A stretch of DNA of 64,000 nucleotides, taken from positions 17,068,001 through 17,132,000 of the forward strand of contig OY754469.1 in assembly GCA_963575645.1 (NCBI GenBank), given 5' to 3'. The position numbers were made by a program, and so were the translations under genes. The notes beneath the pieces are model-generated. The model had not been told where the DNA came from. It saw only the letters and a program-made list of their open reading frames with translations, and made no database searches. The stretch comes from Xanthostigma xanthostigma (lineage: Eukaryota > Arthropoda > Insecta > Raphidioptera > Raphidiidae). The stretch's first letter is position 1. The number at the start of each line of letters is the position of its first letter. Below, one piece after another: positions 1 to 64,000 of this stretch.

Positions 1-21
1 GAAGCCGCAGGTAACGGCTAG
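1..21 (+). mobile_element. Helitron 3' terminus, cut by window edge
   Basis: The window opens with a GC-rich tail, GGTAACGGCTAG followed by T. This matches the 3' ends (CTAG before a host T) of other Helitron-like copies here, for instance the reverse-strand copy at 31.6 kb. Only the end is visible, so orientation and family are inferred from the terminus alone. Confidence 0.5.
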
Positions 22-219
22 TTATATATAAAACGATAGCATGAGATGGGACAAGACTGCACTTTTTTATCTCTACAGAAAACAATTGGGAATTAAAATT
101 GTGCTAGGTGAGAAACCTAAATCAAAAGTAGGTATAACGAATACGGGGAAAACCCTCGACGCATAAACGTTGAGCATGTCATGAAAGAATAGCGAATAGA
201 GTTGACACAAATATGAAGC

Positions 220-3200
220 TTAAAAATCTACCTCAGAAGCATGTTGTGTGAAACAAAGTGTTAATTTCATTGCGAGTTCGCATTCATCGTCGATGTTAAT
301 TACTGAAACAAATAATAATTATTTAATTTATATAAGAAATTCTAACAACAATTTGTGGTTATACAGTTGAACTTTATTAAGTAGAATCTCGAGGACAGCG
401 TGGTGTAATGGTCAGTGTGCTGGCCTTTGGATCGTACTGTTGTGGGTTTGAATCCCACCTCTGCTCATGGATATTTTGTGTTTGTCGTTTAGACCCAGCT
501 TTGATATTTAATTATACTATGGCCAGATATCAAGAAGTAGTGCCACCCCCCAAGTGATATTCTCTTATATAGATCGGTATGTGCATATTATGCTCTATAG
601 TCTATACATATATGTGGATACAATTGGATATATAGAATCTCATGGAGAATGATAGTTACGGAAGTAAAAAAAGAGTACAGAAAAAAACTGGTATAAGTAA
701 TTGTAAAAAATAAATAAAAAACTAATAATGGCACCAACCGCCGAGATCGAACCTACGACCTTAGGTTACGAGGTGTAAATTATGATCTGCTTTGTTCGTT
801 GCCTATTTCTTTATAATACATAATCAGTTCAAACGTGTATACCAGTGATGTCAAAGATACGGCCCGCGGGCCGCATCCGACCCTCAACCCATCTCAATAT
901 GGCCCGCGACCAGAATCTATCCAGTGAGGATTTTAGACGGCATTCGATGTCACTACGTATTTTTAAAATTGTGGGATCCTCAAGCTCTTTACTACCTTTA
1001 TATGAAAATTGATTTAAACTAAATAAATAAAGATTTCAATTTAGTATAATGTATTTTAATTTTGAATTTAGAAACTGGCCCGGTAACACCCTAAATGTTA
1101 TAAATGGCTCTTTAGAAAAATCAGTCTGACTGCCCTGGTGTATACCTAAATAAATTATAATTGTTACGTAATAAATTATCACATTTCCTTTCTTAAAAAA
1201 AATTAAATCGTTTAAAGTGGGTCAAAATCGAGCCCAATGAAGTCGGTTACAACATAAGCGTGTTTACATACATACATACATACATATGAAGCTAATATAA
1301 AGTGTGTAAAAAAGATAATTTGATTTAGAACTAAACTTTTGAGATAATTGTGTATTATATGCTGAATAAACGAACAGACACTGAAAAGAGCAGATCGAAG
1401 TAAGTATTAGCTTCCTCGCAGCCCTCTTAGTTTAATGTTCTACAGCCGGTATTTATAGTAGATATACGTGCATTGCGACACGTTCGTTACATTTTTAATC
1501 TCAAGAATGAATTATACCCTACCGTGCCAAAAGAAAATAAACTTCAATAATCAAAAATCATGGTAAAAATTCGGCTTGGAAAATAATTCTACTTACGAAA
1601 ATTGAACTGTATTTGAATAAGTATATACATCGGCAGAATCGAAAAATGAAAATACCTGGTTTTTCACATCTTTCAGCTAGCATTTTTAATCTCTTGAAGG
1701 CTTTCTGGGTTTCCAAATTATCTGGGATCATTTCAAATAGCGCATCTTTATTATATTTTTTGTCTGAATCAATCTGAAATATTTCATACAAAAAATAATA
1801 TTTTTAATATTGGATTGCCAATTTTTAAAACTTTCAAACTTACCACACCGTATTCCGACAACATACAAGCTAGAAAACATTTACCAGCTCGTGTTGTGGG
1901 CAGTTTACCTTCTCCAAGTGCTTCTATTTCATCTGTTAGAAAGCAATTCATTCAATAGTACATTACACCACAAGGGCCGAAAGTGTGATATCTTGCCCTG
2001 CGCGCCATGATGCCTGAGGCGAACACACTTTCGGCCAGTGTTGTGTATACTATTTTTCTTCATATCTCGGACGTAACCACGCTTATTAAATACATTAATT
2101 AATTAATTAATTATTAACTACATAAATACATAGATAAATTCCAATCAAGAAGCTTTGAGGTTATACGTTAAAACACGAATAACAGCTGTTCGCGACTATT
2201 AGCTTAAATATAATAGGATTGCTATGGAAACGATATCTAAACAACAATTGATTGGTTGTTTTTGTTTTACTACAGCCCGAACGTACGAACTTCCCGCATT
2301 GGTGCGTGTAATCCCACCAAGGAGTAAATGTTAAACTTTCTGCCTTACAACTAGTGCCAAAAGTATGCACTTTCGATCGAGGTATGAAGAAAAACCTTTT
2401 TAATTTTTGTAATTTAAACTTAATAATTGATCTCAAAAGTAAAATTGTATCTATTTAATTTTACAATAAAGATTCTTTGATTCTCTTATACAAAATGATT
2501 AGGATTTCAAAACCTAATAGGGCTTTATATTGTTTTCACGTATAAGCATTGTCGCCATGGTTATGATCACGGTATTTTAAAGTTTCGGGCACTTTTTGAC
2601 TCAATGATTCAATAACGTTCTTCAATGTTAATTTAGACAAAAATGTTATTGAAGATGCTAAATCAATGCATAAAACAGTAGAAGAACACACTTGTTGAGA
2701 CGATGGTTGAAGTGCCACGATAGGAAAAACTAGTGGAAGTATATGAAAACTGGTTGAAAGGTTATACAGTCCTACTTGTCATAAATCATCGATTGCCAAA
2801 AAATTGTCTTTAAAAGTAGTGAATTACTTTAAGACCGCGCTGTACACTTCTTTAAATGATATTCCTTATTTAATTACTATTTACTTTTTGCAAAATCAAT
2901 CATGTTTCATCTGTCAGAATTAAAAGTGCCCGAAAAATATAGAGGAAGTTGAGGTTTGCGCACAAACAAATTTCAACTATGAAACGGTCTATTGAAAACA
3001 ATATTTAGAAAATTGTATACATGATCGAATATTAATGTGAGATATCAATTTTAGCGGATTTCTAATTAATTAATTATTATTTGTGAACATCTTATTTTAT
3101 CACTGGTTCATGATACCTATACTAACTTAGAAGTGAGAGGACCGCTCTCTAAAAAGGGACAGCACAGAGCAGTCTAAAGTTCATTGCTATTAAAATTGAA

Positions 3201-4258
3201 ATCACTGAAAAAAGTGGTGCGATTATTAAAATTTGAGGGATGTGGTTGACAACACCGTCTGTAGTCACAATAAAATATTTTTAACAAAAAAATTGAACCG
3301 ACTTCACACTAAAAAGTAAAAAATAATGGCGTATTGAAATGTTTTGAACTCGGTGTCAGCCAAAATGAAATCCATTCCGAGAACTACACCGACTCCAAAA
3401 CATTTCAATACGCCATTATTTTTTACTTATTACTTTTTAGTGTGAAGTCGGTTCAATTTTTTTGTTAAAAATATTTTATTTTTCTCTTTTTAGTGTTAAT
3501 CTAACACTAAAAATCGGTGAACATACATAAAAAACATTATGCGTTTCTTTGAAATTTGAGAGTTTCCCTCGATTTCTCCGGATTCCACCATCAGATCCTG
3601 ACTTGGTTCCGATGGGACCACCTCTGAGGTGCACTCTTTCGAATAAAAAAAAAAAAAATTGAAAATCGGTCCATAATTGACGGAGAAATCAGTGAACATA
3701 CATACAAAAAAAATATATATATACAGACGAACACAGAACCTCCTCATTTTTGTTGAAGTCGGTTAAAAATAATGAAATTTAAACGGAACTGATGTTTCCT
3801 TAGCATAATAATGTAATATGATAATTGCATCAAATCTCAATTGCTGATACACTGTTTTTGTGTTTTTTTGAGAACAATCATCTTAGTTTTGCGTTAAATA
3901 TTTCTTACTTTGTGCAACAGTATAAAATATAATAATGTTTATTAAATATTGATAGTTTGTTTATGACTGAATTTTTATTGTAAAGTAATTTTATTGAAAC
4001 CTCACCGTCAGTTGGCTCAATAAGATCTAAACATTTTTCTTCAATTTGTTCTTCTTTTTCATAAAAATATTTAGTAAGTGTGTCAGCATCCTACATAAAA
4101 AGACATTGTATTATTACATAGAACTATTCACATTTATTTATTAAAATACGATATAACACGCGTTTCTGAAGAAAAGTTTGTTAAAAATATTTTACCATAC
4201 TTGGAGCCGCTTTCACGAAGACACAGATACATAACACCAGCAAAATAGTGATTTTCAT
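220..4258 (-). CDS. Odorant-binding protein (classical OBP, PBP/GOBP family), five exons, complete
   Basis: Exons on the minus strand: 4258-4196, 4090-4006, 1932-1844, 1773-1656, 302-220. All introns are GT-AG, phases 0,1,0,1 match, and the sum is 438 nt (145 aa plus TAA). The protein starts with a hydrophobic signal peptide (about residues 1-18, cleavage near KAAPS). Cysteines lie at 41, 68, 72, 115, 126 and 135, giving C1-X26-C2-X3-C3-X42-C4-X10-C5-X8-C6, the classical insect OBP spacing. Key segments are KCFLACM (C2-C3) in exon 3 and DECELAMKLTLC (C5-C6) in exon 5. OBPs are secreted six-helix proteins that bind hydrophobic ligands in sensillar lymph and other fluids. The ligand and expression site cannot be read from sequence. 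Intron 4 (303-1655) holds SINE and hAT copies. No canonical AATAAA is visible between the stop and the window edge. Confidence 0.93.
393..715 (+). repeat. tRNA-derived SINE, first of three copies
   Basis: A polymerase III-like head has an A box (TGGTGTAATGGTCAGTG) and a B box (GGGTTTGAATCCC at 444-456). It is followed by a body with CATGGATATTTTG and GTCGTTTAG and an A-rich end near 700. The anticodon stem does not pair, so this is a SINE head and not a working tRNA. Related copies with the same B box and GTCGTTTAG core lie at 27.9-28.05 kb and 52.0 kb, both reversed. The 3' boundary is approximate. Confidence 0.6.
720..790 (-). repeat. Second tRNA-like SINE head, reverse strand
   Basis: Read on the minus strand, this contains a B-box-like GGTTCGATCTC followed by a T/A-rich tail that abuts the SINE at 393-715. 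The D-arm half is absent. Probably a truncated tRNA-derived SINE placed tail to tail with the first. Confidence 0.4.
843..1137. mobile_element. Non-autonomous hAT element with exact 8-bp target duplication
   Basis: The 295-bp insertion is flanked on both sides by GTGTATAC (835-842 and 1138-1145). Ends are imperfect inverted repeats (CAGTGATGTCAAAGAT at the left, CAGGGCAGTCAGACTG at the right read inward). Eight-base duplications and CAG...CTG ends are hallmarks of hAT transposons. The interior is rich in CGGCCCGCGGGCC near the left end and has no reading frame. It lies in OBP intron 4. Confidence 0.85.
1955..2405. repeat. Pair of hairpin modules in opposite orientation
   Basis: A hairpin with stem GGGCCGAAAGTGTG / CACACTTTCGGCC (about 1973-2035) is followed by the linker TATACTATTTTTCTTCATA. 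A facing module at about 2320-2395 contains GGAGTAAATGTTAAACTTTC and a CGATCGAGGTATGAAGAAAAA tail region. The same module types recur at 48.75-49.3 kb. They lie in OBP intron 2 and have no coding potential that I trust. Confidence 0.6.
3269..3480. mobile_element. Palindromic MITE, about 212 bp
   Basis: Long inverted arms of about 75 to 90 bp begin AATAAAATATTTTTAAC and contain GAACCGACTTCACAC. They surround a short centre with CGGTGTCAGCC. The arms match almost perfectly, so the copy is probably young. It lies in OBP intron 2. The family is unidentified. Confidence 0.75.
3497..3770. repeat. Dispersed repeat ending AAGTCGGTTAAAA
   Basis: AT-rich sequence with two GTGAACATACATA motifs and the ending ACACAGAACCTCCTC followed by GAAGTCGGTTAAAA. 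From general knowledge, this ending recurs in insect genomes as a repeat tail. It abuts the MITE at 3269-3480. Family assignment is not possible from one copy. Confidence 0.4.
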
Positions 4259-4333
4259 ATTGCTCAACGATTGAGAACAAAAATAAAAATGCCGTCGCAC
4301 TGCCCACGAAAGTTCAGTCAAGTACTATAGTGA

Positions 4334-4344
4334 CAGTATATATC
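4334..4344 (-). promoter_or_regulatory. Possible TATA box of the OBP gene
   Basis: On the minus strand GATATATACTG lies about 76-86 nt upstream of the OBP start codon. This spacing would give a 5' leader of about 50 nt. Position and sequence are the only support. Confidence 0.4.
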
Positions 4345-4999
4345 TGACAATGAAATATGTCATTTTCTATAAATTATTGAAAAAATCATATATTATGTTT
4401 AATTTTTCATGCATCAAGGTCGACAAATAACAGACCATTATATATAAAAACATCCTCTACGTCGAGTACATTGTACAGATCATATCATGAAAAAATATAA
4501 TAGTATAATATTATATAATTATACATTGGATTTTCAATGTATTTGCCATATGACACGTACACTATTGGCGTCGGTCGGATGGCAGGACCTAGGGGTCAGA
4601 CCAAAATTTCCAGACCTTTCACAGTTTCCAGAGCATTTCTGAAAATCTTTACACAAATTATAGGTATATACTAGTGGTCGCACATTGGTCTAAATTCTAC
4701 CGTAATTCATTTTTAAGTTTAAACGTTATTCAGGATCTTTTGTCAATATATGGATTTCTCCTAAATCGATTTTATCTGTGTTAATTCGTACACATCGTGA
4801 TGAAAGATATATTGTGTACTTCCTCTCATTAAAACGAAGAGAAACGATGCATGTTTCATCACGATGAGTGCAAATTAACACACTCAAATCGGTACCACAC
4901 TCTTTTTCCTTCTCGTATTTATATATAAAGATGTTTAGCACGATAACTCTCGAGAGACGTTATTGATTGAAACGAAATTTGGTCCACACATTGGAATCT

Positions 5000-5418
5000 G
5001 TCACCGCACAAAGCCTATTTAAAAGGAACCCAATCGGGCCATTTTAAGGCTGGGTTTTAGAGGTTGGAAAATATTTTCGGATCTAAAAATACCGAAAAAA
5101 TCTTCAGAATCGTTTCAAAATTAAAATTTAACCCTTTAGTAAACAATAAAATGTGCTACTAAAATTTCAATAAAACCGGCACGATATGACCGAACTTACA
5201 AATTTTTTGAAAACACTAGTAGGTACCTACTGACATGGATTGTCTTATTGAAGGGTAATGGTATATTTAATTTGGTGTAAATGTTGAACTGGTAGTAATA
5301 CATATTTAAATTAAGAAAAACATTATTTTAAGGAGTTAAATTTTCTATTTCGTCTAAAAAGTAATTTAAGTTAATATAATAAAACTGCAATGTTTGCAAA
5401 ATAGCAAAATATATTGTA
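5000..5418. repeat. Dispersed repeat, copy 1 (partner at 36.0-36.4 kb), split by a Helitron
   Basis: This shares an ordered series of segments with 36000-36375: TTTCAAAATT, ATTTAATTTGGTG, AAATCATTATTTTAA-like text, and finally GGCACTGCGACC. In this copy the last segment lies beyond the Helitron (5870-5900), so the Helitron inserted into a pre-existing repeat. No coding sequence seen. Confidence 0.6.
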
Positions 5419-5869
5419 CTAGCCGCTACCCGCGGCTACGCCCGCGATTGAGATGGAAATCGACTTTTGACATGCATATCAGGGGTTGAGGTATTGCACA
5501 TATTTTGACAAACAATTTTCTTATTTTTCGTAAAAAATTTTTATTTTTTTTTAATAAAAAGTATCCTATGTTACTTCTAATACCTTCAAGAGTGTATGTG
5601 CAAAGTTTCATGATGATCGGTTAAGTAGTTTTTGCGTGAAAGCGTAACAAACATTCGCATTTATAATATTAATATGATATGATATGATTTTTCGTAAAAA
5701 ATTTTTATTTTTTTTTTTAATAAAAAGTATCCTATGTTACTTCTAATACCTTCAAGAGTGTATGTGCAAAGTTTCATGATGATCGGTTAAGTAGTTTTTG
5801 CGTGAAAGCGTAACAAACAAACTTACATTCGCATTTATAATATTAATATGATAATATGATATGATTTTC
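5419..5869 (-). mobile_element. Non-autonomous Helitron with internal direct duplication
   Basis: On the minus strand it starts near TCATATTAATATTATAAAT and ends GCGGGTAGCGGCTAG followed by T, with a GC hairpin just before CTAG. These are Helitron ends, with insertion between A and T. A segment of about 160 bp (from TTTTTCGTAAAAAATTTTTA to the CATTCGCATTTATAATATTA end) occurs twice in tandem (about 5525-5680 and 5690-5855). No Rep/helicase frame is present. Confidence 0.75.
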
Positions 5870-5899
5870 GATAGGGTTTTGGCACTGCGACCTGAGTTC

Positions 5900-6640
5900 T
5901 TAAATTGTGATATGTCTCAATTCTTTTAGACTGCTGTCTTTACAATAAAAATTGAAACTTAATTCTCAAACAACAAATTTAATTTTCAAATAAGCATTTT
6001 TTTATACATGAAGTTTTTCCTCCTTAAATTAATTAAAGGAATTTTAGAAAAAAAATGAATTTAGGTATTTTATATGAAAATAAATAATATCTTGTAAACG
6101 AAAAACTGATTTTATCTTAAGGTTATTTGTATCAAATACTGTAATTTTGATAACTTACATTTTCTTTGCAATTCTAATATTAACGAAGATTATAAAAACA
6201 ACAGTAAATGGATATAGCATAATTTATATTATAGGGAATAGAGATTTCAATGATCGATAAGCACACCGACAAATATGCTATTTTAAAAGGAAACTCTTTA
6301 CGAAACTTTGTTTTATTAATTTGTTGGAATTATTTTGATAGTTAAAAAAAATAAAAGAGCAATTATTGGGGTATCAACCATAGTCAGTTTTTAAGGGGAT
6401 TTGTATGTACCTATATAATGTCTGAAAATTTGGTCGATAATTTTATTTATTGAATTATATTAAAAAGTTTTATTTTTTTATTGAATAATATTTTTCAAAA
6501 TTTGTAAATTAAGTGTGCAATTTAACTCATCATTTTCTATTTTACTCAACTTTTTATTGTACAAAAGCGCTGCATCAGAGCAATATGTAAAGTTCGTCCG
6601 AGAACACACTGCCGCCCCCTTTTTAAAACACTAAAGATCT
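5900..6640. other. AT-rich spacer, nothing recognised
   Basis: No credible exon, RNA gene or clear repeat end is visible between the dispersed repeat and the LINE tail. Confidence 0.5.
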
Positions 6641-6654
6641 TAACATTTCATGAC

Positions 6655-7018
6655 CTTTATATACTAGAATGTGCAAGTTTTGTCAAATTTAATTTTAATC
6701 TTTTCTCTAGAAATACTACTAGTCACACATACAGCACAAGAACACGAACAAACTTTAGACTAGACTACACGTCATTAACTACTGTGAACAAAGGTCCTGT
6801 TAATGCTATGTTGAAAATTTTCAATAAGTTGCCCCCTGAAATCAAAAATCTACCGGCTACAAAATTTAAACAAAAATTAAAATCTATTTTATAAGAAACA
6901 AATTTTTATTCTGTTGAGGAATTTTTTAATCATAAATTTTAATTTTATATATGTAACTGACGCATTCTACACTGTTCTGACAGTATTAACAGAATAAAGT
7001 TTCTTATCTATCTATCCA
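6655..7018 (+). mobile_element. LINE 3' end: last coding codons plus 3' UTR
   Basis: A plus-strand frame reads THTYSTRTRTNFRLDYTSL and then NKLPPEIKNLPATKFKQKLK, ending in TAA near 6893. This is the C-terminal tail of a Jockey/CR1-like non-LTR reverse transcriptase protein (compare SYNTRQ at 63.1 kb and CYNTRP at 18.1 kb). A short 3' UTR ends in AATAAAG and TATC repeats, as expected for this kind of LINE. It is strongly 5' truncated. Confidence 0.75.
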
Positions 7019-7474
7019 TATATTCGCATTTGGTCAGGGTAAAGGTTCGTTCTAAATTTCCGTTTCGTTGCTATACTTTTATATAAAATAATGAAAATGG
7101 TAAGGAATAAGACAGGAGGAAGGGGATGAAAATAATGATCTGCCTAGCGTGCAAAATCAACTGGCAATGACCCCATACTGTAAATGTAACATTTGAAAAT
7201 AACACTTAGTATGTGATGCTGTTGTATTTGCAGTTAGTCTTTTTGTCTCTATAGAATTTTATCAAATTCGTTATTATTGTAAAATGTTGACCCTGATTTA
7301 TTCGCTTATTTATTGTGATATAGAGAATTTAAAAGTATCAAGGACTTTTGAAGTAAATTACATAAATTATTAAATATAACATTGTTAGGTTAATGATATC
7401 CGAAATGTTTTCGTTTCACCCATTTCAATATCAAAATATAGTGTCGAGTTTTAATAAACAGCTAAGCTTATTAA

Positions 7475-7847
7475 GAGTATTCGTCCCAGCAAACACCCCC
7501 TGCACCCTTTATCTCAAATCTTTTCCCCTCGCCTAAAAACGGTTCGCGCTCTCCCGACGCTATTTTTAAAGCTAGAGGGTTCTGGTAAACGCCAAATGAA
7601 AGACAAAGAATCAGACTACAGATCCTTCAGGCGAATTTTTTGAAAAAAAATTCCTGAAAAAACTTACAACCTTTTGAAAAAAATAATAAGTTACGTAATA
7701 TTTCACACGTAGGCGAAACTGTTTTTCAAAAAATTCGCCTGATTCTTTGTCTTTAAAAATAGCGTCGGGAGAGCGCGAACCGTTTTTAGGCGAGGGGAAA
7801 AGATTTGAGATGAAGGGTACAGCGGGCATTTGCAGGGACGAATACTC
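7475..7847. mobile_element. TTAA-flanked MITE, copy 1
   Basis: Inverted arms begin AGAGTATTCGTCCC and contain CTCGCCTAAAAACGG and CGCGCTCTCCCGACGC. TTAA lies at both ends (7471-7474 and 7848-7851), which suggests piggyBac-type target choice. The longer copy at 52057-52476 shows that this one has lost part of its right arm. The hairpin centre is GAAAAAAATAATAAG. Confidence 0.8.
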
Positions 7848-7859
7848 TTAAGGCCTCAC

Positions 7860-8412
7860 ACCATTTCATATTTTAAATTTTTTTTAACAACATAAAAACT
7901 TTTATTATTGGCTTCAAGAGAGGTTAATTTGATGTTTTAGCCTAACGTGGAATCAAGGAGTAATTTCGGGCTAAAGGGCCGCATACAATGCTTTATCGAT
8001 TAGAAATGTAACGAATCTTCGGTTCAATAACCAAGATTCGCCTTTTATATTTCTAATTCAGGCGAGAAACGAATAGTATGTAGATAATATTCAGCTACAA
8101 AATAAAATAAAAATCAATGAATTATACATATCAAGAGGTTTATTGTTAAAAGAATAGGAAAACAATTTCATTTTTTTCTAGTTTCATCGCCAGAAATACA
8201 CGTTTTTTAACAAGGGAATGAACTAAATGATATTACGCCAATTAAATAAAAACAATTTTTAAAACTATTATATTTATTATAATTATATAATTATACATTT
8301 TCAGTTTGAAAACAACATAAATCTTTCAGAGAAATATTCTCAAATATACTTAAAAAAATAAATACTTATTTTTTTTATGGATATACATTTAATCTTACAA
8401 CGTTTTTTTGTG
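7860..8412. other. 3' flank of the NRF-6-like gene
   Basis: AT-rich DNA beyond the stop codon of the minus-strand gene. A TTTATT at about 8273, AATAAA on the gene strand, is a possible poly(A) signal. Nothing else recognised. Confidence 0.4.
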
Positions 8413-11400
8413 CTACTCAGTTTTTTTGTTTTTATGCGTTACGAGTTCACCGTCGTTCTGCTGTTTCGATTTGCTTTTCATTAATTCTGAAATCGATAAA
8501 ATTATTGTTATAAAGTACTAACTGTATAATATTATTTATCTATGAGCTTTTAACTTACTCTGAATTAAAATTGATTCCAGTTTGTTGAACGGAAATTCAC
8601 AACCCAATGTCAAAATGACAGCAAAGAATAATGTGAATATTAAATCACCACAGAATTGATATATCTGAAAAAAATATTTTTATAGTTAAACCCTCATGAA
8701 TAGTAATGATACACATATTTTCGATATTATTACTGAATATTGCATTTTGAAATAAAAAAACACCATCGATTATTTCGCGGGAAATTAAATCTTTCTGTCT
8801 TCAAAACATTACGAAATTATCCAAGTGTCTAGACTTTCACGGCCGGCGTTGATCCAAATCTTCTTGGTTTCCGGGCTTGTATGTCGTGGTCCATTAGTAT
8901 TTCTACCTGACGTTTCGTCTACAACTGCGGTAGACATTATCAAAGGCGATGTGGTAGCAAAGAGAGTATCGCACTTGTCGACCTGTGAACAGCCTAGAAG
9001 GACACTTCGCCCGCTACCACATCGCCTTTGATAATGTCTACCGCAGTTGTTTACGAAACGTCAGGTAGAAATACCAATGGATCACGACATACAAGCCCGG
9101 AAACCAAGAAGATTTGGATTACGAAATTATATTTTTATTTTTTGTGAAAATTTAATGATAAATAATAAGTTCAAGTAACTATTTTCTTTAAAATAGAACT
9201 GATTTATTTTCAACCAGTCGGGACTAATCGACTCAAGTAGTTTCCAATCAGAACTATTTTTACATTTTTGACACTTTATTAATGTTTTTCATTGGCTTAG
9301 CTACGTAAGAGGTTAGAGGAGACACTCTGCGTGAGAAGTGGGAGGCTAAAAACTAAAATCAGTTGAAATTAGAGGGTGTTAAAAATACATGAGTTCTACT
9401 GCATGTAATATTTGATATTACAGAAAAATTATCTTTCAGTTTGAATTTTTGTATTTCCTTAAAATAATATTTTTTTTAATAAGAGAAAAAATGTGAACAG
9501 TAGCAATAGGTGCTACCACCTCACAATCTTTTAAATATTCAATTCTGTAAGACTTCAAAGTTCGTTCGCTTCGATTACTGCTTACTTGCAGCATCTAGAA
9601 GGATTAATACGTGAAAACTGTTATTTTACTCACCACTTCCAGATTACTGTAGTGAACCGCCGATCTTAAGCTTGCACTTAGGAAAAATTGCACACTAGAA
9701 TGAATCAGAAAGACAGAATAACTCAGTTTTCCTAGGATTTGGAATGGTGACCAAGTAAGAAAAGTTGTAACAGGACCTATAAAAATAAATGAATAATGCA
9801 GTGATGTTTTATTTAAAACATTAAAGGCCAACTAGCAGAGCATTCGAAAATTCTGAACAAGATTCCAACTTGGAATTTTATTTTAGTTTATCACAGAAAT
9901 TACGCGTGTTGTTTTCTAAACGAAAAACAGAATTTTTGGCATGTACTCCGAAATGTCTGCTGTCAGTTTAAATAATTTTTTGTGACATACCTCCATATCC
10001 ATGTGTACAAGCAACAATAACCCAGCTCAATGCAAGAACCCAAATCGTTCGAGAGAAAGCAATGTAAGACACGGCTAATAAAGGTTCGTATACATAGCCA
10101 GGATGTTGAAAAATGTACATCGTAAATAATATTGTTAACATCACCGATATTGAAAGTGTCCACCCAACAATCACTAAAGACTAAAATAAACAGAAATCGA
10201 TTTGTAAGTATATATTATATTATTAACTTGAACATTATTTTGATGTTTTTTAATATAATGCGATAATCTCCATTTGTTTCCTGTGCGTGGGTTTTTGCAG
10301 TTGGTTTGGAAAATTTTCATTCCATTTCAATTTTTCCCACGCGTAGGGAATTGTAAGAACTATTAATTTCTTCATCATATTTGAGAAAGATTTTTTTATT
10401 TACTGTATTATTATTACAATGGCAAATAATAATCATTACGATTAAATTCCATATACAGCATATTTTCACTGAATTAGTCAACGCACAATATATTTAACGA
10501 CATTATCGTCATAATATTTTTTAGAAGGCTTACATATAAGAAAAATTTAAATGTCACTGTCGGGAGTTGAACTCGAAACAACCAATTTCGCGTTGGCTGA
10601 GTTACGCGAAACTGGTTGTTTCGGGTTTTAGTCCCGACAGTGACATTTAAAATTTTCTTATATGTGAGCCTTCTAAAAAATATTAGAAGAGTAGGTTTTC
10701 GTGAAAAAAGTTTCGATCAAAAATTGCTCAACTTGGAAGGTGAAATCGTTTGCACACAAAAATCACCCCCACCCCCATGCAGATGGTAGGGATGCATCTT
10801 AAATGGCAATCCAAACTTTTTCTCACGGATTATGATTTTTCGAAGAGAAATATCAAATGTTTGTTAGAAAAATTTGTTTATATGGAGCTTCCCTGCACCC
10901 CCAAATGAATGCTCTCGAAAATTCGTTAATCGTTAATCTGAAAAATTTTATCTAACAACATTATCTCCGTCCGAAATTTTCGTGGAAAATATGCAAAATA
11001 AATTTTGAAAGTAATCTCTCACAGAATCGACACACCGAGTCGGTATACATGTTAGAGCAAGACTCAAATAACGGAATACGAATTTTCGAGAACATTCATT
11101 TGGGGGTGCAGGGAAGCTTCGAATAAAAAAAAATCATATAAAACTTTTATATTTCTCTTCGAAAAATCATAATCTGTGAGAAAAAATGTGGGTTGCCATT
11201 TGAAATTTTAGATTCAACCTTCCAAGTTGCGCAACTTTCGTTCGAAACTTTTTTCACAAAAACCTACCCTTCAGGGAATTTAGGACTGTTACCGAACTTT
11301 TTCCGGACCTTATAATGCCAAATACTGATATCTGATACTTAAAAGCTGTCTGATGTTATTTGAGGTTTTTCGTGATAAAATAGAAATAGTGCATTTATTG

Positions 11401-14400
11401 ATGAAAGAATGACTTTATACCTTCTTGATGACAATTCGTTTTCCACGAAGATTATACAGCAAAAATCCAAGTCCTAAACCGATTAACCATGTAGCAGCGC
11501 GTGTATGAGTTAGCCGATAACTCAATACTTTAAAACGTTCTGCTTGTACAGCGCTAAAAAAATAGTTAAAAAATAGTTTTGTTTGATCCAAATAAAATAA
11601 TATTAATTGACTGAAATATACTTGTAAGTGTAGTATCCAGCTTCGAGTCGATTTTTCCAAGCCGTATTGAACGCTACAGAAATGGATATTACGACGAGCA
11701 CCACCAGTTGAAGTGCGCCATATTTCGGCCATTTTTGAAGAGGGATTAGAATAAGGGGTGAAAGCCAGAAGAGTTGTGTGTCAACTGCGAGATACCACGT
11801 TGTTACCATGCACTAGAAACGTATCTTTGATATAAATACATAATAAAAATAAACGAAAAAAAGTTTTTTTGAAAACAAGCTTTTATTAGTTGGTAATAAA
11901 AATGAACAAAAAAGTTAAAAATAATTTTATTCTGGTTAGAAATAAGTCGTTTTATTCAACTCATGCGCACTATTCATGTTTTATCATGCCTAAAAACCGA
12001 ACCCTAAATAGCCATTTACCGACTGGTGACAATTAGTTGTCATAACTCAATGAAAATTCCTACTAGCTCGGCCATTGTGGAGTAATGAAAATAAACGTAA
12101 CTATTTTCTGAGTCGTAACGAAATAGTAGGTAACAACAACTCCGTTGTTACCCATTGAGACTAAAATTGAAAGGCCGAATGTTTTCGACATGAAGTTTAT
12201 TCATAACCGGCTAACCTCAAACCAAAACATTGAATCGTGCTGTTTGGTGCTGTTAGTATTGACAGTTTTTTTTATAAAGAAGTAAATAGATATTTACAAC
12301 ATCTCATTAATAACAATAAATAAAACATGAATAACGCGCAATTGTTGAATAAAATTATGGGCGTAACTTGTAGGCTAAGTCATGACCTGTCAGCGCCATG
12401 AATGACTTAGACTACTAGTTACGCCAATAACTATTATACGTACTTATCACAGTCTCAAGTTTTCAAATAAAAGCGTGTTACACCGTCTTTATGTTCTCTT
12501 TTGTTATTAAAATGTAACACGCTTTTATTTGAAAACTTGAGACAGTGATAAATCGAAATAAAATTATTTTTAACTTTCTAGTAAATTTTAATTAACTAAT
12601 AAAAGCATGTTTAAACAAAATTTCTTTTATTTATTTTTAAGTTTTTAGTGAGTTTTATTAAAAGTGCGATTTGATCTAGAAGAAAGCCGAACCGGTCAGT
12701 TAGTCATTATTATATTGTATTGTCATCGGAACTACATACATATGTAAAATTTCAGCTCATTCGGATAAAGGAAAGTGGGTCAAATTTAATTTGAAAGATT
12801 CGATTTCAGACAGACAGATAGACATCGGGACAGGTGAAAATAAATAAAAGGTTGTAAAAGGCAGTCGTTCACTACGAGAGAACCTGTGATGTAGGTTAAC
12901 TAGCGAAATCAACAAAGTATCTGGAATGCGGTTACCCAAGAACTCAAGATAATTTTCTGGCTACCCTGGAATGGCAGTGTCGTACTGCAGCAACCGTAGA
13001 CGGCTGGTTTCAGCTTCGTCAGATAATTAGATTTTAAAAAATACGCACAGCCTTTCACATTTTTTCCTACTGTTAAAATTATTGTAAAACATTTTTTAAC
13101 GAAGAAAAAGCAAAAGTGTTCCCAACAGAATGGGTTATTTTTGTGAAGTTTACGAAATTGCTTTTCGACAGAAAATGTTCAAAATTTTAATGTAAAAATT
13201 TCAAATGTTTTTTTATAAAAAAAAACTTGCACATACATTCTGAGGTGTTTCGCAATTTTCAGAAAAAAAAGTGCAAATACTTTTTTGTGTAATGCAGTTC
13301 CTTTTCGGTTATCTTCTTGTCAAAGTGACTTTAAATGACCTGTTTTTATTTATTTTTAAATGTTTTTTACATTTAATCTTTTTTAATTGTTTTTTTTTTG
13401 GTAACAAGCGCTTGAATAAAGATATTATCTACGTATATCGATATAATTACCATTTGACCTGGATTAACGTAATTTTGAATGTAGAGCAATGTTGCCCACC
13501 AAAGATTTTCACATTTTTCTTTCATCGTTCCAATAATAGCTGGCCACAGGGGACCTGACCCCGCTCTATACAATAACGTCGTTTCTATTAAAACTACGAC
13601 AGCTAGAGACGGCGTCAATCTGTATTAAATAAAAAAATAATTTTCATTTAACTAACAATCATATTTCTAATTTCATAAATACAATAAATAAGAAATCATT
13701 TTTCTTGCAGGCTAAAGGTGCAAAGTTTCAGAAAATTTCCAGGTATTTTTATAATCAATATTGCCAGTTTCTTTTACTAATTTCTGTCATTTTTAATACA
13801 ATAATTACCTGAGAAAACGGTGCAAGTAGTACAGTGGGATGTTGAGTTTTTTAATTTTTTCCATTTGTTTTAAAAATATGTAACACAGTAACGTGCCGCT
13901 CAGTAAAAGAAATGTATCCGTGACAACAGACATGCCAATAAGGAACATATGTGGAAATTTTGATGACCACTGTAATTGAAATATATTATTAATTGCTACA
14001 ATTACAATGGTGTTAACATGTCGTTACCTAAAAACATGTTCCTACTGCAAGATTTTAACCGTAGAAGATTTAAAGGAGAGAAATTTAGATGATGCATGAC
14101 CTACATTTCTCTTGTTTTGAACATGTTACGCAAATGGAAGAATAGCGGAAGTCACATCAATTCATGGAGGCAAAATATCAGAGCCAGGGATGTGCAGACA
14201 GATCAAGGATCACGTGGGAGGAGGTGGTGAAGCAGATTGCGGTGAACCAGGGGAAAATATTGGGTAAGCTTCGCTGTTCAAGAAGTTTTAGAAGTACAAT
14301 TCTAGGCAACACATTAATGCTGCACTAAGGAATCAGAACAATAGAAAAGGAGATTTTTGTAGCGTATTTTACAATAAATGTCGTCTGTACCGTAAAAATA

Positions 14401-17327
14401 ATCAGGAATAAAAATTAGTTACTTACGTCAACCATTTCAAAATAATTTATGACTGGAAAATGACCACGGGTTTGTCCAAAACGATGACACATTAATACTA
14501 TAACAGTGCTAACAATTCTCAGACCATGCAGACATAACAATTGTTCCTTATCTGTTGTAATTTTCAGCAAATCTCTTCCATTTGAAATAAGAGAAAATGC
14601 AAGTAAAGATTTGCTTTTGGCTTCTAAATAAGAAGAAAATTAATTCATTAAAAAAGAGTAAAATTGAGGTTGATATTTCACATCATCTTATTTACCTTTT
14701 GATTTATATATACAGATTGTTTCATAAACTGTGCCAGCAATGAGTGCTAGGAAAATTGATGCAAGGAATATCCTAAAATATAGATTTTAAAGACTGTTTA
14801 ATGTATTTTAAAAACAGAAAAAATATCGTATTTTTGGAAGATTTAATTTATGTATAAAAATTAATTAATGATAGTGTATGCAACGTCCTAGCGAAAGGAC
14901 CGCTGCAATTTATCGAGGATGTATGAAATTGTCATATTGTAGTATTTTCAGAACTGTAAGCAGGACAATTTTATAGGCAGATAGGTTCATAAATTTAAGC
15001 GCAAATTTCAGGCAAGGCAGTACTACGTTTTGTTGAGCTGAATATTTTATACTTGTATAATATTATGTGTGCATTTTGTAAACAATTGCAACGCAATATG
15101 GTACGCGTAAGATATATTGTGTGTGTTTTATGAACCTGTACTACCAGCAAGACGAAAGCGTCCTGATTGAAGGGCACGCTTCTAGCAGGACAGTACCTCT
15201 ATAAGTATTTTCAGAAGCGCTTATACACTATCATAAATCTTTCAACATTTACACAGGGATGCTGTCATTACCAGGACACATCATAGTGCCGTCCTGGAAC
15301 TTAAGATGAAAAGTTAAGTCCATCTAAAATAAATTCTACAAAACTAGTGATGTTATGTTTTGTTTTAGTCTGTTGTCTTTGTCCCTTGGTAGGTACTAAT
15401 TTTGTAGTTTTACGTCTCTGAACTTAATGAAATAATGTATATTAATTGAGCAAAATACGCGGTTTACTCGAATTGTAAAAATTTTACTTACATGCTGAAC
15501 AGTTCACCTTTTGTGAATGGTTTTAACTCAACTGTTTGACAAAGAGAGGGATTCACAATAATACTCATATTCAGACCTCTGTTTCTGAAAGCAGCTGTCA
15601 GATGCGTCTGAATATCGGAAGCTGAACATTCCGATGGAATACAAATTGACCAACGCAGCAAAAAGTTTTTCACGTTTCGATTCTAAAATATAAATATTTA
15701 GTTAAATGTGATCTACTTTATGGTTTGATTTTTATTCGTTCAAGAAACAAGAAGAAATTTAAATTAACTTACTGCTAAGTCAACCTTTGGAAATATTGTT
15801 CTTGAAATGTTAAACACAGCTAAACAATATTGTCCTTTAATTTGTTGACCTGATGGGTCATCATGGTTTATACTCAAACATTCGTCAAATGCGCCTAATT
15901 CGTAAAAATTTCCCGTTAATAAACCCGAACCAATTTTTGAAGACGCATCAATCACTGTTGGAAAAAAAGATGGACAAATTATAGTATCATACATGCTGAC
16001 CCAAGGTGCACATTCTGTCAGGATAGGAATCTCAGAGTCCCACATTACAAAATTTGTTAATTTTACATATTATTTCTCAATCGTAAATATATTTTAATAT
16101 CAATAATTTTGATTATTCTCATGTCCTTTTTCTTAGTAACAAATAAGTATTTGAAAAATGAATATATTTTAAACAGCTTCATTTAATCCGTCTATGATGA
16201 CGCATAATAATGCTCATGCTCAGTATATTATAAATTATTAAAAGGTTCACGGAAATTTGGGGAATATGCAAATCACAACGGTCAATAAATGGAACTAAAC
16301 GTTGCATCTTTCAATGACAGTTTGATTGTTGTGTTTTATTGTCCAAATTCCCGTGAACGTTTTCATAATTATATAACTACTGTTTTGACATTTCCATGAC
16401 AGAATATCTAATCAAACACATGCATACAATAACAGATGATCTGTCAACTTTAATTATCGACACGCTAAACTCTAAATTGGAGCCGTTGGGTATCCCGTAT
16501 CAACCATGCAAAAAAAAAAACAGGATAGGAAAATGCTCGTCATGAACAGTGGCGTAACTATACCGTTTGAGGCCCGTGACAAATTCATCGGATGGGGCCC
16601 TTCCTCAATGTAAAGAAGCTCAACCAGCATTATCCATTTTTTTGTTTAGTTTGTGATAACGTACTTTAGTAGGTAATTTAAATTAATTGAATACAAAACT
16701 AATAATTAATTTTACTAAATGTTGTAATAATAAATATTAGTATCCTCCTGTATTCATGGACTTCTCGGGCCCGGGGCCCCCTCCGGTCGGGGGTCCGTGG
16801 CATTTTTCCCGTCCTGCCACCTTATTGCTACGCCACTGGTCATGAAATAGCTTTCAATGTGATGTCTGACCACTGTTCACGTCACTTCCACAGCGGCATT
16901 ATTTCTAAGTTTACAATTACACACTTTTGAACATTTTTATTCCCGCCCGAAAAAATAAAAAAAAATTTTTTCTAGCCTATTTCAGTTGTATATAACTTTC
17001 AAAGGACAAGAAACTTACGATGGCTCCATTGAGAAGTTTCAACCTAATATAAACTATATTACGCATTTTATAAAGAGATAAATTTAAAGTGAAAAAATGT
17101 AACCTACTTTTGATGGCCCATAAATCATGTTTTTCTAATCCTTTTAAAAGGGCCGCACTCTGTTCTGCACATTTTTTATTTTTTACAGTACTTTCTTGTG
17201 GCACATAAATATCGTAATAATTATCCAATCCTAATTTGTTTAAAAGTTTTTTATCTCTAATGCAATTTCCATTGCCTATTAAACTTAAGAGCACAAACAA
17301 AATTAACACGATACACTCTGATTTCAT
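8413..17327 (-). CDS. NRF-6-like membrane acyltransferase (nose resistant to fluoxetine family), 13 exons, complete
   Basis: Exons on the minus strand: 17327-17108, 15954-15773, 15682-15492, 14772-14696, 14623-14427, 13969-13809, 13619-13451, 11812-11622, 11553-11421, 10180-9991, 9776-9634, 8664-8559, 8486-8413. All junctions are GT-AG and in phase, giving 2034 nt (677 aa plus TAG). A signal peptide spans about residues 1-22. The NRF N-terminal domain (about 50-195) has conserved cysteines and DASSKIGSGLLTGNFYELG, GQYCLAVF and WSICIPSECS. After a membrane segment (about 198-218) comes the acyltransferase-3 domain (about 250-650): CLHGLRIVS with His270 in MCHRFG, WYLAVDTQLFWLSP (405-418), THTRAATWLIGLGLGF (478-493), THGYGG and ILGKLSYSVFLIHSSVQFFL. 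About ten membrane helices are likely. C. elegans NRF-6 acts in lipid and drug transport; the substrate here is unknown. The Lys/Gln-rich C-terminus is probably cytosolic. The introns carry MITEs but no break in the frame. Confidence 0.95.
8851..9119. mobile_element. Palindromic element A with hammerhead-like core
   Basis: Arms of about 105 bp (from GATCCAAATCTTCTTGG inward) meet around an 80-bp centre. Each arm contains GATAATGTCTACCGCAGTTG, then GAAACGTCAGG on one strand, which forms a small stem-loop before GAAAC. It lies in intron 11 of the NRF-6-like gene. The same inner motif, with different outer arms, occurs at 49.5, 51.1, 53.2 and 57.5 kb. Confidence 0.7.
10512..10684. mobile_element. 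Palindromic MITE in NRF-6-like intron 9
   Basis: Nearly perfect arms run from TAATATTTTTTAGAAGGC to GCCTTCTAAAAAATATTA and contain ATTTAAATGTCACTGTCGGG. The loop carries TTCGCGTTGGCTGAG. TA at the ends suggests a Tc1/mariner-like target, but this is not proven. Confidence 0.75.
10691..11271. mobile_element. Long imperfect inverted repeat in NRF-6-like intron 9
   Basis: The left arm starts GTAGGTTTTCGTGAAAAAAG and contains CTTCCCTGCACCCCCAAATG. The right arm carries the complements in reverse order and ends ACAAAAACCTAC. The arms differ by small indels and unmatched stretches, so this copy is older than its neighbour. Unidentified foldback element. Confidence 0.65.
11874..12613. mobile_element. 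Foldback element containing smaller palindromes, NRF-6-like intron 7
   Basis: The outer arms (from AACAAGCTTTTATTAGTT at 11874, matched by AACTAATAAAAGCATGTT near 12613) share an inner AAAAATAATTTTATT block. Between them lie a short palindrome at about 12358-12430 (GGGCGTAACTTGTAG / CTACTAGTTACGCC) and a sharp palindrome at 12444-12551. Confidence 0.6.
12444..12551. mobile_element. Short perfect palindrome nested in the foldback element
   Basis: Arms TTATCACAGTCTCAAG...AAGCGTGTTAC and GTAACACGCTT...CTTGAGACAGTGATAA are close to identical, around a loop of about 25 bp. The high arm identity implies a more recent insertion than the surrounding element. Confidence 0.7.
12620..13450. repeat. Rest of NRF-6-like intron 7, SINE-like tail at 12.67-12.85 kb
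   Basis: A stretch with TTTCAGCTCATTCGGATAAA and CAGACAGACAGATAGACATC before AATAAATAAAAGG resembles a SINE/LINE 3' tail. No exon of the gene is missing between exons 7 and 8, because their phase joins directly. Confidence 0.35.
16229..16375. mobile_element. Palindromic MITE in NRF-6-like intron 1
   Basis: Arms ATAAATTATTAAAAGGTTCACGG and CCGTGAACG-TTTTCATAATTATAT enclose a short unique centre. The family is unknown. Confidence 0.6.
16547..16838. mobile_element. Non-autonomous hAT element with exact GTCATGAA duplication
   Basis: 292 bp with ends CAGTGGCGTAACTATA and TTGCTACGCCACTG. GTCATGAA lies at 539-546 and 839-846 of the 16-kb block, a perfect 8-bp duplication. The interior has GGCCCGTGACAAATTCATCG near the left and GGGCCCGGGGCCCCCTCCGG near the right. 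A related copy in the opposite orientation is at 39049-39352. Confidence 0.88.
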
Positions 17328-17393
17328 TGTTGCAATTAAATATTGAAATGTTTAAAGTAAATTTTTATTTTTTAATATTAAACATTTACATCT

Positions 17394-17403
17394 TATTTAT
17401 ATA
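17394..17403 (-). promoter_or_regulatory. TATA box candidate of the NRF-6-like gene
   Basis: TATATAAATA on the minus strand lies 67 to 76 nt upstream of the start codon, which allows a 5' leader of roughly 40 nt. No other core element was identified with confidence. Confidence 0.55.
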
Positions 17404-18002
17404 CAAAAAGCCTTCAGCAATTAACGACGTTAACTGAATGCACAGATTTTTAACTGCGACCATCTCATTTAAATTCACTTATTGTTTAGAAGATAAGATT
17501 GGCCGAATAATTTTATCAATGTTCTTGTCAATCTAAAATTATTATCCAGAAAGGTATGTTGTTTTTATCAAGAGATAATAAAAATCATGCAGTGGAACAA
17601 GTAGTGATAGTTTTGATTAATTATTATCAAAAACATTTACTTCACAACAATCTCAAAAAAGAATCACAAGGCTGTAACAAACGGACAGACGAACCTAACG
17701 AAATTATAGAAGTTCCTAGTTTCTACGGAACCCTAAAATTGAGTGGGTGCAGCTCTAGCTGTCCAACAGTATTTTCCGTTTTGAAAACAAATATTACAAT
17801 ATAGGTACATTTTTTCGACGTTTTTTACAGTAAATAAACTGGCAATCGTAGCGCAAACTTTTAAATTATTATTAAATGGATTGGCTTTCAAGTGACACCC
17901 AAAACATCGTGATATATAATAATTATTCTTGATAAAGTTAAAAAACGTTCCACGATTAAGTAGAAGTAAGTTCCGTATACCCGTAAACATAGACGTTGTC
18001 GT

Positions 18003-19075
18003 CTAGGAAAAATTTGGTTGAAAAACAATTTTAAAAAAAGCTTTACCAAAGTTATGCTTCATGGCAATGTCGCTATTGGGCCGAGTATTGTAGCATTTAA
18101 CATTGTTGTATCTGGCATTGAAGTGTTTTAGTTTATACATTACAGTTAGCAGTTCACAACAAAAAATCCCGTAATACGTTAATATGTTGTTATTTTTGAA
18201 TGTCGGGCGACAATATTCAGCATATTTTAAGCCGAATATTAATTTTAGTGTTTTATTTTTAATCTTAAAAACTCTGTTTCGATCTATTGATGTTCCCCAG
18301 ATAATTATAGTGGACATTATGGTACTTGCAATAAAAGCATCATAGTAAATAAGTAAGGTTTTTCGGTCATATACATTCTTTAACTGCCTTAGTTGATAAT
18401 AATGAAAGTTACGCTTCTTGCAAACGTTATTAACCTGTAAAATCTATTTCATGTTTTCATCTATAATGACATCTAAAAATTTTGCGGACAAGTTGAAATC
18501 TATTTGAGCTTTTATTGCAACTCCCTTTTGTACGGGACTCCTGACTCTGAACTGAACTGAAGATGTTTTATTCAAGTTTACAATGAGTTGATTTTTACGA
18601 CAATATTCAGAAAATTGATCGACTACTGTTTTTATTTTATTTTCCATTTCAATCGTATTTGGTGCCACTATCAACACGGTAATATCATCTGCATACATAA
18701 TTACTTTACCTTCTGTTATTATAATCAGGCATGTCATTTATAAAACATATAAAGAGTAAAAGGCCTAGATTACTACCCTGAGGAACGCCTAATGATACAT
18801 TGTTTTTGACTGATGTGTAATCATTAATATCGATATATTATGTCAAACGATTGTGCGGATACGACTCTATGAGATCATTCACAGGTCCTTTAATACCCAT
18901 TTCATAAAGTTTTTGCAATAGAAACGAATGGTTCACCGTGTCGAAAATCGAAAAATAGACCAACAACAATGTTGTCATAGTCTAGATTCGTACATAGATA
19001 TTCACTAAGAGAAATGCAAGTAGTAGCAGTTGAATGTTTTTTCTGAAACCGTGCTGAGACGAATTTTCACATCAT
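18003..19075 (-). mobile_element. Decayed LINE reverse transcriptase, Jockey/CR1-like
   Basis: Minus-strand frames give, in order, TVNHSFLLQKLYEMGIKG, LGVPQGSNLGLLLFI (RT domain with PQGS), the catalytic motif MYADDITVLI, and a C-terminal block IIIWGTSIDRNRVFKIKN with YNTRP. This order is that of a non-LTR reverse transcriptase. The frame shifts several times and contains stops, so it is a dead 5'-truncated copy. No endonuclease domain is visible. It lies between the NRF-6-like gene and the secreted-protein gene. Confidence 0.85.
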
Positions 19076-19409
19076 AATAAGTACATTTGTGGTATTTTTA
19101 ACAGTTCAGTTCGGCTAATATTAAAATTACAAGTGAACTGTTTACGATGGCAATGTCTATTATGTTTGGATCTGGTGTTTATATTTATTTAAATGGCAAT
19201 TGACAAAGATACTACTATTGAAATCGTAAAATCGAATTATTTTTGTTTTACTTTACGCACCAGTCCGAAAAACGGTCATTTTACAATCGCTGTAGAGATA
19301 TGAAAAGCAGTTATTTTATAGGAGGTCGTACTGAAGAATTATTTTTCAAACTATCATCACTAGAATACAGCCAAATTCCCGTTCACGTTTGTCCATCTGC
19401 TAAAAACAC

Positions 19410-19740
19410 GAAAACTACTGAACGGATTTGAAATCGGTTTTTACCGTTTGATAGATTATTTCTTCGGGAAGGTTTAGAGCTATAATAATTGTCCGTCTCG
19501 ACTTCGTCAGTGAGTAGTGTATTAGCTTCATATTAAATTAACGGTTCGGTCGTTTGTAGATTGCCATCGCTATTTCGTTAAATTACGTTGCAAAATTGGT
19601 CTCCGCGAAAAACGCTTTCATTTTAACGCAATATAGCCTATGTTCATCCTGAAGGTACATTCTGAATATTGATCAAAACATATGTGAATTCGGATGAGTA
19701 ATTTCAAACTTTACCTCTTTATAATATTATAGGCCAAGCT
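19410..19740. repeat. Degenerate Helitron-like repeat
   Basis: ACTACTGAACGGATTTGAAA, ACGTTGCAAAATTGGTC and TATGTTCATCCTGAAGGTAC correspond to segments of the better-preserved Helitron at 51705-51955 (same phrases, partly in inverted order). No intact ends. Confidence 0.4.
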
Positions 19741-20504
19741 ATAGAGATTTAAAAAAGCGTTCTCGTGACATAAAGACTAGTAGCAAACCGATTGAGCGAT
19801 GATATAAAAGATAATAAGCAGATGAATAGGTATGTGTTTTTCACTCGAGTTTCCGGTCCATTTGTTAGTTATCAACAGTTTATTGCAAAAAAAACGCGAT
19901 TTTTGTCTTTTTTTGCTTGTAACTTTGAAACTAATGGAGCAATCGGAATGCCCCAATGAAATGGTTTGTAGAGAATTGAAATATCTACAGAATGAGAGGT
20001 CGAATGTCTTAATCGGATAATAAGGTTCTGGAAAATTTAGGAAAAACCAGAAAATTAGGCGTTTTTTCGAAAATTTATAGCTCCGTCATTTTTTGAGCTG
20101 GAGTGCTAAAATTTTGAGAGAAAGTAGGGATAATAATGTTCTTTATATGTGCGAAAGGTGGGTAATATTTTATATTATTATATATATTTTATATTAGTAC
20201 ATCCTTATTTATAAATAAATACATTGTATCTTTATTAGAAATCAGTTAGGTTTTTAAAATTACAATTATTATTGAAAGTAAAACTGACTAAAAAATTTAA
20301 TCTAGTAATCCTTTGGGTGGATATAAACAAAAGAAGCATATGCATTTTAACTTTGATAATTGGACGATGAACTTTGAAAGTTAAAAAAAATTACAATAAA
20401 ATGCGCACTGATTTTAAATCAAATCATCACAGTGAATATTTTTAAGATTGATTGTTAACTTGAAATGTATTGACGTCGAAATTCTTTAAAATCTCTTATC
20501 AACA
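19741..20504. other. Spacer 3' of the secreted-protein gene
   Basis: AT-rich sequence with no exon, RNA gene or repeat end that I can support. Confidence 0.4.
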
Positions 20505-20510
20505 TTTATT
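20505..20510 (-). terminator. Poly(A) signal of the secreted-protein gene
   Basis: AATAAA on the minus strand about 90 nt past the stop codon is the first canonical hexamer downstream and would give a short 3' UTR. Confidence 0.5.
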
Positions 20511-20598
20511 TTTATCTATTTTCGTGGAAATTTTTAAAAACCAGTTGCACTGATGCGATATTGCATATATTTTATGTAATTGTATTTTAATAAATATT

Positions 20599-23500
20599 TC
20601 AATTGTTCTGATGTACAGGTCTAACGTGATTATTAGCCGGGTAAATACTGCTGTCGAGGCAATCTTCAGGTCGGTATTTACAGGATGTGATGCTTCTTCT
20701 GCGACGACGCTTTCCACTTAGAACACCCAATTGCAAAAGGACTGGATTCGTTACAAGTGCTGCGGCAGCACCCAATAATGCCACACCAGCTAGCGGTACC
20801 AATAGAGACTTCAGGGCAATAGCCTACAGTAAAGACAACAATATTTGAGGTTATTTTAACACATCAGATACGCGAAAGAGTTTCAAAGGGCCGACAAAAA
20901 ATGGAAAAACACTTAAATCTTGCATGTGCATTGCAAAATTGGTTAAGTAAGCCACTTAATCGATTTTGTTTAAATTTCGCAAACGTGTTCAGAACATCTT
21001 CAAACAAAATCGGCCCTAGCTCAATGTGGGAAAAATTGGAAAAAACAAGTTAAAAAAAATGGGAAACATTTTGGTATCCAACTTTAAATATCGTGGAGAG
21101 CCCGTCATAGGTCGTGGACAGGGAACCGTTTCAGAATGTGAGGCTTTCATAATATAACTCGTTTTTACAATACTAATTATCGTATTAAATAAAAAAAATC
21201 ACTGATTCTTTGACAGTTGTCTAAAGTATTTGATAACTTTCATTTTTCTCTGATTTCTTTCTAATTCAAGAAACTTTGGCAGTGAAGTTACTGTACCGTA
21301 TTAATCAGATAGTGAATCTAAGTGGTCTCTAATTTTACAGTTTTGATTTTGACGGCGAAATATTATGCACGGGTGCCAGTTAAAATTATTTTAATTATCA
21401 TAGTAAATTGTATAAATAACGTCTAAACGATTTAATTTTAAACTACTTTTCATTTCAACATCTACTGCGGTAATTTGTATTTAGAATTACTTGTTTTTCA
21501 TTTCCTTCAAAGAACTTAGTAATTTTACTATTGCTTATGATATATATAACAATAGTTGACTTTTTAGTGATGGAGCAGTGCAAGTTACAGATGCTACTAT
21601 ACACACTTTTAAAGAGCAACTATTCCTCTATAATTATTACCTTTAAGCGTAATTCAAAAACAAAAACCTCAGATTTACATGTTAAATGAATAGGAAAATT
21701 GCAAAATCATATAGCGAGTTAAATTTGAAATTTAGGGCTAATATTTGGTGACAATGTTTCAGTCAATGTCTAGAACAATATTTCATTTGTGGAGAGAGAG
21801 AAAAAAATGTTCGTTTCAAACGTAGCAGTCTAATATACATTCATATACGTTTATTCTATACTAAGCATAGGAATAAAATCGCAATCGAACTATTAGGGTG
21901 CAAACATATATACCTACTTCTGTATTTTTTTACGTCGTAAGCACTAGCGTATCCAGGAGTGCAAAACAAGCACGGGGGACCCGGCTTAAAAAATTTCTAA
22001 TTTGCCCCCTCCTGGGCCATAAGCTGAGTACGCCCATGTTAACGTCATAGAAAAAGACAAAGTTTTTGAAACAGAGATACTTTATTCAGATTGAATACAA
22101 GTACATCAACCAATCCTATCATCGGAGAAATCAGGGGATTACATCGAAGAAAGAGACGCAGATATATTTTTGATACGCTTTGTTGCGTTCATTCACCGCA
22201 CATTGAGTAGATAGGCAATGATTTATATAGTTAATTAATAGATATATGTGTACATTGTACAATATTAGTCACGTGTACCGAGTACCTAACCTATAACAGA
22301 TACACATTACAATGCGCATTGCACAGCAAACCTTATCTCTGCCACATTACAAAGAGAGAGAGAGAGAGATGCAGCACAGTAAGAGCTGGTATAGAGCTGT
22401 TCTGACTCTGATAGAGAAGTGTCATGTGCATTGTGCACAGAGTATGCTTCTGTGTGATAAATGTTAATTGATCCGTTCAGCCGTCGCGGTCGGCTCAGAA
22501 AGGACGAAGTCGTTCCTATGGATCTTCTGTCGGCCTAAGATCTTTGAACCGATTCAGAATAGAGATACCCAACTCGAAGTTGAATCTAAAATTTAATTGA
22601 AAATTGTGCAACAGGGATGAAATTGGTCCTCTTTAAAGCTGTCTGAAGTGAGCAAATGTCACCCTGTATTTAAATGTAACCTATTCATTTCGTCACTCTA
22701 CGACTGCTAGCTAGCGATAGCGTTGCATTGTGATGTTATAATAGGGATTTAAATGCCAGTAGTTTTCCATTCAAATTAATCTTTAAAAAATAATCTGGAA
22801 ACTGAATTGAACACTCATTTTATAGCGGGTATTTTAAGTCTATTATTTAACAAAATTTAAGTTCAGAGTTTAATGTACGTAAATAGCATTGAAAGTTTTA
22901 ACATATAATTTCAAAATTTGACGGAGAAAATGTGACATATAATTCCGAGTCTCTTTCTTCAATTTGATTATAAAAGATAATATATTAGTTTCAGTAAAAA
23001 CATCTCTTTTGATAAAGAATTAATCCAGCGTTTTTGTTAAAATCGCATACATTACTGTCCCAGTTCTCAGAAATAAATATTCTTTGCCATTGAATTTAGC
23101 TCAATAAGATGTGTTTAAATGTTTATTTAAGTAATAAGAACACAATTGTTTAAACAAATTAAAAGACCTTAAACTTATTATTATTCTTATCGAGCTGAAT
23201 CGAATGCCACCCAAAAATAATAATAACAGATCGGATAATAGCATTGGACTTATAGTTATGGACGTTCATTTTTGGTGATTTTAGGGGTCACTGACCTTTT
23301 TAAAGTGATAATATTCTTTATGTGAATGGTCGTGACCATATCCATGTCCGTGGTCGGAATGGTGATCGAATCCATGACTACCATGACCACCATGACCACC
23401 ATGACTACCATGATCGTGATAGCTCGAGCCATGTGGTTTGTAGCTTGGATAATGATCGTAACTGTAATGACCTCGATAGAAGCCCTTTTCTCCATCGTAC

Positions 23501-26500
23501 AAACCTACATTCAAACAAAATTCTATTGATGCTTATATTATTTACTTATCGTATACTATAGACGTTGGGCAACCAAGGTCGTTAGCCTCTAATTACACCG
23601 AATTCAGTTAAACGGCACAGTGCCATAGCAGAATTCATGGTAACCGGACTCCATATCCGCGGACAAAATATCCCCGACAAAATATCCTTGTTAAAATATC
23701 CTTGGACAAAATATCCTTGAGACAAAATATCCATGAGACAAAATGTCCTTTGTCAGAATATCCGTGGACAAAAAATACGGGTATGCGAATTGTAATTCCG
23801 GAGTGAACGATAAAGGGGTATGCGAATTGTCTCGCAGTGAAACGGGAAGGGGCAAATGTGGAGTTTTTAAAAAAACAATTCCGGGGTGAACGATAAAGGG
23901 GTATGCGAATTGTCTCGCAGTGAAACGGGAAGGGGCAAATGTGGAGTTTTTAAAAAAACAATTCCGGGGTGAACGATAAACGGGTATGCGAATTGTAATT
24001 CCGGAGTTAACGATAAAGGGGTATGCGAATTGTCTCGCAGTGAAACGGGAAGGGGCAAATGTGGAGTTTTTAAAAAAACAATTCCGGGGTGAACGATAAA
24101 CGGGTATGCGAATTCTAATTCCGGGGTGAACGATAAAGGGGTATGCGAATTGTCTCGCAGTGAAACGGGAAGGGGCAAATGTGGAGTTTTTAAAAAACAA
24201 TTCCGGGGTGAACGATAAACGGGTATGCGAATTCTAATTCCGGGGTGAACGATAAAGGGGTATGCGAATTGTCTCGCAGTGAAACGGGAAGGGGCAAATG
24301 TGGAGTTTTTAAAAAAACAATTCCGGGGTGAACGATAAACGGGTATGCGAATTGTAATTCCGGGGTGAACGATAAAGGGGTATGCGAATTGTCTCGCAGT
24401 GAAACGGGAAGGGGCAAATGTGGAGTTTTTAAAAAAACAATTCCGGGGTGAACGATAAACGGGTATGCGAATTCTAATTCCGGGGTGAACGATAAAGGGG
24501 TGTGCGAATTGTCTCGCAGTGAAACGGGAAGGGGCAAATGTGGAGTTTTTAAAAAACAATTCCGGGGTGAACGATAAACGGGTATGCGAATTCTATTTCC
24601 GGGGTGAACGATAAAGGGGTATGCGAATTGTCTCGCAGTGAAACGGGAAGGGGCAAATGTGGAGTTTTTAAAAAAACAATTCCGGGGTGAACGATAAACG
24701 GGTATGCGAATTGTAATTCCGGGGTGAACGATAAAGGGGTATGCGAATTGTCTCGCAGTGAAACGGGAAGGGGCAAATGTGGAGTTTTTAAAAAAACAAT
24801 TCCGGGGTGAACGATAAACGGGTATGCGAATTCTAATTCCGGGGTGAACGATAAAGGGGTATGCGAATTGTCTCGCAGTGAAACGGGAAGGGGCAAATGT
24901 GGAGTTTTTAAAAAAACAATTCCGGGGTGAACGATAAACGGGTATGCGAATTGTAATTCCGGAGTGAACGATAAAGGGGTATGCGAATTGTCTCGCAGTG
25001 AAACGGGAAGGGGCAAATGTGGAGTTTTTAAAAAAACAATTCCGGGGTGAACGATAAACGGGTATGCGAATTGTAATTCCGGGGTGAACGATAAAGGGGT
25101 ATGCGAATTGTCTCGCAGTGAAACGGGAAGGGGCAAATGTGGAGTTTTTAAAAAAACAATTCCGGGGTGAACGATAAACGGGTATGCGAATTGTAATTCC
25201 GGGGTGAACTAATTTTTTTCATAAATCCGCCGTAAAATGGAACTTTTTGAGATGGACAGATGGACACAGGTATGAAGGCAAATGCTCAGAAAAGAGCATA
25301 TCATGATTACAATGCTCGTTTGAAAAAAGTTGTCTTGGAGTATGATTCGGCTGACAAATACAATGGTAACCGGACTCCATATCCGCGGACAAAATATCCC
25401 CGACAAAATATCCTTGTTAAAATATCCTTGGACAAAATATCCTTGAGACAAAATATCCATGAGACAAAATGTCCTTTGTCAGAATATCCGTGGACAAAAA
25501 ATGCAAAAAAAAATTGACTTTCTACATATAATTCTTTATAACTGTTTCTGACGTCAATTCCGGGGTGAACGATAAACGGGTATGCGAATTGTAATTCCGG
25601 GGTGAACGATAAAGGGGTATGCGAATTGTCTCGCAGTGAAACGGGAAGGGGCAAATGTGGAGTTTTTAAAAAAACAATTCCGGGGTGAACGATAAACGGG
25701 TATGCGAATTATAATTCCGGGGTGAACGATAAAGGGGTATGCGAATTGTCTCGCAGTGAAACGGGAAGGGGCAAATGTGGAGTTTTTAAAAAAACAATTC
25801 CGGGGTGAACGATAAACGGGTATGCGAATTGTAATTCCGGGGTGAACGATAAAGGGGTATGCGAATTATCTCGCAGTGAAACGGGAAGGGGCAAATGTGG
25901 AGTTTTTAAAAAAACAATTCCGGGGTGAACGATAAACGGGTATGCGAATTGTAATTCCGGGGTGAACGATAAAGGGGTATGCGAATTGTCTCGCAGTGAA
26001 ACGGGAAGGGGCAAATGTGGAGTTTTTAAAAAAACAATTCCGGGGTGAACGATAAACGGGTATGCGAATTGTAATTCCGGGGTGAACGATAAAGGGGTAT
26101 GCGAATTGTCTCGCAGTGAAACGGGAAGGGGCAAATGTGGAGTTTTTAAAAAAACAATTCCGGGGTGAACGATAAACGGGTATGCGAATTATAATTCCGG
26201 GGTGAACGATAAAGGGGTATGCGAATTGTCTCGCAGTGAAACGGGAAGGGGCAAATGTGGAGTTTTTAAAAAAACAATTCCGGGGTGAACGATAAACGGG
26301 TATGCGAATTGTAATTCCGGGGTGAACGATAAAGGGGTATGCGAATTGTCTCGCAGTGAAACGGGAAGGGGCAAATGTGGAGTTTTTAAAAAAACAATTC
26401 CGGGGTGAACGATAAACGGGTATGCGAATTGTAATTCCGGGGTGAACGATAAAGGGGTATGCGAATTGTCTCGCAGTGAAACGGGAAGGGGCAAATGTGG

Positions 26501-29500
26501 AGTTTTTAAAAAAACAATTCCGGGGTGAACGATAAACGGGTATGCGAATTGTAATTCCGGGGTGAACGATAAAGGGGTATGCGAATTGTCTCGCAGTGAA
26601 ACGGGAAGGGGCAAATGTGGAGTTTTTTAAAAAAACAAGTCAAGAAAATTGCCGAAACGTTGATCAATAAATAATGTTCTAGTGAATAAAAATTGTTTTT
26701 TTATTTTAGCCTTGTATCCCGTATAATTTTATCATACCGTGGATATTATGTCCGAAGGATTTTTTGTCTTGAGGATATTTTGTCTGAGGATATTTTGTCC
26801 GGGATATTTTGTCCAGGATATTTTGTCCGAGGATATAGAGTCATAGAACCGAATTCATTGGCGCTCACGGCAAGGTTTTGATTTTGCACTCTCAAAATGT
26901 TGTTGGTTAATATACTCAAATAAAACATTTAGTCCAGGAGGCAGTGAAGATTTTCGGTACTTATTTTCCCAGTCAGCAAACACCGATAGAATTATTCGGT
27001 TTGTTATTCTAAGCAAAATTCATATATACGTAAGGGGGGGGGGGGTTCCGATAGGTTGAGGCGGAAAATGCGTTAGAAAGTACAAATTTACTGCACTTTT
27101 TTCCAGTGATAAAAATAGTTCTATTAGTGAGAGATATAGTGAAGTTAAGAAAAAAAATAGTCTGGCTAATTTGTGAGTATGGGCAATATGTAAGGCAGGT
27201 AAAAAATTGGAAAAAATAATCAAAGCCATTGCCCTTATTTTCACAGTCCTAAAAATTTGTCAGATGATAGTATATATGCAGCTTCAAATATAGTCTGGCT
27301 AACATGGAACACCCCGAAAGCCTTGTGAGACTCGTCCAACGCTCGTCAGGCGCGTTAAATTCGGCATGCTTAACAATCTGACTTGTGAGTCTGGCGGGGC
27401 TTTCGTGATTTAAATGACAGCCAGACGTGTATTTTCTATGAAATTATAGTATTATTTATCATGTGACAAATTTTCAAATCCGGGAAAATAAGAGCAAAAA
27501 CTCGTTTGCCAATTACGTAAATCTGCCAGACTTACTTTTGATTAGAGTTTATGATAGTATCAAATGATACGTTAAATTTCAAGCATGGGAAAATAAGGGT
27601 TACGGATTTAAAAATCGGTCAAATTTTTGCATCCGCAAATTTTCAGCCAGACTGAATTTCCTCCACTTGGGATGTGCCAGACTGTTATTTCCATTAATAA
27701 AATGATTCACTTTAATTAATGTCAAATATTTATGACCAGGAAAATAAGTGGACTTGTCTTTTCTTTTTTAACGTGAACCCATCCGAAAATTTTTGCCAGA
27801 CTCACAAATTGCCGTTTTGTGTCACCATCCGAATAAACTATTTCATATTCACCGACTGGGAAAATAAGTACAAAAAAATTCAGTGCCTCCTGGACTAAAT
27901 TATAATCGCATTGCTGATTGTGATTTCGCGTGTTTGCGCTTCCGGCGCAGTCTCGGTTGCCAGGTTCTAGTTACGGTGCTAAAACGACATCACAATGCAC
28001 CCATGAGTGGAGGCGGGATTTAAACCCACGACCAAGGGCGTAGATATGGGACACCTTCCTTCTTGTTTGATATTAATAAAACTTAGAAAAGAATATTGAT
28101 TTTTTTAATTTTAATTTACCCATGACAGTGCTGACAGTGTTGTCCTCACATGATGCATATAATAATTTGACTTAACACTAAAGACAGATATTGAGAATAG
28201 TTTTTCAAAATTGGAAATTGGTATGGTAACCCATCTGCTGAATTTTGAAACTTTTTACTAGTAAATACTCGTATTGAACAACTATTTTTAAGAGGTCTTT
28301 ATTCATGATCTCATAGTTATGGCTAGTTTACACAGTACGAGCTAGCGTACGAGTCAGCCTGCCGAGTAATTACACTGCAGTAACTCGCACTGTTTGGACG
28401 TCACTTACGAGTAACTCACACGTGCGAGTTAGTAGCTCGCATCCAAGTTACTTCAACATTTTTTGTTTTCACTCGCATGCTCGCCCGCCAGCTACTCGTA
28501 CATGACAGCAGCTCGGCCGTCGCTCGCATCGTTTGGACGCGTTCGGCAGTAGCTCGCCAGTGCGAGCGGGATAGTCTACTGAGCGTATCACCGTTTTTTT
28601 TTTTATAACACGTTCACTCGATATCGTGGCAACTCGCAAGACTGGACAGCAGCTACTCGTATCGTGTAGACTGTAGACAGCAAAGGCGAGCCGAGCTACT
28701 GGCGTACGAGTAGACAAGCCGAGTAGCTGTCTATTGTCTGGTCAGCAGCTCGCACTGTGTAAACTAGCCTTTAGTCAAACGTCTATAATTAAAAATAACT
28801 AATAAAGATTTTTAAAAATAATCGTATTTTAACGGTTCCAAGAGCTATGTTGGATTTTCCGACGTATGTACAGAATTTTCAATTTATAATGATGCTTGAA
28901 ATTGAGCAGCTGCTGATGTTGTAAAGTAAAGTTTTTCAGTGTTCATATTCTATAATAAGTTGCCAGACTAATGCTCGGTTGCAGAAATCATTGTCAAAAA
29001 ATCAGATTTGACAATTACCTTAGATTGTGAACATACATATTTCTCCACATGAAAAGCATTGAAGGGTTTTAAATCGATTCTGCTCGAAAAATAATTGATT
29101 GAAACCATATTGTCCTTAAACAGTGTATACGTGTATTTAGCATCTTTTTTTATTGTACGGTTTCCATTTCGAAATAACGTTTTTCTACGCATTTTTATCA
29201 AAATTTAGCATGAAAAGTGATCTCTTTCTATGTAGAACATCATTTGTTTTTGTGCTAGTACAATCTAATGTTCTAGAAGACAGAGCTTGAATATACATTA
29301 GACTGCTTCTGATGTATGGAAACCGTAACCATACGATCACAATCTAAGGTCATTGTCGAATTAAATTTTTTCGACAACCCTTTATCAATGCAACATAAGT
29401 ATCAATTTATTCAAAATATCAATTATCAGTTTTCAGTATCTACCGCTTGTTGCAGGATTTGGGAATTGATTTTATCCAAATATTTTTACACCAAACTCAC

Positions 29501-32500
29501 CATTATGCGACGTATCGTAAGTGGTATCATGTCCTCCTTCAAAATAGCTTCCCCCAATCACATGTTCACCACCAACGTGCCCTTTAATTGCCGTATCCAG
29601 TTCATATCCATGTCCCGTGCCTGTTGTACTATAGCTGCCCAAACCTTCGCCATACGCAGTCGATGCGTACCCAGTACCTATATTAAATATCATGCACAAT
29701 TCTTTTTTTGAAAATACCATTAAACTAGTAGCCCAGACCCGTAAGATTTTTACCTTCAAAACATATTAAAATTTTCGGCGGTCGGGGATTTTCAGACTCT
29801 GGGATTTTAGACATTTTACCGAAATTTAGATATAAATATTTCATATCTAATATTTATAATTGGTCCAAATCTTGTAGATATGCATAGTGCATGGAAGAAC
29901 ATAAAATTTTTCGGGAAAAACACATCTAGTGCTGATCCATCGCTATGTTTTCGGATCTATTTTATCGTCTAATTAACTGTTCGAAAACTAGATTTGAAAA
30001 TACACCAGCGAGTCTGTCCCAGAGAACAGGGGACGAAACGAGTATAAGAAATTTTAGGTTTTCAAGTATGTTGTACTTCACACTATCTACTATGTTTTCG
30101 TCATTTAAATATAAGGGTTTTGGTAAAATATTGTCTAAAATTCCAAAGTTGAAAACTCAGGACGCCGACATAACATGAGAAAGTCAAAAAATTGTAAAAA
30201 TATGCTGTTCGTTGAAGTGAATAAAACCGGTAAACAAAAATTCCTAATTTTTGCAATACTTCAGTCTGTTTTTACCTCAAATGTCTGTAGTATTACAGGA
30301 TGATGGTGTTCAAACTATACACTACAGAAAAAGTGTATTTAAAATATAAGACGAGTGCTCAGAAAATGTCACTGGGTGTAATTTACTGTGTAATAGATAT
30401 AGATGTGACTGTTCGAGTTGTGATCATGCAAACGGAACACTACGGTCCGTGTGCTGAATTTTTTATGTTAAATGATTAAAGACGACTTTAACCATTTAAC
30501 CATAATTTCTGTCATCTATTTTATATTCGATAAAATTTTATCATCGCGTTATTGTAATTTGGTGATTAACTTTTTGTGTTTTTAAGCCATATTTTTGTTT
30601 TCAGATATTGCATAAAAGAATTAAAAAGTTATATTCATCAAAATAACTGAAGCCTTATTTGGTTTATTGACATTTGATAGATTTTTGACTTAGTATATTT
30701 GTGATAACAGTTTACTTTTGATCAAATAACTAGGTACTGAAAGTATATGTATACAGTAAAATATTAATATAGATTATCATGTATGCAATGATAAAAAATA
30801 TGGTACAATTACAAAAAAGAAATAACAAGATTGAGAACTTTAAAAGGTGAAATTATGTTTAAAACGGATAATTGTTCTATCTATTCGTTTAACATTTACT
30901 TTATACGGAAATAATAGATTTTTTTCTAGTAACAAATGTACTTTAAACTAAATATTTATACGCGAAAACAAATCTGCGCCGATAAATTATTTTTAAATAA
31001 TTGAAAATTGTTTATCTGTGCGGATTTGTTAGACAAGATATAAATTAATGTGGAATTTTCTCAATCTTAAATTACGATAAAATGTAGGGAATTTTGATAA
31101 TATTATGTTCATTGAAAGATTACGAATATTAATATATAATTAATAGTCGTATTTTTATGGGTAATTATTGTAAGGTTTTAACTAAAAACAGATATAGGTA
31201 AATAGTTTAAAGTTAAATTTCATTAAAAAATTGGAATTATTCACACAATTGAGAATATTTGTATTACGAAAATGACACATTTATTCAATATCCTATATAA
31301 ACTTTATATAATACGGAATTAATAATTTTCCTAAATTTTTGCCTGTTATTTTATTTGTTTGAGATTAATTCAAAAACTACAGATTCGATTTCTATGGGAT
31401 TTTCCTTATGGTTTTTGTTATGCATCAACAAACAGACTAAGTTATAATGTGATCGTGCTTTTACTAATGGAGGCTAAACAGTTGTCAAAAAACCAACAAT
31501 CAATGCAACCACTTGCTGATAAAGACTAAGTTAATAATGTAATTCGAATTTGCAACCGTCTTTTTCATAACACAGTACGAATAATTTTTTTTGTTTCATA
31601 TATAAAATTCTTGCCTAAAAAATTATTATTAACTAGCCGTTACCCGCATGTTCGCACGAGATTGAGACGAAACACGGATGCGTTCTCTTTTCTCGACGCA
31701 GACGTTCACTAAGAACGAATGTTATGCTAATCCTATCCAAAATAGATTTTTCACCTACCATCACATACCTATTCTCTCTACCTTACTCTCTTCCCTCTTC
31801 CTCTATTTTTCTTGAAATATTATATTGACCTTCCTATCAACGCAACTATCCACACCCACCCACCTATAGTATGTGTGATGGTAGGTGAAAATCCGTTTAG
31901 GATAGGATTTGATTAAAATCCGTTCTTAGCTTGAGTCAAGTGACCCAATGAGCCAGATATTTCGCTTATAATATATTACAGGTACAAGCAATCCCGCCCG
32001 GTTTCACCCGGGTGCAAAAGAACGAATATGGTGAGGGACATGAGTATGCACATTCATATTAGTTTACCGAGATGAATGTTGTGTCCAAATGTCAAGATGA
32101 TCGGAGTTACCGTTTAAAAGTTTTAGGTCGGATGGACAAATTTTGAGTTACATTTTGCAACATTTTTCATTGATGCTCCGCTCCTATTGGTCGTAGCGTG
32201 ATATTATATAGCCTATGGCCTTCCTCGACAAATGGGCTATCCAACAAAAAAAATGTTTTCAATTCGAACCAGTAGTTCCTGAGATTACCGCGTTCAACCA
32301 AACAAACAAACAAACTCTTCAGATTTATATATTTGTATAGATGTAGTGCTGTACAATATAATGCAGATAGTTTGCTGATAGTCTACGCAGTGCAATCGAA
32401 TCTTAAACAGATGTATTAAAAATGAAAATTTGGTGTTCATCGTTGGATAAAAATACCTGTGGGATGGTTGTGATGCGAAGCATATGCGTGAGACGAGCTA

Positions 32501-35500
32501 GCGTATAGCTGGCCGTTTTCCGGTGACGTGCTGCCTTCAGACTGACTTCCGGTAATTCCAGGCTCTCTTTCATTTTGTTTATTACTTGTCATGTTGTCTG
32601 AGATTCGATTTTGAAATGGTGATCTGATTGCATTTTTTATCTAGAATCCAGAAATGTGATTGTTTTGTATAAGGGATTGTAAAGGTTTCAATAAATTTCT
32701 TATTCCATATTATTATTTCTTATTCCATATTAAGATGAGTCAAAATTGTATTAATTGTTATTTGAAATATCTGACTGTATACGTATATGTTTTTACATGT
32801 TACTAGTTTTTACAACCGAAACCGAAATTTACTTCGAGGGCAATTCTAGTGTATATTTGTTAAGTTTTTGTTCATTTTAGCTGTTGCAAATAATGTGTTT
32901 GTCTTCATACAAGCAATTATTTGATAAACGCACGGCAGCGGACAGTTAGCACGGGTGCGAGGGGAAGCCAAGAGTGACACTGCCGCCTCTCTATTATGCT
33001 GATCGTTCCCGAACGCCGCTCGGAAGCTCACGAATCTAGTTTCGGTTTCGGTTTTAGTTTCGGCAGACTTTCTGCCAACACCAAAATTAAACCGAAACTC
33101 AAATTTAACGCCGGAACCGAAGCTGAAACATTCAAAGATGCATTACATCCTGAAGTTTGATGTTAATATTATATCTGTTGTAATTCATAGGTCTCAAGTT
33201 CTAATCTGGGAATGTAAAAAAGTGTGAGCTGGATTTTTAATTTATTATGAAAAATAATAGAAGTATACAGCGGCCCTAAATCGAGATAACTTTGGTAGTT
33301 GTTGAGTTCAAACAAACTCAAAACGATAAAAAACGAATAATACTTCAAAATGAATGCAATGCAATTTTAATAAAAAAATAAAGTCAACAGTTACCGATCA
33401 CTTTTATATTGATTGTAATTCTCTAATCTCTAAATAGTATACAACAAAGTCGCTATCCGCGTCTGTCTGTTAGCTTAGTTGTTTTAAACTAAAAACGGAT
33501 TTTGATGCGGTTTTGACCACCATTTAGAGATTTTTTCTGGAAGGTATTCGTATACCGGATGATCCATTTTAATCTTACCAGGCCGATCTGTCAAGTTACC
33601 GAGCTGTCAAAATCAAATTTTTCAAAGTTCAATGGGAAGGTAATTGAGAAAATTACAGGTGAAAAATAATTTTTCTTGAGTATTTCATAGACAGTACGGG
33701 ATTTTAGAGATTTGACAGAGGGGTCAACTGTCAAATTTTCGTTGACAGAATTGTTGACAGCGAGAATGAACTCTTGCGGAAGTACTCAACTGGTTCTGGA
33801 GTTGTTACAAACGAGACTTTGCACTTTTCACAGCAAGTGACAGTTGACACTTACTTACTAGATTTTTGTTAAATTACTAGATTTACTCTCATAATACCAT
33901 TCTCGCTTTACCGGATCGGGGTCGAGGTGGATTTGTCCACCGGCAAAGAAGACGTCGACGATATGATGACCCAGATGATCCAGATATATTAATAGATATT
34001 ATTGACAACTGTCAAATCTCGAAAATCCCGTCCTGTCCATGAAATAGTCAAGAAAAATCATTTTTCACCCGTATTTTTCTCAATTACCTTCCCATTGAAC
34101 TTTGAAAAATTTGATTTTGACAGCTTGGTAACTTAACAGATTTGCATTTTCGAAAAAAAAGTTGTATTTTTTAACTAAATCAAAATACGTCATAAAAAAT
34201 GGGGGTTGCTATTTAAAAAATTCAACTTACAACTTTTGTTGGAAACTTTTTTTTTAACCCCACTGTTTTCAAATATCTGCCTGGTAAGATTAAAATGGCT
34301 CATTCTGTAGATATACGTTGATATTATGATAGCAGAAAAATCTCTATGTTGTGTAATTAAGTAGTAAAAAGACGCTTTTAAAGCGCTTACATGGCTTAAG
34401 CTGACTAAACTAATCAAATTAATGTACTACAGAATTTTACAAAAGTCTGTGGGAAAATCCGTGATAGCATATCATGTCTATCTTCTAAGGATGATTCATA
34501 GTAACCATTTTTATTTTTAATAAATTTTATCAAAAATAAAAAATTTAGATCAAAATTGATCTTTACATTTACATCATTTAAATGAATGTCTTTAAATATA
34601 TCACAGACTTAAAAATTACTCGCAACAAAATAATTATGTTTTACTTGCTTGGCGACACTTGCGAAGCTTTTTTTGCCTGACATAGTATTAATCATTATCC
34701 AATTAAAAATGTTATCTTTAATAGGCAATCAACAAATCAGGGCGAAGCCGGACCACGCTGCTAGTTATAAAATATAGATAAAAGTGGTCTACTAGATAAG
34801 TGGTTGGAAATCGGTACCTTTACCCTCTCATCGGAATGCCTTTATCATTGAGGATAAAATATTTCTAAACAGTTTCAAGATGTTGCATTACATTGTTTTT
34901 TTACTGATGCATTATCTTCAAAACGTTATCTAGATAATTTTTACGAAGCATAGACTATCTAAATGAATAATTGAATAAATCAGTTACTCAGTAACAGAAT
35001 AAGTTAAAACTATTTGGTATTTGATATGAGAAAAATATTATTTCCTGATAAATATAATATCTTGTCTCACAATATCACAATTTTTCACATTTAATTTAAC
35101 ATTAATTACTAAATTAAAATTACATAAGTATATCATTATTTTCTTTCAGGTTTGTAGATATTTTGTATGACATTTAGATATGAACTTTTGTATAAATCGG
35201 TTCAGTCGTGCCCAAATGAAGCTAGTACAGACCGCAACATTTGAAAACAGTTGAACCGATTTTAATGAAATAGTTTAAGTACTGTCTACTGGTACCTAAA
35301 CAAAGAGCAGACTACTTTCAGTCCGGCTACAAACTGGCTAGGGTAAAGGCCGCTGCACACGAGGCTACAAACGCTGCCAGGAGTTCTGCTAGCCGGTAGG
35401 CTGGGTACGAAGCTAGAAATGACGTCACTGCGGGCTGGCCTGCTAGCTCACAAGATAGGTTTTAAAATTAGAACAAGGGTTATTTTCCCTGCGAGATTTG

Positions 35501-37936
35501 CTGCTAGGTATGAGCAAGAACCAATCAGGAAGCAGTATCGTGTCACGTGGGCATTTGAACAAACACCCACAAACCAACATGGTGTCGCATTCTGTTCAGA
35601 GTCAGACAACATACACGTTTTGCTCTGTGTTTATATTCGAACTGTGACTGTGCGCGCACCAGATCTATCCACGAATCAAGCTTGAAAAATAGTCTCGTGT
35701 GAAACGAGCACTTAACAGCAATTAAGAAAACCAGCGCTAGAAAACTAGTAGGCAAATCTAGAAAAGAATCTAGCAGCGTTTCTAGTCTCTTGTGCAGCGG
35801 ATTTAAGGTACCTGACAAAAGTGACAAATGCAATTGAAGCCTCGAGAAATTTATTCCTGACATCTAAATGCCATTGACTGAAGTAATAATATAGTATACT
35901 TATTTCAGTCAGTCGCTGTTAGATGTTGGAAATAAAATATCCACTATTTTACTAGTGTATATTGTGGAACCCATCACACACGAAGCGTTTTTAAAATGAA
36001 AACATACGGTAGGGTAGTTTTTAAGAGTTGAAAAATGCTTTTGGGTCCAAAAATCCCAAAAAAATTCTCAGAATAGTTTCAAAATTTAAATTTTGCTGAT
36101 CAAAATTTTAATAAAGTCGATCCTACAGAACCGGATTTTTTAAAATTTTCTGAAAATATTAGTTAGCGGATCTGGATCTACTTACTGAAGAGTGTATTTA
36201 ATTTGGTGCAGATGGAAAAAAATCATTATTTTAAAGATTGTATTAAGGGCTGAGATTTTTGATTTTGTCCACATTGTAAAGGCACACTGTCTGTAAACAA
36301 GTACATTATATTGGCGGCAGGGTTTGGCACTGCGACCCGATTTTTTTAAATTTATCTCCTTTAATTTATCTCAGATTTTTTACTTTGTATAAGACAAACA
36401 ATTGAGTATTGTCAGCTTCCAAGAATTATTGCTGTTGGAAATAACTGTTTTATTTTATTTCATTCCCGGAATCATTAGAATATTTTCTGCAAAAATAGCA
36501 TTGAATTACGAAATTTAAGATATAGCTGTACTTCTGAATAACTTCTAGATTAAATATTTTATGTAAAAAAAATAATGCCAAAAGTATTTAACATCTAGTT
36601 AAGAATATTGATGAAATAATTCAAATAAAGAATAGATGCCGGTAAATTTGTAAGATTTGCATAGACACGGAACGTATCAGTTCAGCAACAATCAAAAAAT
36701 ATGATTTTAATGTATTGAAGTGTTTATAGAAATGTGTATTCGGCACGGACCCTTGCAAATATACTAAAATAATATTTATCAAAGTCGAACGGATAGGTAT
36801 CTATGCAATTTATAACTTCGAATGTAATAATTGTTTAGCGAAGGCTATAATAGTATAGTGCGGTTCCAGTACGATAACTCGATGTGCCCAAATTTTGACT
36901 TTTTTTTAAGTCATAGAACAGGCTAAATTTTGACGTTACAAAATAAAAAACTTTGCGGATTATTCACAAATTTTTTCAAAAATACGTAAAAACATTTCAT
37001 ACACGTTATAACAACTGGTGTAGAATTACTGTATTACTATCTCAGTTTGTATACACGACCCCGTAATTGTTTTTTAAAGAACTTTCCCCAAACGCCTTCC
37101 CCTTTTCACTGCGCACGAAAAAAATAATTTTTAAAAATCAATTTTCCGCACTTAAAACGGCTAGTAATACTGTTAAATATGTTATTTAAAATAATAATTG
37201 TGTATTTCCAATGGATATTTTGCACACCGAGTTATCGTACTCTAACCGTTTTAGTGCATATTATCTAATGACCGAATGAGATATATTACTGAAATATTAG
37301 TGAAATAATGTTAAAACGACGGCTAGTGAGTTTTGACAGTCATACGTCTGAAATAATATTGCGCCCGAGATATACATTGGTATTTTCTCATATTCTCTGT
37401 AAAATAATTGTTTTCCACTTTATTTTCGGTATAATTTTAAAGTTTTTGATATTTCAATTCTAAAGCAAACTTCACTTAGGTTAGCTAGGCGCAGCAAAAG
37501 TAATAAACAAACATTACTTTTGAATTAGTTAGTACCGATAACAACACGCAACCAACGAAACGAAACCAGCACACGAACCAAGAAAATACAAACAGTTTAC
37601 AATCGCAACTTAATCTGAGGTCGCAACGATTCTGCGTAATGTCTTTAGTAGTTAATGAAAACTAGTTAACGAAATCAACTGGATTTTTAACTATTTTAAC
37701 CAGTTTACGTGGCACAAGTTACGGTTTCGTATCGTTGATTCTTAAATCGCCAACGAGACACCAATAATTTCACGGCTGCGCTTGAGCAGTCCATGAAAGT
37801 ATGGTCGAAGGGTTTCACTCACAGGGTAGAAAGCTCCTTTATCAGGAACAGGTTTCGTATTCGATATCGCGTCCACTTGCAATAGATGGCACACTTGCAG
37901 AAAAACGACTCCAATCGATACAATATGTGCAGCCAT
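20599..37936 (-). CDS. Uncharacterised secreted Gly/His-rich protein, five exons, complete
   Basis: Exons on the minus strand: 37936-37823, 32640-32457, 29677-29501, 23504-23296, 20823-20599. Junctions are GT-AG with phases 0,1,1,0 and sum to 909 nt (302 aa plus TGA). Exon 1 encodes a signal peptide (about 1-23, ending LLQVDA). Exon 2 is hydrophilic and Ser/Asn-rich. Exon 3 is Gly/Tyr-rich (GTGYASTAYGEGLGSYSTTG). Exon 4 is a Gly/His run with repeated HGGHG, followed by HSDHGHGYGHDHSHK. Exon 5 has a hydrophobic segment (about 229-263, ALKSLLVPLAGVALLGAAAA), a basic GKRRRRR site that could be a furin-type cleavage signal, and a short tail with two cysteines (CKYRPEDC). I recall similar hydrophobic-plus-RRRR tails in unnamed insect proteins, but no function. 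A cuticle, metal-binding or peptide-precursor role is only inference. The 5.8-kb intron 3 contains the satellite. Confidence 0.85.
21850..22232 (+). repeat. Dispersed repeat, copy 1 (inverted partner at 61.3-61.7 kb)
   Basis: Both copies contain, in reverse order, CATAGGAATAAAATCGCAA, TTTTGAAACAGAGATACTTT, CCAATCCTATCATCGGAGAA and TCACCGCACATTGAGTA. The repeat is about 380 bp and non-coding. GCGTATCCAGGAG near one end resembles hAT-derived GGCGTA ends. It lies in intron 4 of the secreted-protein gene. Confidence 0.75.
22340..23295. other. Rest of intron 4, short (GA)n tract
   Basis: An AGAGAGAGAGAGAG tract lies near 22352. Otherwise this is AT-rich intron without recognisable features up to the exon 4 donor at 23295. 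Confidence 0.4.
23638..23785 (+). repeat. Block F: short tandem ACAAAATATCC words, left of the satellite
   Basis: Seven or so 11-16-bp words of the type GACAAAATATCC follow GGTAACCGGACTCCATATCC. The same block, almost unchanged, recurs at 25362-25505 just before the second satellite array. A reversed version (GGATATTTTGTCC words) lies right of the satellite at 26745-26835. Confidence 0.75.
23786..25209. repeat. 120-bp satellite, array 1 (12 units)
   Basis: The unit is 120 bp: an 84-bp part with TCTCGCAGTGAAACGGGAAG and GTGGAGTTTTTAAAAAAAC, plus a 36-bp part that duplicates GGGTGAACGATAAA(C/G)GGGTATGCG. One unit near the left end lacks the 36-bp part. Units differ by only a few bases (for example GAATTCTA or GAATTGTA). 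On the minus strand two frames run open through the array because the unit has no stops in them and 120 is a multiple of three. I do not regard this as coding. Confidence 0.95.
25210..25555. repeat. Satellite interruption carrying a second copy of block F
   Basis: About 150 bp of unique sequence (GAACTTTTTGAGATGGACAG onward, including a small open frame) precede the repeat of block F, then about 50 bp before array 2. The order F, array, unique, F, array shows duplication at block level, not just unit level. Confidence 0.8.
25556..26636. repeat. 120-bp satellite, array 2 (9 units)
   Basis: Nine units in exact 120-bp register, more uniform than array 1. Most carry GAATTGTAATTCCGGGGTG. The array ends abruptly inside the A-run of the last unit. 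Confidence 0.95.
26745..26835 (-). repeat. Inverted counterpart of block F, right of the satellite
   Basis: Words GGATATTTTGTCC repeat five to six times and end GAGGATATAGAG, then GAATTC at 26852. Read inward this parallels the left flank (GAATTC, ATATCC, GGACAAAATATCC), so the satellite sits between inverted end blocks. Confidence 0.7.
26929..27903. mobile_element. Element with TIRs and internal module repeats
   Basis: Ends are inverted: TTTAGTCCAGGAGGCAGTGA at the left, TCAGTGCCTCCTGGACTAAA at the right. Both extend into CTTATTTTCCCAGTC or its complement, about 50 bp in all. The interior repeats two words, GGGAAAATAAG-like (at least five) and GCCAGACT-like (at least seven, both strands). 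A G11 run lies near 27033. No transposase frame is seen. It lies in intron 3 of the secreted-protein gene. Confidence 0.7.
27905..28055 (-). repeat. tRNA-derived SINE, second copy
   Basis: On the minus strand the B box GTGGGTTTAAATCCCGCC is followed by CACTCATGG and GATGTCGTTTTAG, matching the SINE at 393-715. A GC-rich tail (CTGCGCCGGAAGCGC) is particular to this copy. Confidence 0.55.
28321..28769. mobile_element. MITE with TTTACACAGT ends, rich in CGAGTAGC words
   Basis: The inverted termini are GGCTAGTTTACACAGT and ACTGTGTAAACTAGCC. The interior is unusually rich in GAGTAGCT, CTCGCA and CGAGC words on both strands and has a T11 run near 28592. No target duplication could be read with certainty. 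Probably hAT-like. Confidence 0.65.
29678..31630. other. Intron 2 of the secreted-protein gene, left part
   Basis: Mostly AT-rich and featureless. A short palindrome (ACAAATCTGCGCCGATAAA / TTATCTGTGCGGATTTGT) lies at 30962-31031. Confidence 0.4.
31633..31980 (-). mobile_element. Helitron-like 3' end with embedded palindrome
   Basis: The minus strand ends CGGGTAACGGCTAG followed by T, like the fragment at the window start. Inside, TATCC...TTTTCACCTACCATCACA pairs with TGTGATGGTAGGTGAAAA...GGATA, a separate small palindromic insertion. Confidence 0.5.
31983..32341 (-). mobile_element. Non-autonomous Helitron, reverse orientation
   Basis: The minus strand starts ATCTATACAAATATATAAAT, GAAGAGTTTGTTTG and ends with the CCCGGG-TGAAA-CCGGGCGGGA hairpin region. 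It is the same family as the copies at 55.2 and 57.3 kb. The terminal CTAG is altered to CTTG. Confidence 0.65.
32800..33130. repeat. Region of CCGAAAC words, possible old hAT-like element
   Basis: CCGAAACCGAAATTT and GTTTCGGTTTCGGTTTTAG at opposite sides, plus several further CCGAAAC words. No clear duplication. Weak support. Confidence 0.3.
33560..34302. mobile_element. Foldback element of about 740 bp
   Basis: The termini TGATCCATTTTAATCTTACCAGG and its near complement at 34280-34302 lead into matching inner blocks (TTCAAAGTTCAATGGGAAGG, GACAGTACGGGATTTT). The centre holds about 230 bp with ACCGGATCGGGGTCGAGG. The arms have diverged moderately. Intron 1 of the secreted-protein gene. Confidence 0.7.
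34735..34764 (+). mobile_element. Helitron 3' end
   Basis: GGGCGAAGCCGGACCACGCTG then CTAG before T: the typical GC hairpin and CTAG terminus. The 5' end was not found. Confidence 0.5.
35345..35807. mobile_element. MITE with GCTGCACACGAGGCT ends, copy 1
   Basis: Left AAGGCCGCTGCACACGAGGC, right TCTCTTGTGCAGCGGATTTA. The interior contains AATGACGTCACT and GTGCGCGCACC. A longer relative at 56200-57019 shares the ends, the TGACGTCA site and the GCTAGC-rich text. An open frame across it is spurious. Confidence 0.7.
36000..36375. repeat. Dispersed repeat, copy 2 (partner at 5.0-5.9 kb)
   Basis: Uninterrupted version of the repeat that the Helitron splits at 5.4 kb. Shared phrases run from GTTTCAAAATTTAAA to TTTGGCACTGCGACC. 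Confidence 0.6.
36862..37247. mobile_element. MITE with TACGATAACTCG ends, copy 1
   Basis: Left CCAGTACGATAACTCG, right CGAGTTATCGTACTCTAACC. The interior includes CTTTGCGGATTATTCACAAA and ATTTTCCGCACTTAAAACGG. The partner at 59332-60235 shares all of these and has a satellite fragment inside. Confidence 0.75.
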
Positions 37937-39048
37937 AGTTCAACACTGTACACTCACTTTGAAACACTGAACAGTATAAAAACTTATTTTGCTCGAAACA
38001 TATACCACATTTCAAATAATAAGAAAATACTGAAAAATTACAGGACAACCACTAGAACACGACTGGAAATAAAATTGTCAGGTTCCAGCATTTTATGTGG
38101 TTGGGACAGTTTCTCTGTAATTGCACATGTTTCTATTGTTGTTTGTAGAGCGAAAATTAGCGCTCGAGTACCCAGACAAAACATCTTTCAATTGTACAAT
38201 AAAAAACACGCATTCGGCATATTGTTCACTTAATTTTCACAAATAAACAATATAAACACTGCAAACCAATTTTGTTAATATTATATTGAATGATAATTTC
38301 CGTGTTGTAAACAATAAAAAAAGTAATTGTAAATTGATTGGTTATGTTAGTGATAGTGCTAATTGAACATAAGAACAAATTTATTATTTGTAGACTTGTA
38401 GAAAGCTCTTACATTTCTACTTATTTTTTTACCGGTCTACGTCGAATAAACTGGTTTGACTAGGTATTTGATTAGAAACTATTTTACTGTAAAATTTTTC
38501 TAATCAAAATTGTTTAGCCGTTTTATATGAACTAATAATAATAATAATGCGTTTAACGTCTGTTTCTCGACTTTATGCCATAACAGACGCTATTCGCACC
38601 ATTACTATTTTTTTCTACCACACTTCCCGTTATTTTCTACAATTTTTAAACTTCAACTTAATTAATAGCAATGGGGAAATGAAGGAATTTTTAGGAAATT
38701 AGGATAAGGTAGGCAAATTCTGAGCATAGGAATTTGACTGGTAATCGACCATGGCCTTGAATAAGGAACCATCTCAATATTTATCTGAAATTCTTGAGGG
38801 AAACCATGGAAAACCTCAATAAGATGGCCGGTACAGGAATTACCGTTTCTCGGCGAGAGGCGGTGGGAAAAACTCCCCCGTTTTATGAACTCTTTGTAAA
38901 TGAATTAAACTGAGTAGTTGCATAATTTGCAACCGAGTTTTAGAAAAGGTAGTGCAGTTAATTCATTCCTTTTGGATAGGTGGCCATTTTTTTTGGATTC
39001 TTTGGCTACCATCTTGAAAAGAAGGAAGAAATAGTTGTTGGTTGTGAG
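37937..39048. other. 5' flank of the secreted-protein gene and intergenic DNA
   Basis: On the minus strand a GGTATATG word (about 38000) lies some 65 nt upstream of the start codon, with TCAGT (initiator-like) between them at 37966-37970. A moderately GC-rich patch at 38690-38880 (GGAAACCATGGAAAACCTC, GATGGCCGG) looks repeat-derived but was not identified. Confidence 0.35.
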
Positions 39049-39352
39049 CAGTGGTTTAACTATAGGGTGGCAGAGCGGGTAAAATGCCACGGGTCCCTGG
39101 CGTGAGGGGGCTCCCGGCCCGAAAGGCCGTTAAGACAAAAATAACCTAACATTTATTACAAAATTTGGTAAAAAATATTAATTTGGTTTTAAGTTAGGTA
39201 TTAACTCAAGAACATACACGAATTTTACAAATATCTACTTTACTTCGTGATTTATAAAGATGAAACTATAACGTGAACTTATTAAGGGAGGGCCCCATCC
39301 GATGAATTTGCCACGGGCCTTAGGTGGTATAGTAATAATAGTTACGCCACTG
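39049..39352. mobile_element. hAT element related to 16547-16838, older copy
   Basis: Ends CAGTGGTTTAACTATA and AATAGTTACGCCACTG. Flanks GTTGTGAG and CTCGTGAG match at 6 of 8 positions, a decayed duplication. The interior shares GGGCCCCATCCGATGAATTTG with the other copy. Confidence 0.75.
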
Positions 39353-39862
39353 CTCGTGAGTCCACAAGCATTTTATAGACATGGATTTTGTACCTATACC
39401 TACATATAATAAAATTCTCTTCGACTTTTGTTAATAATTCTTAGATGTACTGGATCTATGTACATTTAACAATTGACATTGTCGATTGTATATAAATTTA
39501 AAATGTGCGTTGGTGAATGATTTTCGTTCGTTACGTTATTCGCAATGCTCGTGTAGTACGAAGACTGCGTGAGACATGGGACCCATATTTTTATTGTAAT
39601 GAAAAGAACTCGATGCCTTTAACTCTTTTTAACACGCTTATATTAGCTTGACCTGTACTATGTATGTAAAGAAATCTTTCAGCGTATTTTTCACCAAGTT
39701 CAAGAAGTCTGATTAACTTGAAAATTTGCACAAGTGTCAAGGGCCGATGATAGTACAATTATTTTATAAAAATAAATTCGAATTTAAAAACTTTGAAAAA
39801 AATTTGAATTTGAAAATTTTGAAACAAATTACTTCTGACGTCGTTTTTAAAATTCTATGTCC

Positions 39863-39962
39863 AGTAAAAAAGCGTAGGGTGCCAATTACTAAATTTTCAT
39901 TATAACGCTAATTTTGTTAATAATTGTAACATTTAATATCAAGCACCCCACGCTTTTTTACT
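39863..39962. mobile_element. Short palindromic MITE, 100 bp
   Basis: AGTAAAAAAGCGTAGGGTG at the left matches CACCCCACGCTTTTTTACT at the right around an AT-rich centre. Confidence 0.6.
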
Positions 39963-40544
39963 ATAAAATAATTTTTTTAGTTCGGTTTGTTTATTTAGTT
40001 TTTTTAAACTATAATTTTTACTCGATATTTTGACAATGGATTTCGTAAGATATATTTTATTTGCATAAGAAAATAAACGCTCTTTTATTTTAAAATTTTA
40101 AGTGTTCTGATTTTAAAACAATAATTATTAGTAGGTATCTATTACACTATTGTAACATAATATTTATTTAAAAATATGAAAACAAATTATGTAGGTACAG
40201 ATAAGTAGGTAATTGGATAGGTGCACATTCAAAATGTTTGATAAAATAATAATTAATTATTATTATTACGTTAGTTAAGTGTCGACAGATTTGAAAATAT
40301 TTTTATTGTTATTTGCGTCTTAAAAATACAATCAATAAAAAAAAGGAGATCATCTTGATTAATTAATTTGAACTAGATTTGAAAGATTAATATTTTATTT
40401 ATTAATGCTGGGTAGCATTATCAAAAAAACTAATTTGACAATGGACGTAGATTTTGATCATATAATTTTACATTTAAAATGCATGTGCAGTGTACACACT
40501 AGGGAATTTTTTTAATCATTGGTTCCATTGGACCTATAAAAAAA

Positions 40545-41015
40545 ATCTAAAAATCTCACAAAATTTCAGCTTCTTAGCTCAAACCTGTGAACGGCGCTAA
40601 CCGAGTTTGTGTCCCATTTAATTAATATGGGAAAAACGACGTTTTTACTCAAACATGGATAGCTGGTAAAACTTTTTTTAAAATTTTTGATAGCATTTTG
40701 TAGAGAATTAAATTTTCTAAAAAAGATCCTTAGTACTAAAACCGCGAATTCATTATTTTCAAATTAATTAGAAATCCGATTTTTATGAGAATGAACGAGC
40801 ATATCTTTGAAAATAATGAATTCATGTATTTAGTACTAAGGACCTTTTTTATGGGAAATTTAATTCTCTACAAAATGCTGCTATCAAAAATTTAAAAAAA
40901 TTTTACCAGCTATCCATGTTTGAGTAAAAACGTCGTTTTTCCCATGGAAAGAAACTCGATTTGCGCCGTTCACAGGTTTGATCTAGGAAGCTAAAACTTT
41001 GTGAGAATTTTTTAG
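40545..41015. mobile_element. Foldback element of about 470 bp
   Basis: The arms contain AAACCTGTGAACGGCG, AAACGACGTTTTTACTCAAAC and GAGAATTAAATTT with reverse complements in order. The centre is TTAGAAATCCGATTTTTATG. Right beside it (41025-41059) is TTGAGCGTCTATAATTTACA and a CT repeat that recurs at 50.9 and 60.3 kb. Confidence 0.7.
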
Positions 41016-41019
41016 TTGT

Positions 41020-42053
41020 TGAGCGTCTATAATTTACAATCTCTCTCTCTCTCTTTTATCGGCACCAAATGACTGTAGGTGCTATAATAAACAATATAAA
41101 TATTTTAATTTTTATCTTTAAAAAGCGATTTTGACCAACTCTGTCTCAAAGACGGCCAAAAGCAAAAGTATTCCTAAAGTCGGCACAGGGATTTTCCATA
41201 GAGATATCTCTATGGTCTAGAGTCTAGACTAATGGTCATATTCAAACATTACTTCGAAGGTATAAATATAATAACAATGGCTGTCACATAGATCATAATA
41301 CCTAACCTGTAAGCGTGGAGTACTAAAGATCTACAGTGAATTTATTTACGTGTTGTTTATTAACCTTTTTGTGAAGTTTCAAGTGTATAGTTGTGAGACA
41401 TTAAAGTTAGTGGAAGTTTTGTGTGTTATTAGGTTAGGATAAAACATTATTATTTTGTGAAAAGAACACTTTTCTGTATTTGACGTTTACACTACGCCAT
41501 CAGTCGGATTTTTGGGTGAACGTCAAAATATTCAACAAAATAAGCAAAGCGTAGTGTATATTTATTCTTCAAGTAGCCATTCTAACAGATATTTTGCTTG
41601 GTGGATTGAAAGTAAACTTTAATCAAAAGAATAAATTTGTTCCAAGGTTAGTAACGTTTTTCTTTAATAATGTTCGGTGAATATGGGCCTTATAAACCAC
41701 CAATTTAAGACGCTCAGCCTGGCCGACATTAGATTTAAAAAAAAAAAACTCATCCTTTACTCCGGCCGTATGTTTTTTTTTAATTTCAAACAATAAATGA
41801 TGTAAAAAATTTCTGACTACTCTAGAGGTGTATAATATTATAAAATTTCATAAATTTAATCTTTCTTATTAAAAATAAATAAATAGGTGCTTATTTCCTG
41901 TAGGGACCAAATTTAAACTAATAGAATGACCGGTCCATTTTGTAATTTGTCACTTTATTAAGTGTAATAAAACATTAAATATTTGATAAAAAATATTCAA
42001 CTAAGAAATCATAGATCTATATTACGTGAACCTTCTGTTTAACTAATTGTTAT
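41020..42053. other. 5' region of the zinc-finger gene, first exon not found
   Basis: Nothing here encodes the missing first ZAD cysteine pair in a recognisable way. A segment at 41480-41535 (TTGACGTTTACACTACGCC, TTTTTGGGTGAACGTCAAAA) recurs in reverse at 52997-53050. AGGTTAGTAA at 41645 could be a 5' UTR splice donor. Confidence 0.3.
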
Positions 42054-42061
42054 GTTAATAC

Positions 42062-42586
42062 TAGTGATGTGCCGGATATCCGTATCCCTATCCGCGGATA
42101 TCCGAAGGAGAAGAAAGATCCGTATCCGTTAGTTTTTGGCGGATCTTTGACCTTATTAATTTTCAATTCATAGATGAAATTTTATATATATAGGTGATTA
42201 GGTAATATTGAAAAACTGTTAAATTCCATTTAGATTATTTTTTATTTTTTAAAATCGTATTTGGCACCTTTATATTGCAAACATTATTTTATCGTAGTGA
42301 GTACCATACCAATAGTACATAACTCAAAGGTACTAAAAAACTATCTTTATAATGAGATATTGCACATCGATCATTGGAAAGAGACAATCTGTTATGAGAG
42401 TTAACTCTTAAAAAGGTCAATAACTTTTCCCATAACAGATAGTCTCTTTCCAAAGGTCGATGTGCAATATTTACCGCCGCGTACTCTTAGAAAGTTAAGA
42501 TCCGTGTTCGCGGATCTTGAAACCAAATATCCGTATTCAGATCCGTATCCGCGGATATACATTTTTAACGATCCGGCACATCACTA
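42062..42586. mobile_element. Non-autonomous hAT element, exact GTTAATAC duplication, nested palindrome
   Basis: 525 bp with perfect ends TAGTGATGTGCCGGAT / ATCCGGCACATCACTA. GTTAATAC lies at both sides (42054-42061, 42587-42594). GATCCGTATCCGCGGATAT words fill both flanks. A sharp palindrome at about 42358-42472 (TTGCACATCGATCATTGGAA and complement) is a nested MITE. Confidence 0.88.
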
Positions 42587-42631
42587 GTTAATACGCATTT
42601 ATTTGTCATCTTTCTTTAATAATTATTATTG

Positions 42632-42838
42632 ACGTGATAACGTCTTATAAATTGATGAAACACCGGCTGCACGCACGAAAAAGTGTCACGTTCCGCCTGA
42701 GCTTGAGCGTGCAAGCGAGAGCGCGGTATAAGCGATAGAGAGGCACGATCGGCGCAAGCGTCGGCTTGTACGCATTTCTCTCTTCTCGCGTGACGTCAGA
42801 GAGTTCATCAACGTTTCTTTATGACGTTATCACGTAAA
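42632..42838. mobile_element. GC-rich MITE with ACGTGATAACGTC ends
   Basis: Left GACGTGATAACGTCTTATAA, right TTTATGACGTTATCACGT. The interior is GC-rich (CGGCTGCACGCACG, GAGAGCGCGGTATAAGCG) against an AT-rich background. It ends only about 60 bp before the splice acceptor of the zinc-finger exon and could supply promoter-like or splicing signals. This role is inferred. Confidence 0.65.
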
Positions 42839-42895
42839 ACTATCGTCCGTAAACCGACTTTACAGACAACTAATTTTTTTTTTCTTCCTTCTCAG

Positions 42896-44472
42896 ATAAC
42901 GAAACGCGAGGGGTGCCATATTTCATCTGTGAGTTATGCTCCTCTCAACTGGAAAACAGTTACCAATTTTATATGCAAATAGTTCAGTGTGAGAAAAAAC
43001 TGCGACACTATCTGAGGCGATTACACAGTTCTAACGAACAATCTGAATATCCAATTGAGGAGCCTTCTGAAGAGCGTTTGGTCCACAAAACTAACGCCGA
43101 GAAAAATATTAGAGAAGAAATGTCTTTAAAACTCGAAGTCGAAAAGGAATTAATCGAAGACAGCTCATTAATTCCAGTAGCGTCTGCTGACATCACAGAG
43201 ACTTTATCTATGGATAACGACAATGAACTCAGTTGCGAGGACACAAAAATCGGTATTGGTCTAGTATCAGGAAATCTAACTGAAGCACCTGCTGATACAG
43301 AAGACACTTTATCTAGCGGTTATGGCTACGAAGAAATCAGTTGCGAGGACACAAAGGTCGGGTTTGGCTACATGTTAAAATTCGAAATCAAAGACGAACC
43401 GATTGATGATAATACATTTATTCAAACAGAACCACCGGACAATATACAAAACTTATTTAAAGATAATGTCAGTTATATTAGCAGCAAAGACACAAAGATC
43501 GGTACTGATCACATAGTGAAATATGAAATCAAAGACGAACCATTCGATGACAGTTCAATGATTCCAGCAGCACTTGCTGACACTGAAGAAAGTAATTTAT
43601 CCAAGGATGATGACAGTGAGACTTGTCATCTTTTTGCAGATGTAACAGCAGCTGAAAAAAGCAAAGAAGGGAGCAAAAATAGGATGTGCAAAAAAACAAT
43701 TAAAAAAAAGTCGTATCAGTGTGACGTTTGTCATAAATGTTTCATTTACTCAGGCAATTTACACAAACACAAGTGCGTACATACTCGTGAGAAACCGTAT
43801 CATTGTGGCATTTGTAATAAGTATTTCTCACATTCAAGTACTCTAAGTTATCACAAACAAACACATACCGGTGAGAAACCGTTTCAGTGCGACATTTGTA
43901 ATAAGTGTTTCTCTCAGGCATATAATTTAAATATGCATAAAAGATCACATACTGGTGAGAAACCGTTTCAGTGCGACATTTGTAATAAGTGTTTCACTCA
44001 AGCATATAATTTAAATATGCATAAAAGATCACATACTGGTGAGAAACCGTTTCAGTGCGACATTTGTAATAAGTGTTTCTCACAGTTAGTTCATTTAAAT
44101 TGTCACAAAAGGACACATACTGGAGAGAAACCGTTTCAGTGTGACATTTGTAATAAGTATTTCTCGAATTCAAATCATTTAAGTTGTCACAAAAGGACAC
44201 ATACTGGTGAGAAAACGTTTCAGTGCGACGTTTGTAATAAGTGTTTCTCGCATTCAAGTACTTTAAAGCGTCACAAAAGTACACATACTGGTGAGAAACC
44301 GTTTCACTGCGACATTTGTAATAAGTGTTTCTCACAGTTATGTCATCTAACTCGCCACAAAAGGACACATACTGGTGAGAAACCGTTTCAGTGCGACGTT
44401 TGTAATAAGTGTTTCTTTCGGACAGATCATTTAAATAAGCACAAACTGACACATACTGGTGAGATATACTAG
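42896..44472 (+). CDS. C2H2 zinc-finger protein with partial ZAD, main (last) exon
   Basis: The acceptor TTCTTCCTTCTCAG precedes a phase-1 exon ending in TAG. Its start VPYFICELCSSQLENSYQFY is the second half of a ZAD domain, the zinc-binding dimerisation module of insect zinc-finger factors. The first C-x2-C half should come from an upstream exon that I could not find. The acidic linker repeats EIKDEP(I/F)DD-type motifs, which fit the SUMO-attachment consensus. Nine C2H2 fingers follow, joined by TGEKP-type linkers, most of the form FQCDICNKCFSQ...HKRTH, ending TGEIY. Such proteins bind specific DNA in the nucleus. Targets are unknown. No ATG opens the frame before the ZAD half, so the true start is upstream, or at Met 42974 if the ZAD half is not used. 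Confidence 0.88.
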
Positions 44473-44561
44473 TATGTATCAATTTGAAATTTGCACCGTG
44501 TATGTTACAATTACCCACAGAATTTATACAGACCAATTGATTTAGACTCGTTTTGATAATT

Positions 44562-44567
44562 AATAAA
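44562..44567 (+). terminator. Poly(A) signal of the zinc-finger gene
   Basis: AATAAA 90 nt after the stop codon, the first canonical hexamer on this strand. Confidence 0.55.
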
Positions 44568-44599
44568 TTTTCTAAAATTTTAAAAATATGGATTGGGGT

Positions 44600-45590
44600 A
44601 CATATATTGTTGAAGGTGTAAAAAAATGAAGATGTAGTTATCCGTTTTACAATCGACTACATCCATTCGCAAAAATCGAGAACAGGATAAGCTAATTCTA
44701 TGGCAAAAGAACATCATTATGATATAAAATGCAGCATTTTTTTTAAACAGGATGGATTTAAAATAAATTATACAACTCTTATTCTAATGCAGACATAAAA
44801 TGTGTGGTCTCAATGTCATTGCTAAATCAGACTTTCTGACAATACTTTCTGGAGCCCAGCATAAATCTGTTATCTGGTAAAGTTTAAAAATGCGAAGTAT
44901 GTGTTATGAATAGATTTTAAATCAATTAATTAAAAAATGCAATCGCAAATTTTATTGTTCAAATGGTGAGATTGATTTTATTACAAGCTATATGGAATGC
45001 AAATTGGACTTTCAACACAATGTGACTTTTTCATTTCGTTTGAACTTTAGATGCTGAAAATAGCCAAGTTTAACAAAGAAAAGGAAGCAGCAGCCGTGTG
45101 TTATATTACACGAATCATTTGGAGCGGCTTTTGACCCCCTAATAACTTATAATCTATTTAACATAAATAAATTAAATTTGATATATTTATTAAATTTTAT
45201 AAATAAATTTTATAAAAATTTTATAAATACGGATATTGAGATATTAACGTCTAAAAATCGGCGTTTTTATCACTATTACTGATATATAGATAAAAAATCT
45301 TACCCACTTTCAGATGAACTAGAAAGTTGAAATTTGGCGTTCAAAAAACAGTGAATTTTTAAGATTTGAAATATTCTACAAGCAATCGATTTTTATTAAC
45401 ACCATGACGCCTTTCAAAAAAGAAAAGTGTAGGCACAGGAAAAAAGATTAATATTATTTTACAAATCACTTTTAAATGATAAATAATAATAATTTCTTTA
45501 CAAAAAGTAATGATATCCCATCAAAAACATAAATGTGAAAAAAGGGAGCCAAGTTCAATATTGAACACAAAAAGAATTGAGATCTTAACA
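44600..45590. other. Intergenic AT-rich DNA
   Basis: No exon or repeat boundaries recognised. Confidence 0.4.
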
Positions 45591-45719
45591 GGTGTCACTA
45601 TATTTCACACTGTAGTTCGTTTGTTTTCATGCCGTTTTCCCTAAACAAGTGACCCTATGCACATTATTGTGCTGACTTTCCCTGATTGGTCGGATAATAC
45701 ATGCGGCATAAGTAACGTG

Positions 45720-46215
45720 AAAATTTATTTTTTTCTCAGAGCGGGACACTCTTAAATTGTTATTCTTTTAAAAATAACACACATATTTGTAATATACTTA
45801 GTTATGAAATAAGAAATGATCAAAAATGTTAATGAGAACCATTTATTTTTTTCCTCGGAGCGGGACACCCTTAAATTATTACTGTTAATTGAAATGACTT
45901 ATCAGCAGAGTATGAAGACTTTGTTAGTGAGACCGAATCTGAACCTTTCAAAATTGATAATATGCAACTTTGTGCAATCATTAAAAGTAATACACTTCTA
46001 TAAATTTTTTGAATTTGCCGTTTTTTTGTTAATCTACCGCTTTATTTAGGTGCCGCTTTTTAAGATATCAGGTAACATTGACTATGCACGTGCGGGCGAC
46101 GGAACTTGCTTGGTGCTTTTGTTTTGTCAAAGCGGGACATTTTTACGTATTTTGAGGACAGCGGGACACTTAGCTTAAAAGCGGGACTGTGCCGCTCAAA
46201 GCGTGACGTATGGTC
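45720..46215. repeat. Region with repeated AGCGGGACA words
   Basis: GCGGGAC occurs near 45742, 45859, 46131, 46159 and 46181 and as GCGTGAC near 46201, spaced 20 to 270 bp. Two of the sites share a longer context (GAGCGGGACAC(T/C)CTTAAATT). A decayed transposon end region is likely. Confidence 0.45.
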
Positions 46216-46321
46216 TCGTTAGGCATAAGTGTTCTTATTAGGTACGGTTGCAGTTCTGAGTAAAATTAGAGCCTGGGTTAGTGCACGCTTAACACAACTA
46301 TGTTCAAGATCTTAGAAATTA

Positions 46322-46735
46322 TCCAGGGCCGGATTAACCCTGTCCGGACCCCTAGGCAATGCAATAAGGTAACTTTTTCAGATGATCGGCTCCAGGCATT
46401 CTGTTACTTCAATGTCTTATGTGATATTGCATCGCCTTACCTGACTCGTTAGCTTTATCGAAATGGCCTTAATGAATAGGTTATAGATAATTGATGATCC
46501 AGGCTTTTTGATGGGTCAAGAAAGAGAAATGAGACGTGACGTAGTTATTTTAAATTTTATCTTGTTAAATGTAATAAATTACAATATACAACGAAAAAAA
46601 ATAATATTGTCGTTGGGAAATTTCATACAAATTTTCAAATAAAATTTTCGTTTAATGAAAAGTTTTTTTCTTGGTGCGTGCACGGGCCCCTAGTAGATGC
46701 GGGGCCCCTAGGCAGTTGCCTACTCTGCCTAATGA
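46322..46735. mobile_element. Fragmentary element with CAGGGCCGGATTAACCC end
   Basis: Left CCAGGGCCGGATTAACCCTG, right CGGGGCCCCTAGGCAGTTGC. CCCCTAGGCAATGC occurs near the left in the same sense. This looks like a hAT-type non-autonomous element that has lost its right terminus. Confidence 0.45.
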
Positions 46736-46749
46736 TTAATGATTAATTA

Positions 46750-47440
46750 TCTGACAAGCATCAGAGTGCCGATAGACGAGCGACTCTGCTGGTATTTCTA
46801 TATGCTGTGTGTAAGTCAGCAATTGATGGAATGACAAACTTTTATGAAAACAACAAAAGTGTACTTTCATTGTAGCGTGGTTAAACGATGATTAAGTATT
46901 TAGTTTAATGTAATTTTCGTTCCATAAATTTACACACAGCAAGGCGTTTAATTAACACCGAGGTTAAAGCCTTCATGCATCAAAAATCTTCATCTGAATT
47001 TCTCTCTCATGATTATGCGACATTTTATACAGTAATAACTTAATAACTCCCAGTGACATCACGTGAAAGTGGTGTATTTGGATGTGTTGTGCAGGAGACA
47101 ATACTGCATGACTGATTGTATCATTTTTTATAATATGGAATATGCAGGAACATCTTACGATAGATTTTTTAAGTTGGCAACATCCGCATTTAAATATACG
47201 ATTGTCTTTAAAAATTCTGTATTGTCATATTTTTATGCGTATGTTTTGAAATAACACATTAAAATATTATGTAATATCTTTATACCACGTAGATAATTAT
47301 AATTTTCTATTTGGAGTTTTTGTTAGTTTGAGGGTAATCGGTGTTTTTTAGTAAATGTGAAAAATGTAAGAAAATACGCTTAAGATTAATTATAATCTTT
47401 ATATTATGAATAACATAAAGAAAATGGCTTTCCTTGTATC
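46750..47440. other. Intergenic, nothing recognised
   Basis: AT-rich; small open frames here look like chance. Confidence 0.4.
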
Positions 47441-47600
47441 GATTATTTACTCTTCAAATAAATAAAATTATGGACCAATTTTTTCAGACTATATGTATAT
47501 TGACAAAAATTATAATTCAATAAATCAATATATAGTCTGAAAAAATTGTCTATAATTCTATTTATTTGTAAAGTTCTATTCAGACGTTAATCAAAGATTT
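47441..47600. mobile_element. Palindromic MITE, full copy
   Basis: TTTACTCTTCAAATAAATAA and TTTTTTCAGACTATAT are matched by their near complements, ending CAGACGTTAATCAAAG. A half copy lies at 54335-54410. Confidence 0.6.
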
Positions 47601-48195
47601 GATTGTTTACTCTGTTAAGAATACAGTTTTTTAATTAGGTAATTCCCTATTCAATTTCATTTCCTTATTGCTATCATTACAAAGTTTTTTTTTTGTTAAG
47701 TACTGACTACTAAAAGAGTTAACTCAAAAAAACACGAACGTTTTTTTTCAACAGGCGCTGTACGTTTTGTTAATATATAATCAGGAAATAATTACAAATT
47801 TGTGGAGTTATTCTTCTTTTGGCGCGTTAAGAAAAAATGATGACAGTGAATTTTTGTAACATCAAAATCAACAGGTGAATTTGCTTAATGAAAAAAACTA
47901 CCGACAAAATAAAGGTAGCGAACCATTGACTGACACTAGTAGACATGCCTTCGCCATAATATATCGTTGTTGTTTTTTTTTTTAGTAATTGTTTTTTGCC
48001 CGACTTTTGTCTTTGGCTATTAGATCGTTGTAATTGTTTTTAGGTTAGAAAGGTAGAGTATGGTAGAGACCATGCTCGTATATGTGTGTAGCGTCTAATA
48101 GCTAGATTTATGCTAATTTGATTCCAGCTCTTTTATTATTTTATTTCAATGAATTATTTCCATGAAAATTAAAAATTAGAAGTAAATTTATAGCC

Positions 48196-48669
48196 TCAGT
48201 TGTCTTTTACAGATATATTTTGATTATCATCTGATATTGCAATTTTACTAAGCAAAATGTACGCTAAGAAAAAAAACTCGTATTTAGATGTTTTGAGGGA
48301 GATCATTTTATCACCAAAAGTTTCATCTCTCTTTAAGATATTCGTCGAAAGATTTTTTGTGTATAATAACAAAAACAAGTTTTTTTTAATTGTTTTAAAT
48401 ATTTTTTGATTGGCCCAACATCTTCGACATTTCTTCGTATCCCGTTTATTTTTGATACAAATAAAGATAATAATTCTCATCGACTTCTCGGTAACTTTGT
48501 CACGTAACAAGGACAATGTGAAATTCAAGCGTCGTTGGAGAAGAACTGTATCCAACAAATCGCCAGTACGATTCAATTCCCACCTGAACTGAAACTGAAT
48601 GAACGTGATAAAAAAAGTACTCACAAAATCACCTTTCCAAAAGAAAGAAGAAGTTAAATATATACACAC
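48196..48669 (-). CDS. 157-codon open frame of unknown nature
   Basis: The frame has no domain that I recognise. Its C-terminal part from Met at about 48305 (MISLKTSKYEFFFLAYILLS, then KIAISDDNQ) looks like a signal peptide with a short tail. The middle is basic (IKNKRDTKKCRRCWANQ). In this AT-rich DNA a chance frame of this length is possible. It might instead be an exon of a gene whose partners are unseen, or a repeat remnant. No promoter or poly(A) evidence. Confidence 0.2.
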   Translation of the reverse strand: MCIYLTSSFFWKGDFVSTFFITFIQFQFRWELNRTGDLLDTVLLQRRLNFTLSLLRDKVTEKSMRIIIFICIKNKRDTKKCRRCWANQKIFKTIKKNLFLLLYTKNLSTNILKRDETFGDKMISLKTSKYEFFFLAYILLSKIAISDDNQNISVKDN

Positions 48670-48747
48670 CGTAAGATATAGCAGAATAGGGTTTCTTAAT
48701 GAAATTTGTTTTTTACATAAATGGAAAGATCACATTTAATATTTTTT

Positions 48748-49322
48748 TTGCTCGACGGGCAGAAAGCGTCAACTTTCGTCCCGCTGCGCTAAACGAAGTT
48801 GCCTCTTCCTGCCTACGTCGAGCAAAAAAATAGTATTCACACCACGGGAAGTAAAGTAAGAAAGCCTAAGATCACATCTTTGTTGACCTCGGCTTCGCCT
48901 CGGCCAACAATTATATGTGATCTCAGACATTTCTTACTTTACTTCCCTAGATGTGTAATATACTATTTCTTCATACCTCGATCGAAAGTACGTACTTTCG
49001 TCCTTTATAGCAGGGACGAAAGTTTGACATTTACTCCCTGTTATTTATTATATTAAATGACAGCGGTAACCCTAGTTACGAGTATAATACGCATGAGAAA
49101 TTTTTTCCTCCTGCCGTTCTCACTGGGAGTAAATGTCAATCTTTCGTTCCTGCTGATGAAAGTACGTACTTTCGAGCGGATATGAAGAAAAATCGTATAC
49201 ACCACACGGGCCTTAAAATTGAAATCTCGGCCCTTCGCGTCATGATGCCCTCGGCTTCGCCTAGGGCTCATGACGCGCAGGGCCGAAAATTCAACTTTCG
49301 GCCCTTGTGATGTAATATACTA
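48748..49322. repeat. Cluster of five hairpin modules with shared linker
   Basis: Modules in order: (1) GCTCGACG...CGTCGAGC stem with GTCAACTTTCGT inside; (2) GGGAAGTAAAGTAAGAAA stem with a CTCGGCTTCGCCTCGG loop; (3) CGAAAGTACGTACTTTCG plus GGACGAAAGTTTGACA; (4) the inverse of module 3; (5) GGGCC...CGCGTCATGA stem with a CTCGGCTTCGCC loop. They are separated by AATATACTATTT(CTTCATA) or its complement. Stems differ, but loops and linkers are shared. Confidence 0.7.
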
Positions 49323-49493
49323 TTTTACTTCCTTTAAAATAATTTTTCAACTAAGTTCCGATAACGCGCGTCGTAATGTTTTTATTGTCATTGTATCCAT
49401 GGTTACTTTGTAAACATAACGACGTCACAAACATTTCTGGCGCGTTTTATAGTCACGTGATATTTTATAAAATTTTATACATTTCAGAGTATC

Positions 49494-49690
49494 GCTTCTG
49501 GCCTACGTTTCGAAAAATATATTTTCAATTTTTGTCATCAGGGCCTCAATGCCTCAATATTAACTTGCATTTAGGCCTTGATGATGAAAATATATTTTTC
49601 GAAACGTTGACCACAAGGGATACTCTGATAAAGCTTATTTTTCAATTGTTCCTCAACCAAATAAATCTCCTTTAATACATATTATTGGAA
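49494..49690. mobile_element. Palindromic element B with hammerhead-like core
   Basis: ACGTTTCGAAAAATATATTTTC at the left pairs with GAAAATATATTTTTCGAAACGT at the right. The right arm continues AAGCTTATTTTTCAATTGTT and CAACCAAATAAATCTCC as in the fuller copy at 57.4 kb. The outer left arm is missing here. Confidence 0.65.
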
Positions 49691-49890
49691 CAAAACTTCT
49701 ACTAGCTATAGGCTATATGATATCATGCTACGACAACAAAAATTTTTGAACGGTAACTCCGATCGTCATGAAATTTGGACACAACATTCATCTCGATAAA
49801 CTAACATGAACGTGCGTACTCATGCCAGTCCCTCCCCCATTCGTTCCTTTACAGCCGGGTGAAACCAGGCGAGACCGCTATAAAATATAA
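49691..49890 (+). mobile_element. Helitron 3' half
   Basis: AGGCTATATGATATCATGCTACG, GAACGGTAACTCCGATC and CATTCATCTCGATAAACTAA lead to the hairpin CCGGGTGAAACCAGGCGAGACCGC. The final CTAG is degraded. Same family as 55185-55904. Confidence 0.65.
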
Positions 49891-50402
49891 TCTACTATAT
49901 ACTATATAAAAATCTCGTGACACAGTGCTTGTTATCGAACTCCTCCGAAACGACTTGACCGATTTTTGTGAAATTTTTTGTGTAAAATTGGTAGGTCTGA
50001 GAATAGGTCGTAGGCTATTTTTTATACCCCTAGGTGATAAGGGTAGCCCTCTCCAGATTTTTCTTTTGATTTTTTGGACAATTTTTTTAAATTTTTTTTT
50101 ATGATTTGCCATTAAAAAATACTTATTACCCTAAATTTTCACCGCTCTACCACCAACCCCAGCTTGCAGTAAACATCCTTTCACATTTATATTTATTCGA
50201 CACTATAGACGTACATGTAAATATTTTCATCAAAAATGGAAGTTTGAGTTTAAGATAAGTAACAAAGCAGGGAACTGCCAAAAACTGCAAAAAATTTGGA
50301 CACAACTTTCATCTCGGCAATCTAAGATAAATGTGCGTACTCAGGTCCCTCCCTTCCCCATTCGTTCTTTTGCACCCGGGTGAAACCGGGCGGGACCGCT
50401 AG
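49891..50402 (+). mobile_element. Non-autonomous Helitron with intact ends
   Basis: Starts TCTACTATATACTATATAAA after A and ends CACCCGGGTGAAACCGGG...CTAG before T. The 3' hairpin uses CCCGG/CCGGG. The interior contains GAACTCCTCCGAAACGACTT and poly-T stretches. No helicase frame. It follows the previous Helitron directly, tail to head. Confidence 0.8.
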
Positions 50403-50879
50403 TAGTACTATACAGAAGACAAAAATTGTAGAATATAAATAGTGCACATCCTAGTTTTATGGGGTCACGAAAAAATTCGATGAAATTGGCAATCCTTCCG
50501 ATCTCTATTTTAATTTAAAATTCTTGTTTTTTCTGAGGTACAAAATCTAAAAATATAAACCGAATACGAAATACTATGTTTTAAATAGTCAATGTAAACA
50601 TTTTTTTAAATAAAAATATGGCTTTTGTATGAAATATAAAAATAGACTCTTGAAGGAACCAAACAAAAAAATCGATTCAACTGATGTTTCTAATTCAGAA
50701 TTGCGTGACACGCACACATACATAGACTCACTGAAAGGCATACTTTTTCTCGTTAATCGAATTAGTTCGTCACGGAACAAATTTCTATATACACATTTTC
50801 CAAAAACACTCAATCTAATTTACAACCTATCCAGAACGAGAGCATGCTTGCAGTCCCAGAGCCAACCGTCAGATTTCCT

Positions 50880-50940
50880 GTATACCGAATAGAGAGAGAG
50901 ATTGTAAATTATAGACGCTCAACAGCTGAGGTCATCAGCG
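50880..50940. repeat. AGACGCTCAACAG repeat fragment
   Basis: A short GA repeat then ATTGTAAATTATAGACGCTC. The same text occurs at 41025-41059 (reversed) and 60283-60311. Confidence 0.5.
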
Positions 50941-51059
50941 TCTATATACCGAATAAACATGTAATTTAGAATTGAGGCGTACAATTAATAGAAAGCCACA
51001 ATTATTAATATTATTAAGAAAACTTACCTCAACGAAGAGATGAATATGATCATTGGTTG

Positions 51060-51300
51060 ATTATGATGTTTGGATGAAGAAATTCTTCGTAGCATAGGAT
51101 CATAAAAAAAAGCAATACTATATAGTTGAAATTGCATTTATTATGCTGAGGTTTTAATTAATAAAAATACTATCCAAAATCGTACTTGAGTTCCGAAGAT
51201 GACAAAAATAATTGTCGAAACGTCAGCATAATAAATGCAATTTCAACCTTTTTTTATGATCCTATGCTACGAAAAATTTCTTCACCCAAACATCATAATT
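51060..51300. mobile_element. Palindromic element D with hammerhead-like core
   Basis: Outer arms ATTATGATGTTTGGATGAAG...CATAGGATCATAAAAA and complement. The inner part reads CCGAAGATGACA, loop, TGTCGAAACGTCAGC, then the AATAAATGCAATTTCAAC arm. Outer arms are unrelated to elements A, B, C and E. Confidence 0.65.
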
Positions 51301-51704
51301 AATAATATTATTTGTATGCGAGAAGTATGAATGAGTGTGTGCATGTACATTATGTATATAAAAACAACATACTTACCTATACCACATATTACCCCATATT
51401 GAATATTTTTTTTATAGTGCATATAGCCTTTGATGCTGAGCACTTATATATTAAAAAAAAAAATTATTATTATTTTATTCGACCGGAAATTGTAAAAGTA
51501 AGGCTACCAAGAGGTTTCGGCAAAAACATACTCTGGAACCCCACGATGAAGCAATTTAGAAGGAACTATTTCTAACAGCTGAAATCGATAGCTTGTCTTC
51601 TTTTTGAGCCTGGTTTAGTCATACATTCCGTAAAAAGTTCTATACTTATTCAGGTGACGAATTATTTATATAGGAGATTAAAGACACTCGAAAACATATT
51701 AGCG

Positions 51705-51955
51705 TCTTGATTATACTATAAAGAGAGAGTGCGTTTTGTACGAGCTTGTGTATATGCGGAGGGTAATCTCCGAAACTACTCATCCGATTTCAATTTTTTT
51801 TCCACCAATATTAAAAACGGGCCTTCAGGATGTACATAGGCTAATATTATCGTGATAAAATAAAATCGCTTTTCGTGGGGACCAATTTTGCAACGTAAGT
51901 CGACGAAAAACGATAGCAATCTAAAAATTCGGGCGATGCCGGTCCATCCCGCTAG
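51705..51955 (+). mobile_element. Helitron, second family
   Basis: ATCTCCGAAACTACTCATCC near the start. Ends GGGCGATGCCGGTCCATCCC then GCTAG before T. The 5' boundary is approximate. Confidence 0.6.
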
Positions 51956-51999
51956 TATTAAATAACTTTATTAATTAAAACTAAACGACAATTCAAAAC

Positions 52000-52052
52000 A
52001 TCCACGGGTGAGGTGGGACTCAAAGACCAGCACGCTGATCATTATACCAAGG
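52000..52052 (-). repeat. tRNA-derived SINE head, third copy
   Basis: The minus strand has GGTATAATGATCAGCGTGCTGG (A box), a compressed B-box region GAGTCCCACC, then CCGTGGATGTTTTG and TTGTCGTTTAG, as in the SINE at 393-715. Its 5' end is cut by the TTAA MITE. Confidence 0.5.
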
Positions 52053-52056
52053 TTAA

Positions 52057-52476
52057 GAGTATTCGTCCCTGCAAATACCCCCTGCACCCTTCATCTCAAA
52101 TCTTTTCCCCTCGCCTAAAAATGGTTCGCGCTCTCCCGACGCTATTTTTAAAGCTAGAGGGATCTGGTAAACGCTAAATGAAAGACAAAGAATCAGACTA
52201 CAGATCCTTCAGGCGAATTTTTTGAAAAAAAATTCCTGAAAAAACTTACAACCTTTTGAAAAAAATAATAAGTTACGTAATATTTCACACGTAGGCGAAA
52301 CTGTTTTTCAAAAAATTCGCCTGAAGGATCTGTAGTCTGATTCTTTGTCTTTCATTTGGCGTTTACCAGAACCCTCTAGCTTTAAAAATAGCGTCGGGAG
52401 AGCGCGAACCGTTTTTAGGCGAGGGGAAAAGATTTGAGATGAAGGGTGCAGGGGGTGTTTGCAGGGACGAATACTC
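52057..52476. mobile_element. TTAA-flanked MITE, copy 2, near intact
   Basis: 420 bp, arms of about 160 bp from AGAGTATTCGTCCCTGCAAA inward, with TTAA at 52053-52056 and 52477-52480. Both arms carry CTGGTAAACGC(C/T)AAATGAAAG, which copy 1 retains on only one side. No transposase frame. Confidence 0.85.
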
Positions 52477-53157
52477 TTAAAACACGGACGGAGTAAGGTT
52501 TACTTTTTACCGAACTGCTAATGCTCACACAGGCCATTAAGTCTATTGTGTATTTTCGGTTAATAATAGATGTAAGGTAAGTGTAGATTTGAACAATGGT
52601 TTTGACAGTCGGAAATGAAATAATTACGTACGAAATTCTTTCACTCATTTTTTAAAGATAACAATAAATTATTGTACTCGTATGCAAGGCCATTAGTGAT
52701 GAAACTAATAGACTGATTTCACATTTATGAAACGAAAATGCTGAGAATTCCTTATTTAAAAAGTTTTCATATGTGTTCAGTGGCATGTATGCCTTTATTG
52801 CTGATTACTATTTGCATTTATTTTGATTTATTTCCAGCTCTGACTTATGTCCATATTCACCGAACACTATTAGAGATAGAAGTTACTAATCTTGGAGCTA
52901 ATTTATTCGTTAGAATAAAATTTATTTTCAATTTACCAAGCAAAATATCGGGTAAAAAAGTTAGTTAAAGAATAAATATACACTTCACTATACTCCTTGA
53001 ATATTTTGACGTTAACCCAAAAATTCGACAGATGGCATTAGTGTAAGCGTAAAAAAAAAGTCTCATAATATAATAATTAATTTGATTATTCAATAAATAG
53101 AGAAATTGTGATCCATTGAAGTTTATATGAGGTGTATTTGGAGAAAGAAGTCCGCGG

Positions 53158-53340
53158 GATAAGGATCAAAAGCAAAAGCAATACTGAATTTTTTTAACTT
53201 GCATTTAATCCTGACGTTTTGATGCTGATAACATGTGATAGCATTAGAAAACTCTGAAGATGATACAAAACGTATCGAAACGTCAGGAATAAATGCGAGT
53301 ATAAAAAGTTAAGTATTGCTTTTGCTTTTGATCTTTATGT
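53158..53340. mobile_element. Palindromic element E with hammerhead-like core
   Basis: Arms ATAAGGATCAAAAGCAAAAG...CCTGACGTTTTGAT and ATCGAAACGTCAGG...CTTTTGATCTTTAT. The centre contains CTGAAGATGATAC, loop, GTATCGAAACG. Confidence 0.7.
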
Positions 53341-53459
53341 CACGGAATTCTTTTCAAGTACCTCTCACAATATAATAATGTGTTATCCTAACGCAATTAA
53401 AATTCTAATATTGGAATTCGAATCCCGTGATTTCTAAGCCACCCCTGGTTGTGCCAAGT

Positions 53460-53610
53460 ATATATGTTACGGTTAATACAAGAAAGTAGTTAATTCGCGA
53501 ATTAACCGGCTAATACCCGAATTAACCAATCCTTGACGTTTGGTTAATTCGGGTATTAGCCGGTTAATTCGCGAATAAACTACTTTCTTGTATTAACCGT
53601 AACATATACA
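53460..53610. mobile_element. Near-perfect palindrome, about 150 bp
   Basis: ATATGTTACGGTTAATACAAG through GGGTATTAGCC arms match with one or two differences around CAATCCTTGACGTTTGG. Probably a recent MITE. Confidence 0.75.
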
Positions 53611-53619
53611 TTTGCAAAA

Positions 53620-55184
53620 ACACCAACGAACACAGAAATAGTCATAAGTTTGGAGGTAAGAAAAATATCAGCTTATCATACATGTCTATAATAAAAAAAT
53701 ATTTCTAAATATAAACTAATAATCCCTGTGTTTTCTGAAATGGAATGACATATCAATGTAGGAATTTATAGATCAATCATAATAACAAAATAATACTACA
53801 AAATTTCTGATGACGTAATATTTGCTGAGAAAAATACTGTAGATAATTTTTTTTGTTATAAATGCGATGAGTACCTCCGATAAAGTTTATCATTTCTTTA
53901 CTGTATAGGTACACTATATAAAAATGTGGATCGAATCAATTAATAATAATTTTCTAGACAAGCAATAAATCGTTCTTCGGTAGACGGAGTAGCGTTTTTA
54001 AAAAACGAACGAACTGAATTTTGTTAACAGAAATCAGTTTTCTAATCTTACAGTGTCAGGCTTTGTATTTTCAGCTGCTACCAAAATAGCTGTAATAAAT
54101 TTTCATCAATTTTAACATATCAGTTTTTGCTGTAAAAGTTTTAAGCGATAATAGTGCAACCGTATTTCTAAACTGTTTTCAGTATTCTGAAATAATAAAA
54201 AAGTCCATTTATCTATCTATTTATCAATCTATTTAACCATCAATTTTGATAATAATTTTTCACCTAGAAGTATTATTACCACCGTATTCTCAAAAAAAGC
54301 GTGAAACTCTCGCGCATTACAAGTGAAACTTTTTAGATCTTTGATTGACGTCTGATTACTCTTCAATAAATAAAATTATCGACCAACTTTTCAGACAATA
54401 TATTAACAAAATATACAGGGTGACCGGTAATTGCTCGTATTCCTCTCGGGAGAAGAAACTATGACTAATTTGGAATGATTTAACCTCTATCAATTGGGGG
54501 TCGGAAATACTTTTGAGGTTAATTTATTTACTATTTATTGATTAGTAATTAATAATGAATGAAACGTCTTTTCTAAAACTATTTAATCATTTCTCTCATT
54601 TAGTTAATGCACCGCGCAAGTATGCATATAGGCCATACAAAGGATCGTTTAGCTATCATATTTATAATTTATTAATATAATATAATATTCAAATGCAGAC
54701 AGAGAATAATAAACGATCGGAAAGGGGGAAAGAGATGAGTCATTCATCGTAGGTATATGTATAGCTTTGTCCTCAACTTCTCAGCACTCTGCCCTTGTGC
54801 AACCCCATTCATGCGGCAGTAAGCTTGCAGACCCACGCAGTTTGAATTCACGACCGAGCGCGCATGCTGCCATCCTCTCCCGCCTTTCAAAGCTTCCATT
54901 GTCCCCTGGCATACATTCATCCTGCGACGTCTTATTCCCAATTATTGTTATTCAAGATTCCTTAAGGACCGTGTGTACACATTTCGTGAGCTAACATATT
55001 CTAAGTTTTAACTGCAACTTAATTTTATTATATGCAATAATGTTTGTAGCTATTCTAAAAATATTACATTTCAGTCAAGTGTGGCTGATTTGTTTCTTTC
55101 TAAAAGTTAATTGAACAGATAGATATTTAAAGAAAATTAAAATCGGCTGTGATAAACCTAAATAGACATCAGAAACTGTTAAAA
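53620..55184. other. Intergenic, half MITE at 54335-54410
   Basis: Contains half of the 47.4-kb palindrome (TTACTCTTCAATAAATAAAA, CTTTTCAGACAATATAT), a nearby ACAGGGTGACCGGTAATTGC phrase of unknown origin, and a less AT-rich patch at 54760-54930 with overlapping chance frames. No gene supported. Confidence 0.4.
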
Positions 55185-55904
55185 TCTATACTAATATATA
55201 AAACTGAAGAGTTTGTTTGTTTGTTTGCTTGTTTGAACGCGCTAATCTCAGAAACTACTGGTTCGAATTGAAAAAATTTTTTTTTGTTGGATAGCCCATT
55301 TATCGAGGAAGGCTATAGGCTATATAATATTAGGCTACGACCAATTGGAGCGGAACATAAATGAAAAATGTTGCAAGATGTCTCAAAACTAGTCCGTCCG
55401 ACAAATATTTTCAGGTGAAATGCCTTAACTAAATATTGCAATATTAGCGCACCTACAGTACAAGTCCGGATAACTCAATCGATAGAGTGCAAGACTCTTA
55501 ATGCGAGGGTCTAGGGTTCAAGCCCCACGTCGGCGAATATTTTTTTTTTTTTTTATTTACTACATAGCTTTCTTCTAAGGCTTACATTTCAATTTTTTAA
55601 AATTTAATACGACTAATTAATAGATCATTTGAAAACTATTACAACTATAGGCATTAGGCACCTATATAAAAATAATTTTCCTAGTGTTTTCAATTAAATA
55701 TTTATTATATTAAAAGAATTTTATTACGTAAAAAAAGTATAAATACTGCTTTTTAACGACAAAAACTTTTGAACGGTAACGCCGATCATTATGAAGTTTG
55801 GACACAACATTCATCTCGGTAAACTAAGATGAATGTGCGTACTCATGTGCCTTCCTTCCCCATTCGTTCTTTTGTACCCGGGTGAAACCGGGCGGGACCG
55901 CTAG
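55185..55904 (+). mobile_element. Non-autonomous Helitron, intact ends, carrying a SINE
   Basis: Starts TCTATACTAATATATAAAAC after A and ends CCCGGGTGAAACCGGGCGGG then ACCGCTAG before T. Body phrases AACGCGCTAATCTCAGAAAC and AGCCCATTTATCGAGGAAGG are shared with 57.3 kb and 32.3 kb. It is interrupted by a 351-bp insertion. Confidence 0.85.
55406..55756 (+). mobile_element. SINE-like insertion with tRNA-Lys-like part, inside the Helitron
   Basis: Flanked by CGACAAA on both sides (55399-55405, 55757-55763), while an uninterrupted Helitron has this word once. At 55464-55538 lies a tRNA-Lys(CTT)-like sequence: D-arm ACTCAATCGATAGAGT, anticodon loop CTCTTAA, B box GGTTCAAGCCCC. The anticodon stem is unpaired, so it is a pseudogene. 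A T15 run follows. Confidence 0.7.
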
Positions 55905-56199
55905 TATTACATAAGCAGACTTAGGGAGAGATGGTTTTGGTTTTACCTTATTTTTGAAGTCACAGGGAGATTACGCGATTTTACGTAAGAGAAATAAAAA
56001 AAAATGGATAAATAATACATTGATTATTGGGAAAAGAACGGTTTCAAATTAAAACACTTTATTTATTAAAATATCTACGTTTCATTCTAAACTTCGGACT
56101 TCTTCAGGCTTTAAAGAAAAAATAATATACATAATAGATAAAAATAATATGAATTCTATGTCTTTCTCTTTGAGGGAGGGGAGTTTGTGATTTTTTTAT

Positions 56200-57019
56200 C
56201 TTAAGACTGCTGCACACGAGGCTGGTTTTGCCGCTAGAATCACTGCTGGGACTTGTGCTGGCTGATTTGCGAGCTACGAGGATGGAAATGACGTCACTTC
56301 CACTTGTGCAGTGATTTAGTCGTTTCTTTTGTTTATTAGTTTTACCACTTTTTATACTGAAGTTCAAAATTAAATTTCATTTATACTAAATATTTAAACG
56401 CTGAACTTTTCTAGTTTTCATACAGCGTGAGAAGAAAAAGAAAAATTACATATTGTTTTACAGCGACGACTTACGACTTATGTGTTTTGAAAAAGGGTTG
56501 TTTTTGTAAAAACAACATTTAAGCTAAAATAAGTATAAACTGAGTAAAGGCTGGTTTTGCCGCTAGATTTTTAGCTAAATTTGATTGCTATGTTTCAAGC
56601 GTGCTGTGGCGCTGGTTTTGGTGATAGCCTTTATGTGTTTGCTTCACACGAAGCGTGTATTGAAGCTTGCCTTGTAGATGGGTTTGGTACATGCGCAGTC
56701 ATAGTTTGAATGTTAACAAAAATGAACGTTTATTGTCTCTGAACAGAACGCACACTATGACGCTATGTTTGTTTTTGTTGGCGTTTGTCCATGTCGCTTA
56801 CGTGACAAGATACTGTTTCCCGATTAGTTCATGCTCAAAACAGGCAGACAAACTAGCACTAAAAATAGCCCCTGTTCTAATTTTCAAACCCATCTTGTGA
56901 GCTAGCAGGCGAGCCCCCAGTGACGTCATTTCTTCATCCTCGTAGCCAGTGCGCTAGCCAGCGAAGTGCTAGCAGTGATTCTAGCGGCAAAATTAGCCTC
57001 GTGTGCAGCGGCCCTTAAG
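56200..57019. mobile_element. MITE with GCTGCACACGAGGCT ends, copy 2, long
   Basis: Left CTTAAGACTGCTGCACACGA, right TCGTGTGCAGCGGCCCTTAAG; TTAAG may be part of the target. Inner arms repeat GCCGCTAGAATCACTGCT and TGACGTCA. The centre is about 500 bp of AT-rich sequence with GCTGGTTTTGCCGCTAG repeated once more. Confidence 0.75.
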
Positions 57020-57294
57020 TAATCGAAGTGTATATGTCCCTTAAGATTGCATTATACCGTTCATTTACGTAGGTATATAAGCCCATTGATTCTGCCCTTA
57101 ACAATTAAGAAAAATATTTTAAGCCTCTTGGCATTACCTATGTACGTATTATAACAAGGAGTCGATAAATAATACGATTTTCGCGAATTAATAAAGTGGA
57201 GAAAAATGTAAAACAGGATAGTACGTTTTCAATATACGATATAAAATACGAACAATGCAGAGTTCAACACGGAGACGTCAAAAAATATTGCTCA

Positions 57295-57903
57295 TCTATA
57301 CTAATATATAAAGTAGAAGAGTTTGTTTGGTTGAACACGCTAATCTCAGGAACTACTGGTTCGAATTGAAAACATTTTTTTATTTGATAGCCCATTTATC
57401 GAAGAATATGTAATATTGAAGGAGATTTATTTGGTTGAGGAACAATTGAAAAATAAGCTTTACCAGAGTATCACTTGTGGCCAACGTTTCGAAAAATATT
57501 TTTTCATCATTAGGGCCTCAATGCGTCAATATTAACTTGCATTGCGGCCGTGATGATGAAAATATATTTTTCAAAACGTTGGCCTCAAGCGATACTCTAG
57601 TAAAGCTTATTTTTCAATTGTTCCTCAACCAAATAAATCTCCTCCAATACATATTTTTGGAACAAAACTTCTACTAACAATATATAATATCACGCTACGA
57701 CGAATAGGAGCGGCGCATCAATGAAAAATGTTGCAAAATGTAATTCAAATTTTGTTCGCCCGACAAAAACTTTTGAACGGTAACTCCGATCATCATGAAA
57801 TTTGGACACAACATACATCTGGGTAAACGAAGATGAACGTGCGTACTCATGCCCCCCTCCTGTTCGTTCTTTTGCACCCGGTTGAAACTGTGCGGGACCG
57901 TTA
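57295..57903 (+). mobile_element. Helitron interrupted by palindromic element C
   Basis: Starts TCTATACTAATATATAAAGT after A. The end GGTTGAAACTGTGCGGGACCG is degraded past the hairpin. Body as in 55185-55904, with element C in the middle. Confidence 0.75.
57413..57685. mobile_element. Palindromic element C, fuller copy of B
   Basis: Arms GAAGGAGATTTATTTGGTTG...GGCCAACGTTTCG and AAAACGTTGGCC...CAACCAAATAAATCTCCTCC. The inner GATGATGAAAATATATTTTT is followed by CAAAACG, so this arm has lost the GAAAC form that element B keeps. Confidence 0.75.
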
Positions 57904-57909
57904 TAGTGT

Positions 57910-59331
57910 TATATTATAAGAACCATAAAAATAAACAAATACAGCTAAATAGTGAATGAAATTGATCATAGAATACGGTTGGTGATATCGCAAAAAGGCA
58001 TATTGGAGTTTTGTGTTCGCAGTAAATCGCAATAATATTATGTAGAATTTAACAGTACATTGTCAGTACACATCTAGTCTTTCTATTATTCAAATTTTGT
58101 GCAATAGTTATCTAGTAAACATTAACGACATTAAATTATTTAATGTATAAAAATTAATGTTCCTATGCAAAATGTAAACAAATTAAAACATATACCTATT
58201 TCTTGTGAAAAAAGCTAAATAATGTAAAATTCTTCGTTTGCTTATGTTGTAAAAATTTTATTATTTGAAATAATAACTTAATAATTTTAATACTTATTAA
58301 TATAATATTGAGATAAAAGAATATTTAGTTTTTATATTTCTTATGCAACCAAATATACACAGAATATTATGTCCAGTCTGCATATAGGGAATATATTGCA
58401 TATTTTATTAGAGCTCGCTGCATTACAGTTATCAAATATTTTATAATGTGTTAACAAGAGGGGTGCGTAGTTATTAATTATTAGGATTTGAAACTGGAAT
58501 AGTGCTATTAATAATAAATAAGATAAGCTCAATGCAACGGTGTGCTTTGCTTAGTTTTTTGTTTGTGGGTAGATTAATAATTTATAAAAAATATGAACAG
58601 CTTAATTTATAAATTTATAAAATCTTTGTAATGTTCTTGACTTAAAAGAATAACGTTTTTAACTAAAAAAGTTTAAATTCTTTATTCGATGAATCTCTGG
58701 TTGCAATTGACACAAATTATAATAAATTTTAATACCAAAATCATTAGTTACATAATCCAATATTATATTACTTAATATTTAATAGTTTATCAAAACTAAA
58801 TACATTACAATCTTAAAGTATTTATACATAAATTTTTCAAAAAAAAAAAAAAACATTTGAAAATATAAAAAAATAGAGACACATTTCGTTGTTAGTTTTT
58901 AATGCATACAATGCGCACAAAACACAGTTAAGGTTTTATTAGTGCTTTTAAAGGTGTTGGAAATAAAATTTAATTATTTTCAATCAAGTGTCCAACTATA
59001 TTAGATACTATACTCATAATATTTTATCTGTTTTTCTGATTTTCGAAAAACAGCATAGTAGGTACTCGTCTTGACTTAAGTAGATAAGTAAGGTAAACCA
59101 AAAAAAGGCTTCTTGACTAAAGCAAAGCATTTGAGTTAATAATATAATATGATTTTCATTTAAATAACTTTGCTGCTATTGCTTCCCAAATTTTACCTAT
59201 AAGATTTGCAACGTATCTAACTAATAGAACACAAAACTAAAATTTTCTAACAAATGCAACAAGGTTACTCAGATTTGTTGACTGATTACCATTAGTAGAG
59301 TCCTTCAAGGAAACATACTGATATCCTTATG
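57910..59331. other. AT-rich intergenic DNA
   Basis: A13 near 58842 and other homopolymer runs. No gene, RNA gene or element end recognised. Confidence 0.45.
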
Positions 59332-60235
59332 GTAAGAGTACGATAACTTGCTATGCAAAATATCCACTGGAAATTCACAATTATTGTTTTATATAACATA
59401 TAACAGCGTTATTGGTCGTTTTAAGTGCGGAAAATTAATTTTTATAAATTAATTTAAAAAAATTAAATATGGTATAGTAAGTATATTATTTACTATAGCG
59501 ATCGCTATCTTGTCTTATATACTGATAAGAAAAGATAAGAAAAGAGAAAGTTATATATACCTGTATCTATGATAAACAAAGATAGAAATATCAATTGGTT
59601 GGAATGAAATACCTACAATTGAACGTTCAGGGCAGAGTCGTATTTGGAAATTTTAATTTATAAAACGAATTTTAAATTTAAAGCTCACATTTTCATGAAG
59701 ATTGAAAACCACCGCTTTTTTTTGATAAAGGGGTATGCGAATTGTCTCGCAGTGAAACGGGAAGGGGCAAATGTGGAGTTTTTAAAAAAACAATTCCGGG
59801 GTGAACGATAAACGGGTATGCGAATTGTGATTCTGGGGTGAACGATAAAGGGGTATGCGAATTGTCTCGCAATGAAACGGGAAGGGGCAAATGTTGAGTT
59901 TTTAAAAAAACAATTCCGGGGTGAACGATAAACGGGTATGCGAATCTAAATACGACCCTGCTTCCATAACACAATCGAAAGCTGCATTCAAAGTGAGACA
60001 GTTATACAATAATTCTACACCAGTTGCTATGACGTGTATTTGTGATTTTTGATTGGTTAGATTCAAAAAATGACAGTGAAAGACGAAAAGTAGTTCCATT
60101 TTTTTCACGTATTTTTGAGGAAATTTGTGAATAATCCGCAAAGTTTTTTTTTTTTGAACGTCAAAATTTAGCGTTTTCTATGACTTAAAAAAAAAAATTT
60201 CAAAATTTGGGTGCATAGTGTTATCGTACTGGACC
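59332..60235. mobile_element. MITE with TACGATAACT ends, copy 2, expanded by insertion
   Basis: Left AGAGTACGATAACTTG, right GTGTTATCGTACTGGAC, with shared inner text (TTTTAAGTGCGGAAAATTAA and TGTGAATAATCCGCAAAG) as at 36862-37247. About 500 bp extra in the middle includes the satellite fragment. Confidence 0.7.
59727..59946. repeat. Two units of the 120-bp satellite, second locus
   Basis: Two copies of the 84+36 unit, with a few private changes (CGCAATGAAACGG, GTTGAGTTTTT, GATTCTGGGG). They are flanked by GTCGTATTTGG at 59637 and CTAAATACGACCCTG at 59947, an inverted pair that suggests a carrier element of about 330 bp. Confidence 0.9.
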
Positions 60236-60470
60236 CGGTATATATGCTGATGTTAAGTAACTCAAGTGGACTAACACATAGATTGTAGATTATAGACGCT
60301 CAACAGTCAATGTGTGTATTAGAGAATTTGTCTGTCAACATTGAGTGTTAGGCGTTCGAGTTACTGAGAGTGTTAATTCTCAAAATTTGAATGCAAACTA
60401 CATTCCAATGTTTCCCTAGAGGGAAAGCGGACTATCAGGCATATTCAATATTAATAGTCAGGGTGCCCGT

Positions 60471-60891
60471 CGACAAAAATTTTACTGACACATACTCTCC
60501 CCAAAATTTGTATACCTATGGCTTCATTAGGCCTAGTCTGACACCTATTTCCTCTATGACTTTTCTTGATTTTGGGGCGTTTTCCCTCTAAATTTTCCGA
60601 AAGATATCGTTTTGACGACATGTAAAAATTTATAAATACTGTTTGTTTTTTTAATTGGATAGCTTAAAAACTTCAACCAAAACGCTAAAATAATGTTCTC
60701 TGACAAAATATAACATGAATCCTTTAAAATGTTTGACACCTCGAATATGTCGAACATATTCGAGGTGTCAGACATTTTAAATGGTTCATGTTATAATGCA
60801 ATCAAGAAAAGTCATAGAGGTGTCAGACTAGGCCTAATGAAGCCATATACAAAGTTTGGAGAGAGTATGTGTCAGTAAAATTTTTGCCGAA
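60471..60891. mobile_element. Foldback element with inner palindrome
   Basis: The outer arms hold CTTCATTAGGCCTAGTCTGA and TCAGACTAGGCCTAATGAAG. A second near-perfect palindrome (ACACCTCGAATATGTCGAAC) lies at 60710-60795. Confidence 0.7.
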
Positions 60892-61309
60892 AAAAAAAAC
60901 TTAAGGGTTTGATCTGCGCCTCATAGTTTTAAACCCCACAAAAAAGAATAATATTGAACTTTGTACCTCGGCGGTCCCAATAGTGGTTTACGATACATCA
61001 TTTGATTATGTAAACGCTGTGAAAAATTCTGTATTGACACTACGATCAAATGGGAAAATCGTATTAGTCGTTTGTGTTAAAAAGCTTAATTCAAATTAAA
61101 ATTATTATTAAATGGAAAATAATTTTCCAGGCGGCTAACGATCTATTTGCAACTAAAAAAAATAACTTATCAGCGATTAAATATTTTGGCAACAATTATA
61201 TTAGATGAGCTTCAAACGCAAGGTATTATAATAACTAAATAATGGTAGCGAACATATTAAACGAGTCAATTGAAATCATAATATGATATTAATAGTAACT
61301 TAATTAACT

Positions 61310-61660
61310 ATATGAATCATTGCCTATTTACTCAATGTGCGGTGAGTGAACACAACAAAGCGTATCGAAAATATATCTGCGTCTCTTTCTTCGATGCAAT
61401 TCCCTGATTTCTCCGATGATAGGATTGGTTGGTGTACTTGCGTTCAATCTGAATAAAGTATCTCTGTTTCAAAAACTTTGTTTTTTTCAATGACGTTGAC
61501 ATGGGCCCAGAAGGAAGCATATTAGAAATTTCTTCAGCCGGCTCCCCCGTGATTGTTTTGCCCTCCTGGATACGCCAGTGCATACGGCGTAAAAAAAGAC
61601 AGACGTATATGTTTGCACCCTAATGGTTCGGTTGCGATTTTATTCCTATGCTCAGTATAG
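61310..61660 (-). repeat. Dispersed repeat, copy 2 (partner at 21.85-22.23 kb)
   Basis: Inverted relative to the first copy, with ACTCAATGTGCGGTGA, CGATGATAGGATTGGTTGG and GCGATTTTATTCCTATGC in matching order. Confidence 0.75.
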
Positions 61661-61744
61661 AATAAAAGACTGTTAACCCTAGGGTTGAAGTACATTTTAT
61701 TTTTTTTGTTCTAAATAAAAAAAAAAAAAAAAAGACTGTATTAT

Positions 61745-61900
61745 AACAACTAGTGAAAAGAGGAGGGCGTTTGGGGGGAGTTCTTTAAAAAACATTCCGA
61801 GGTCGTGTCGATGCGATGGTGTCTTTTTTGAGTAATGAAAGGGGGGCGGGTGTTTTTTAAAAAACAATTATGGGGTCGTGTCGTTTGTGGGACGAACAAC
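61745..61900. repeat. Diverged two-unit relative of the 120-bp satellite
   Basis: Two units of about 75 bp: GAGTTCTTTAAAAAACATTC-CGAGGTCGTGTCG and TGTTTTTTAAAAAACAATTA-TGGGGTCGTGTCG. They share the TTTTTAAAAAACAATT-GGGGT junction with the satellite but not the rest. Confidence 0.4.
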
Positions 61901-61931
61901 CTATAACCTAAACTTCGTTCAGTCTTTAACA

Positions 61932-62820
61932 CTTATCCATTCAAACGAAAACGCAAACAATACATTTTGTCTACTTCAGCATGATCTATCTCAATTTAAA
62001 ATCGTTGTTTTCGTTTATATAGATAACATAAATTGTAGGTATTGCTAAATGTATGTATATTACATTAAGTTGTAATGAACTTTACTAGATAGGTATATAA
62101 TATCTTTGCAGAGATGTGATCCCAGAATCTTCAATTTCGAAAAGACTTCGCCTTCAACTAGCATCTAATAATTATGCTGAGTGCAATGAATTAGTAGCAG
62201 ACAGCTATACTGGCTTGTCTGATTATTAATAAAAGCTAAAAAGTTAAAAAAAGAAACAAAAACAAGTAGGGTCTCTAGAACTGTTGGATCTACTTGACAC
62301 AAGCATCTCTTCTGTGGCATATCTCCATACACGTCCCAGATATTTCACCGAATTACAAATATTGTACTTTCTTAATAATAAAATTTGTGAATTATTCAAA
62401 GTGAGACGCATCTTTCTCTTACGTAATCCATTTTCAAAAATGTGCTATTTATAATATCGTTTTCGGTCTAATAACAAGCATCAAATTGATATCAATAAAT
62501 GTTCTATTTTTTACTTCCCAGAATATTGCGGCAAGTTATTGAAATGAGACCGAAAAGAAAAATCAAAATTTTTGATATATTTCTATATTTTTAAACTATT
62601 TTTGAAAAGAAGTATGTATGTGTGTATGCAAGTATGTACCTCGTAATTTCTTTCTAGCATAAAATCTCGCGAAAAAAAACGGTATCGTCACAATCGCGTC
62701 GAATTTTTTCATGGGTGAGCTCAGGAAAAAAAAAAGTTTAGACATAGTAACATGAAATGAGTATGATGTTTATTTTGTATCATATATTGTCAATTACAAG
62801 TTTACACTTTACCGAAAACT
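61932..62820. other. Intergenic, nothing recognised
   Basis: AT-rich; no supported feature. Confidence 0.4.
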
Positions 62821-63350
62821 CGTTTTCTGTCTTCATTTCTTGAAACGAACTCACGCATCAATTATTTTTTACGGCATCATATTTTGGGGCAACTCAACGT
62901 CAGCAATACGAGTTTTTAGGTTGCAAAAAAGGGTTGTAAGGATTCTGAGTGGGGCTAAGCGGTTGGAGCATTGTAGAGGGCTTTTCAAGTTCTATAGAAT
63001 TTTGACTCTACCATCGCTTTTTATTTTACAGTGCGCATTATTTGTCAAAAAGAATATCTCTTTATTCACTTTGACCTCTACTGTACATTCATATAATACC
63101 AGGCAAACTGAAAATATTTACATTCAGTCTTTCAGTAGGTACTACATTAGGCAGTAAGGGGCCTAGACATGTGTGTCAAAGGATATATAATAACTTACTT
63201 TCTGATATACGACAGATTGAAAGTTATAATAAATTTAAAAGTTCCCTAAAGGTCTATTTAATTGATCAGGCGTTTTACTGTGTCGATGAATTCTTTGGAA
63301 ATCCCACTTAATATTTTGACTTTGACACTATTTGTTATCTCTAGATGTAA
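62820..63350 (+). mobile_element. LINE 3' end, Jockey/CR1-like
   Basis: The frame IIFYGIIFWGNSTSAIRVFR, LQKRVVRILSGAKRLEHCR, then SYNTRQTE is the C-terminal region of a non-LTR reverse transcriptase. It continues after a frame change with RQIESYNKFKSSLKVYLIDQ and a stop near 63310. Severely 5' truncated. The microsatellite that follows is probably its 3' tail. Confidence 0.8.
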
Positions 63351-63364
63351 CAAATAAAGAGAAA

Positions 63365-63411
<47 letters not shown>
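63365..63411. repeat. (TTA)n microsatellite
   Basis: About fifteen TTA units directly after the LINE tail. Confidence 0.9.
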
Positions 63412-63413
<2 letters not shown>

Positions 63414-63499
63414 CATTAGGTTGCGCTCATATGCTGCCGCACTTATCTCTCTTTCAAATATGAAAGTTGATATAGAAATCATAAAAGCTAATATATATA

Positions 63500-64000
63500 T
63501 AAATTTTGATGGGTGGGCTCTAGCCTACCCAGCCCACACGGCTCCGACGCCACTGGGTATCGACTTTGTTAGTGTGCCGATCAAAACGTATTAATGTCAA
63601 AATGATCCAAAAGAAATTTTGTAAAAATCGGTTCAGCAGCTTTTTTTACATTTTTGTTCGAACAAAATGATTTCAAAAGTCATTTTAAGATTTTTGGAAA
63701 AAGATTTATCGAATCTAAATTTTTCTGGTGGCAAAAATAAATTCATTTTTTTAATGAATGAAATGTATAAGTCCTTATACATTTCTGCGTTTCTATTATT
63801 ACTAATATTCAATACTCATCTAACTCGGAATCGATGTTGTTAGCATCACGCCTAGAATTTCCTTAAATAAATTCGTACTAGGAAGTACCTGTAAGAATGT
63901 TTAGACACAACAAAATATTTTTGAGATTCCTTGCAATATCTAAGAGCAAGCATATTGCGTTTTTTGTGATTATCTCACACTGTATACTGTATCTATGGTT
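63500..64000. other. Spacer with a fragment of a hAT-like end
   Basis: CCGACGCCACTGGGTA near 63545 resembles the CGCCACTG end of the hAT family at 16.5 and 39 kb. The rest is unremarkable. Confidence 0.35.

Follow-up and report, generated by a model that had tools for sequence, protein, structure and literature searches.

DNA transposons and satellite DNA are already known to be linked, and the element described here appears to be a further example. Tetris of Drosophila virilis is described as a non-autonomous element with inverted ends and 8-10 bp target duplications, from which its authors assigned it to Mutator, and its homogeneous tandem repeats are also reported as arrays without the element's ends (PMC4079207). 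In Xenopus, miDNA4 and Xstir are presented as non-autonomous inverted-repeat MITEs with an internal tandem array; arrays of this type may, in the published account, turn into free satellite, and miDNA4 is assigned there to Tc1/mariner (PMC9659126, PMC12628747). Galileo/Foldback-like elements are characterised by internally repetitive inverted ends and by frequent rearranged and chimeric copies (PMC3573991), and the repetitive ends of Galileo are reported to hold extra transposase sites (PMC3688188). Central tandem repeats are also described for DINEs and CgHINE, non-autonomous elements of the Helitron type (PMC9659126).

The locus considered here lies in a 64-kb stretch of Xanthostigma xanthostigma DNA, the whole of which was analysed (the window), and which contains one copy of a tandem repeat bracketed by blocks that we call F (Table 1). 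We conclude with high confidence that this copy is a non-autonomous cut-and-paste DNA transposon with terminal inverted repeats (TIRs), inserted in an intron with an 8-bp target duplication. As far as Tetris has been described, the two have in common their non-autonomous nature, their inverted ends, the size of the duplication and the occurrence of repeats with and without ends. However, Tetris is described as carrying repeats of ~220 bp inside inverted ends of up to 1,735 bp, whereas here a 120-bp array lies between short ends built from words. Target duplications of Tc1/mariner elements consist of a 2-bp TA, which the 8-bp duplication at this locus does not suit, and in this respect the element is unlike miDNA4. 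By its description, Galileo makes 7-bp duplications and belongs to the P superfamily, whereas the element has an 8-bp duplication and GG ends. DINEs and CgHINE, as described, resemble the element in their central tandem repeats but differ from it in that the element has a target duplication and TIRs.

Ends, target site and host intron

The sequence-only reading of this DNA had proposed that a block F stands ahead of each array and that a reversed F-like block closes the right side. Both proposals hold: F occurs twice, as F1 and F2, and a single diverged copy in inverted orientation, F', lies at the right. Together F and F' form terminal inverted repeats. An ungapped alignment of F1 with the reverse complement of F' is identical at 87 of 110 positions, and a scan of their register over offsets from -20 to +20 gave a value above 0.6 at offset 0 alone, with at most 0.41 at the other offsets within ±3. 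Words of 13 bp of the GGACAAAATATCC type recur at the same offsets in F1 and F' (22, 36, 50, 65, 81 and 97), and in either arm, counting from the terminus, words of the ACAAAATATCC type lie at 24, 38, 52, 67, 83 and 99, with a seventh, weaker one at 114 in F that F' does not have. The left terminus reads GGTAACC and the right GGTTCTA, both starting with GGT. Identity between F and F' is 69/78 in words and 3/10 in linkers, a difference that is not proof of selection because the words had been chosen by motif and because pairing them by register brought no gain in similarity (480 of 720 permutations did as well).

Table 1. Coordinates in the 64-kb window of the element, its parts, the stray array and the host gene.
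Feature	Position	Strand	Basis or remark
Whole non-autonomous TIR element, 3,212 bp, outer boundaries	23639..26850	+	TIRs, duplication
Left copy of target site duplication, GAATTCAT	23631..23638	.	exact 8-bp match
F1, left terminal inverted repeat	23639..23776	+	words, ungapped alignment
Array 1, 12 anchored units	23777..25209	+	first anchored unit 83 bp
155-bp segment ahead of F2, without match to F or satellite	25210..25364	+	
F2, second left end	25365..25502	+	same terminus as F1
52-bp spacer after F2, absent after F1	25503..25554	+	
Array 2, 9 anchored units	25555..26638	+	
Right unique segment, array 2 to right end	26639..26740	+	
F', right terminal inverted repeat	26741..26850	-	ungapped alignment with F1
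Right copy of target site duplication, GAATTCAT	26851..26858	.	exact 8-bp match
Stray array, ~1.9 units of 120-bp repeat, without F	59724..59945	+	Tandem Repeats Finder
Coding exons of host gene	32457-32592, 29501-29677, 23296-23504, 20599-20823	-	
Host intron, second in four-coding-exon model	23505..29500	-	spliced frame

The 8-bp sequence GAATTCAT abuts both outer ends exactly, in register 0 of the inverted ends. Among randomly paired ends, 22 of 20,000 had such a repeat of 8 bp when ±10 positions were allowed, as did 67 of 1,000,000 pairs at a fixed position. The 11 other inverted pairs listed in the window, from a scan that covered spans under 4 kb and E values up to 1e-3, all gave matches shorter than 8 bp, the longest being 6. 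Random stretches of similar length had a common word of at least 8 bp in 772 of 3000 draws; since chance sharing of 8-mers is this frequent, it is the register alone that makes the duplication convincing. The motif GAATTCA also occurs at 23600-23606, where a 10-bp match, ACCGAATTCA (23597-23606), pairs with the right side. As a target duplication this longer match was rejected, because it is offset by 32 bp from the register of the TIRs.

Given TIRs and an abutting, exact 8-bp duplication at the outer pair of ends, arrival of the whole segment by transposition is most likely. The suggestion that the layout represents a transposable element with a tandem repeat as its cargo is well supported by the register-matched inverted ends and the exact duplication. 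A transposase made elsewhere would bind the recurring words of the GGACAAAATATCC type together with the GGT termini, moving everything between both ends; that the words serve as binding sites is a proposal modelled on Galileo. The satellite would be passenger DNA that the element captured or that arose within it.

The element's position within a gene follows from four coding exons on the minus strand that splice into a 248-aa frame, running from ATG to stop. We chose the exon ends by eye and took the closed frame as the check; all three introns of the model are GT...AG. Because the spliced frame closes, an intronic location is supported. It had been placed in intron 3, which does not agree with the four-coding-exon model, where the host intron is the second. 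For two of these exons the covering open frames were searched against Pfam, and no family matched. The window also has an exon with an NRF domain, C2H2 zinc fingers and a reverse transcriptase remnant that falls below the cut-off, a content that, together with the intron structure, would suit an animal and perhaps an insect. No tRNA was found in the window, and no Rfam family reached its gathering score there.

Superfamily affinities

Merlin appears to fit the ends and the duplication, that is, GG termini, an 8-bp duplication and 110-bp TIRs. In the published description, Merlin elements have TIRs of 24-462 bp, GG ends and target duplications of 8 or 9 bp, and some families have internal tandem repeats (PMC8101967). 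The element agrees with that description in its GGT at both ends and in its 8-bp duplication. The longer terminal motif of Merlin is GGNRM; the left end of the element, GGTAA, fits this motif but the right end, GGTTC, does not. Merlin transposases have a DDE_Tnp_IS1595 domain. No transposase frame was recognised in the element, and its likeness to Merlin is one of ends and duplication. As no transposase was found, the ends do not settle the superfamily.

The hAT and P superfamilies also make 8-bp duplications, but their termini are of a C/T-A type, which GGTAACC and GGTTCTA do not fit. Helitrons have TC...CTRR ends, with neither target duplication nor terminal inverted repeats; this class was rejected for an element that has a duplication and GG...CC ends. 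Mutator-like foldback elements such as Tetris combine 8-10 bp duplications with long, repetitive TIRs; the 8-bp duplication at this locus falls in that range, whereas its TIRs are short and its satellite occupies the centre instead of lying within them. By analogy, an assignment to Mutator is possible, given that Tetris was placed in that superfamily on 8-10 bp duplications.

Uniform arrays and a second left end

Tandem Repeats Finder (TRF) reports two arrays of period 120 in the element, one at 23877-25209 with 11.1 copies and 98% matches and the other, array 2, with 9.0 copies and 99% matches. When units were counted by anchoring on the first 37-bp core over the whole 64-kb window, 22 were obtained, 12 in array 1, nine in array 2 and one at 59829; ~23 units of the repeat are visible in the window, whereas satellite DNA as usually understood forms long arrays in high abundance, mostly in heterochromatin. 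Compared in pairs, the units of array 1 are on average 98.8% identical (66 pairs) and those of array 2 98.7% (36 pairs); for comparisons across the two arrays the mean is again 98.7% (108 pairs). These figures agree with the earlier count of 21 near-identical 120-bp units in two arrays (12 + 9 anchored units, ~99% alike). The unit itself consists of two 37-mers, alike but for one base, on either side of 46 bp (37 + 46 + 37 bp), and the 84 + 36 bp substructure seen before is this same structure cut elsewhere. G+C content is 45% in the 120-bp consensus, compared with 27-37% in those 2-kb bins, 29 of 32, that do not overlap the element.

Unequal exchange or slippage, adding one unit or several at a time, may have made the arrays longer. 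In array 1 the variants follow a three-unit pattern, and TRF gives a period of 359 bp as well. Array 2 starts and ends in the same phase, with CAA at either side, which is expected if one 120-bp segment multiplied in place. No unit variant is common to both arrays and each has private variants of its own; at position 119, for example, five array 1 units have changed to C and two array 2 units to A. All open frames of at least 100 aa that overlap the element are on the minus strand and are, judged by eye, translations of the satellite, of F and of their junctions. As the length of the unit is divisible by three, a single open unit opens a whole array. We reasoned that unit length explains the openness, and dropped the possibility of a protein coded by these frames.

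F2 and F1 have the same sequence for 138 bp inward from the terminus and for the 2 bp before it. The 8 bp ahead of F2 read AATACAAT and end the 155-bp segment, in which nothing beyond a 15-bp stretch matches the rest of the window. An open frame of ~38 codons, noted by eye in this segment, has no match in Pfam (E up to 0.05) or PDB (E up to 10). The idea that F and satellite were duplicated as a block is borne out for F. It is not borne out for the arrays, which have no variant in common and of which only array 2 has the 52-bp spacer. A true transposon terminus here follows unrelated DNA, and we infer from this that the source of F2 was another member of the family.

How F2 came to lie inside the element can be accounted for in several ways. 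Tentatively, and from the layout alone, we favour a single event of ectopic, one-sided repair. A break in array 1 would have been repaired with another family member as template; repair would have copied outward from the interior of that member, across its left end and on into the flanking DNA, which became the 155-bp segment, and would have been completed by end-joining. Alternatively, one copy may have inserted into another, with later recombination of the two right ends deleting the DNA between them. Such nesting is possible, if rather doubtful: it accounts for two left ends with one right end, for an intact outer duplication and for an exact inner left end, but it predicts family-interior sequence after array 1, and nothing there matches the segment that follows array 2.

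It seems unlikely that a left neighbour lacking its right end, a right neighbour and the 155 bp between them moved together, with the left end of one neighbour and the right end of its partner serving as termini. The 8-bp duplication does bracket F1 and F', and F2 does begin at its terminus after unrelated DNA, as such a composite would have it. However, the left partner would have to be truncated and the ends to pair in an unusual way, and no observation here separates a composite from repair or nesting. We consider it improbable that a composite transposon mobilised flanking genomic DNA and satellite as one 3.2-kb jump and seeded intron arrays, with end-less copies such as the stray array being escapees. 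One-sided repair from another family member is the origin that we tentatively retain for F2.

Satellite units beyond the element

The 120-bp repeat occurs once more in the window, as the stray array, 33 kb from the element. Its anchored unit is ~96% identical to the units of the element. We looked within the window for F beside this array and did not find it, and no matching duplication around the array was seen by eye. The possibility that it lies in a MITE of its own, with arms GCAGRGTCGTATTT, was rejected, as scores at least this good occurred in 143 of 2000 random pairs. The expectation that the satellite is tied to F everywhere therefore fails within the same window, and the satellite is not always carried by F. 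For the intronic locus, the transposon reading stands in spite of this array.

An array without F is what one would expect if the repeat were an ordinary dispersed satellite or minisatellite, derived from extrachromosomal circles or local slippage, with border words arising by chance and no transposition of the whole unit; that the inverted arms of the stray array are at chance level also accords with this. We consider such an origin very unlikely for the intronic locus, where it does not account for 110-bp inverted ends that match in register, nor for an 8-bp duplication exactly at them. Least credible is an assembly artefact, with F1 and array 1 duplicated through a misjoin: copies of F that are identical and units that are nearly so pose difficulties for assembly, but private variants differ between the arrays, the junctions hold unique sequence and the outer duplication suits the full span.

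Searches for relatives covered viral contigs, prokaryote genome contigs and the literature. In viral contigs, no stretch was returned for either of two satellite patterns, of 38 bp and 22 letters, or for a doubled F word, and a satellite-peptide search returned five by pattern, none of which was confirmed. The doubled F word returned one stretch among prokaryote genome contigs, in a cyanobacterial MAG, where a short run of the word lies in otherwise different DNA. These results say little, because the collections do not contain insect or other animal genomes as such. In open-licence full text, five sequence words led to seven papers, each with a single match to a 12-letter word and a title on an unrelated topic, and no paper reporting these sequences turned up there.

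A free array near a uniform array in a defined intronic insertion makes this locus a compact case of the relationship between transposon and satellite. If the family is multicopy, it would allow a direct test of whether transposition seeds satellites outside heterochromatin and of how arrays leave their carriers.

Predicted genes and tRNA-like stretches

Frames covering two of the exons of the four-exon gene model were searched against Pfam, and no match was found. The 84-bp tandem repeat falls within the C2H2 zinc-finger coding portion of a 532-aa frame (42874-44469). By eye, two similar short stretches, at ~440-480 (plus strand) and ~28000-28040 (minus strand), each contain a tRNA-like B box and perhaps represent a SINE; ARAGORN found no tRNA in the window.

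Features in the window
Feature	Position	Strand	Details
Inverted-repeat element	7471-7851		arms 94% identical across 101 bp
Inverted-repeat unit	10686-11272
Inverted-repeat unit	11844-12639
Open frame	15767-16069	-	Pfam NRF match (nose resistant-to-fluoxetine N-terminal domain)
Gene model	20599-32592	-	four exons; 248-aa Gly/His-rich predicted protein
Second inverted-repeat unit	26927-27900		974 bp; ends ATTTAGTCCAGGAGGC
Inverted-repeat unit	28991-29377
Inverted-repeat unit	31709-31929
Inverted-repeat unit	33553-34309
Tandem repeat	43779-44464		84-bp period
Inverted-repeat unit	48966-49190
Inverted-repeat unit	56200-57019
Inverted-repeat unit	60470-60890

Inverted-repeat elements

The leftmost inverted-repeat element, perhaps a piggyBac-like MITE, has TTAA in matched register and the ends GAGTATTCGT. 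The second unit, at which no clear target duplication was found, sits 76 bp to the right of the F element, the satellite-carrying transposon candidate. Additional inverted-repeat units occur across the window, which is therefore rich in MITE-like elements.
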